Shown piece by piece: positions 1 to 64,000 of a stretch of DNA of 64,000 nucleotides. The stretch is taken from positions 7,378,001 to 7,442,000 of the forward strand of contig JAWQUS010000002.1 of NCBI GenBank assembly GCA_036365455.1, read 5' to 3'. Every line of letters begins with the position of its first letter. The stretch's first letter is position 1. Source of the stretch: Macrosoma leucophasiata. Lineage: Eukaryota; Arthropoda; Insecta; Lepidoptera; Hedylidae. Position numbers and translations under genes: made by a program. Under the pieces are notes generated by a model. That model saw only the letters and a program-made list of their open reading frames with translations, was not told the DNA's origin and made no database searches.

Positions 1-106
1 TGGCAAAACTTTCCTGCGCTCCAGCGGTAAATAGATACTTAAAGTATTATTGGGACTACCTACTTATGACGTCACGAATTATTAACTATAAAGTTTTTAT
101 ACTAAC

Positions 107-2594
107 ATATCATTCTCATCGACATTCCCACCGTCTGAATACCAGGGTATATAATACCACTCCTGATAGTTGACGCGCCCACAGCAGTGAAACCTCGTCT
201 GTAGTCTGTCTATTGCGATCTTTGAAGGCAAATGGCTGGCATAACGCAACATTGCTTTGGTTATTCCGCCTTTTATTTTGGCTGAAAATATCTATTATAA
301 GTAATTATCACGAAAACAGGAAACTATTAAGCACCTAAGTGTCTGTATATACCTAAGTGAACCTACTTATGTAGGTACTCCGGAGATTTGCAAACTGCGA
401 TTTGAAACTCATTCACCTAAACATTACCATTTGGCGGCAAATAGATTATGTAATGCGGTTATAATATGTAGTATTACTACGTCTGCGGTCTCAAGCTCCG
501 ACACTGGGACTCTAGCACTAGTAAATAGGACTTATTTAGTCTTCTGCCTACAGGCACCTAAGGCATACAATGTAAGAGATGACTAAAATGACCCTAATCG
601 TTGAACTGCAAGAGCGCAGATTCTAGCCACCCAGATGGTCCCGAATGGCTACGAAAAGCCGGCGCCAAGAAAAAGTAAAATGCGAGGGCGTAGTGATAAT
701 ACATATATAGGGTGTATCGGCTGGTATCGGTTAAATATGTAATTTCTACCTCTATTACCAAAAAATGGTAGGTTTAGTAGGTAGGTAAGTAAATGTACTC
801 AAGAAGTTTTGTTTTAGGTATTATAACTAGATAAGTGTAGATTAATACCTCGTATTATCGTCGATTGCAGTCCGGAATAAAACATTATAGCTAAAAATAG
901 AATTATCATAACAATAAGAGCCCACACGTAGTAGTAGAGACCGTTTGTAACATTGTACTCTCTCTTTGGTAGACCAGCTCTGAATAACTGATACAAGCCA
1001 TAAAGCTGTAAATTGCAAAACAATACGTTATGCCCCGTTTTCACTAGGGGACATTTGTTCTGCGACTCTGTCGCTCGACATGTATTCTACGTGTCGGGCG
1101 AGGTCGCAAGCGATATCGCCCGACATCGCAGCGGACATCTACGTGTCACAGAACAAGTCCCATGTAGACGCTCGCTGAGCGTCGACATGCGCGACTTTCG
1201 TGACCCTCGACAGTCGCCCGACAAGGTTTGCGCAGTGAGGACGTGACGAAAAAAAGGTATAATTAATTTTAAAAAATATTTGTAATGTTCTTCCGAATAA
1301 AAATGTAAGCGGCAAAGAACAACACTAGCTCCTCAGGCGACATCTCAATCACAACTGTATAATGTGGACGAGCAAATATTGAGCGACATTGTCCCAACAA
1401 GTCGCAGATACATACAACGTAATGTCACGCGATATGTCGCGTGGCATATCCCTGCGACATGTCGCCTAATGAATACATGGCTTTACTGTTTAAAAGTACT
1501 TAGCTCAGATATAGGTACCCAAGGGTTGAGCTGCTTGTTTTAACATATGAACTAGGTACTCTAAATTAGGTACAGTAAATTTCTCAACAGCTCTAAATTA
1601 GTAAGTAAAAGCATTTCAGGGCACTGAACATTAGGTAGGTTAATACGTCCCACTGCTGGGCACGAGTCTTTCCCCTTTTTTAGGGGGATTCCTGGAGCTA
1701 ACTCCACCACGCTGCTCCAATGCGGATTGGTGGAGGTGTTGGGGTTAATGGCCAACCCGCTGTCGGATGTTTTTCAAACCGCCCATAAGGCCTCCGACAA
1801 GGTTTAACGACTGCTATCTATCGATAGCAACCGGGACCGACGGTTAACGTGCCCTCCGAAGCACGGAAACGCGCCTTAATTTGCCACTAACGGTCACCCA
1901 TCACACTACGCGACCGCACCCGTAGTGCTTAACCGAGTAAATCGTTTACGATCTATACCAGCCGCCGGGCCATGCGCGCTTCGGTAGGTTAATACCTATA
2001 CTTATTCATAGGACTGAGCTGACTGACGGTTATAAACTTGCCAACTTTTAGAGTTAGTTAAACTTCTGACTTTAAACAACTGATTTGTCTGATGTGAACC
2101 CACCTACACTTACATCCCTAAAGCCAACCTGCCCACAGCCAGCAGTTTGGCTCTTTAGAGGGCTAAAGAGCCAAACTGCTCCACGGCTCCCTGGACTGAA
2201 TTTGTAATTTGGCTTTAAGGCCTCAAGAGTGATAACGCATCTGAATTTTGACCTTGGTCTTTGTGTAAGTGTCTATAGTTTGCAGTCATCACATAACATC
2301 AATGTGAACTGTATGCTGGTTTCCCACTTCCTTTACATAAAAAAAATCTAGGAATGGATTTTCCAAAATTATGTACGTAACTACCTCAACAACTACAGCA
2401 GCGATTGAGCCACAGGCAATGATGACTGGTATCGCGTTACCGTCTGGCCAACATACCAAATCTAGTAACATCCCTTCTTCACTGCGTATTGCCTCTGAAG
2501 TATTCACCAACCAAATCAAATAGAATATTACAACGGGCATACAGGCCATGAGAAGAAGCCTAATGTTGTTGAAAGCAGCCCATGTTAAATTCAT
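107..2594 (-). CDS. Tetraspanin, peripherin/rds-like (5' part, continues beyond left edge)
   Basis: Three minus-strand exons join in phase: 2594-2385 (70 codons, starting at ATG 2594-2592), 1005-849 and 281-107. Each is bounded by AG and GT. The predicted chain has a first membrane segment (about residues 12-31), a short loop with one Cys, and a second segment that crosses the exon 1/2 junction and ends before RAGLPKREYNVTNG. A third segment follows (YYYVWALIVMIILFLAIMF). The large extracellular loop then carries RLQTRFHCCGRVNYQEW. The CCG motif and the pattern 'LQ..F.CCG...Y.+W...PW' are hallmarks of the tetraspanin large loop and resemble peripherin-2/ROM1 more than CD9-type members; this subfamily call is inference. 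The rest of the loop, the fourth membrane segment and the stop lie left of base 1. An alternative exon 1 that reads on past 2385 is possible but would run into an interspersed repeat. No signal peptide is expected, since tetraspanins use an internal first anchor. Confidence 0.62.
420..560 (+). repeat. Interspersed repeat family A, partial copy
   Basis: This degenerate copy of a family seen at least a dozen times in the window lies in the second tetraspanin intron. It holds the diagnostic 'accatttggcggcaaatag' block followed by 'taatgcgg' and a 'caagctccgacactgggac' block. It has no coding capacity. Confidence 0.5.
1022..1470. other. GTCGC/GCGAC-rich, CpG-dense tract
   Basis: In otherwise AT-rich DNA, this stretch inside tetraspanin intron 1 contains many copies of GTCGC, GCGAC and CGACATG on both strands, especially 1060-1240 and 1380-1470. 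Open frames through it (for example 1013-1246) have no recognisable protein features. It may be an old transposon terminus or a local degenerate repeat; I cannot assign it. Confidence 0.4.
1637..1985 (+). repeat. SINE-like repeat family B ('cccactgctgggcacgag')
   Basis: The copy starts near 'taatacgtcccactgctgg' and continues through a run of G or C, 'actccaccacgctgctcca', 'gtggccaacccgctgtcgga' and 'gcctccgacaaggtttaacg'. Related copies are at 11176-11240 (short), 31588-31775 and 50389-50745. The family is a familiar dispersed repeat of Lepidoptera; I give no family name. Confidence 0.65.
2141..2180. other. Perfect 18-bp inverted repeat (hairpin)
   Basis: Arms 2141-2158 and 2163-2180 are exact reverse complements around a 4-nt loop (AGGG). 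The hairpin lies in tetraspanin intron 1, beside a family A copy. Its role is unknown. Confidence 0.6.
2205..2345 (-). repeat. Interspersed repeat family A, end fragment
   Basis: The reverse-oriented 3' part of family A: 'tgcagtcatcacataacatc', 'aatgtgaactgtatgctgg', then the A-rich 'cctttacataaaaaaa' end. It abuts the end of tetraspanin exon 1, so an open frame runs artificially from the exon into the repeat. Confidence 0.6.
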
Positions 2595-2884
2595 ATTAAA
2601 ATTACACAAATTTTATTGTTCGTAATTTCGTAGTAATTCGAAGATAATAAAACTCTTGTTTATTGTGTAGTATTTGTATACTCTTTGGTAGGTACTTAAG
2701 ATGACAACAGCAGATTTAAAACAAGGAGGTGCTACATACGAGATGCTCTTTCATCGGAATTTTAAAAAGGGGCCTGTTAAAAGGAGTTTCATCTTTCTCT
2801 GCTACACGCTCGCATATATTATTATGATTCCTTGAGATCATAATGCATGGGGCACATTATTACAGGCTTCCTGTAATCAATAGC

Positions 2885-3818
2885 AGGTATGATCAAGGAA
2901 ACGTTCTTACGTTGATGACGTACATTAATTAGATAGATATCAAATTAAAGCTAATTTTTTTCTCATAATTATGGTATGGGGTTGTTCAAGTATTACGTGA
3001 GCACTATGGGGGGGCGGGTGGGTCTTTGATCTGCTTATTTTGGATGACATGGGGGGTAGGGGAGTCTAGATGATGATTACGTCATCGGCAGTTATTTACT
3101 TATCACATCTAATCTCGATCCTAAATCTATTTTCTTGTTTTCAAAATTATAATTATAACATTATAATTTTAAAATTAAAAAAAAACAATACAATAATTGA
3201 AAAAATGTTTACGTAAGCATGGGGGGAGGGGGTAAGAGCTTTGCTTACTTTTGCTGACAAGGGGGATGGGGGGGTAAAACATTGTAATAAATCTGCTTAC
3301 GTAATACTTGAACGGCCCCTATGTAGTTGCCAAATTAAATCTGGCCGCAAAAAAGGGTTGCTGGCTGTTAAAGATGGTTAATATTGTAAATATTGTAAAA
3401 AATAGCTAGCGCGTAACTTTTCTTTTCTTCAAAACTGTTTTTTTAAAACACTCTGTATGATATCCAAAAGCATCGGTGGATTCAATTGTTAATAAACAGC
3501 CAGCAACCCTTATTTTCGGCCAGATTTAATTTGGCAACTGCATACCATAATAATGAGAAAAAAATAGCTTTAATTTGATATATAACTAACTAGCTGTTGC
3601 CCGCGGCTTCGCCCGCGTGAATGTCGTTTTATAATACTGAATTATTTTCTTTGCTGTAAACCTCACGGAGCCCGAGACCTTTCCAACAAATGCAAAACCG
3701 TGGAAATCGGTTTGTGCGTTCTGGAGTTATAGCGTCAGGAAGGAAAACCCGACTTATTTTTATATAATAGATTAATGTACGTCATCAACGTAAGAACGTT
3801 TCCTTGATCATACCCGTT
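2885..3818. repeat. Nested inverted-repeat elements
   Basis: The outer inverted repeat pairs 2885-2985 with 3538-3818. The right arm is interrupted at about 3595-3770 by a 'ctgttgcccgcggcttcgcc' insertion. Inside are two smaller foldbacks. One runs about 2989-3316, with ends 'ttcaagtattacgtgagca' and 'tgcttacgtaatacttgaac' around a G-rich core. The other runs about 3321-3543, with ends 'gttgccaaattaaatctggc' and its complement. The order suggests successive insertions of MITE-like elements. Confidence 0.65.
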
Positions 3819-4144
3819 TACACTTCTTTCTTTACATATATTGCCGTGAAGTGGACGATATTTTATTGAAAAAATAAGTCAACGAAATTTTGTCCCAAAA
3901 ATAATTTTAAAAAAATTACTTAAAAATACTTGCGGCCACATTTTGATAGGCAACCTAGTGAATTTATATTTTCTGGATCATAAATATGCGTAAAAAATGG
4001 GTTTGCAGCATAAACTCGATGAACGAAATGTTTGTGTTATGGGATCTTAACCTATAAGATCTTAGTTTTTCTAAGCAGTCCCATTTTGTCTGTCATCAGT
4101 TGTCAGTGTCATACTATCTGCCAAAAAAAGTCAAATTCCTTACC

Positions 4145-4310
4145 CACAGCCCACAGAGTACATTTCGCCTCTTTACAAGAATAATGTGACATTTCATATA
4201 GAACGATTTAGATGAAATGTCACGTTATTCTTATAAGAATAATGTTGCATTTCATAAGGAACGATTTGGATGAAATGTCACATTATTCTTGTAAAGAAGC
4301 GATTTGTCCT
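4145..4310. repeat. Compound palindrome just upstream of PEX6
   Basis: The block 'tttacaagaataatgtgaca' and its reverse complement open and close this stretch. An inner pair with 'aagaataatgttgcatttca' makes two adjacent, nestable hairpins built on the same 'gaaatgtcac.ttattctt' unit. It ends about 170 bp before the first PEX6 ATG, so it sits in or near the promoter. Confidence 0.6.
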
Positions 4311-4478
4311 TACCGTATCTTTTTCGCCTTCGCCTTGTTTTGATTTGTGATAACATGATGATAACACTTGAATTCTCATCAATTCTATTCAGTTCTACAA
4401 AAAGTATAATCAACAACGTCGTCTAAAATACAATCTTTAAGAAAAAATCAAGAAGTAAATAATTTGACAGTAAATATT

Positions 4479-13914
<9,436 letters not shown>

Positions 13915-14104
13915 TACTAAGAGTAAGAACGGTTTAGGTAATTCTGTCTGTAAATAAAGTTAACTGTTGTTTTTTTTTCTGTTTTTGATTCAATTCACAG
14001 CCTCTCTAAAGATTTTATTCCTCAACTAACGAACGCAGAGCCTCTATATATATGTGTATATCTATATTCCCGTGCGTACAAGTGATGTAACTTGAACCCT
14101 TTTT

Positions 14105-14760
14105 TAACCGACTTCCAAAAAAACGCCTGTACCGATTTGGATAATTTTGGTTATGTTTGAAAGAGTGTGCCTCACAGTTGGTCCCATTGTAACCATGTCA
14201 ATGTGTGATGATGGGATCCTGGAGAAATCGAGGGAACTCTTCAAATTTCATAGCACACTTGAAACATTTTCGATGTTTTTTATAATTATAATGTTCCGTG
14301 TCTTGTGGCCGTATACCTCACAGGTGGGCCCATTGTCACCATGACAAGATGTGATGATGGGATCCTGGAGAAATCGAGGGAACTCTTCAAATTTTATAGC
14401 ACACTTGAAAGGTTTTCGATATTATATAAAGTTCCGTGTGTTTGCTTTCGGAAGGCACAATTTGATGAAGTGGAACTGATGATGAAGACTATATATGGTA
14501 CCTTTTTAGTTGAAATACCTACTATTCTATTCTATTTTACTGTAGTAATACTAATAATAGTTACACGTTTGTTTAAAACATTATTATTATTAACCGCGAT
14601 TGTTCGAAAACGCCTGTACCAATTTGGTCATTTTTTTTTGTTTGAAGGGGTGGGTATACCTCACAGGTAGTCCCATTGTCACCATGTCAAGATGTGATGA
14701 TGGGATCCTGGAGAAATCGAGGGAAATACTCAAATTTCATAGCACACGACACATAGCATT
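14105..14760. repeat. Diverged tandem repeat, about three units
   Basis: Three units share 'acgcctgtacc.atttgg' and a block made of 'tcccattgt.accatg.ca', 'gtgatgatgggatcctggag', 'aaatcgagggaa' and 'ttcatagcacac'. The blocks start near 14170, 14320 and 14670. The leading 'aaccgacttccaaaaaa' suggests a retroelement or repeat 3' end. It lies just beyond the PEX6 poly(A) region and has no convincing coding sequence. Confidence 0.55.
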
Positions 14761-14811
14761 TTGACGACCCGTTTAGTCCAAGTCCAGCGGTGTGAGATAA
14801 CCGTTTGATTC

Positions 14812-15030
14812 GATGATGATGATGATGGAGGGGATGATGAATTGGAGGTGATTATGATAAAGATGATGATGATAAAGGAGATGTTAATATTATTATGCGT
14901 GTCATGATCGTCATCACCGTCATCATCATCATCATTTTCATCATCACCATGTCTATCATCAACCCCATCATCTTCATCACCACCTCTATCAACATCATCA
15001 CCACCATCACCATCATCTACATCACTCCAG
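14812..15030. repeat. GAT/CAT trinucleotide microsatellite
   Basis: Imperfect runs of GAT followed by CAT/CAC units. The acidic minus-strand open frame over it is low-complexity and not a gene. A family D fragment follows at 15020-15100. Confidence 0.75.
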
Positions 15031-15559
15031 CCGAAAGATGTCCACAGCTGGACAAAGCCTAACCAGAAGATGTCCACAACAGTGTTGTGCGTCATAAAGG
15101 AAGAGCCATAGTACCTATTCAAACCATCTATCACTAGAGTAGCGATAGTTTTTTAAACATTACAAAACTATCTATCTTAATAGCGGGTTTTATCACTACA
15201 CTTTGAATTTGCCTTATGCTTGACTGCCTAAAAACCAGCTACTGGAATAGATAGTTTTCGAAATCGCTATTAGAATTCAATAGCTAGTTTCGTTTCTTTG
15301 CCATTCCAGAAAAGCCGCCATTACTCGTACACACCTCTAGAACTGATGATAAAGACTACTTACTACTTATAGATATTAGTCGTAGTAATTAAAATACCTA
15401 CCTACTTTTACTGTAATACATTAAGTATTACAGTAATAGTTACACCACTAAAAAACAAAAAATAAATTATTTTAAAATTAAAAAAAACCGCCTTCAAGAA
15501 ACGCGGGTGGATACAGCTCTCTTCGTTTGACCAATATATGAGAGTCCACATTAGATTGT

Positions 15560-15880
15560 GATTGTGGACGAATGGTACGCGAGGCTATAGAAATTAAAAA
15601 ACACCCAAATTTCGATAGAGAAGATTATCAACATCATGGGATCCCATACTTAGCAAGATTAAATGCCAGCCGCAGCAGTCTGCAAGACCTCAAGATACCC
15701 TATGTAATTATTGTGTTAATCCTGAACGCTACGCAAGGCGTTTACGAAATCGATGGAGGTAGCTTCATATAATTTTTTCAAACTTCTGTCAGACAAATGT
15801 CACCTCAGTCTGCCCGGGACCACGGAAGCTGAAAAGCGACCGAAACGTCGGGTTGATTTTAAAAATCATTTTAGTTTATG
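15560..15880 (+). mobile_element. Retroelement 3' fragment, possibly Penelope-like (GIY-YIG) C-terminus
   Basis: The frame 15572-15772 reads REAIEIKKHPNFDREDYQHH. This resembles the 'REAIEI.KHPNFNR.DGY' segment common near the end of GIY-YIG/Penelope-type or related insect retroelements. It is followed by a non-coding 'gaccgaaacgtcgggttgat' tail. It is only a short relic, and the family call is from memory of the motif. Confidence 0.35.
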
Positions 15881-16029
15881 ATTAAGGTTCAAGACACTCC
15901 TCCAGATTTTGTTTATTTGTTTTATTGAGGCAATGTCCAAAGATTAATACTTACTTAACTTTTGAGACATTACATAGGACCTATTCATTTCTTAGCCTGG
16001 GTTGCATTGCACCACAACTTTAGATAAAG

Positions 16030-16135
16030 TTAAAGTTATTCCGTTCATCTGACAATCGACCCACCATGGGTCGATTGTTTACTTAAGCGCATCTGACAAT
16101 CGACCCACCATGGGTCGGTTTACTTAAGCGCATCT
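16030..16135. repeat. Local tandem duplication with a palindromic core
   Basis: Two adjacent copies of 'catctgacaatcgaccca' with 'ccatgggtcg' and 'tttacttaagc'; 'cgacccaccatgggtcg' is itself nearly palindromic. Intergenic, function unknown. Confidence 0.55.
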
Positions 16136-16139
16136 TTGC

Positions 16140-18480
16140 TTAGATTTGGCCGTATAATATCGTTTATATAGTTCTACCTCCTTCGCACAAATGAAAAATC
16201 GTATCTGTAATAGTTTTGCCTCCTTGTCACATATGTATTACACGACTCTTCATAGAAATAAAATAGGAAATTCGATGTTTTGATTGGTAACCAGTCCAGT
16301 CAGTGTTCGTCGCGAATTCATGTTAATTGTGCGCTAACGACTACCGAGTTTTTTCTTTTTCTGCGATATTTATCATGGAACAATAAGTAATATTTCTTTT
16401 TAATTACTCACACACGTATATTCTTTACATTTTAAGTCAAAAACAGTCTTTGAACTAACATCCAAGTCAATCTACAAATTTGTACATGGATTTAGTCTTG
16501 TCATTTCTGAATGAAACGCATAAAAACCCAAACGAATCAATGTAATTAGATTACTAATACATTGAACTTTAATCAAACTATTACAAAATACGTGTATTTT
16601 AGTCGCAAATGCGATAATTCCTAGCTCAAAACAAGAAGAAACTCAACAGTCCTGTGATGGGACTCGCCACAGACGGGCTTTTGAATCACAAAATGGCTGC
16701 CAGTTAAATTAATATGGATAAGACTTTTGAATTTCTTAACAGATTTTTTATTGATTTCTTTTTGTTGTTTTAGATAATGGATTTTTTTGTGTTTGGCACT
16801 AGTGATTATTTATCGTTTTTTTTTTAAATCGTTTTGATACATTTTTCAAACTTTTTTAGTTTTTTTACTACTACAATTTTTTTAAAGTTTGTTTTTCGTG
16901 TTGATTTACATTTTGAAGCACTCTTGTTGGCTATTGTAAAGATAACGACTCGAATGTTGTTTACGAAGTCGAGTATTTGGGGGTATAGATGGGCTTGTGA
17001 ATGGTAAGAGGGGATCAGTTGAATTGTGGTCATCACCGTCGAATAAAGTGCTGCTAAAACTAGTTTGGTTATATACAGTATATACAAATAAATTCAATAA
17101 ATAAATACTCACAGCCCCACACTAGGTACTATAAACCTGTATCGTGGATGCCGTTGCACACATACAACACATAAACAAACATCCAGATCCGAAACCAATA
17201 TCTGTAGGCCACACAAATATTTGATCGAACCCGCGACTCTTCGAATCAAACGGACGTCTCACACCGCTCGACTACCCGGGTCGTTAAAGTTTTAAAGTTA
17301 CTAATTATTAGTTGTGTAGTACCCATAACACAAACTATGTTTAGCTTAAACTGGGAGTGGACAACCGTGTGTGAGAAATGTCCAAGATATTATTGAAGTT
17401 ATACTTTTGGTGCGATTTGAAAAAGGATGAGAGTGAATTTTTACGATGTATGCGCACACCTACAAATAAAAGCGACAGCCTGATGTGACTTGCTAAGCTT
17501 TCTTGTCGTTTTGTTTTATTTCTGGTATATTGGATTGTTACGCTAAAGAAGTATAATTTCTTACTTGCGTACATAAGTACGCAAGTATATAAACATATTG
17601 TTTTTTTTAGTTTTAATAACTAAAGCAATAATTTAAAAAAATATTTGTCTTGGCAGTATAGTTTTATAAAACTAAAAAAAAAAAACAATCATATCGATTA
17701 CTTTAATTTTAAAAAGTCTTATCCATACTATTTAGTTTTTATGGAGCAAAGTGAGAGCAAACATGTAAATTTTGCACTATGTTTAGGAACATATTTTTTG
17801 ATATTTTTCTTCCAAACATGTAGCTTTTTTCATTGGAAATAATGCCTTGTTCCATGTAAATATTGAATAGTTAATTATTATAATACTTGTAAGTACAAAC
17901 TCTGCAAAATCGTAGTTTCTATGAGGCACTGTTTTTTGTACCAATTATGAGTCTCATTTTTGATACAATCATAACCGTGCTGTATTCTAAATAACAACGT
18001 GCCATTGTTTAGACTAGCTCGACGATAAGCTCAAGTTATTGTAAACAAAAAACGATCAGTCTCCGACGCCCGAGAATGTATTTATAGCCAATGAAATACG
18101 ACACCCACTTGAGTGTCGTTTCAAGAGGGTTTTTTTGGTACAAACTTTTAAAACACGTTTCATAAAAAAAAATGTACTGTAACATAAGCCATATGGCTTT
18201 TATTTTATAGTATAAGTAAGATTGTTTAAATAAAATACAATATTACATCTAGCAATCGTTTTATTTTTTTTTATGATTTTTTATAAGTGCATTTTTGGAT
18301 ATTTTTTACATAACCCATTTTATTTCACAAATAACAGTTGCAATGCAATTCAAAATCGTGAATAGTGTAAGAAATTATATTAAAAATATTATAATAAATG
18401 ATAAAACTAATTGGAATTGTACAAAATTCCAATTAGATTAGGAGAAAAACTTTTTTTTCTAACGCCCATTAGTGCTCAAA
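16140..18480. other. Intergenic DNA without recognisable features
   Basis: AT-rich sequence between PEX6 and RpS25. The short open frames show no family resemblance, codon structure or neighbouring splice logic. One short palindrome ('acttgcgtac' mirrored after a few bases, about 17563-17586) is visible. No other feature could be supported. Confidence 0.4.
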
Positions 18481-18954
18481 ATCTCACATCTGTGGGCCGT
18501 GACATACTGGGCTGTCAAAGGTGTTCGATTTTTGAATTTTGACAGCTCACGGACGAAAGGATAACATTTCACATCCTTCTCTAACATTAAAAAATCGGTT
18601 AAAGTTAGAGCAGGATGTGAAATGAGTTGGGAGTTTGAATAAGCGGTTGTTCGGTTGATTCGAACGTTTATGAACGAATCGTCGACAATGAGAAATACAG
18701 TAGTATGTTTTTCTCATTGTCAATAAAATAACAAAGTGTGATTCGACTCGGCGATTCAGTTCAGTCATGGAAGGCTGATTGGTCTGCGAGTTCAGTGTAC
18801 CCATCACAGACCAACAACCTAGAGTACCCATGTGTACTCTACGTAGTGGATGCGAGTCTTTATGTTGAATTGAAATCTAAATTATCTACCATGTTTAATG
18901 TACATAGTAGAAATTGCAGAAAATAAATCGTAATTATTGTATCTGGCATCAGGC

Positions 18955-18983
18955 AACACTTCGCTTTTCTTTCGGAATTCAAG
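18955..18983 (+). promoter_or_regulatory. TOP-like pyrimidine tract of RpS25
   Basis: 'cttcgcttttctttcgg' lies just before the RpS25 ATG (18984). Pyrimidine-rich 5' ends (TOP motifs) mark ribosomal protein mRNAs and couple their translation to growth signals. The exact transcription start is not visible, so this is a candidate only. Confidence 0.4.
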
Positions 18984-20712
18984 ATGGTGAGTGTTGATAC
19001 GCGTTTCTTTATTCTTGCGGAATAAAAAGTGTATAATTCATCAAATTATAATTAGTTTGCTTCTTACTTTGATATAAAGTGGAATTAATCATATATCATT
19101 AGTCTTTCTTGTCGTGAATTAAGTTTTATATTTACAATACAGTTCGTAGTGAAACCTCGTGGCGACAATGTCATTTACATGCTCTCGTGTGATTCTAGCC
19201 GCCCAAGAAAGACGCAAAGGCTTCGGCCAAGCAGCCCCAGAAAACTCAGAAGAAAAAGGAGGGATCAGGTGGTGGCAAAGCCAAGAAGAAGGTAAGCGAG
19301 CACTAAGTGAGGTTATGTGCCCATGTCAAGTCGAGAATATCTTTCCAATGTGCATAAGATATCTGAATTATTGATATTGTGATTCAGAAAGTGTACCTAT
19401 CAATCAACGTAATACTGAATTTCTCATTATTATAAGGTTTCTGTTACCAGTAGTTTTGAAACCATATGATTACATACTCCAAGCTTGATTTCAACATGAA
19501 AGCTTAAAATGAACTGATATATTGAGTCTGATGGAATTTTATCAACACCTACGGTAAGATACTATTTTTTTCATTTATTTCACACATTTGTTTGGTTTAT
19601 TTTGCAGAAGTGGTCCAAAGGAAAAGTCCGTGACAAATTGAACAATCAAGTACTGTTTGACAAGCCCACTTATGAGAAACTTTATAAGGAAGTGCCCCAG
19701 TACAAACTGATAACCCCTGCTGTTGTCTCCGAAAGGCTAAAGGTGCGAGGTTCCCTTGCCAGGAGAGCACTCATCGAGCTCAGAGAAAAGGGTATGTTCT
19801 TTACTTTCAATTATTGTATTAGATTTAGATAAACTAATTTAAAAGTAATTAAAATAAAAAAGTAATTTCCCATTCTTTAAAGAATGAAAAGAAATAATTA
19901 TTGATATAGATATAATATTATTTGCAGTACAATGCATATGCGCATGTGTATTTGCAAAAATATAATATTAAAACAATGGTGATAAATATACCTTTAGTCT
20001 TTTTTTTGAAGGGGCCTAAATTTCGTAACATAATACACATAGCATTGCTAAAAAGTAAGTTCACTGTATCCCAGTGAAATTATTTGAGCCTTGATAAGGG
20101 GTTGAATTATAAAATTCTTATCTTTTTACATATACATTTAGGCCCATATTAATGGACAGACAAAATGTAGTCATGTTAAGAGCTAAAGAATCATATTTTC
20201 AGTTCACATTGATGTTAAATGATGACTGCAGCCTATAAACACCCACACAGACCAGAGGTGAAAATACAGTTAAAATACAGATTCATTGCCACCCCTGAGA
20301 CCTTAGTCATGTATTTGTGATAGTTATTATGAGGCCATACATTACCATCTAACCGGAACACTGTTGTGCTGAACACTTCCATTTGGCAGCAGATAAATTA
20401 GGTAATGCAGTGGTGCCTACACCCTTGAGCCCTTCCCTACACTGGAACTCTACCACCAGTTATTATATTATTAAAATAGTAATAGGTTTGCAATTGTGTG
20501 ATGAATATTTTTACTGGAATTACCATGACAGTTAAAAACTGATATATTGAGTCTGATTTAGTTCATTTTTATGTTTAATTAAAGAATTATCATCAAGCCA
20601 AATTTTTAAACAAAGAACATCTTTATTTGCAGGTCTGATCAAACAAGTAGTCCAGCATCACGGACAGGTGATATACACAAGGGCGACTAAGGGAGACGAC
20701 CCTGTGGCGTAG
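18984..20712 (+). CDS. RpS25: 40S ribosomal protein S25 (eS25)
   Basis: Component of the small ribosomal subunit head, near the tRNA exit site; also used by IRES-driven initiation. Four exons join in phase to 119 aa. Exon 1 codes only the ATG (18984-18986). The others are 19199-19291 (basic tail [14 protein letters not shown] and onward), 19608-19791 and 20633-20712. The globular winged-helix part contains [33 protein letters not shown] and the end [14 protein letters not shown], all diagnostic of eS25. Splitting right after the start codon is common in ribosomal protein genes. AATAAA is at 20734-20739. The stop is only 78 bp from the stop of the convergent dehydratase copy 1, so the 3' ends are likely to overlap. 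Confidence 0.97.
20190..20460 (+). repeat. Interspersed repeat family A, near-complete copy
   Basis: Located in RpS25 intron 3: 'agttcacattgatgttaaat', 'gatgactgcagcctataaac', 'cacttccatttggcagcaga', 'gtaatgcagtggtgcctaca', 'ggaactctaccaccagtt'. Confidence 0.7.
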
Positions 20713-20790
20713 AGTTATGGATAAGTTTTAAAAAATAAAAAAAACAACAAAATCTTGTAGTTTTAATTACAATTTTATGCAATAAGACAA

Positions 20791-23700
20791 TTATTGTACA
20801 CCATATTTCCGCTTATCATCCAATTCAATAATTGCAAATCTAATGGCAGGGAACAGATCTCGTAGTTTATCTTTGAAAGTTATAGCATGCTCTTCACTTG
20901 CAATCTCCACAACAACATTAGCCTGAAAAAATATATGAATGCACCATTTAGACCTTTCGTGTTAGTAGTGATGTAATAACAAATTTAAAAATAAATATAT
21001 TATTTCCATACACCTATGTACCCACAGATCATCTCTGTCTGTGTATGTACCACTTGCTCATAATAGGTATATCATATTACAGACTGCATACCTATTATTT
21101 TATGGATACAACAATTGTTTAACATTGAGTATAGGTACTATCGGGGAACTGCTGCTTAACACACAGTCACTATGTGGGCAATAAAAGCTATATTTCACTG
21201 AATTTGGATGCGCTAAGAGGAGCTTGGCGACTCTTCCCTGATTACAAAATGTCTTATATGCGAAAGATTGCTAGTAGAAATTCACAGACCACAGTACGAC
21301 GAATGAGAGTAACTTTCAATACTAATTATGTATCAAAGACGTGTGAAAACTCTTTTATTTAATATCTATACTGGTTCCTGTGAAGGAGCTCGAAGGCGTA
21401 GGCACCACCGCATTAGGTACCTAATCTATCTATAAAGTCTTAGTGCAGTTTGTGAATATCGTCCTAAGTGGCCCCAACAGTTGCGATTCTTCAAGATGAC
21501 GACTGCCAGCAATAGGTTTTGTAAGCTCCACAAGCCTCTCTTCCATCGGTCAAAAGAATAAGTGTAGGTATACAACATTATGGTCAAAGGCCAACAGCGA
21601 CAAACCCAGGTTGCAGTTACGTCGCCGTCCACCGCCGGGCTCCGTCCGGGATGGGTTTGTCGAATTGCATGAAGCCAGCGCTCAGACAGAAAAGTGGCAG
21701 CTGTTCATGTAATATCGCCAAAGGCCAACCAAATCAATGTTACCGTAACATTGCTGTGCATGTGCACACGTCTCCTTCACTGGACTCCGACAGTTGATGA
21801 CCTAGTAGGCGAACTGCACGAAGCCCACGCTCTGACGGAAAAATCATTACAAGTTTCTATTACTACAATAATAATATCATAAGGAAACATACCCAGGTAA
21901 CCGAAATATCGCTGTGGACCCACATCTGCTCTGTGACGAGACTTCTCAAGACAGCGCCTCCGTCAGCGATGGCCTTGGCGATTTGCACGAGACCTGCGCT
22001 GTGGTCTGGCACCGGCACCGCGAAACGGAGCAGCCGCCCGCTAGCTCCCAACCCACGCTGGATGGTGCGGGCCAGTTGACTGCTGTCTATGTTGCCGCTA
22101 CTTATTATGCATACGGCTCTGTAAGAAAGCCAATGACTTGTTTTTTCCCCCTATGATAGTGTTCGCTAATCGTGTTGAAACACCATGAATGACTAACTCC
22201 CAAGTTTCTTTCTTATTCATAGTGGCATGAAAAGATTCTCTTCAACAATTTCTGCATTCGATTTCTTTGCAGGTTGTAGGTAATTTCCATACATTAGTAT
22301 ATTTATATATTTATTTATTTAAACTTTCGGGCACAATTAAAAGTATCTATCCAGACGAGGCGGAGTTAATACTAGACAGCATTCTATTTCATCTACCAAT
22401 ATTCCCTCTATCCATCCCACCATCCATCCACCCAACCATCTATCTATCAATTGTCAATTGTTAATTATAATAACTTCAAATAGCTGTAGTTCTCAGCCCG
22501 AAACACAGGTTTTACCTAGTTCGGGCATACATATTTTTTTGTACTATTTTAAATATTAAGATATAATTGTATTAATTTTGTGAACTTACTTTTTGAAATA
22601 AACAATTTATTTATTTATGATATTCTCTCCAAGTCTCTTACATGGTAGGCAGAGAGTTTGGAGCGCCAATATAGACCCTGCGCATTCTAGGCGGTTTATT
22701 AATTTAATAGAATAGAATAGAATAGAAAAACTTTATCTGTAACAACATAAAAAACTAAAACGTGTCAATTAATTGTTATTTTATGATAATAGCAATGCAA
22801 ATACCCACTGACCGTTTACCACGCAATTCCGGAACTAGGCCCTGCATAACCGCGACGAGGGCGCATACACCAGCACCATCGGCCACTATTCGCTCTCGTT
22901 CCAACACGCTTATTATTGCACGAGCTATGTACGATTCTTCAACCACCAGCTATAAGTTATTTGATTAGATTACCTACGCATTTATTTTATTATGGTGATA
23001 TAGGTAGAGCTTGGAACTTTGGAACATCAAGAGGGCGCTCACAATATCAAAAATACTTAGGTAGGTACAATGCGAATCAGTTATTTTATAAACATACCTG
23101 TATAAAAATTAGTGGGTCGTCCCATGAAAAAGGCTGGTAAGAACGATTCACATTTTTAGACAAGTATTAGGTACATAATGTTAGTTGTAATATGCTCTTA
23201 CAAACCGTCACATACGAACAAATAGGCACCCTGTCTGTAGGGTAATAGACGTATTTAGAAGTTGGAATTTGTAGGTCCTTTTCCCCTGTATTTTTTTCAT
23301 AAGCATAAGAGGGTTAGACTCTAACTGGCTTTTAACTTTACCTACATCTTATAGACAGCTTGTTCGCTATTTGACAACGTTTAAATATAAAATACCATTC
23401 TATCCAGCCTCCCTTTGATAGTGGCGTAGGCGTTAGGTCCAACCGATGTGGCATTGAGGCCCTGCGCGAGGTTTCGCACCACGGGCACCGATACCGGCTT
23501 CCCCGCCTGCAGAGCTTTCATCAACTTCGGCACCTTTGCGCACTCTGCGCCCTTTAAATTCAATAGCCATATTATGCATCCCTAAATCAAACACGCAACG
23601 TTCATGTTTGGATATGCAGGAATTTGGGAACTTTTGGTTTGGATTCCAAACCTATTAATCTTGCTACTAAACTTATTTTTGGAAAAACGATTAATAAAAG

Positions 23701-26700
23701 CTACGTTTTCGTGATAATGTTATGTTACTATGGCCAGAAAATATGTAATAATACTACCTATGACGTACTATTAAGTATTCTGTGTGACTTTTAAGACTAA
23801 GCAGTAAAGTGAACAGACATCGCCACTATTGTCCACTATTGGCATAAGGTCTGATTGAGTCTTCTAATCCCCGAGACATATACTATGTGGATCCATGTAG
23901 AATACTTTTTAACTTAAAAGCCTAAGGAATAATAATGTTTACTGGTGGTAGAGCTCCAGTGACGGAGCTCGCGGGCGTAGGCACCACCGCATTACCTAAT
24001 ATACTTGCTGCTAAATGGTAGTGTTCAGCACTATCGTGTTCCGGTCAGGTGGTAATTTCCGGCACAGAGGCGTGTGGTAACGCATCGGCACTTTGACCTT
24101 GGTCTTTGTGTGGGTGTCTATAGGCTGCAGTCATCACTTAACATCAATGTGAACTGCATGCTTGTTTGCCACTTTCATTACATAAAAAAAATAAAGAAAT
24201 AAATAAGGGTTTTGAGAATTAAAGTGGCAATCATCCAGTCTACCCCCGACTGGTATTGATTGGCACTTAAATTCTCTAAACCGTAAGGAAAGATGAGAAG
24301 GGTCTATTGGGTTTCATTCTGATTTCTGTCTGTTTAATCTAGTAAGTGTCGCCATTTTGTATGTTTCCCCGACTAAAGCAGGCAAACAAAACTCGTACAT
24401 AAATAAGACAAGAGCACTTGAGTTTCTTGCAAGCGACCAGCACGCCGGCCAAGAGACCGCCACTAGAAACCGGTACGATCACTGCATCGGTCTCAGGCAG
24501 CTGCGTTATTATCTCCACACCCACTGTACCCAGGCCAGCCATCACTAGTGGATCGTCTGAGCTGTTGAAAAATTGCTTCGGATTAATTCTAAAAAAAAAA
24601 ACTATTCACTAGACAAGATACTCCCCTTGGTAGCACGGTTTCAGTTTCAAGAAGTCAATTGACCACACTTTCACAGTAACAACACAGATGATGATGTGAA
24701 ACGTCTCGCATAAATATCTGTGAAATCTGTCGGTGTCTTCTCTATTTAAATTTAACCGCGTTGACTAAGCATAATATTATGGAAAGGGGCCTACCTCATT
24801 TTCTGAAATTAGAACAGTATCAACAGCGTAGTTAGGTGCTCCAACTTAATTTTTCAACAGCGAACGCTTGCATATTATATTTTAATGTACTCTTAGATAG
24901 AAGTAGAGAACGGAGTATAGATCACGGAGATAACCCTAAGGAAACTAAAACAGTTCCACGGAGTTTGAAAGCAATAGGTTGGTACCTACTTCACACCTCC
25001 TAAACGGCCAATCTAACCGTGAGTTTGCATTGATGAAACATTCACATAAAAACATGTTAAAATGAGAGGTTTGACAGCAGTGCGAACGCTTGCACCAACA
25101 AGACATTCATCGCAATACATACTTTATGCGACGAGTTGCGAAACATTATCATGTTTAATGTTTTTAGTGCAAACTAGGGGTAACGTACACCTTGAAATAA
25201 ATAAGTAGTAATAGTTAAGAAATTCGAAATTATTATGTTTGAAATAGAGATAACAAAGTAGGGGTAGAAAATCAAAAAAATATACCTCAGCACCATTTGA
25301 TTGCTATCACGAGTTACTTTTTTAACATAATTGAATGCGTCTGCGACGGTTTCTCCGCACAGCACGACGTCTGCCCCTAAGTCCGAACATCGCTGAGCAT
25401 GCGCGGGTGGCGTTCGATCGGGTAACACCACCGTCACCTACATGCAACATTTTTTTAAGCAAAATAGTCATGACGTCTTAAGAGTGGCCTACTGTTAAAC
25501 TACTGTAGACTATACACCAGCCAGAGACGCCTACCAATGTAGAGTTGCCACTCGCCAGGCCCGTTAATTTTTCGATGAACAAAGAAAAATTATTTAACTA
25601 AACATACGACTAAGTAGAACCTAATCTTTATAAATAAAATTTTCGTGTCACAGTGTTTGTAACAAAACTCCTCCGAAACGGCTAAACCGATCATTACGAA
25701 ATTTTGTGTGTATATTTGGTAGGTATGAGAATCGGTTGTAGTCTATTTTTTATAGCCCTAAATGATTCTCCCCAAATATATTTTTTCGAATTTTTGTACA
25801 CTTCATTTTTTAAACAGGTATCTATCCTTAGAGGTAAGGGAGGCTATACGAAGTACGTCGGGGCAGCTGGTAGGTAATTCATAAATATGGCCATTATGGC
25901 AATCAGAACATGATGATAAACTTGGCAAAAAATATAAATTTCAGAGCTTCTGTGATCCAGTTGGTGGATATCTAAAGTATTTCTACTGGCACCGAGACAT
26001 CGGGAACGGCAACGCTTTATTTCCGTGCTTCACCGATGTAAATTTTTTTATATGTCATCAAGATGGCAAACAATCATGCATTTAAAAAAAATACCAGGAC
26101 ATACAAAATTATTATTCTTATCAATTTAATGTGTCGCATTTCTGGAACGATGAGGGAGGGGAGGTTACGAACCCGACCGCCTATGTTAAGAAGTCTGGTA
26201 TTCAACGGTGTGAAATGCATATCTTTTTCTTTCTTTTTTCTTTCTTAAAATTACATCTGTTTGCCTACCTTCTTATATTAATTTCGATTATGGTTACCTA
26301 ATTAATGTGGTTATGTTATAGCACAGCACAGATCGCAACAGTAAGCGATAGGTTCACCGAGATCGAAAGAAGATATATAAGTAGGTATTAATATTAATTT
26401 CAGGTACTCACCGGAATTCCAAGATTGACGCCGTGATAAGCACTACCCAGTGCTAAATTCCCGTTGGATGCCACTATAACGCCATGGTTGCAGGCTTCGT
26501 CAATCCTCGTAATAAATGCATTTCGAACACCTCGTTCTGCACAGCTAAATAAGTCGTTCAATTTTACTTAGTCTACGTCTCCTGGATGACATCACCAATC
26601 CAGGTCCAGTCATATTATAAAACCTCGATAGAACGCAAATATATTTTCACCGCAACGAAAAATGGTTATCTATCTATAGCTTCACTCGTATCTCTCTAAT

Positions 26701-29245
26701 TGGATTTTACATCTAAATACCTATACTTTAAGTGATGAGGACTAGAAAATCTAGAAATCGGAAAATTTATGTAGGGTCGCTGTCACATTAGTCTTTATTT
26801 GTAGAGAAAACGAATCATACGGATTTTTGTTTTTAATAATACATTGCCTAGTACCGTCCTATCTAAAAGTAACCGTCACGAGAAGCTATAAATTATGTAA
26901 ACAAACATCTTTTACTAAGTAAACATTTTATACTGCGAGATAATAATAACTTGAACATATTCAATCGACTTGAAATATAGACGGGTTATATGAAAGTAAC
27001 AACCTATTTAATTTAGTCGAATTATATTTTAACGACGCAAAGCGCTATCGTTTGTGTTTCTTGGTACCGGAACGCGTCCGTCGCAGGGATTGTAAACCAT
27101 CGGGACGCCATTTTGAAATAAACAGTCATTCGAGTTTCGAATACGTACGAGTTTGTTTGTTTCATTGCTTTGCATATATCGCGGATCTGGTTGTTATTGT
27201 TAATTTTGTTTTTGTTTCGTTATCACTTTTTAATTGTTGTAACTTTAATTGTTGCGTTAATTTTATTTGTTATTACGTATAATGGAGCCAGTAGCCAGTA
27301 TATCTAAGGAAATAAATTCGCCACGAAAAAAACGTCAAAAGGTACGTAATACAATTTATCTAAAATATATAATAAGTAAAAAGAAAGAGTTGTTTGTTCA
27401 AACGCGATAATCTTTGGAAACTTTTATTAGAAGTACGTTTTAAATTGTGAAGTAATTGGTTAGGTTAATTGGTATACCTGGAGATATAGCTTGAGCTTCG
27501 TGTGAAAGTGACTGAACAGGTGATTTTTACAGGTGACGAGCTTTACGGCTAATGAGAAAAATATGGTGATCAACGTATATAAGTACGTGAAAGAAAATTG
27601 GCCATCGAATGAATATCCCTACAAAACCGAAATAAATAAAAAAACAGCAACGATTTTGGGAATTGGCATCGCATCTGTGTATAATATATTAAAAGAATAT
27701 AAATCAGAAAAGGGAATAAAATCACCTATCAAATCTAAAGACAGGCCTAAATTTTATCAGAAAGTAGACGATTTTGATAAATTCGTAATTAGGAAAAAAA
27801 TTCACAGTTTCTTTTTAAATGGCCAATTACCAACAATTCCCAAGATTCTTCAGGCAGTAAATGACGATGAAGATTTGCCAAATTTTAGCGAAACAACTCT
27901 CAGGCGGCTAATAAAGCATTTAAACTTTAAATACATAAAACGACAGCGAAATAACGCTACTAAATGATATACAAAATTGGCTTGTAAGTAAGAATATTTC
28001 TTACGACGACAATGAAATTAAGACTGAATTACTGCTAAAAGTAAAAAATGTTAAAGACCATTTTAAAACTTATGTAGTGGACGAGCTCGCAAAAAAATAT
28101 AAGGTGGAAGTATTGAGACTCCCGCCATATCATTGTGAGCTTAATCCAATTGAGCTAATTTGGGCCAACGTAAAAGGATATGTTGCTCGCAAAAATACAA
28201 ATTTTAAATTTGACGAGGTAAAACAATTATTACAAGAGGGACTGCAGCAGATTACTTCGGAAAATTGGAAGCGTTGTGTGGAGCATGTTATCAAGGAAGA
28301 AGATAACTTTTATTCCAAAATCGATGAGATGATTGATAAAACTGTAGACAGCTTCGTGATACATGTCACTGATTCTGACACAGAAATGGAAACATCTGAA
28401 TCTGACGAATAATTATTCTGAAATAATATATGTTAATTAATAAATTATTAAATCTTAAACAAATTCTTTTTTTTTTTGGTCCAAATGTTGTGAACTCCTG
28501 AACACTTGTTTACAAAATTTATAGCTTCTCGTGACGGGGACTTTACTTACAGCAATCTGTGGCCCGCCCCGGATTCGCCCGCGCTGCTCCGTGCCTATTA
28601 GTCAAAGCGTGTATATAGCCTTCCTCGATAAATGGGCTATCTAACACTGCAAAAACTTTTCAAATCGTAGTTCCTGAGATTAGCGCGTTCAAACGAACAA
28701 ACAAACTCTTCAGCTTTATTATATTAGTATATAGACAATAGCAATGTATTAAAAACAAAAATCGCACTAATAGCAGAGAGTAATATGCTAATAGTGCCCA
28801 TCACTAGGTACAGTCAGACTCACGGTTCTCGCCATGGTCCTCACGGATGTATCAATGTCAGTAGGTGTGAGTCTGAATTGATAAAGAAAAGTGAACCTAA
28901 TAATTATAGTATGGAAAGGAAGGTAGGTAATAACTATTAAAAGTAAAATCTTGAACTATTAAAATAACATTTTTAAAAGCTCACCTTCCTGTATATTGCA
29001 AATTCTCACATTTCAAATAAATATTGTAATCCATATATTTGCTCAATTTAGCTTCCTGTAATATTGACATCTATTAATAAATGTGTTATCTACAAACTAA
29101 CTAGGTAGGTACCTACCTACTAAATATGAAAAATACATACGCAAAGGGGTGTGTGTATAATACCATCTTCATTCCTTTCACATGCTTGTTTGATTTCGTT
29201 AAACGATAAAATATGTGGATCGATTTCTAAACCAGAAGCATCTTC
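20791..29245 (-). CDS. Threonine/serine dehydratase-like protein with ACT domain, copy 1 (predicted pseudoenzyme)
   Basis: Fold-type II PLP family, resembling ThrD-II-type threonine ammonia-lyase. Nine minus-strand exons join in phase to 424 aa plus stop: 29245-29141, 29055-28985, 26544-26412, 25437-25286, 24561-24399, 23551-23396, 22949-22813, 22118-21893 and 20922-20791. Several match copy 2 base for base in length (71, 163, 156, 137 and 226 nt). A short first coding exon is expected upstream and was not found. The normal SFKERG motif, which carries the PLP lysine, reads SCAERG: Phe to Cys and Lys to Ala. The asparagine loop is SNGNLALG (His and Gln lost), the phosphate loop is VSSGGL instead of VGGGGL, and SGGN is SSGN. 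The ACT domain (LLRFAVPVPDHSAGLVQIAK onward) is complete. With no stops or frameshifts, it looks retained but catalytically dead. An extra intron (25438-26411) splits one ancestral exon. Another intron hosts a DNA transposon. Confidence 0.85.
22280..22745. repeat. Degenerate interspersed repeats in copy 1 intron
   Basis: 'ctttcgggcacaattaaaag' and 'tagttctcagcccgaaacac'/'cctagttcgggcatac' blocks, then an 'aatagaatagaatagaaaa' tail. Probably old retroelement pieces; no open frame was recognised. Confidence 0.35.
23937..24190 (-). repeat. Interspersed repeat family A, near-complete copy
   Basis: Reverse orientation, in a copy 1 intron: 'tactggtggtagagctccag', 'tgctaaatggtagtgttcag', 'gtctataggctgcagtcatc', 'cttgtttgccactttcatta'. 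Confidence 0.7.
25540..25880 (+). repeat. Interspersed repeat family E
   Basis: 'cacagtgtttgtaacaaaac', 'cgaaacggctaaaccgatca' and the end 'gaagtacgtcggggcagctg' form a common dispersed insect repeat. It lies inside the intron that is unique to copy 1 (25438-26411), so it may have contributed to that intron's length. Confidence 0.5.
26864..28546 (+). mobile_element. DNA transposon of a DDE (Tc1/IS630-like) type, internally deleted
   Basis: Inverted ends share 'ccgtcacgagaagctataaa' followed by 't.tgtaaacaa'; the left copy begins about 26876 and the complementary right copy ends about 28535. The outermost bases and target duplication are not clear. It sits in the copy 1 intron between the exon ending at the TGS codon and the SCAERG exon. 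It carries a spliced but deleted transposase gene (27282-28412). Confidence 0.75.
27282..28412 (+). pseudogene. Deleted DDE-superfamily transposase
   Basis: Exon 1 (27282-27341) encodes MEPVASISKEINSPRKKRQK with a basic, nuclear-localisation-like end and a GTACGT donor. Exon 2 starts at 27533 and encodes a helix-turn-helix region to 27967. A second frame from about 27957 to 28412 encodes LLNDIQNWLVSKNISYDD, then VDELAKKYKVEVLRLPPYHC and ELNPIELIWANVKGYVARKN, ending with an acidic tail. The 'PPYHCELNPIELIW' block holds the last catalytic acidic residue of this DDE type. The segment that should carry the first two catalytic aspartates is missing at the junction near 27957, so the protein cannot be active. 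Naming beyond 'Tc1/IS630-like DDE' is uncertain. Confidence 0.75.
28553..28740 (-). repeat. Interspersed repeat family C copy
   Basis: 'tggcccgccccggattcgcc' to 'tcagctttattatattagta', directly beside the transposon's right end and inverted relative to the copy at 6648-6860. Confidence 0.55.
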
Positions 29246-29454
29246 CTGAAGATAAAAGACACTTTATTAATAGGTACTTAAAAAATACGTAACCACGCCA
29301 ATTGCACCGACTAGGCTGAACTGAAATTATAGCATGGACTCATTCAAGCATACAGCATACAATGTATGTAATACTGTTCGTCAGTCTAAGCGTAAGTAGG
29401 TATAATATACTGACGAATAGTGTGTACAGTAATATACTTACGCTTATACATTTA

Positions 29455-29775
29455 AACTGCCTCGGTACCTAGTGGTAGCAGGCCACTACTACTACGCTGA
29501 GGTCCTGGGTTCGATTTCCGGGTAGGGGGTTATCAGAGATAATGGTGTAAAGTCCTTTATCTCTGGTTCTATTGGGATTTTTCAATTTTCTGGAAATTGC
29601 CCAGTGCCTCGAAGTTTGGTTATGTGCCCGGAGATGTCAACAGACTCGCCACCTGTTACATGGGTCAAATAGTAACCGGTGAATCGAGGGTGTTTGCATG
29701 TATGCTTGAATGCATGCATTTACCTCTGCTACCCCTTCAGAGATTACAGGCGTGAAGTTACGTTTATATATATTA
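29455..29775 (+). mobile_element. tRNA-derived SINE
   Basis: The head resembles a tRNA gene with pol III boxes: A-box-like 'cctagtggtagcaggcc' and B-box 'gggttcgatttcc'. The body reads 'atctctggttctattgggat', 'atgtgcccggagatgtcaac' and ends 'gagattacaggcgtgaagtt'. A close copy is at 48832-49140 and a tail-only copy at 58880-58970. The head does not fold into a functional tRNA that I can support. Confidence 0.72.
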
Positions 29776-30434
29776 ATATATTGTATTGAAATAGGTGGCG
29801 AGCGATCCATTGACATGACCAGGCATAATAATTATTACCTATAATATCTTTGTTAATACCATACAAACTCAGAGGGTGGCACGTGGACTGGGTGAATCGG
29901 AGATCTGCCCCCAGCATAGCAATAGTGGCCTGCTACCACTTGACTAAGGGCGAATTTCACACTATGCTCTGAGAACTGAGATTAACAAATTCAAATAAGC
30001 AGTGTTATTGAACTTGTTTAAAATCCTGCAGCGATTCTTCTACGTAAATTTCTTTACATATATGTAATTATTGTTACAAGCATGCTGTTTTCGAAGACTA
30101 GATCTTAGCACCACCTTTGGACCGTAAGTACCTACAAAATCAATATGGTATAAATTCGTACCCACCATAATATGATTGAGGAATCCTTTTGAATGTACTA
30201 ATAGTCCAAGATTTATAATATTAACAAAATAATTTTGATAGGTAGGTGTTTGTACTACTTAATAATTTGGAATGCACAAGCAAGTCAAACGTCGAAAATC
30301 AACGTCAATAATGTCAAACAGATAAACTACAAACTAGGCTTTTCCATAGTTACGAAAAACGGGAGTAGAAATAAAAAAAGTTCATCATTATCATTTCAGC
30401 CGAAAGACGTCCAATGATAGACAAACCCTACCAT

Positions 30435-30695
30435 ACACTTTTCACTGGTGGTAGCGCTCCAGTGACAGAGCTCGCCCACGTGCATTACATAATCTACTTC
30501 CCGCTACATGATAGTGTTTAGCACTATCATGTTCCGGTCATGTGGTAATGTACGACTCTGTAATTTTCGGCACAGGAGCATAATAACTTACGCCTCAGAA
30601 GTGGCAACGCATCCACATTGAAATCTCTGGTTTCATGTTGACGTTTATAGGCTGCTACAGTCTTAGTTACCATCAATGTAAACAGAGTGCCTAGT
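30435..30695 (-). repeat. Interspersed repeat family A copy
   Basis: 'cactggtggtagcgctccag', 'gatagtgtttagcactatca', 'tttataggctgctacagtct'. Intergenic between copy 1 and RPB3, next to a family D scrap (30385-30430). Confidence 0.6.
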
Positions 30696-31139
30696 GCGAG
30701 ATTTTATTTACTCTTACGCGAATTCGATGATGGTAGTATAATACATATAATAAAACAGTAAAACCCGCGTGTCTGTACATTGTATATATTTACGAAAAAC
30801 TAATTGGGGCGATGTTAAAATAGTATTAGATCACTTTTTCAATGATTTTTAATTTTATTGTCTGTCTGTTTGTCCCTTTGTCCAGGCTAATCTCCGAAGA
30901 TACTGGACGGATCCGATGTGGTGTATAGATACTAAGCCTGGCCAACATTTAGGCTACTTTTTACTGCGGGGAAATCCCTCATTTCAGATTTATATGTATG
31001 TTTGTGTGTATGTATGTCCGAGCTAAACTAAAAAAGTACCTACTAAATGGCACCTGTCAGTAATATTCATGCAAATAGGTATGTTTGGTGCTGTACAGCA
31101 TTCACGCAGACGAAGTTGCGGGCAGCTGCTAGCATATAA

Positions 31140-31265
31140 TAGTAGTGTTAACGCATCCGCACTATGACCTCTGGTTATTGTGTAGATGTCTATAGGCTGC
31201 AGTCGTCATTTAACATCCATGTGAACTGCATGATTGTTTGCCACCACTCTAATATCTTTGGCCAC
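31140..31265 (-). repeat. Interspersed repeat family A fragment
   Basis: 'aacgcatccgcactatgacc', 'ctataggctgcagtcgtcat', 'gaactgcatgattgtttgcc'. The minus-strand open frame 31206-31535 begins in non-repeat DNA but has no recognisable homology, so I do not call it a gene. Confidence 0.55.
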
Positions 31266-31587
31266 CACCATCACATTAAAAAACCGATCGTGATAGTTAG
31301 CATAACTATAACGCAATGCAAAACAGTAATGTACTGAATAGTGTTTATCTATTAAGGAGAACAGAGTTCCTCGTATACGTAAGTAAAGGTATGTCTCTAT
31401 TCTCTTAATATCTTTGGGTATGTCAATGCAGCGGTGAACAGTTTCGGAGCTATGACATCTTCCTCTAATGGCGACCGCGTATCGGAAATCGTAGGCAGGT
31501 CGCCCTTGAGCTGGATGATGCGGCCGTTGTGGCAATCTTTTTATTTTTTATTTATGTAATGAAGTGGCAAACAAGCATACAGTTTAA

Positions 31588-31775
31588 TAATGGCAACCCA
31601 TTATACGTCCCACAGCTGGGCACGAGTTTCTCCCCTTTTTTGGGGGGAGGCCTGGAGCTTACTCCACCACGCTGCTACAATGCGGATTGGTGGAGGTTGG
31701 TGGGTTAGTGGCCAACCCGCTGTCGGATGTTTTCAAACCGCCCATAAGGTCTCCGACAAGGTTTTAACCACGGAA
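31588..31775 (+). repeat. SINE-like repeat family B copy
   Basis: 'ccattatacgtcccacagct', 'actccaccacgctgctacaa', 'gtggccaacccgctgtcgga', 'aggtctccgacaaggtttta'. Confidence 0.65.
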
Positions 31776-31779
31776 TAAA

Positions 31780-33125
31780 TAAATAAGGATGGAAAGGCCT
31801 TTGCTTCAATTTAGTGTTAGAACCAGTGTCGCCGATTTTCTCCCACCATGCAATTTCTTACACAAATGTAACACCATCTCGACAATCACCCACACATTAA
31901 TCTCAGGGCAGCTATTCGTTTGCGTAAGTTTGCATACTAAGATGTAACGCCCGTAGACAATGAACACTCGCACGCACACAACAATATACTCACCAATAAA
32001 CTAGTCGAAGTGTAGCGAACTCATTACATGCTGTACATTGGCAGCGGAGACAGTAATGCGTGCGCACGACAACTATGCGTGTACACACACAGTTCGGCAG
32101 AACCATTCGTTCGCCGCTCGTAGTGTCGTGTAGACTGCTTCGAACGACGCATCTCTTGGTAAAATACCATGTAGTGCCAATTTTAACATGTAATATGAAA
32201 TGTCAGACCTCAAGTATAAAGCGAGGAGGTATATCTTTTGATAGGTAAGTCACAAATAACAATTATTGTTATAATGCTAGTATAAAACATATAAATATAC
32301 AAAGAAATATGAATATTCGAACTTAAACTGCATTATTTAAACGTTACTGCTAGCGAATACATTGCTCGCTAAGCACTCGCTCAATTAACGCTATTACTGT
32401 CTCCGCATACATTATATGTATTATACTACCATTTGGCGGCAGGTAGATTAAGTAATGCGGTGGTGCCTAAGCCCTCGAGCTCTACCACCAGTTAAAAGCA
32501 GCAATGAACTGAATAGGGCCTATTAATGATACATTCCCTGTTACACCATTGGTTACACATATTATATGGTCACATGTATAGTAGAGATTGGCTCAATTGT
32601 CAATCAAAGAGTATACAAATTGTATGTTGTCGATAAGAAGCAAAACAATATGATATCAACAGAAACAACATCAGTCAGGCTATTAAAAATTATTTATCAA
32701 TGTGCTTTTATTTAATTACCGTCTGTGAGCGTAATTTCTAAAGCAGGTAGGTATGAAGATTATATTTCTTTTAATTTATAGGGTAAGCAAGTCTCTCTAA
32801 GCAAATCCCTTTATTGAAAAAAAAAAACAAATTCATTCCTAGACTAAACCCTTAAAAATATGATGTGTATGATTCATTGGTAAAGATTCCTTACCAATGA
32901 ATCTGTATATGTACAGCATAAATTAGGCTGATTTTTCATCATAATTTTTCACTCACATTAAATCTTATTTAAATTGCAAAAATAATAAAAACTTCTTTAT
33001 CAACACTCATGTGTAACAAAACAAGAAAGCAACATTGATTTTGTACTTATTTGTTTTGTAAGATTAAACCTGTATGTATCATTTTTACATTAGTCTGGAT
33101 AATTTCCAAACCTGAGACAGTTTTT
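31780..33125. other. Intergenic DNA, few features
   Basis: AT-rich sequence with one family A scrap (about 32425-32490, 'ccatttggcggcaggtagat'). This interval and the preceding 2.5 kb should contain the first exon and promoter of copy 1, but no ATG plus donor in the required phase was convincing. Confidence 0.35.
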
Positions 33126-33129
33126 TTTT

Positions 33130-33445
33130 ATGTAACAAAGGTAGCAAACAAGAAAGTAGTCCACATGGATGATAAGTGATACCTGCAGCCTATAGACGCA
33201 CAAGAAACAGGGGTCAAAATGTGAATTCGTGGTCATCCCTGAGACCTACAGAATCCAAAAAGAACTACAAACTTAGGAAGAAGACTTCAGCTCATTTTGG
33301 GTGGTTAGAATGTTCTTTCGCACCTTATCTATGTGTGTGTGTCGACAGTTTTGGTCAAGTTTTGACCAATGACAACCGGACTGTTAGTGCCTCAACAGGC
33401 AGTGTGTAGCAGAGATAACACTCTATGAAGTTAAAACTAGCTGAT
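33130..33445. repeat. Family A end joined to a MITE family F fragment
   Basis: The first part (to about 33245) is family A: 'cctgcagcctatagacgcac'. The second part ('ggaagaagacttcagctcat', 'tcaagttttgaccaatgaca', 'cagagataacactctatgaa') matches the core of the short inverted-repeat element at 44044-44299. Confidence 0.55.
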
Positions 33446-33565
33446 TGTTTGAAGACTATTTTAAAGATGTAAATAAAAAAATTGTGAATGCAACCGTTAT
33501 TTTAGAAGTAATCATCTTTACTTTTTTTATAAAATGTAATTAAATATTATCTTAATTATTTTAGT

Positions 33566-34393
33566 TCAATTAATAGCTAAAGCATCATTTTGTCCTTCCT
33601 GTGCCAATTGTTCTTGGAGATTTAACAGCTTGGTCTTCAATACTACAATACCCATCAGAACAATATTCTCTGGTTTCAAGGCACCAGCTGATTCCACATT
33701 GAAAAAGAATTTATTAGGTTTTGCCTCCCAATTGAACTCTGCTTCATATTGATCTTCATCCAGTTCTGTATGTTCACTTTTGGGCCATTCATCTGGTTTT
33801 GGATACAGGGTATGTCTCATGGCATTATCAGGATCATATTCAAAACAAACACCAGCTGTTGGGTTCCACTTTGCATGCTCTTTACCAAAACCTTTCTTAG
33901 CGTAAGCATGTAATTTCAATTCTTGACCTTTTCGAAGTTTTATTATGAGTATCTCATCAAGTTCTCCATACTCCGCCTGATCTTCGTCTCTATGGCGGGA
34001 CGTTACTGGTACAACTCGTGGGTCATTGGACTTTAAGTCAGCTGTCGTCACGTGCCTTGTTTGGTCGTCGGTGCACTTTACGTCTAAGGTAAACATCACA
34101 CTACATTCGGTGCAGAAGTCGGCACACATGCAATCTCTTGAATAGCGAATTTTATCCACGACATCATCAGATATAAGAGGAATAAGACCAATACGGTGTG
34201 ATAGAAACTCGTCGCTCAGTACAGTAGAGTTAGCTTCCAATTGTACCCAGTCAATGGCCATAGTCGGCGTTTCGGCTATAAACACTCGTCTCATGCTGTT
34301 CGCTACGCTCAGCTCCGTATCCTCTACCACGAATTTCACATTATCGTCAGTTAGTTCGGTTATATGCACCGACGGTTGGTTTGCGTAGGGCAT
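33566..34393 (-). CDS. RPB3: DNA-directed RNA polymerase II subunit RPB3
   Basis: RPB3 pairs with RPB11 to form the alpha-like assembly platform of RNA polymerase II in the nucleus. The open frame encodes 275 aa, the same length as the human subunit, with ATG at 34393-34391 and TGA at 33568-33566. The alpha-motif region contains [20 protein letters not shown] and [10 protein letters not shown]. The zinc loop Cys88-x-Cys90-x3-Cys94-x2-Cys97 ([10 protein letters not shown]) is complete. Further signatures are [20 protein letters not shown] and KWNPTAG. The C-terminal dimerisation part ends [20 protein letters not shown]. The coding region is uninterrupted, unlike its intron-rich neighbours. It lies between dehydratase copies 1 and 2 but has no functional link to them. 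Confidence 0.97.
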
Positions 34394-34767
34394 CTTCGAG
34401 AACAGAAGCTATCTTCTTGTTCGTTATGTACCTTTGAGATGACGCTTACTGCAGATTTAGGTTAAAAGTTTTTACAGCACATACATTTGCACCAAGTAAA
34501 TTTATAATTGTTACGGTTTTGTAGAAACTGCCTGCAAAATAGACATCAAAAAGATTACATACCCAAATGTTTAATCGTAAATTCAATTAATTCAATTAAT
34601 GCGATGCAAAACGCAAAATCGAACATTAAAATTGTTTTTTGACATTGACAGAATTGACAGTTTGACATTGATTGACATTTCGCATTGAGTGCGTTTTTAT
34701 TTTATATATAATGGCATTGCTATTACACATATTGCCAGTGTCAAGTTAAATGATATTTCGTATTCAT

Positions 34768-35085
34768 AATAAGCAGCGTAAAAGCAGTTAAAGTCAGAGT
34801 CAGTCAGTTAGTCAGAGTCACAGTCAGTAATTCGAGTAAAGCGATCGCTACTTTACCAGAACATTAACAATGAAGTTTTGAAGGCAACTTGAAAGGATGT
34901 GTTTTCGCACTGTTATTCTATTTCACTATACACAGGCACTGTAATAAACCTTTAACAAACAATATGTCACCTACTTTATTAAATATAACTCAAAAATACA
35001 CCGAGAAAATAAAATAAACTAAGAGCACCACACGCCTCCTTCAAGGTTCCCGCCAAAACTCATTGGGTGCGTTCTCGATTCACCA
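34768..35085 (+). repeat. Interspersed repeat family G, copy 1
   Basis: 'aagcagcgtaaaagcagtta', a 'cagtcagttagtcagagtca' run, 'gaatt'-type spacer, 'cactgttattctatttcact' and 'agagcaccacacgcctcctt'. A closely similar direct copy lies at 58033-58340. It starts about 380 bp upstream of the RPB3 start and may overlap its promoter. Confidence 0.7.
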
Positions 35086-35189
35086 AAATTCAAAAAGAAA
35101 AAGAACGATTTCACCATACCGCCGTACTATTATATATTCTCTGCCGCCGTATTGTGAGCGCACAGCGCTCAAGCTCAAGATGTGCGTTC

Positions 35190-35300
35190 TAGTGATGTAA
35201 CGAATATTCGCATACGCATTTGCATTCGCGAATATTTGCGTATTTTTTGACATTCGCATTCGCATTTATGCGTATATTTTGCGAATATGTAAAAAAATAA
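35190..35300. repeat. ATTCGCA-rich short repeat
   Basis: Multiple 'attcgcat' and 'gcgaatat' units between 'gtgatgtaacgaatattcgc' and 'tattttgcgaatatgt'. This is a dispersed repeat type, non-coding. Confidence 0.5.
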
Positions 35301-35479
35301 ATAAGATGTCAATAACAAAAAGGTAAATTATACAAAGATAAACTAGTTTCTTTTAATATTTTTACACAATCATACAGACAGTTATCTGACGTGTTTAAAA
35401 CTATCTACCAGGTAAAGATTTCTGATAACTTTTTTCTGTTTCGGCATCAAACTCCCTGATAATTTATTATTTCGATTAT

Positions 35480-36085
35480 TTTATTATTTTTAATGATATA
35501 TGCTAATTAATCGATATGTGAAATAATAGATAACGATAATCAATATGCAAAATAATCGATATGCTATTTAATCGATATACTGATTAATCGATATGCTAAT
35601 TACTAATTGATATGTGAAACAATCGATACCGATAATCGATATGCTATTTAATCGATATGCCATTTAATCGATGTGATATAATCAATAAGCTAAATAATCG
35701 ATATGCTAAGTAATCGCTATGCTAATTAATCGATATGTGATGTAATCGATAAGCTAAATAATCGATATGCTAAATGATCAATATGCGAAATAATGGATGT
35801 GCGAAATAATCGATATGCCATTTAATCAATATACGAAATAATCAATATGCGAAATAATCGATATGTAAAATAATCGCTATGCTATTTAATCGATATGCTA
35901 AATAATCGATATGCTAAGTAATCGCTATGCTAATTAATCGATATGTGATGTAATCGATAAGCGAAATAATCGATATGCTAAATAATTAATATGCGAAATA
36001 ATCGATATGCTAAATAATAGATATGCGAAATAATCGATACTGATAATCGATATGCTATTTAATCGATATGCTAATGAATCGAAAT
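35480..36085. repeat. ATCGATATG minisatellite
   Basis: About 35-40 imperfect units of roughly 15-16 bp with consensus 'aataatcgatatgct', varying at 'taatt', 'aaata' and 'gtgat' positions. Each good unit contains the self-complementary ATCGAT and the motif CGATA. The array lies about 1 kb upstream of exon 1 of dehydratase copy 2 and 1.1 kb from the RPB3 start. Confidence 0.85.
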
Positions 36086-36189
36086 TACATATACATACCT
36101 ATGATTATAAAGCGGTGGTGCTGATCGAGCTCGAGATCACTCTCGAGCTCGTTATTCGCATCGCGAGCGTCTATGTCAGCCCAGCAAAC

Positions 36190-36430
36190 AATGACCATCA
36201 CTTTTATTCTGGGGGTGAGTTTTCGTTTAGTTCATTGTTTGGGTGCTGAACCAGGGTTCCAACCAACTTGCTGAGCGCTTACGATTGTAAACAAGATACA
36301 TTTCTCGTCACAAGTAACAATGCGGTTCAGAATTCCTATATTTGTATACCTTGACCTATAGGTTAAGCCGCAGCCGAGCACGAACGAAATGCTCGCAGCG
36401 CGCTCGTTCAAGGCTTGTAAGTTGGTCCAC
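36190..36430 (-). mobile_element. Mariner transposase fragment (different from the two larger mariners)
   Basis: The minus-strand frame contains LNRIVTCDEKCILFT and SAQQVGWNPGSAPK. This resembles the 'RIVTCDEKWI.Y.N..RS.QW' segment around the first catalytic Asp of mariner transposases. The ends are missing and the Trp after DEK is replaced. It is a relic. Confidence 0.6.
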
Positions 36431-37047
36431 ACTAGACGAATTGTGTTCGGCTCGTGCTCGGCTCTCGTAGCGTAGACGCACCTTTACAAACCATGCATTT
36501 CGTCAATTTATTGTTGTATACATATTAATGCCACATTAACTGACAACAATATTTTGCATCTTTAGTTGATGACTTATTATTGCTCGTGTTGTATACTGTA
36601 TACATATTTATGAGATCAGTCATGTGTACATATTTATGAGCATATGTGCGCATACAATTTTATGCAACTTTCTATGATGACTTATTTTCTGTAACAACAC
36701 TTGTTTATATATCTTTGCCCTTGACTGTACAAAGTTCGCCGGGTCAGCTAGTAATAAATAAAAGACAAATTAAGACAATACACTCAAATACTTGACTGCG
36801 CCATAGCTTTTACAAAATACTCACATGAGCATACCATACAGTTACCTAATAGGTCGGTTTTTCAATGAATTACCGCTGCAATTAAGCTCTCAAGGTTTTC
36901 GTATTTGTTTATTTATATTTTAGTGCATTTTTTCAATAATGACCATTGAACCACCAGTAGGCTTTTCAACCCTTCCATGTTTCGTGTTATTGATATCGCA
37001 TCAGCCTTATCAGCAAGTTAAATTGCAATTAAAAGTAAAACTATCAT

Positions 37048-37053
37048 TCAGTT
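37048..37053 (+). promoter_or_regulatory. Candidate initiator (TCAGTT) for dehydratase copy 2
   Basis: TCAGTT matches the arthropod initiator consensus TCAKTY about 95 bp before the exon 1 ATG (37147). No clear TATA box is visible at the usual distance. Weak, position-based evidence. Confidence 0.25.
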
Positions 37054-37146
37054 TGAGAGTGAGTAGCCGTTGAGCGGGTGTCTTGTGAATAACTTTCAAT
37101 ACGGATACCTATTAACAGTATAGTAATAAATAACAGACCCGGTAAA

Positions 37147-38037
37147 ATGGAAACTTACAAAAATCACCAACCTGTAAGTAATTGTTACTAAGTACACATT
37201 GTTACAAATATTTTCTTTTAACTATGATTAATTCTATTTATAACTAATTTGGTTTAACTGGGTTAATATTTCACTAAAATTGAGAGAATATTGAATTAGT
37301 CGATACCATTATAAATTTCGGTTCTTTTGTATCTTCAAATCAACCGAAATATTTGCAATACATCGAGCTTAGCCTACCTATGAACATCTCCAAAAACGCG
37401 TAGTAAGTAGGTATGTGTATTATGTTCTTGGCAATACTTCATCGAGCTTAGCCTATCTAAGGAAGGCTGATTGGTCTGTGCCTACCTATAAACATCTCCA
37501 AAAACGCGTAGTAAGAATGTGTATTATGTTCTTGAAGTTACTAGTTCATCATCTTAGAACATATTATTATTTATTATAGACTAGCGGCCCGCCCCGGCTT
37601 CGCACTGTTGCAATGTTACCTACCCTCTCCTATTCATCTTAGCGTGATGTAGCCTAAAACCTTCCTTGATAAATGGACTATCTAAAACTTAAAGAATATT
37701 TCTAATCAGACCAGTAGTTCCTGACATTAGCGAGTTCAAGCAAACAAACAAACAACAAACCAGCTTTATAATATTAAGTACAGATTTAATATGGAAGGTA
37801 ATATACAGACCTAGACTAAAAATTCTGTGCAAATTTTAAGCGTCTACTTGCTACCATTATTATCGAGCAAAAAACATATACGAAAAAAACACCTTTATTG
37901 TATGCCTCTTGGACACCTTAACATTTTAATTTTCTTATTTTTAGTAATTAAATTTGTCTTTATAGCGGTCATAGAAATACATTATTTGTTAAAATGTTAG
38001 CTTTCTAGCTATCACTATTAATGAGATATAGCCTGGT

Positions 38038-38068
<31 letters not shown>

Positions 38069-41000
38069 AGACAGCGGAGGATTAGTCATTCGTAGGATCC
38101 GTTTTTACCCTTCAGGTACGAAACCCCCTAAAAGATAGAACTAAGATACAGAATAGCTTAAAAATATTCGATACGATTCTTTAAATTGACATACCTTTTT
38201 TATTTCTGAACCGATTCACATGAAACAATCACTAAATGTTAAGTGAGACTCACCACAATATATTGGTGAAAATCGCACATCGAATGGCCGTTTCTGAAAT
38301 TAGCGTGCACAAACACATAGACAAACAGACATTATTCCGGGATAAAAAGTACCCAGTGTTGTGCGCCAAAGGTTAAAGTATAATTATACCATACTATAAT
38401 TATACCAAGTTTCATTGTAATCGGACCGGTAGTTTTTATGTGATGCTTGAACAAACAGACAGACAGACAGACAAAATTTTTTCTAATCACATATTTGGGT
38501 TCGGTATCGATCTAGTAACATCCCCTGGTATTTATTTTTTTCAATATGTTTAATGTACAGAATTTACACTTCTACAGTTTTATTATAAGTATAGATAAAC
38601 TTAAGTACATACATCCTATTAATCCTAATAGTTGTTTACCTAATCATAAGTCTTTGTTTACCCCAAAACAATCTAACTGAGATTGCGTTCAACTCTAACC
38701 CTCGTTGATGGCAATTAAAGTGTAAGGAAATAATGAGTACCTACGAGTAATAAAAATAATTATATAATTACTTTAATTATTATTATGTTTCACATTAGGA
38801 AATGGTATGTTAAATTGAATGTAAGTTAGAGTGTGGTAAGGATAGAGTCATGGTGTTCCAGACAATCGAATATGATCCCATGTGCGACAAGGAGAACCCT
38901 CAGAAGATATCGTTTGAGGATGTATCTGCAGCCGCCTTCAGAATACAAAGCGGTATCGTCAAAACACCTTGCGTGGTAAGTCAATTTTGTTGTACAAAAT
39001 ATAGCGCGCGTATTTTATATCAACCGAGTTTAATATACTAAAATGATAATTTATTAAAAAACCTCTTGCAGAAATCACACATGTCAAACATATTCGACAT
39101 GGACATTTACTTGAAAAACGACTTCTTACAGCATACTGGAAGGTAATAGAACATCCCATGGATTTTTGATTCCTAGTATACCTATTTGATTGCGTATAAG
39201 TTGCACGCTAAGGTTAATATTGTCAATTGCAGCTTCAAAGAACGTGGTGCACGTAACGCATTACTTCTTCTATCACGCGAGGCGAAAGCCCGGGGTGTGA
39301 TATCGGCATCTCTGGGCAACCATTCTCAAGGGCTCAGTTACCACGCTAACCTCCTGAATGTACCCACAACTGTGGTCATGCCAAACATCGCGCCTATCAT
39401 GAAGATAGAGAATTGCCGTTCGTACGGTGCCAACGTCATAATACAAGGACACGATATGAAGGAAGCTAAGTACCACGCAATGACGTTGGCCAAAGAAAAA
39501 AACCTTACTTACATTAATGGGTAAGAAATTGCATCATACTGAATACAACGACCTCCAACTTCTTATTTATAGCTGAGAACGTTTTGCTGATAACATTTTA
39601 TGTCAACATCTGTTTCTGGAAATAAAATAAACTCAAGTACACGTTGATGATACATTATTCCAGAAGTACGAGTAAGTAAGTGCTTCAAAACTAAATGTTT
39701 CTTAGCACTTGCTTCGTCGTAACAATTATTACTTCTAACTAAGCTCTACGACTAAACTTGCCGCTTTATTTAACCTTTAAACTTACATACAATACTCGTA
39801 TCTGTGAACAGTGGCAGTGTTAATTCATAAGATTCACTGATAGCACTGATCGAACTCAAAGAATGGCATAGTTAAGTTCACATGTTTTGCAATCATTGGA
39901 TTTGACTTCAATGATTGAGAATCTGCTACTGCTTAAAATTGTTTTCGCTCGTATTTAAGGCACAACCTTAATACGAGTGAAAATAATTTTAAGGAATACT
40001 TTCTATGTCAAAGGTGGTAATATTAGAAAATTTTGTACAGTCACCAAAAAGAAACAAAAATGATTTTCGTAACAAATATGAAAACTGTAACGCAAGTGAA
40101 ACAAAAAGAAAGTAATAGGGCTATTTCACAATGAAAATAAAACAATAGGTTGATTCAGATAACTTTTTAAACAAATCAACAATAACATTACTCAATAACA
40201 TATTATGAAGAGTTCGGATCGTAAGAATATTATTAAAATGAACCAAGTTTAATTTAATAAAAAAATTAGGCCTGTCAAGTGTATAATATGTCTCTCTTTC
40301 TGTCACCATCGTGCTATGCTGTCGATAGGGAGACATATACTTGACTTGGCTCATTTAAATAATATTCCTAAGAACAAAACTCTTGACACATTTTATGAAT
40401 TAAAAACATGAATAAAATTTTAACGATCAGCTATAAAATAACTATGACAATTAACAGATATGTGTTTATCAGCCTCATAATTAAATAAATGGCACATTAA
40501 AACATTGCCAAATAGTAGGTCATGTTAAGTAAAAATTTTACCCTGGGTTTCACCAACATATTTGTTAGTAATGAATTTTATTAGATTGTCACTAACACTT
40601 AGTTTATTAAGTCTCTTACTAACAAATAATGAATGGATTTTTGATTATCTGAATAAATTATATTTAAAAGCTAAATAATATTTACATAAAATAAAGTTAT
40701 ACCTAAACTAAAAACAACATGCGTCTAAAAATTCCGCATCACTGCCTAAGTTAAAGTTATTGTAACATATCACATACAATAACTTTAACAAATATGTTGA
40801 TGCAACCCTATTTTTTAGAATTCTTCATTCTCTCCTTCTCTTTTTTGCACTCTCCGATAGCTAAGCTATTTTAACATTCTTGGCTTTTATTCTTTCCAAG
40901 TTTTCCGGATTTCTTCATATTTTTTAGGATCCTGTTCTTTATGTCGATCTCTATACCTGCGTTGTCATTCGGCAGATGTCATAGGCATTTCTAAAACAAA

Positions 41001-44000
41001 TAACATATTGTATCAAATGAAAATAATTTATTTCGTTTAAGGAACTAATGGGTCACCTAACAAAAAACAAAATTGTTTAACAGTTAAAAATGCATTAGGC
41101 ACATAAAATAGACTTAGACACACCATTTACACTAAAATGTATGCATTACCATACATTTTAGTGTAAATGGTGTGTCTAAGTATAATCCATCACCACAAAT
41201 CCATCTACCATAATGTCTCGATAAATAATAACTATCTTATTATTGACTTAATAAAAAGCATACCTACTACCTGTTCAGTTTATAGTGAAATTGGCTTTAC
41301 TTCCATTTTGTTGCATCATTATTGTTAAGTAACAAAAAAATGTAACAACACGGAATAGAAGTCACATGTTTATTAAAACTTCAATCAAAATAAATACTTC
41401 CAAAGAAAGTCTTTTGATTACTTTTCACTAACTGTACTAACTGTCACTATTTAGCGTTTCCTGATTGGTTGTCGAGTGCAAGAGCAGTGTAGTTAATTCA
41501 ACATTTTTAAAACTACTCAATATTGTTGTTACAAAATAGAATAACAAAAATGAAAAGAAGTATGGACGCAGATTTAAGTTATCTTAAATCATCCCAATGT
41601 TTTTTATTTTCAAAATTCTACGACTTACTAGATAGGTTTAGTCAAACAGAGCTTAATTTTTTGATTAAATGTATAAAGTGAGTAGCAAATCAGAAACGAA
41701 TATATCTTTTGTAACAGCCACATTTTCGAGGACAAGTATTGTTCTATGGGAGAAAAACGGTACCTTTAAACTAAAAGGCGAAATTTAAAAAAATCTATTG
41801 TAACCCAGGATATATATTGTCATATTTGTTCAAACTACACTTAAAACTTAAGGTATACATTATTATCAGAGAGAGATTCACATCAATATTGTTAGAATCA
41901 TGCGTGGAAAAAAAAATTGCGTGGTTAAAAAAATTGTACATTTCTACATGGTGAAATGTCACATTTTAGTGTAAATGGTGTGTCTAAGTCTATTTTATGT
42001 GCCTAATGCATTTTTAACTGTTAAACAATTTTGTTTTTTGTTAGGTGACCCATTAGTTCCTTAAACGAAATAAATTATTTTCATTTGATACAATATGTTA
42101 TTTGTTTTAGAAATGCCTATGACATCTGCCGAATGACAACGCAGGTATAGAGATCGACATAAAGAACAGGATCCTAAAAAATATGAAGAAATCCGGAAAA
42201 CTTGGAAAGAATAAAAGCCAAGAATGTTAAAATAGCTTAGCTATCGGAGAGTGCAAAAAAGAGAAGGAGAGAATGAAGAATTCTAAAAAATAGGGTTGCA
42301 TCAACATATTTGTTAAAGTTATTGTATGTGATATGTTACAATAACTTTAACTTAGGCAGTGATGCGGAATTTTTAGACGCATGTTGTTTTTAGTTTAGGT
42401 ATAACTTTATTTTATGTAAATATTATTTAGCTTTTAAATATAATTTATTCAGATAATCAAAAATCCATTCATTATTTGTTAGTAAGAGACTTAATAAACT
42501 AAGTGTTAGTGACAATCTAATAAAATTCATTACTAAAAAAAAATTGTACATTTCTACATGGTGAAATGTCACCATGTAGAAATGTACAATTTTTTTTAAT
42601 ATTACCCAGGTACGACCATCCTCACATAATGGCGGGGCAAGGCACAGTGGGTCTAGAAATCCTGGAGCAAGTGCCGGACGTGGACGCGGTGCTGGTGCCG
42701 GTGGGTGGAGGCGGCCTGCTCGCTGGAGTGGCCACCGCCATCAAACATCTCAAACCGCACGTCCTTATTTATGTAAGTTTCTTACGGCGTCTAATCATAA
42801 AAGCTAAGGTATAGTCGATAAAATTTGAAAAAACTGCTTTGGATTATGTTATTTGAACAGTTAACCGTAAAACATAAAAAGTACAAAATTAATTACACTA
42901 CTTATAATATCCTTTATTTTTAAGAACTGTTTACAAAACTATTGTATATACTCGTATTATTAGGATTCTCAATTTGGAATTATATTGAGAAAACATTTTA
43001 ACCGCTCGTATTTTTATGTTAACTTGGTAACCAACAGTATGTCGCTGAAATCAGAACTGTTAGCAATAAAGTTTGGCATGACATAAGCATTTTGGCCAAA
43101 CATATTTTGCATATTGTTTCCAATCCACAGGGCGTGGAAACAGAGAAATGTCCGAGCATGAAGCACGCGATGAAGATGGACGAGCCTGTGAGCGTGGACA
43201 TCCGCTCCACGCTAGCCGATGGCCTCGCTGTGCCTACCGTCGGATACAACGCTTTTCGGACCATTAAACCTTTCATCGATAAAATGGTAAGCTGTTGTGA
43301 AATAGTGACACTCAAATTCAACTATTTACTACTCTAGTAGGTCGTAAACAATACCATAGATAACTAGACAGACAAAATTAATAATCGCATCTAAATTGGA
43401 TGATCCAATTCCGTGGGTTCTAAAGGTTCGGGTTCGTAAAGTAGAAAATGTGGATCAACGGTAGGATCACATAAGAAATGATCTTATGTGATCCACCGCT
43501 GCGCAAAACTCCGATGGCACAGTGGTAAAGCTCGGTTGTGGAGTGCGGTTGAAATATACTGTCGGCTACTACTGGAGAGACAAAGCTGTTCATTCGTCGT
43601 CGTCTTTGGTCTTTGCCTTTATGCGAAACGTTGTATACATAACTAGGGGCTGGCCCCGGCTTCGCACGGGTACAATTAACGTTAGCCGCACTGCTAAAGG
43701 CTTGTGTAAATGTTAATTCAAATAAAGCCTGTCGAAACGATATGAAACACCGACGGCTCGATAAAAAACTAAGAAAAGTACACGCACTTATATACATAGT
43801 GCTCTGAGATTATGTTGAACTTGGTGTCTGCTTAAATAAAGATTTGTTCTGTTTTTTGTAATCATAGCAATTGTTTTTGTTTGACGTCGTTACAGTACTA
43901 AGATAATTAAATAAAGGTACGCACTATAAAAACTGATAATACTTGCTAAATATGATTTAACAATCTAATAATATTTTTGTTTATAACACAGAGTCAAAGT

Positions 44001-47000
44001 TCAGCCATGGTCGTCCGTACTCACTGATGTTGATATATTATATGTACAGTGTTCAACAATAAATATTGCACATCGACCTCAGGAAGGAGACTTCGGCTTA
44101 TTTCGGGTCTGTAGAGCGTTATCTCCTTCGCACCGTACCTATTTGACGTTTGTCGACCATTTGGATCAAGTTTTGACCAATACCGGACTGTCAGTGTTTA
44201 CGTTGGCAGTGTGCAACAGAGATAACGCTCTACGAAGTCGAAACGAACCGATCGTCTCTTTGGCAGGCTCGATGTGCAATATTAATTGTTGAGTACTGTA
44301 TATGCTATCCTAATTACGGAGTTATATCTACTACTTATTACTGACAGGTCCTTTCTCTTCGGTAGAAATGAAAAAGAGTGTGTGTCTTGAAAAAGAGTGC
44401 ATACTGCCAACAATTTGTTTTACTCACTAACTATTCCTTAACTTCTATTTCACCCACGTAATTAAACATACAGTTAACGTAACTGACAGTTAAATTTTCA
44501 AAGTTAGTTTAAATTGACATTATCAAGATATCGCACCTCGTTTAATTAGTGGCAAACAGCAAAATGATTTGACTTCGAGTTTAATCTGAAGTTCTACTCT
44601 ATTAAATCCATCCTTACGGCCTTATACTAGCGGATACTAGCGGATTGCAAGCGTTCTGAAATCGGAGTGGGCGCGCAACATTTTCGTTGCGGACGCGTGG
44701 CAAATAGGCAACAGTTGCTTAGGTATCGCAACATTTTCGTCGTATGTTTATAGCGAATTAACAACGTACAATACACTTGGTAACGAAATGGATTCCGATG
44801 AGGAAACACTGCTGTTAGCTTTGATACTTCGGAAACGTCGGAGTCCGGAGATGAAAACGAAAGCATTGACGAATTTTGAAGATCCATTATCAATTAGATA
44901 ATCGAATGAAAGAGAGCAATTACTATGTGTACGTTGCGCGCCCGTAACGTATTCGTAGTGCGTCCACTCCTCTTTAAGAACGCTCCCAATCGGCTAGTAT
45001 AATAAGGCCCTTTGAGATTGCTGGATTATTACCTACAGGCTGTCCTACCACGAATGACGAACCACATCTAGTAGGTACGTGTACGTGATTTATAAGACGC
45101 AGGCAATAATTTACGTGGTTATTTTACTATTACATAATTGAGAACACTTTTACAATCCATGCGAATAAAAAATCCCTAAAATACGATGATGCAAGCAATT
45201 TATGCAATTTGTTGTGGCGTTTTATTACCCAATACCTACGTGATACTAGCATGAAAGAATTGTAAGATGCAATAACTATCGTATCTTATTTATTGCTGCG
45301 TGTGACCTTTCATCTTTAGATTTGATCCAGTTTAAAATACAACGGGAACAAACCAGTTCATATATACAGTATATTAAATACAAAATATGAATGATTTATG
45401 TATCTTCACACCAGATCCCGAACGGGGTAGGCAGAGAGTGTGAAGAGCCAGATATTCCAGTCCTAACACACTGAATGATGAACATTCATCATTCTCTTCA
45501 TACATGCACGCCGATTTCTAAGACTTTTGACCGCACCATCAGATAGTAGTCGACCTATTTGGTCATGGCAACCATCCACATTCGCATTGTATATCTGTTT
45601 AGTCATTCGCTCATTCGACATTCCCGAACCATCGGAGCATGCCCTTTATTTTTTTTACGCCGATACTCTCATTCACATTCAAAATATGAAGTAGATACTT
45701 AGCATAATCAGAGAGGGCATTAGTAAGCCATTAACATGTGCCGAGCGTAGACATAACCGTGAAAGTTCCTGACAGTTCCTTACGGATTTCAGGTTACACA
45801 GGTAGTTACGCTTCTTAGGTATACACATAGGACAAGTATCTTATGATATCTTGTATCATGATCTACTTACTTAAATGACTAATAGTTTTCTATGTTGATA
45901 ATTCGATAGATAACAGTGAACGAAGATTGGATAGCCCGCGCCATTTTGCGACTGGTGGAGCAGGAGAAATACGTGGTGGAGGGCGGCGGCGCAGTCGGCG
46001 TAGCTGCCATTATGGCCGGTCTAGTGCCCGAACTCACCGGCAAGAAGTTAGTATAGCTTATCTTACAATGTACTCGTGGTAGAAATATTATAGAATGGAG
46101 ACGCTGGAGTTGAAGAGAACAACGAGTATGTGTGTCTTCTTCGAAGATCTGCGAACGTGATTTTTTATTGCTATCTAATTTTTTCGTTTCTATATACACG
46201 CTGACATGTAAACGAAAAAAAAAACAATGAGAAATACTTTCTGAGATCAGCGCAAACAAACAAAGTCTTTAGCTTTTTAATATTTACTAACTACAGAACG
46301 AATGATGTAGTTTTTGAGACATTCAATAACATCTAATCTAATTTATCACAAAACACACACTGTTACAAACGCTACACCATTATAAGGAGGCGTTTCCCTT
46401 TGAAACCAGAATCAATCGGATATTTGTTACTGTTTGAAGAAGTCGAACCGGCTTACATAACTAATTAGGTAAATAGTATGCTGTTAAACTATCAATATTA
46501 ATATTTGGTCAGTCGAACAAACCGGATAAAGAAAGTGTCGAATGTTATCAATGAAAGCATCATGAATATACCTAATAATGAACAATAATAAAACAACGTG
46601 TTGACAATGTAAGATGATATTATCGTAATGTTCTTTGTCTTGTGTAATTACTTATTATTGTTATGTGTATTATCATAACTATGTTTTTTTAAAGGCTCTA
46701 CCCGGTTGGTCCGTTCGCCGCGGGAACATCTGGGAATATATCGATTCGACGGTCGTGGTTCGATACTTGTACCGGAACAAACAGGGGCGGATTTCCCTAT
46801 TGGCCGAGTAGGCCCGGACCTAGGGCGGCAAAATTTGTTCGTTTTTTTTAAGTAGTTGCCTACGCGGCGCATTCGTGTAAAATCTCAAAAATGAGTCCAT
46901 ATAGCATCTCGCGATAAAAATTAACATGTATGGTAATTACGATTATTAGAAGAATTAATTGAATCACTTACTGACAATCGTTTTTTTTTTCATTTTAATT

Positions 47001-48296
47001 TAATATCTATAGTTTATCTAATTTTTTATGCTTTTCAGCACAGGGGGGGGCAATCTTTCATAGGCCTAGGGCAGCCAACGTATCAAATCCGCCCCTGGGG
47101 AGATGTTTGAATAACTAACGTACTTTTATTAGAGCCAAAACCAGTCAAGTTCAAGTTGGATTAATTAATTCGATTACTTCATTCGATTACTTCATTTTTT
47201 TTTCACCTTTGCTGTTATCGAGTTCGTAGTCTTCAACACGTACCTCTAACACTAAAGATTTTTGTGTTTTAACTTCAATAATCCTGATTCCAGGGTGGTG
47301 TGCATACTATCAGGGGGGAACATAGACACAACTATCCTGGGCCGGTGTCTGGAGCGCGGACTGGCAGCGGAGCAACGACTGGTGAAGTTCAAGGTGACGG
47401 TGAGCGACCGGCCGGGCGGCATCGCCGAGCTGTGCAAACTCATCGCGTCTATGGGCGTCTCCATTAAAGACATCATGCAAGAACGCGCCTGGGTCCATGG
47501 CGATATATTCAGCGTTCGGGTAAGTATGCTTTTACAGTAGGTATACAACAAGAAATATTGCACATCAACCTTAGGGAGGAGATTTTGGCTTATTTCGGAT
47601 CTGTAGAGCACCTAACTTATGTGACGTTTGTCGACCATTTTGATTAAGTTTTGACCAATACTGGAATTGTTTTAAACTTTCACGATTTGTATTCATATTT
47701 TTATATTGTAAACGGGACTTAATCGCGTACTATTTTAATCGAAGTATTTACCTCGACACTCGACGTTTCGACCGTGGTCACGAGTAGACTGAATACTGGA
47801 ATATCAGTGCTTACGTAGGCTATGAGCAGCAGAGATAACGCTCTACGAAGTCGAAACTAGCCGATTGTTTCTTTCATAGGATCGATGTGCACATTCCTGT
47901 CCTTGCTGGGTACCTACTGTATGTAGAATTAACTGTGCCGCGCGACTTGGTCCGCGAGCTCTATTAATTTCATAATGTCAACCACATTTTGAAAATTCCA
48001 CAAGTTCCCATCGCCCTCCTTCTCTCGGGTAGTGAATCAATAGTGGCCTGCTACCCCAAGACTACTGAGATAGTGCTGAAGGGTTTTTCAAATCATAACT
48101 CTACCTCTGCCCTCGTTAGCTACAAAAACAGTTTTTTGCACAGGTGAAGGTGGTGTGCGAGACACGCGGACCAGAACATATGGAGCAACTGCGCGCGGCC
48201 ATCGCCGGTGCGTACAAGGAGTGGTACTTTGCGCAAGAGTTTGACGAGTTCCGTCGCCGCCCTAGCACCGACTCCCTTGATGATGTCTCTCACTAG
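37147..48296 (+). CDS. Threonine/serine dehydratase (L-threonine ammonia-lyase) with ACT domain, copy 2
   Basis: PLP enzyme expected to deaminate L-threonine or L-serine to 2-oxobutyrate or pyruvate, probably in the cytosol. Nine exons join in phase to 444 aa: 37147-37173, 38862-38975, 39072-39142, 39233-39520, 42610-42772, 43131-43286, 45910-46046, 47294-47519 and 48144-48296. All motifs are canonical: TGSFKERG with Lys73 as the Schiff-base lysine, SLGNHSQG (97-104), the phosphate loop PVGGGGL (197-203), and SGGN (325-328). A C-terminal ACT domain from about 348 (VKFKVTVSDRPGGIAELCK) suggests allosteric control by an amino acid, as in ThrD-II-type enzymes. An in-frame ATG at 38850, 12 nt before exon 2, offers an alternative start. 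Intron 4 contains a 2.6-kb transposon that borders exon 5 directly; other introns contain MITEs. The exact substrate cannot be read from the sequence. Confidence 0.92.
37370..37545. repeat. Local tandem duplication
   Basis: 'catcgagcttagcctacct' and 'aacatctccaaaaacgcgta' occur twice, about 80-100 bp apart, in intron 1 of copy 2. The second unit contains an insertion, 'ggaaggctgattggtctgtg'. Confidence 0.6.
37578..37790 (-). repeat. Interspersed repeat family C copy
   Basis: 'gcggcccgccccggcttcgc' to 'ccagctttataatattaagt', in intron 1 of copy 2; opposite orientation to 6648-6860. Confidence 0.6.
38030..38520 (+). repeat. CAGA/GACG-rich retroelement-type tail repeats
   Basis: 'gacagacggacggacggac' at about 38040 and 'acagacagacagacagac' at about 38455, with 'aggatccgtttttacccttc' and 'tttggctcggtatcg'-like text between. 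Probably 3' ends of old dispersed repeats, in intron 1 of copy 2. Confidence 0.45.
38850..38861 (+). promoter_or_regulatory. Possible alternative translation start of copy 2
   Basis: ATG GTG TTC CAG reads directly into exon 2 (38862) in frame. A transcript starting inside intron 1 and skipping exon 1 would give MVFQ in place of METYKNHQP. The same bases also serve as the 'gttccag' acceptor. Confidence 0.35.
40016..42607. mobile_element. 2.6-kb DNA transposon with long internal inverted arms, inserted at the 3' splice site of exon 5
   Basis: The ends are GGTAATATTAG (left) and AATATTACCC (right), inverted repeats of each other, flanked by AGGT at 40012-40015 and 42608-42611, which I read as a 4-bp target duplication. 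Two arms, 40565-41140 and 41961-42536 (576 nt each), are inverted copies with no mismatch seen in the stretches compared, around an 820-nt loop. A further palindrome with arms of about 22 bp (42543-42590) sits at the right end. It is related to the element at 59546-61411, in inverted orientation. Only the start of an open frame ([25 protein letters not shown]) is recognisable, so it is non-autonomous. Superfamily not assigned. Confidence 0.85.
42605..42610 (+). promoter_or_regulatory. Transposon-derived 3' splice site of copy 2 exon 5
   Basis: The acceptor CCCAG|G has its AG in the right-hand AGGT duplication, while the T-run and TTACCC before it belong to the transposon end. The old site, 'ctttctatgtcaaAG|GT' at 40013/40014, still exists 2.6 kb upstream in front of the transposon. 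Confidence 0.7.
43640..43860. repeat. Family C fragment in copy 2 intron 6
   Basis: 'aggggctggccccggcttcg' followed by AT-rich text. The minus-strand open frame across 43420-43797 has no recognisable homology. Confidence 0.4.
44044..44299. mobile_element. MITE family F (copy in copy 2 intron 6)
   Basis: The inverted ends read 'tacagtgttcaacaa.aaat' and 'attgcacatcga' inward from both sides, about 30 bp with few mismatches. The core is 'ggaaggagacttcggcttat' ... 'gataacgctctacgaagtcg'. About 256 bp, non-coding. Relatives are at 47533-47921 and 33245-33445. Confidence 0.7.
44618..45009 (-). mobile_element. PIF/Harbinger-type deletion derivative
   Basis: The inverted ends are 'ggccttatactagcggat' (left) and the complement of 'ggccttattatactagccga' (right), with further matched bases inside ('agcgttct.aaa'). 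The plus strand holds a short frame beginning MDSDEETLLLALILRKRR at about 44788, resembling the N-terminus of Harbinger transposases. 392 bp, non-autonomous, in copy 2 intron 6. Confidence 0.65.
46782..47097. mobile_element. MITE with CAGGGGCGGATTT ends
   Basis: Perfect 13-bp terminal inverted repeats CAGGGGCGGATTT enclose about 316 bp, including two 'cctagggc' blocks. The ends resemble hAT termini, but no clear 8-bp target duplication is seen. Located in copy 2 intron 7. Confidence 0.6.
47533..47921. mobile_element. MITE family F copy with a secondary insertion
   Basis: The ends 'tacagtaggta' and 'tacctactgta' are inverted; the core matches 44044-44299. A segment of about 130 bp in the middle, ending 'gaccgtggtcacgagtagac', is flanked by 'aatactggaat' on both sides, consistent with a later insertion and a target duplication of about 11 bp. 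Located in copy 2 intron 8. Confidence 0.65.
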
Positions 48297-48584
48297 GTTA
48301 GGAGGGATCAGTCTACTAGGCGAACCAATTATCTGTAGGATTACCATAGCATTTTAATTTGTGAGCTTTTATTATGGTGAGCATGAAAGAATTGCAAGCA
48401 TTTTTGTTTCGGCTTGTATATACGAGGACATAGGTATAGGAAGGATATTTTGATAAAAAGGATGGTAGGCGCATATAACGAATGGTACTTTGCGCAGAAA
48501 GTAGTGACTGTAGTGTTGTTGTAGTGGAGCGGTAGGAGGGTAATGTGAAATAGAAAGAAGTAGCGCAATGCATGTTTTTTTATA

Positions 48585-48680
48585 TAAAGAAGTGGCAAAC
48601 AAGCATACAAATTACATTGATGGTAAGTAATACTGTAGCCTATAAACATCTATATAAAACCAGAGATTTTAATTTAGCTC
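48585..48680 (+). repeat. Interspersed repeat family A end fragment
   Basis: 'aagtggcaaacaagcataca', 'attgatggtaagtaatactg', 'cctataaacatctatataaa', just 3' of dehydratase copy 2. Confidence 0.55.
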
Positions 48681-48831
48681 TGTGCTAGAAATTTCAGGGC
48701 CTGTATGTATGCTAACGTATAAGTATTTTCTATTCCTGTAGGTAGGATGATCTTTCTCAACTTGCATATCTTGTAGATTCCTTGTAATGTTTACGAAACT
48801 ATATTTTTACAATAATTTTTATTTATTATTA

Positions 48832-49140
48832 ACTGCCTCAGTAGCGTAGTGGTAGCAGGCCACTGCTACTTCCTGGATTCGATTCCCGGGTCGGGGACTA
48901 TCAGAGATAACGGTTTAAAATCCTTTATCTCTGGTTCTATTGGGATTTTCCATTTTCTGGAAGTTTCCCAGTACCTCGGAGTTTGGTAATGTGCCCGGAG
49001 ATGGCAATAGGTTCGCCACCTGTTACATGGGCCGAAACGTAACCGGCCAGTCGTGGGTGTTTGCATGTGTGCTTGAATGCATGCATTTACCTCTGCTTAC
49101 CCCTTCGGGGATTACAGGCGTGAAGTTACGTTTCGTTTTT
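48832..49140 (+). mobile_element. tRNA-derived SINE
   Basis: Close relative of 29455-29775. The A-box region 'agtagcgtagtggtagcagg' and B-box 'ggattcgattcccgg' are both visible; the body ends 'ggggattacaggcgtgaagt'. Confidence 0.75.
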
Positions 49141-49328
49141 ATTTATGACCTACGTTTCTGTTCGTTACTTTATCACTAAATTAAGTTAATACTGTTGCAA
49201 GCCAGAGTTATTTATTTACTATTTTATGCGAAGAAATGTTAATGGTACTCTGTTTCTTAATAATACCAACATTTTAGCTTTTAATAGGTGCTCAGTTAAT
49301 TTTAACTAACGAAATATGGACCCCATCG

Positions 49329-49616
49329 CAGTGCCGGATAAAGCCGGTGCGGGGCCCGTAGCAAATGTAACCATGGGGCCCTAGAGTTACATTGCCTACT
49401 GAAATTTAGGATGTAAATAAAACAACATTTACGAAAAGGAATCGAAAACAAATTTAGCGGATTCCTCCTGTAAGTATTGTGGTATTGCCAACTTGCAACG
49501 TAATAATATAGGTACCTATATAATTAGTGGTCAACGCTCCCTTTGAGAATAGCTAAGGTGTATTACATATTTGTGTTTTTTTTTGCTACTCCTGCTATAT
49601 GGCTAATCCGGCACTG
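49329..49616. mobile_element. hAT-type MITE with perfect 8-bp target duplication
   Basis: Terminal inverted repeats CAGTGCCGGAT/ATCCGGCACTG. The flanks CCCCATCG at 49321-49328 and 49617-49624 are identical, the 8-bp duplication expected for hAT. 288 bp, no coding sequence. Further inward, the sequence includes 'ggtgcggggcccgtagcaa'. Confidence 0.88.
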
Positions 49617-50388
49617 CCCCATCGCGATTTCTCATAGACGAAAGCTAGTAAGTTTTATTTTATAGGTGTATTATTCTACATTTTTTGTAATTATTTTTTT
49701 TATATTGTGTAAGTTATCTTTAATATAATAATATGTAATATACATATTTATTATTGATATTAAAGTTGTATTACATTAACATTTATATATTAGATTTATA
49801 TCAAAAGTCTTAGTCTAAGTGCTAATATGAAAATACATATTATTCGTTTACTTTCCGTGTAAAATAACGACATAGTAACGAGTAAACTAAACTTTGACTT
49901 TAAAGTAAAGCTTGAAAAATTAAAAAGTTCTATGTGACACTGTTTTTTTAACGTGTACTCGTTGAAAATATGGACGTATGTTCCATAACGCAATATAGAA
50001 TTTACTTTAAATTTTTAATTCTTTACTAAATCTTTAAAAAAACTGTAAATAAGTGTTATTTATTAAGTTATGTCAATTGTAATGTCTAAATCTGTGATAT
50101 GTTTAATTGAACTCATAAAAGTGATCTTTTATCTGCTATTTATTTACTACCCTAACCTACTAACTAAAGTATCCCGTATCGCACCTAGAACGCATGTAAA
50201 GTTACATAACCCTTCGTAGCACTTGAAACTAGGGTTGTTGAGGAAGTGATTATGAGGAAGAGGAGGAGGAAGAGGAATTGTGATGCGCCAATTTAGAGGA
50301 TGCGGATGAGGAAGAGGATATTTTTATGAGGAAGAGGATGAGGAAGAGGAAGAGGAAGAGGAAGCAGATGACATAATAATAATAGCAA

Positions 50389-50745
50389 CTCTTGATACGT
50401 CCCACTGCTGGGCACTGGGCACGAGTCTCTCCCCTTCTTGAGGGGAGGTCTGGAGCTTACTCCACCACGCTGCTCCAATGCGGGTTGGTGGAGTTACTTG
50501 CAAGGGTTAGTGGCCAACCCGCTGTCGGATGTTTTCAAACCGCCCATAAAGCCTCCGACAAGGTTTAACGACTGCTATCTGTCGATAGCAACCGAGACCG
50601 TCGGCGTCCTGCTCTCCGAAGCACGAAAATGCAAATTTTAATTTGCCACTAGTGGTCACCCGTCACACATCCGACCGCACCCGTATCGCTTAATCGAGTA
50701 GATCGCTTGCGTTCTACACCAGCCGGGAGGCCTTGCGCGCTACAG
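50389..50745 (+). repeat. SINE-like repeat family B copy
   Basis: 'gatacgtcccactgctggg', 'actccaccacgctgctccaa', 'aagcctccgacaaggtttaa', 'taatcgagtagatcgcttgc'. Inserted inside the hAT-like element, in the GAGGAA tract. Confidence 0.7.
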
Positions 50746-50929
50746 AAAGATGAGGAGAGGATGATACGAAGATATAAATACTAACGGACCCAACCTAAAA
50801 TCCGCTGTCCTGTCTCTATCTACTTAACTAAGTATATACAAAAAAATAATTAAAAGAGCATTTTGGTAGTGGTCACTGGTGCTATCTCCCACGCGTTTTC
50901 TTCTGCACATCAATGAAATGTTGGAGCAA

Positions 50930-51816
50930 AATTCCAATTTTCATTGCTAGACAGGATATGCACACTACACTAGCCGTGCAAATGCCTCTCGGACACTTAT
51001 CGAGGAAAGAAGGACTAGACTTGTGTCTGAAATCGAGCGGGTCTCGGATTGGAGTCGACTTAATTTAATGCAGTTCAACCCCTCGAGGACACAAGTCTGC
51101 ACGTTCACCGCTAAAAAAACGCCATGCATTGTAGCACCACAGTTCCAGGGCATTCCGATCGCCGTTGGTAAGAGTATCTGTATCCTGGGCGATGACATAT
51201 CGAACGAAGTGCAATTCGGGAGTCACATTGAGTGTAAGACCAAGTTGGCATCCAAAAAGCTAGGGGTGCTTAACAAAGCCAGGCAGTATTCACTTTCATT
51301 TCGGGGCAGCTACTACTACTCATACTCATTTGTGGGCGGGAGCCCCCAAATACTAGCTTGGTCCACTTGACTCCCTACAAAAACGCGCCGTTCGTATTGT
51401 TAACGATTCAGGACTTACTGACAGGCTCGAACATCTGAGCCTGCGCAGAGACATTGGGAGTATGTGCGTGTTGTACCGTCTCTACAATGGTTAGTGCTCT
51501 GCTGAACTGTTTGACATGGTGCTACCATCTATTTACCTACACCGTACTACCCGCCGAAGAGAGAAGTTCCACCCACACCGACTGGACACTTGGCAGTGCT
51601 CAACGGTGCGGTTTTCACGTTCGTTCTTGCCCAGAACGTGTAAATTGTGGAACGAACTTCCCTCTGAGGTGTTCCTTCCCTCTGAGAGGTTCTTCAAAAA
51701 TGGCGTCAAAGGAGTCCTTCAGGGCTGGCAGCGCGTTGGCAACTCCCCTGGTGTTGCAAATGTTCATAGGCGACGGTGACCACTTTCCATCAAGTGGCCC
51801 GTCTGCAGATGAGTGA
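50930..51816 (+). pseudogene. Non-LTR retrotransposon reverse transcriptase, broken C-terminal part
   Basis: Frame 51023-51370 has IERVSDWSRLNLMQFNPSRT and TQVCTFTAKKTP, typical of the RT thumb region ('W...N.l.fN..Kt..m.f..k'). After frame shifts, 51516-51779 contains FSRSFLPRTCKLWNELPSEV and a terminal VANVHRRR, the usual end of several insect LINE ORF2 proteins. The upstream RT core and endonuclease are absent. It is 5'-truncated and frame-shifted, hence dead. Confidence 0.7.
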
Positions 51817-53039
51817 ATGACACAATTTCATTTAGGAATTGAAATGAAAATAAGAATGCAGTCTTTATTTCTTTGTTAATTAGGTATTTAAGTCGAATAT
51901 TATTAATCAAAATAAAAGAATTGAATACTATTAATCGAAATTTATTTTAAACAGGGAGGTTAATTTTTATAAAAAAAATATTTGGATGCTGTTTCCCCAA
52001 CAACCGGTTTTATAGCTCATCATATACCAATACAGTATTGCTAAAAAGTCGTTTGCGTCGGGTACATTCGATGGAAGAGAAGATAGGTATTGTAAAGATA
52101 CAGTTCTGTAAAGCCCCGAATAGTTCGATTTTTTAAGTTGAGTACGCGTATAAACAAAATACTGTTTGTCAATAAAATTAAAACAAACAATCAAGGAACA
52201 GCGCCGGTGGCGGGTGGGAAGGTCTCGCTCGCCTGTTCGGCCTGGCACCGTGCTGCGGCGTGTGCGTTGCCATCGATACGCGACGCGCATGCGCAACGAA
52301 ATTCCTTATAGATTCCTTTTAAATTTTGAGGAAGCGGTAGCGTAAGAGGATTTTTTTATTTTAATTTTTGAGGATGCGGAAACGGTTGAGGCTCCCAAAA
52401 TATTGCGGAACTTCCTCATTATGAGGAAGAGGAAGAGGAATCCTCAGCAACCCTACTTGAAACTAGTAGCAGTCGTAGCAGTTCTGTATGCTACGAGCTA
52501 CGACAGGCTACGTGGCTTACATTCACAACAAATACACGTACGTCGCACAAATAAATAAAACACACCTACGTATAATAGGTACTTTAGGTACGTAATTGAA
52601 GCTGCCCGTTTTATTTTAATTTCAATGCTTCTTAATTCGTTTAAATTATTTTTCGTTATGAAGCGGTGACCTTCTTTTTTATGTTATGATGGGGCCAACA
52701 AGGACGCAGTTCATTTAGCAGCGAAATATGTTAATAACCATAGATTTATTATTCTACTTTTAATAACACACACACTGAATTTGTTCGCGAGTCTGAGTCG
52801 CGATCGATTTAGGTCGCTGTAGTGTAAATCCAGCCTAAGATCCTATTTTTTTTTATTTGTCACTGATCATGGCATGGGCACTACGTAGCATAATAAATTA
52901 TAATGAAATGCAGGATTATGATAATTAAACCACGATTTTAAAATAGTATAAAAAATATATTGGTTTATCCGTTCCAATATTTTTAAAAATTATGACATCC
53001 TAACGTCAACCACATCTTTCTTAAAAACAACTCTCCTCC

Positions 53040-53185
53040 AAAGACACAACTCTCCTCAAAAGTACATTTTCTCTTTGCTCTCCTCTCCTCTCCTCTCCTC
53101 ACCGCACTAAATCACATCACACCTCACTACGCCACACCTCCCCTCTTCTCGCCTCTACCCACGCTTCTCCCCTCTTAGTAGAATA
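53040..53185. repeat. CTCCT-rich simple repeat
   Basis: Runs of 'ctctcctctcctctcctc' and related pyrimidine text; low-complexity, about 300 bp upstream of copy 3. Confidence 0.6.
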
Positions 53186-53443
53186 ATCATGCCAGCTCCT
53201 CTATTTCCGTTACAAAATCTATGGGCACTACACACCCTCAGACTACAAAGAAACAGAAAAATATATAACAACTTATTGGTAGAAAAAATAATGTAAAAAA
53301 ATAAGGAAATGTCATTATCCAGTCAGTTATGCAACACGCGTCAGTACATGTCAGTATTTGTATACTCTTTGCACGCATCCACATTAAAACATGACTTACA
53401 CTCATTAGGCCTACGGATAAAATTGTAAAGAATTATGGTCAAA

Positions 53444-53473
53444 TATATATAACCCAGCATTCATTCTCATTTT
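53444..53473 (+). promoter_or_regulatory. Candidate core promoter of dehydratase copy 3
   Basis: TATATATAA at 53444-53452 is followed by two initiator-like sequences, TCATTC (53461-53466) and TCATTT (53468-53473), just before the ATG at 53479. The implied 5' leader would be very short, which makes this tentative. Confidence 0.4.
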
Positions 53474-53478
53474 CCAAT

Positions 53479-56400
53479 ATGCCTGACGTAAGTATTAGCG
53501 TTACTTATAAGTGAAAAATTCCTGTGGTTCTTGTGAAAGATTTACTGTAGAACATTACTTCCAAACTAAAACGTAGGTTACGTATGTTTATTTGGAAGCC
53601 TACGTGAAAATTGCCTCTCCTCACGAATGCCTCATGGCTGACTTTAATTACGTAATAATTAAAAAATATCTACCTACCCCGTAAGGGACTTGTCATGAAA
53701 ATACAAACATACAACATACATAATAATTAATCTTAAAGGAGGTTGATTTCGATGAAAACTGCGATCCCAATAATCCAAGAAAAATCAAATATGATGATGT
53801 ATTGGCTGCATCGCGTCGCATCATAGGTGCAGTTCAGAAAACTCCGTGCACGGTAACTGTGATTCAAAATATTATGAATTATCTATAGTAATATTTAGTA
53901 AATAAATATATTATTAACATATTGAGTTGGCAAATTTGACAGATGGCGCCACTGTCATTTTTAGTCGGTGTCGTAGCAACGCGTTCAGGGTACAGCTAGT
54001 CCTACTACTATTATAAAGGCGAAAGCTTGTAAGTATGGATGTATGGATGTTTGTTACTCTTTCACGTAAAAACTACTGAATGGATTTGAATGAAACTTTA
54101 CCACAATATAGCTTATACATCAGAATAACACATAGGCTATAGCTTATACATCAGAATAACACATAGGCTACAATTTTTGAGGTTTTTAATGTGAGGTCGT
54201 AGAAAAAACACATTTTTTGCGCTTACATTGCAAACGCTGACTGAATCCTACAAGATAGATCAAAACAATTTACTACAGTATTGTACAACTTAAAAAGGTC
54301 TACAAAAAAGTCCGTGATGGTATATGTTTATCTCTTAGGAATAACCCACAATAACCATTTTTTATCCTTTATTGCTCAGATTTTGAGTATTGCTCAGATT
54401 TTGAGCAATACAGTATTAATCCTTATCCAATTAAGTATCTTAAATACATTGTGCATTTAATAAAGATCAATATGGCTTTTTACAGCATGTAAATTAAATA
54501 AATATTTTCGAAGATATCACAGATTTAAAATGCAGAGTCATAGCAATTTCGGCGATAAATACCGTTTCGGTGATAAATACCGGCAGCGGCGCCAGGCGAA
54601 CGGGGCGTGGGGGGAGCGGGGTAGGTGCGGTGGGGAAGAAGTGGCTCATCGCTGAGTGCGCGACCCGAACGCGGGCAGACGCGTGAGGGTAGACGTCGTT
54701 GATGGTTGTGTCCGTTTTGCGAATTTTCAAGGCACTAGCGATTTGATAAAAACGTATGGTCGCCTACTTTAAGTAATATAGGCCTAAGGTTAGTTATTGC
54801 CAGGTTTCTTTTTGGTTAGGAGTTACACGTACAAATTAGGGCTCTGCAGTGCTTAGTTACCGTATTTCTTACTTATTACTAGAGTAGACGGGACGAACCT
54901 GAAGTCCACGCGAACGAAGTCGCGGGCAAAAGCTAGTCATTAATATAATTAATAACACCAAACTGTTTTTTATAAAACATTTTGCTCCACCTTAACGTGG
55001 TTCCTTCTGAAATTTGCCTCACGATCTATTCTCATACCTACCTATCAAATATAAAAAAAAAACTATTAAAAAATATGTCAAGCTGTTTCCGAAAAATGCG
55101 ACAGGACATTTTTATTATACTAAGAATACGAATAATAAAGTCTATGAATTGTATCTTTAATGCAATCATCGTTTCGATTTCGGTTCCATTTTCACAAATA
55201 AACTAACAGTAACTGCAGTTATAACAAACACGTCAAACACTCACACTTTCAACATATCATTTGCTCGTAAAGACGTGATAAGGTTATTTCGGCGAACGGC
55301 AAGGAAACGTGCACGCTGCGATGGTGCTGCGGTGTGCCTTTTTATGCCCCGCTCATAATGTGTATGTAACGCAATGTAACGTTTTTCAGAAAGCGCTCAT
55401 GTCAGATAAACTTGGAATGGATTTATACCTGAAACAAGAATTCATGCAATTCACAGGATGGTAAAGTACCTATATTTTAACTTAAAATGATTTATGGTCA
55501 AACTTTCAACTATTTATTTTAGAAGTACTTAATTTTAAAAAAGGCAGAATTTTGTAAACCTTCAGCCACTGATTACGAAGTTAGCACCTTGATTACAAAA
55601 ACACAAAATTACAGCTAAATAGTAGTGTTCACTGTTCAGTTCATATCAATTTAGACCTCAAGAGTGGCAACGCATCTGCCTACATTGAAAACTTTGGTTT
55701 TCGATTTATAGATTACCGTATTCACTGACCATCAATGAGAACTGTGCGCTTGTTTGCCACTTCATAAAATAAAAAAAGGTTCTACTCAAACAAATTTACT
55801 GCAACAGGTGAAAATTTACTAAATAAAATAGGTACTTTTGAGAAACCGATCGCAATTTACAATTTATACACATTTTTCTCTAATTTCGAACACTTCTTAA
55901 AATCACTTCTTCTTAAAATCTTCGTCTTAAAATCACTTGGCAATTTTTTCAAGTTTCAAAGAGCGTGGGATACGGAACACTCTTTGCTTACTGACAGAAG
56001 AACAAAAAAAGAGCGGCGTGATATCAGCATCCACGGGCAATCACGGACTGTCTATGAGTTACCATGCTACTCAGATGGGCATACCGTGCATCGTGGTAAT
56101 GCCAATTTACGCACCGATCACCAAGATTACGAAATGCACACAGTTCGGTGTCAAACCCATTCTCTACGGATTGAACATTGGTGAAGCAAAACACTACGCG
56201 ATGACTATCTGTAAAGAGAAAAAGATGACATATATTAATGGGTAAGAGCATATTGCTGATAGGTATCACTATTTCGAGCATTATCTAGTTAGCTATTAAG
56301 TTTAACTATTTAGTTTACCTTAAAGGAAGTTTCTTTATCTATGCCAAATTCTTGTCGGATGTATTTTGTCTTTTTGGGTTGTGACATTGACACTGCTTTC

Positions 56401-59400
56401 CCTCAAATAACTTACGTTCCAGTGGAGTGTCCAGTAATCACAACTTAAATCACAATGAAGATTATCAAGCTTTTATGAGCTGTGATTTTGAATAAACTAT
56501 TCAATAGTTCTCTCCTGTCCCTTCTCTAAGTAATAAATAAACTAAATTTAATGTAATATTATTATACGCAACGACTCGGTTAATCCAGTGGTGTGATCGC
56601 TTGATGCGAGGGTTCGATGCCCGCATCGGGACAAGTATTTGTATGAACTAAAGATATTCGTTTCGCGTCTAGATGTTTGTGTAGGTTCAAACAAACCGAC
56701 GCGTCCAATCTGAGTGCACGGTGGCGGTCGTGGTGGCGATCCCCTCGCGTGTTCACACCAAAACATTTTTTTTCTGCTAATTACTTGGGTGCAGCGTTCA
56801 GATAGTGCCGGCAGCAACTGATCGCGCGTCCGAACGCTGCAATTTTGAACGCGTCCAGGCACCAGGCACTGTCAACACCTGTCAACGTGCGATTAGGACA
56901 CGACGCTACAACTTCATATTATGCAGTAACTGATCGCCACCGCGGACGCAAATTGGACGCGTCGGTTTGTTCTTCGCTTTAGTGTTGATACAGGTTTATA
57001 CCTAATGTGGGCAGTGAATGTATTTTATTTTATTCACTTCTTGCAGCTACGATCACCCAAATGTTATAGAAGGACAAGGCACAATTGGCATAGAGATAAT
57101 AGATCAACTACCGGGAGTGGATGCGGTGCTCGTGCCGGTGGGTGGTGGCAGCCTAATAACTGGCATCGCTACTGCGATTAAACATCTCAAGCCTGACACT
57201 GAAGTTTACGTAAGCTTAACTAGATCCACTGTTTTAGGTTTTCGATACGTCGTAGCTCTGTATTAGGTATTTTATTTCTTGATGGACTGGACGGATTGGT
57301 ACTTTGGTACATGCCGACTTAAATTCCAAAATTGTTGAAAATTTCATAATGAAAATTGTATTCCATTTGATGCTGCAACTGCAATCCGTAAACAAAATAT
57401 TAATACATATTAATATGCGTTCTTAATTATTCTTGAAGCCCAAAGAAGTTTTGTCTCTGTAAGTTGTACTGGAGTACATTAGGTACCAGTAAATGGAGTG
57501 TGACAATTGGCAATACTCTCACTTACCTTTGTTTAGGTATACTTATTTACCTACAAAAACTGCATTTTGACAAAGTTTCATCACTGCGATTAGTGTTGCC
57601 AGGTCGCTAAAACTAATAGCCGGAAATCATCAAGTTTTAACCGGACATTTGGGTAAAAAGGCCGGACACGTGCGATAGAAGCGTTCGGCTGTGCTCGGCG
57701 CTCGCTCGTTTAAGAAATGTAATAAGCCTAACAAAAGCCGAATACCGCATATTTTGACCGGACACGAAATCAAAAGGCCTAACTATGTCCGGCATTATCC
57801 GGACGCCTGGCAACCCTAACTGCGATTACCGCTCGCCTGGTGTTAGATATTTAAGACATGGCCCGTTAATACATTCAATGGTCTACGGGTAGAATACAAA
57901 ATTATGCTTAAGTCGAAATTATTCGTAATAATAATATCTACGTACCTAATATTAGTGTCCTACCGGATTTTCATATCGGTTAATTTATTCAGTTTATTCA
58001 TTTATTACATATAATTAGGCTCCTGGAGAGCACTTATAAGCAGCGTAAAAGTCAGAGTCAGTCAGTCAATTTATCAGTCCGTCAGTCAGTCACAGTCAAT
58101 AATTCGAGTAAAGCGATAGCTACTTTACCAGAACATTTACAATGAAGCTTTGGAGTCAACCCGAAAGGACGTGTTTTCGCACTATTATTCTATTTCACTA
58201 TACACGGGCACTTTTATAAGCCTTTAACAAACAATATGTCACCAACTTAATATAATTCAGAAATACGCTGAGAAAATGAAATAAAATAAGAGCACCACAC
58301 GTCTCTTTCAAGATTCCCGCCAAAACTCCATCGGTTAAATTATCTTCTCAATTAACACCTGAATTCACATACAGGGTGTCCAAACTGATAAAACTTGCAG
58401 TATGACAGAAGCTCTCAGAAAAAATGAACGCATATACATAAACATCGATTCGACTATAGCCGACGGACTTGGTGTCAATAAGGTTGGCGTAAACACGTTC
58501 CACAGTTTAAAAGGACTTATCGATAAAATGGTACGATGTTATCGTTATTTATTTATTACTATAAAGGTATGTGTTGTGCACATCGTCATATCTAGCTTTC
58601 ATATTTTCTCTTTCGTTATCTTTGTTGATGCCGTAGTTACGATTAATTGTACCGAGATCGATTCCCTCATAAAAAACATTTTTCTACTATCACAGATTGC
58701 GGAAAGTTTGTATTTGCGAATTTAAAATAACACACACAATAATTAAAAATTTACACCCTACCCTAACAATGTTTTTCTAGATTTTATTTTACCACGTTGT
58801 CCACTTTGTTAGATACACCCATCCATTAACACTATGTGTGTATATAATGCCAAATAAAGTTTTCTAGTAAGTACTAAACCGATGAGTCGTGGGTGTTTGC
58901 ATGTATGATTGAATGCATGCATTAACCTCTGCCTACCCCTTCGGGGATTACAGGCGTGAAGTTATGTACGTTACTAAACCTATGTTGCACCACGATATTC
59001 TACTTAAAGAAATTTCATAAAGTTAGAGAAGGATATGAAATGTTACAATAACTTTAACGAATCTCTTAAAGTTAGAGAAGGATATGAAATGTTACAATAA
59101 CAAATGTCTTGATGCAACTCAGGCTAGAGTCTTTGCGCTAAGCTGTGGGCAGACGGACATGGCGAAACCGAAACTAAAGTTTATTATTAGGTTAGGCTTT
59201 CTTGTATGTGGGCTACGGAACACTAAACATGTTTATATTGGTGATAAAAACCTAATACCTATTTACTTCTAGCCCTTTTAGTAACTAATTACCCCATATT
59301 TATCAATGACATCAGGTGGTAGTCAAAGAAGATTGGGTGGCGCGCGCTATCATGCACGTGGTAGAAGAAGAGAGGTTCGTAATTGAGGGCGCCGCAGCTG

Positions 59401-62400
59401 TATCTATTGCAGCCATCATGGCGGGCCTCTTCCCAAACCTTAAAGGGAAGAAGTAAGAATACCTTCAATTTTATTTCTGTTCTTGGTGTCTCAAATAATA
59501 CTTATTGAAAACCCCATACTCTACAATATGCTTTATCTACTATATGGGTAATATAAAAAAAAATTGTACATTTCAACATGGTGAAATGTCCACGCAAGAT
59601 TCTGTCAATATTGATGTGAATCTCTCTCTGATAGTAATGTATACCTTAAGTTTTAAGTGTAGTTTGAACAAATATGACAATATATATCCTGGGTTACAAT
59701 AGATTTTTTTTAATTTCGCCTTTTAGTTTAGAGGTACCGTTTTTCTCCCATAGAACAATACTTGTCCCCGAAAATGTGGCTGTTACAAAATAAATATTCG
59801 TTTCTTATTTGCAACTCACTATATACATTTAATAAAAAAATTAAGCTCTATTTTACTAAACCTATCTAGTAAGTCGTAGATTTTTGAAAATTAAAAACAT
59901 TGCGATGATTTAGTTTAACTTAAATCTGCGTCCATGCTACTTTTCATTTTTGTTATTCTATTTTGTAACAACAATATTTGTAGTTTTTTTTTTATTTTGA
60001 ATTAGCTACACTGCTTTTGCAATCGACAACCAATCACGAAACGCTAAATAGTGACAGTCAGCCATTTTACAGCGTGCATCTTGCTGAGATCTTTGTGCTT
60101 GTTGCTGTAGTGAATATTTTCAACCTTAAAAAGTTCCTTTTGTGCCCTAGCTGGATATTAAAACGGTAAGTGATTGAAATATGATGTACCCGTATAATTG
60201 CGGTGTTATTATCGCACTTGAAATAAATGTAATTGCGAAAATAATTAAAAGACTTTGAAAGTTTTTATTTGATTGAAGTTATATTAAACTTGTGACTTCT
60301 ATTCCGTGTTGTTACGATTTGTTACATTTTTTTTGTAACGTAACAAAAATGATGCAACAAAATGGAAGTAAAGCCAATTTCACTATAAACTGAACAGGTA
60401 CATAGTATGTTTTTTTTTATTAAGTCAATAATAAGATTGTTATTACTTATCGAGACATTAGAGATCATTACCATACATTTTAGTGTAAATGGTGTATCTA
60501 AGTCTATTTTATGTGCCTAATGCATTTTTAACTGTTTAAGTTTTGACTTTTGTTAGGTGACCCATTAGTTCCTTAAACGAAATAAATTATTTTCATTTGA
60601 TACAATATTTTATTTGTTTTAGAAATGCCTATAACATCTGCCGAACAACTACGCAGGTATAGAAAGTGACATAAAGAACGTGATCCTAAAAAATATGAAG
60701 AAATCCGGAATACTTGGAAAGATAAAAGCCAAGTATGTTAAAATAGCTAAGCTATCGGTCGGAGAGCGCAAAAAAAGAGAAGGAGAGAATGAAGAATTCT
60801 AAAAAATAGGGTTGTACCAACATATTTGTTAAAGTTATTGTATGTGAAATGTTATAACTTTTACTTTGACAAATATGGTGGTGCAACTCGGGGTATAATT
60901 TTTACTTAACATGACCTACTATATGGTAATGTTATAATGTGCCCTTAATTTAATTGTGAGGCTGATAAACACATGTCTGTTAATTGCAATAGTTATTTGA
61001 TAGCTAGAATTTTATTCATATTTTTAATTCATAAAAATGTATCAAGAGTTTGTTCTTAGGAATATTATTTAAATGAGCCAAGTCAAGTATATGTCTCCCT
61101 ATCGACAGTATAGCACCATGGTGACAGAAAGAGAGACATATTGTACACTTGACAGGCCCAATTTTTTATTAAATTAAACTTGGTTCATTTTAATAATATT
61201 CTAACGATCCAAGCTCTTGATAATATGTTATTGATTAATGTTATTGTTGATTTATATGTGAAGTTATCTGAATCAACCTATTGTTTTATTTACATTGTGA
61301 AATAGCCCTATTACTTCCTTTTTGTTTCACTTTCGTTACAGTTTTCATACTTGTTACGAAAATAATTTTTGTTTCTTTTTGGTGACTGTACAAAATTTTC
61401 TGATATTACCCATATATCTATATAGCTGGTTACTAGTTTGATCAAGTTCTGAAACGGAAGCTTGCTTCAAGTCCCCAGCCTACTCAAACCGCCACGTGAC
61501 TGACTAGCGGGGCTTGCCGCAAGCATCGTCTTAGGTCGGGTCCTACGAATAATAATTCAGAGAAGTGTAACTAAGCTAAAAAATGGTTCCACGTAAATAG
61601 ACTATCCCCCTTATTCATAAACGTATTTTAGCTAAAGTGTTGCTGATCTGTCCTTTGTCTCTTTTTATCCTGCACATTTGACAATGCAACTGACAAAGAC
61701 AAAACATTATATAGCTATAACGTTTCTAATGTACGTTTATGAATAAGGGGGTTACCCCCATAGTCTATTGAACGGGGCATAAATAGGACAAACTGCAGCA
61801 CCACCGCAGTGCGTCAGGCTATTGCACGATTCCTTACCGCTCGGCTGACCTTGCCACAACCATAATGGCAATATTTTCTATGTTGAACTTGTTTGATAGT
61901 TCTCAATACTCAATAAATGATTGAGTATTGAATGTTGAAAGTTTCAGTATGTATTATAGTACTCTGTGGTTGAAAGTGTGACTGTTTGTTAAGTTTGCGT
62001 AAATGGAACCAAAATTGAAGCGATGATACAATAATCGCTTGAATTTTGCTTCAGTGTTACATTTTTATAAATAACTATTCGTAGCCTGAAGCCCACTACC
62101 CAGCTTTAGGCCCTGAGTACGTGAGGAGCCACTAACCTCTGGGCTCTGTGGACTCAATCTGACCCTGTGTCCAAGTATTATAAAGTTATTTGAATATTTA
62201 TTTTCAGAGTTGTATGTGTGTTATCGGGAGGCAACATAGACACGTCTATATTAGCCCGTGCGCTTGAACGTGGCATGGCAGCTGAGGGACGACTAGTCAA
62301 ATTCAAGGTACCCTCTTCCTAATACTTTTCGCCAAATGTGACTTTCCTCTCTATAATAGTTATTCCAAAGGGCAGATCAGGCGGTCTCATGCTGACTCGT

Positions 62401-62729
62401 ATGACAAGATTCGGGTTCCATTTATCGGATTGCTAATTAACCGCTGTCATTTGGACAGCAATGTGTTCTGTGTTCTTCATTTTATTGTAACTTGTTATAT
62501 GCAAATAAACTTATTAATGAATAAGTTATCATATTACAGAAAGTGTCGTAAGATTTGTTCCATAATAGTTTTACGTCCATGTTAAATGGCGTTATTGTTA
62601 AAGGTGACTGTGAAAGATCGCCCTGGAAGTATGGCCGAACTGTGCAACTTGCTTTCGAACATTGGAGTGACGTTACGTGACTGCATACCAGAACGAGCCT
62701 GGGTTAAGAGTGACGTTTTCAGCTGCGAA
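53479..62729 (+). CDS. Threonine/serine dehydratase with ACT domain, copy 3 (last exon not seen)
   Basis: Paralogue of copy 2. Nine exons join in phase to 388 codons: 53479-53487 (MPD only), 53739-53852, 55390-55460, 55954-56241, 57047-57209, 58375-58530, 59316-59452, 62208-62307 and 62604-62729. Exon sizes 114, 71, 288, 163, 156 and 137 nt equal those of copy 2, and 100+126 equals its 226-nt exon, so the intron 62308-62603 is unique to this copy. The PLP lysine is kept but its context is TGCFKERG (Ser to Cys). The asparagine loop reads STGNHGLS (Gln to Leu) and the phosphate loop reads PVGGGSL (last Gly to Ser). SGGN is intact and the ACT domain begins [19 protein letters not shown]. The final exon (about 130-150 nt in the other copies) is not recognisable before 64000. 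Activity is plausible but altered. Confidence 0.88.
53990..54945 (+). repeat. Interspersed repeat, paired ends
   Basis: Starts 'ctactattataaaggcgaaa' and ends 'gaagtcgcgggcaaaagcta', a combination common in dispersed insect repeats. It contains a short local duplication ('cttatacatcagaataacac' twice, about 54112-54170). In intron 2 of copy 3; no coding frame recognised. Confidence 0.55.
55625..55775 (-). repeat. Interspersed repeat family A fragment
   Basis: 'cctcaagagtggcaacgcat', 'gaactgtgcgcttgtttgcc', in intron 3 of copy 3. Confidence 0.55.
56563..56700 (+). mobile_element. Second tRNA-derived SINE type, partial
   Basis: 'ccagtggtgtgatcgcttga' (A-box side) and 'gggttcgatgcccgcatcg' (B-box), then 'acaagtatttgtatgaacta'. 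In intron 4 of copy 3. It would not fold into a functional tRNA as far as can be seen. Confidence 0.55.
57591..57818. mobile_element. hAT-type MITE with perfect 8-bp target duplication
   Basis: Ends TAGTGTTGCCAGG and CCTGGCAACCCTA are inverted with one mismatch. The flanks ACTGCGAT at 57583-57590 and 57819-57826 are identical. 228 bp, in intron 5 of copy 3. Confidence 0.85.
58033..58340 (+). repeat. Interspersed repeat family G, copy 2
   Basis: Direct, highly similar copy of 34768-35085: 'aagcagcgtaaaagtcagag', 'gcactattattctatttcac', 'agagcaccacacgtctcttt'. It ends only about 35 bp before the acceptor of copy 3 exon 6 (58375). Confidence 0.7.
58880..59100 (+). repeat. SINE tail plus a local duplication
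   Basis: 58880-58970 matches the tail of the tRNA-derived SINE ('gtcgtgggtgtttgcatgta', 'cggggattacaggcgtgaag'). At 59018-59100, 'aaagttagagaaggatatga' with 'aatgttacaataac' occurs twice. Confidence 0.55.
59546..61411. mobile_element. 1.9-kb DNA transposon, relative of the element in copy 2 intron 4
   Basis: Ends GGGTAATATAAAAA and the complement of GGGTAATATCAGAAAA, flanked by ATAT at 59542-59545 and 61412-61415 (4-bp duplication). It lacks the long inverted arms of its relative and shows the presumed ancestral order. Around 60625 a frame starts [14 protein letters not shown], stops, and continues [14 protein letters not shown], the N-terminus of a lost element protein. Located in intron 7 of copy 3. 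Confidence 0.8.
61606..61751. mobile_element. 146-bp MITE
   Basis: Terminal inverted repeats 'cccccttattcataaacgta', perfect over about 20 bp. Non-coding, in intron 7 of copy 3, about 190 bp right of the larger element. Confidence 0.7.
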
Positions 62730-63482
62730 GTGAGTCCTGGCTTAAATAATATGCAAGCACACTTTGCACTCAGTTCCAGAGATAGAAAAAGGATATTGTA
62801 ACAAAGAAACAGCTTAATGCAGATGCGTTAACATTCCTAATAGTTTTTCTATCGATGCACAAATGTGGTAATCTATTAAAAATTGACGGAAGTTTTCCAC
62901 GTCGAAAAAATGAAGCACCGCCTCAACGTCGTAAGCTGCACAAACAGTCCTTTCCACTGGCCTGTCATACTAAATTTCAAAAATTGTAAAACATAAGCCA
63001 TTGCCTCTCCTTCCCGCTTAGTGGTGGCCAGTGATAAGACGAAGAGATAGTTAAATGATAGTGATTTACGAAACTTCTCTTTTTACTCCTCTAATCTTAG
63101 ATGACTTAGATGAACTTCATTCATGGAATCATGGATAATTTCTTGGAATACAAAATGTTACCTTGATAATAATAGGTACTTTATTTTTACAAAATCATCA
63201 CATTTTTCTTCTTTAAAGTATTGTTAAAAAACCTTACTTTCTTGAAAGGGCAGACGGCAGATAGACATTTTGGGCTAGTCAAAAATATAATACCACTTTT
63301 TAATCCCATAGATTCTATATTTAAAATTCCGATACCTACCATGATTTTTAAGGAAGCTTTTGCTGTAGATATTTGTTGTATGAAAAAAACGTGAGTTTCA
63401 TTTTATTCTTTCTCTTTCGACCAATCAGCCACGACTCGCGATAACTTTTAAATGAGTTATGTAATAAGACACTCAATATATA

Positions 63483-64000
63483 AGGTTGGGGAAAAAGTTT
63501 CTTCGCATTTTTTAAGATAATTCACAACATTTTTTAATATAGTTTATTTAAATTTAACTAAAGTATGTATGTACCATCTTGTTCGATAACCTTTTGCCAT
63601 CTTGTAGGTAGGGACATGATCCCATTGCTATAAAAATTTTGGTGGATTTGGCAGTCCTCTCGTGATGTTAACCTAACATTGCATAAAGAGTTCTGAAGAG
63701 ACCGAAACAGGTGGAAATCTGAAGGTGCAAGGTCAGGACTATACGGCGGATGCATTAACACCTCCCAGCCAAACTCTCTTAATATTTTCTGAGTGGCTAT
63801 AGATGTGTGAGGTCTAGCGTTATCATGATGAAACACCACACCCCTTCTGTTGATCAATTCCGGCCGCTTTCTCTCAACTTCTTGCTTTAATCTCATCAGT
63901 TGTTCGCAGTAGAGTTCAGAATCGATAGTCCTGCCTGGTGGTAATAGCTCATAATGAATAATGCCCTTCCAATCCCACCACACACACAACATCACCTTAT
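63483..64000 (-). mobile_element. Mariner element, second copy, cut by window end
   Basis: The left terminal repeat 'aggttggggaaaaagtttct' follows a TA. The sequence parallels 7529-8808. The transposase C-terminal frame 63995-63558 keeps HHDNARPH and PYSPDLAPSDFHLF but lacks nine residues (LSRYFDEKS in the other copy) through a 27-bp in-frame deletion near 63640. The N-terminal part lies beyond the window. Confidence 0.9.

Follow-up and report, generated by a model that had tools for sequence, protein, structure and literature searches.

Dead paralogs that regulate live enzymes are already known. The hLCB1/SPTLC1 subunit of serine palmitoyltransferase is described as lacking the PLP lysine and working beside a catalytic paralog (PMC3794620). 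In trypanosomes, a dead paralog of AdoMetDC (the prozyme) is described as activating the live enzyme by heteromer formation (PMC5201418), and the same is reported for a dead paralog of deoxyhypusine synthase (PMC3663545). CYSL-1 of Caenorhabditis elegans is reported to be a CysK homolog that has lost biosynthetic activity, to which the EGL-9 C-terminus binds, and that acts as a regulator (PMC5562914). Drosophila serine racemase, the product of CG8129, is described as making D-serine and affecting sleep (PMC6504911). For a lysine-less lepidopteran paralog, no description was found in the open-licence literature, most of it represented by listings, and none was present in the available parts of PMC9696079 and PMC10151491.

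A fold-type II PLP gene was present three times in the window analyzed here, a single stretch of 64 kb of DNA. Copy 1 lies on the minus strand, and the plus strand carries copies 2 and 3. The top protein matches for each of the three were from butterflies and moths. Copy 2 showed 62-67% identity to the listed insects outside Lepidoptera and caddisflies and appears to be the insect-wide form of the enzyme; it may be orthologous to fly CG8129, as judged from this insect-wide similarity rather than from the CG8129 sequence itself. Copy 1 was homologous to the copy 2-type insect serine racemase/L-threonine ammonia-lyase over its full length, including the C-terminal domain (412 columns, 40% identity), but differed from it in lacking the PLP lysine, the GGGG loop, His87, Lys114, and Glu283. 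Its identity to TdcB, the biodegradative threonine deaminase (PDB 2gn0), was 30%; TdcB is an active PLP enzyme that is not known to have an ACT domain. Like hLCB1, copy 1 is a PLP-family protein without the PLP lysine, but it is of fold type II, was confined to Lepidoptera among the matches listed, and has a hypothetical partner; serine palmitoyltransferase is of fold type I. CYSL-1 resembles the role proposed for copy 1 in being an enzyme homolog turned regulator, and it belongs to the cysteine synthase branch and is not known to have an ACT-like domain. The AdoMetDC prozyme and deoxyhypusine synthase have folds not known to be related to that of copy 1, and activation by the trypanosome paralogs is experimental, whereas activation by copy 1 is a proposal from sequence.

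All three gene models were rebuilt via splice sites (Table 1). The nine exons of copy 1 had been predicted to join in phase without a stop codon, and the rebuilt model agreed, giving 1275 nt and 424 residues with zero internal stops and with GT...AG at all introns between the exons. The accompanying claim that exon sizes are conserved among the copies stood in part. Five sizes (71, 163, 156, 137, and 226 nt) were equal in copies 1 and 2, and exon phases agreed wherever introns were common, but what is a single 288-nt exon in copies 2 and 3 was divided into 133 + 152 nt in copy 1 (an extra intron and one codon fewer), the first and last exons differed between copies 1 and 2 (105 versus 114 nt and 132 versus 153 nt), and the 226-nt exon was split in copy 3. 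A start codon was absent from the nine copy 1 exons. In orthologs such as P0001 and P0002, one Met was seen by eye ahead of the exon-1 residues, indicating that an upstream start exon is missing from the copy 1 model. As candidates for this exon, 32942-32895, 30780-30718, and ten sites of ATG followed by GT were considered, and none was accepted.

Table 1. Features of the 64-kb window
Feature	Position in window	Strand	Remark
Mos1-type mariner transposase	7603-8656	-	two overlapping frames
AAA-ATPase exon	11889-12221	+	PF00004
Ribosomal protein S25 exon	19518-19832	+	beyond the 3' end of copy 1
Copy 1	20791-29245	-	nine exons, 424 residues, stop-free
Copy 1, exon 1	29141-29245	-	first coding exon located; 35 codons
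Copy 1, exon 2	28985-29055	-	3' end is AG of the split Ser codon
Copy 1, exon 3	26412-26544	-	C, TGT GCA GAA CGA GGT, giving S-C-A-E-R-G; SNGNLALG loop
Copy 1, exon 4	25286-25437	-	splice model
Copy 1, exon 5	24399-24561	-	phosphate loop SSGG instead of GGGG
Copy 1, exon 6	23396-23551	-	splice model
Copy 1, exon 7	22813-22949	-	splice model
Copy 1, exon 8	21893-22118	-	SSGN loop; ACT-like domain begins
Copy 1, last exon	20791-20922	-	contains stop codon
Transposase remains, copy 1 intron 2	27524-28412	+	two overlapping open frames, second matches DDE_3
RNA polymerase II subunit RPB3 gene	33566-34408	-	single open frame between copies 1 and 2
Copy 2	37147-48296	+	canonical SFKERG, GGGG enzyme; Pfam ACT domain
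Copy 2, exons 1-5	37147-37173, 38862-38975, 39072-39142, 39233-39520, 42610-42772	+	
Copy 2, exons 6-9	43131-43286, 45910-46046, 47294-47519, 48144-48296	+	
Inverted repeat in copy 2 intron	40561-41140, 41961-42540		580-nt arms, 100% complementary, 820 nt apart
Copy 3	53479-62729	+	lepidopteran paralog; CFKERG, GGGS; last exon probably past window end
Copy 3, exons 1-5	53479-53487, 53739-53852, 55390-55460, 55954-56241, 57047-57209	+	
Copy 3, exons 6-9	58375-58530, 59316-59452, 62208-62307, 62604-62729	+	exon start 62604 set from phase and acceptor site

The inverted repeat in the copy 2 intron is either a fold-back element of very recent origin or an artefact of assembly, and an intron of copy 3 contained, near 59560-60900, sequence that by eye resembled it.

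At the Schiff-base motif, the original prediction read SCAERG across a Ser codon split as AG/C, and this reading was correct. The spliced motifs were TGSCAERG in copy 1, TGSFKERG in copy 2, and TGCFKERG in copy 3, with TTC AAA of copy 2 corresponding to TGT GCA of copy 1. A six-frame scan of the window with the pattern [FYLCW][KARN]ERG returned three sites, at 39225 and 55946 (FKERG) and at 26552 (CAERG). A missed exon restoring Phe-Lys was rejected, since intron 2 of copy 1 gave no exon-like match to any of the copies (best E value of 0.49) and SCAERG was the sole site of the pattern on the minus strand. Orthologs were examined in an alignment of 38 copy-1 proteins (P0001 to P0038), 52 hand-chosen comparison proteins, the three window copies, and a segment of human serine racemase for numbering. 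The 39 copy-1 rows thus comprised the window copy and 38 proteins, 37 of them named and all of these lepidopteran. The column of serine racemase Lys56, the Schiff-base lysine of S-F-K-x-R-G, was reached by 32 of the 39 rows and held Ala in 31, Val in one (Brenthis ino), and Lys in none, so that the Lys-to-Ala change extends to the orthologs and a PLP Schiff base as formed by the relatives is impossible for copy 1. The seven rows falling short of the column (P0005, P0031 to P0034, P0036, and P0037) were partial, fused, or exon-skipped models. The 31 search proteins reaching the motif came from 30 named species, presumably of about 14 families. Among comparison rows, 53 of 54 had Lys in this column and one, P0283 (Plutella xylostella JYU34_018652), had Asn. 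In this copy-3-like protein, the PLP lysine was lost a second time and separately; it reads GSFNERG with the GGGG loop intact, and its sister P0287 retains Lys.

The remainder of the active site was compared using the residue list and numbering of serine racemase. The three predicted loop changes, GGGG to SSGG, SLGNHSQG to SNGNLALG, and SGGN to SSGN, were all present in the window copy, and changes beyond this list were found at His87, Lys114, position 154, and Glu283. Among copy-1 rows, Phe55 was replaced by Cys in 30/32, the His87 column held Met or Leu in 29/33 and His in 0/33, Lys114 was retained in 2/37, position 154 was a gap in 39/39 (a one-residue deletion), and Glu283 had become Asp in 36/38. 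The tetraglycine loop was lost as such, with Gly185 in 5/39 rows, Gly186 in 4/39, Gly187 in 39/39, and Gly188 in 15/39; this phosphate loop varied among species, with small residues mostly retained. The asparagine loop, S-x-G-N-H, kept Asn86 in 26/33 rows and never the His, and Ser83 (33/33), Glu210 (38/38), and Asn316 (37/38) were also retained. Thus, although the loop changes exist, the predicted loss of cofactor contacts was overstated; since Gly187, Asn86, and small phosphate-loop residues are mostly kept, non-covalent binding of PLP or binding of an anion is possible. The active site of copy 1 has been rebuilt rather than erased. A rebuilt pocket with nearly invariant Cys55-Ala56 is what would be expected if copy 1 had gained a new catalysis independent of the Schiff-base lysine, or held PLP non-covalently, but Lys56, His87, Lys114, and Glu283 were lost together and the excess constraint on the pocket is gone (see below), and we consider this very unlikely.

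Constraint on the pocket was compared with that on the rest of the protein. Where the 54 comparison rows were uniform to 95% or more, copy 1 retained the residue at 4/14 pocket columns versus 45/71 others (Fisher P of 0.020). Conservation within copy 1 was 0.772 in the pocket (23 columns) versus 0.790 in the rest (400 columns), and the corresponding values were 0.994 versus 0.878 in copy 2 and 0.906 versus 0.776 in copy 3. Active-site constraint is therefore at background level in copy 1 and above background in copies 2 and 3, as predicted if catalysis was lost and the fold retained. This speaks against a newly specialized pocket, yet Cys55 and Ala56 are nearly fixed. The same data bear on the idea that copy 1 is a ligand sensor, in which the emptied pocket, the ACT-like domain, or both would bind an amino acid or anion without PLP and so alter contacts. 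The retention of Ser83, Asn86, Gly187, Glu210, and Asn316, the conservation of Cys55 and Ala56 (31/32 for the latter), and the mostly small phosphate-loop residues would suit a sensor; set against this, the pocket columns as a set show no more conservation than the remainder of copy 1, the phosphate loop is variable, Lys114 and His87 are almost or entirely gone, and the Pfam ACT signature has disappeared. A sensor role is, in our judgment, unlikely.

The original prediction held that the fold and ACT domain were kept. The fold part is upheld by an AlphaFold2 model of a copy-1 ortholog, in which a fold-type II architecture was predicted intact together with an ACT-like domain (strand-helix-strand-strand-helix). 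Pfam PF00291 matched copy 1 at 198.4 bits against a cut-off of 35 and matched 26/26 copy-1 orthologs. The ACT part needs qualification, because Pfam ACT models matched copy 2 but neither copy 1 nor the window-cut copy 3, and only 1/26 copy-1 orthologs gave a weak ACT-like match; an hhalign profile comparison, in turn, continued through the ACT-like domain of copy 1. Only the first model served as query in the fold searches, which covered "pdb" and "pdb_via", and as VIA rows scarcely cover residues beyond 335, their ranking supports no claim about the ACT-like domain. Copy 1 fell below both NCBIfam threonine ammonia-lyase cut-offs and copy 2 cleared one of the two: for TIGR01127 (cut-off of 378.75 bits) the scores of copies 1, 2, and 3 were 266.4, 400.8, and 325.4, and for NF005600 (cut-off of 496) they were 273.6, 429.3, and 350.1, with copy 3 being cut by the window end.

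A functionless, decaying duplicate or a sequencing error was also weighed. Mean identity was 0.672 for copy 1 (9 species), 0.841 for copy 2 (8 species), and 67% for copy 3 (6 species), in species sets that overlap but differ, and copy 1 diverges faster than copy 2, as a decaying gene might. The transposon remains in intron 2, which lie antisense to copy 1, could be read in the same way, and one constraint test was not significant: residues unique to the window branch fell on 3/102 invariant versus 21/317 variable columns (P of 0.22). Those three were the only positions invariant in the other rows that the window copy breaks, within a range of 0-13 over 24 rows. Against decay, the same lysine is lost from bagworm to butterflies, with Ala in nearly every row; P0034 is intron-free over exons 4-9, like a spliced transcript; and stops, frameshifts, and broken splice sites were absent from all nine exons of copy 1 in the window. 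On the end branch of the window copy (0.37), about 7.8 stops would be expected under neutrality and none was observed (P of ~4e-4, a rough value). A plain pseudogene or assembly error was rejected because the lysine change is common to many species, and we regard decay or error as extremely unlikely. That copy 1 has been kept intact despite the loss of the lysine suggests a job other than catalysis, and copy 1 is very probably a pseudoenzyme that is functional but performs no PLP Schiff-base chemistry.

The age of the lysine loss was addressed with a tree of 79 rows, which excluded the motif columns, the human segment, and 14 copy-1 rows that were partial or near duplicates. The 25 copy-1 rows included all fell into a single clade (100/100), whose stem, at 2.38 changes per column, was the longest inner branch. 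The 58 Lepidoptera rows formed a single group (92/99) adjoined by the caddisfly protein P0157 (91/91), placing the duplication probably after the caddisfly split, for which a single caddisfly was sampled. Within copy 1, the bagworm Eumeta and then Plutella diverged earliest (95/77 and 98/96), indicating that the lysine was probably lost before the sampled Ditrysia diverged, in early Ditrysia or before. A taxonomy look-up supplied the insect order of P0157 and the assignment to Ditrysia of both Eumeta and Plutella. The branching order of the three copies (92/93) involves long branches and is less sure. Among the best 120 of 132 matches, there was no named copy-1-like protein outside Lepidoptera, the nearest being a beetle protein with 39% identity and SFKERG, and no copy 1 under Danaus, Helicoverpa, Spodoptera, Ostrinia, or Pieris, where copy 2 or 3 was present; clustering at 90%, missing gene models, or loss may account for the five genera. 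The linkage of the copies is old. In Eumeta, EVAR_65872, EVAR_65873, and EVAR_65874 were copies 3, 2, and 1, each on a 110109-base contig; in Choristoneura, MSG28_006863 was copy 1 and MSG28_006865 spanned copies 2 and 3; and in Hyposmocoma, LOC113226297 was copy 1 and LOC113226296 was copy 2. Long models that apparently fuse neighboring copies were seen in P0121 (Choristoneura), P0152 (Spodoptera exigua), P0154 (Parnassius apollo), and P0005 (Leptosia nina), and P0005 and P0154 included stretches resembling further paralogs.

Evidence for isoforms came from gene models, not reads. In the Vanessa cardui X2 model (P0031), HTPLC was joined straight to VTVV, and this model had 68 residues fewer than the X1 model P0009, equal to the product of window exons 2 and 3 (204 nt), which encode the Asn loop as well as SCAERG. 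An HTPLC-VTVV junction was also present in P0033, the X2 model of Aricia agestis. Skipping exons 2 and 3 leaves the frame of window copy 1 open, and it depends on an intron that copy 1 alone has among the three copies. The X2 models were not uniform, that of Nymphalis io (P0027) being without the stretch encoded by exon 6, and Operophtera P0036 joined HTPLC to VELGAD. AlphaFold2 predicted the remaining fold of the Vanessa cardui X2 isoform without the 68 residues (pLDDT of 84.1, pTM of 0.78), a prediction that does not bear on stability. The contigs of P0034 were no longer than 1313 bases, whereas the stretch that it covers free of introns takes up 4.6 kb in the window. P0034, resembling a spliced transcript, and the X2 models are indirect signs of copy 1 expression. 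For a Bombyx gene named threonine ammonia-lyase, which could be any of the three copies, expression below detection is reported in one study (PMC9696079).

Next, we considered how copy 1 might act. A copy 2-type insect serine racemase/threonine ammonia-lyase gene would have duplicated in the lepidopteran lineage, in early Ditrysia or before, giving rise to copy 1, which would have lost the PLP lysine, along with several further residues of the active site, in a phase of rapid change along its stem. Selection would thereafter have held copy 1 as a folded, non-catalytic protein that may pair with copy 2, copy 3, or both by way of the dimer and ACT surfaces it inherited and adjust their activity, and the exon-skipped isoform, if real, could turn this role off or alter it. 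The precedents of hLCB1, the AdoMetDC prozyme, and the deoxyhypusine synthase paralog make partner regulation our best guess, ranked by this analogy ahead of a ligand sensor and a protein binder, although a conserved ACT surface is made less plausible by the loss of the Pfam ACT signature. Regulation of copy 2 or 3 as the mechanism is tentative, with somewhat less than an even chance of being right, and the whole explanation, an ancient conserved pseudoenzyme that regulates copy 2 and/or copy 3 as a partner, hangs nearly in the balance. Copy 1 might instead bind an unrelated protein in the manner of CYSL-1, its open fold-type II cleft taking up a peptide of the partner and thereby controlling it. 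CYSL-1 offers a precedent within the same superfamily, as far as it is described there (PMC5562914), and the copy 1 fold is predicted intact; the cleft, however, has no special conservation and the partner is hypothetical, and we consider such binding improbable. The more specific proposal that this lysine-less serine racemase paralog, which would predate most of Ditrysia, is a built-in regulator of D-serine/threonine metabolism, associating with the active copies and switched by in-frame skipping of the dead-site exons, is doubtful in the extended form and quite unlikely to hold.

Copy 1 is a good test case for dead paralogs as regulators, being old, widespread within a large group of animals, and adjoining live copies. 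The public names "L-threonine ammonia-lyase" and "L-serine deaminase" given to such proteins are contradicted by the lysine-less site, and pathway maps that use them are probably wrong. Bombyx mori has copy 1 (P0010) and copy 3 (P0256), making the question accessible in a laboratory insect. If it is true that copy 1 regulates a serine racemase, it would be relevant to D-serine in insects.
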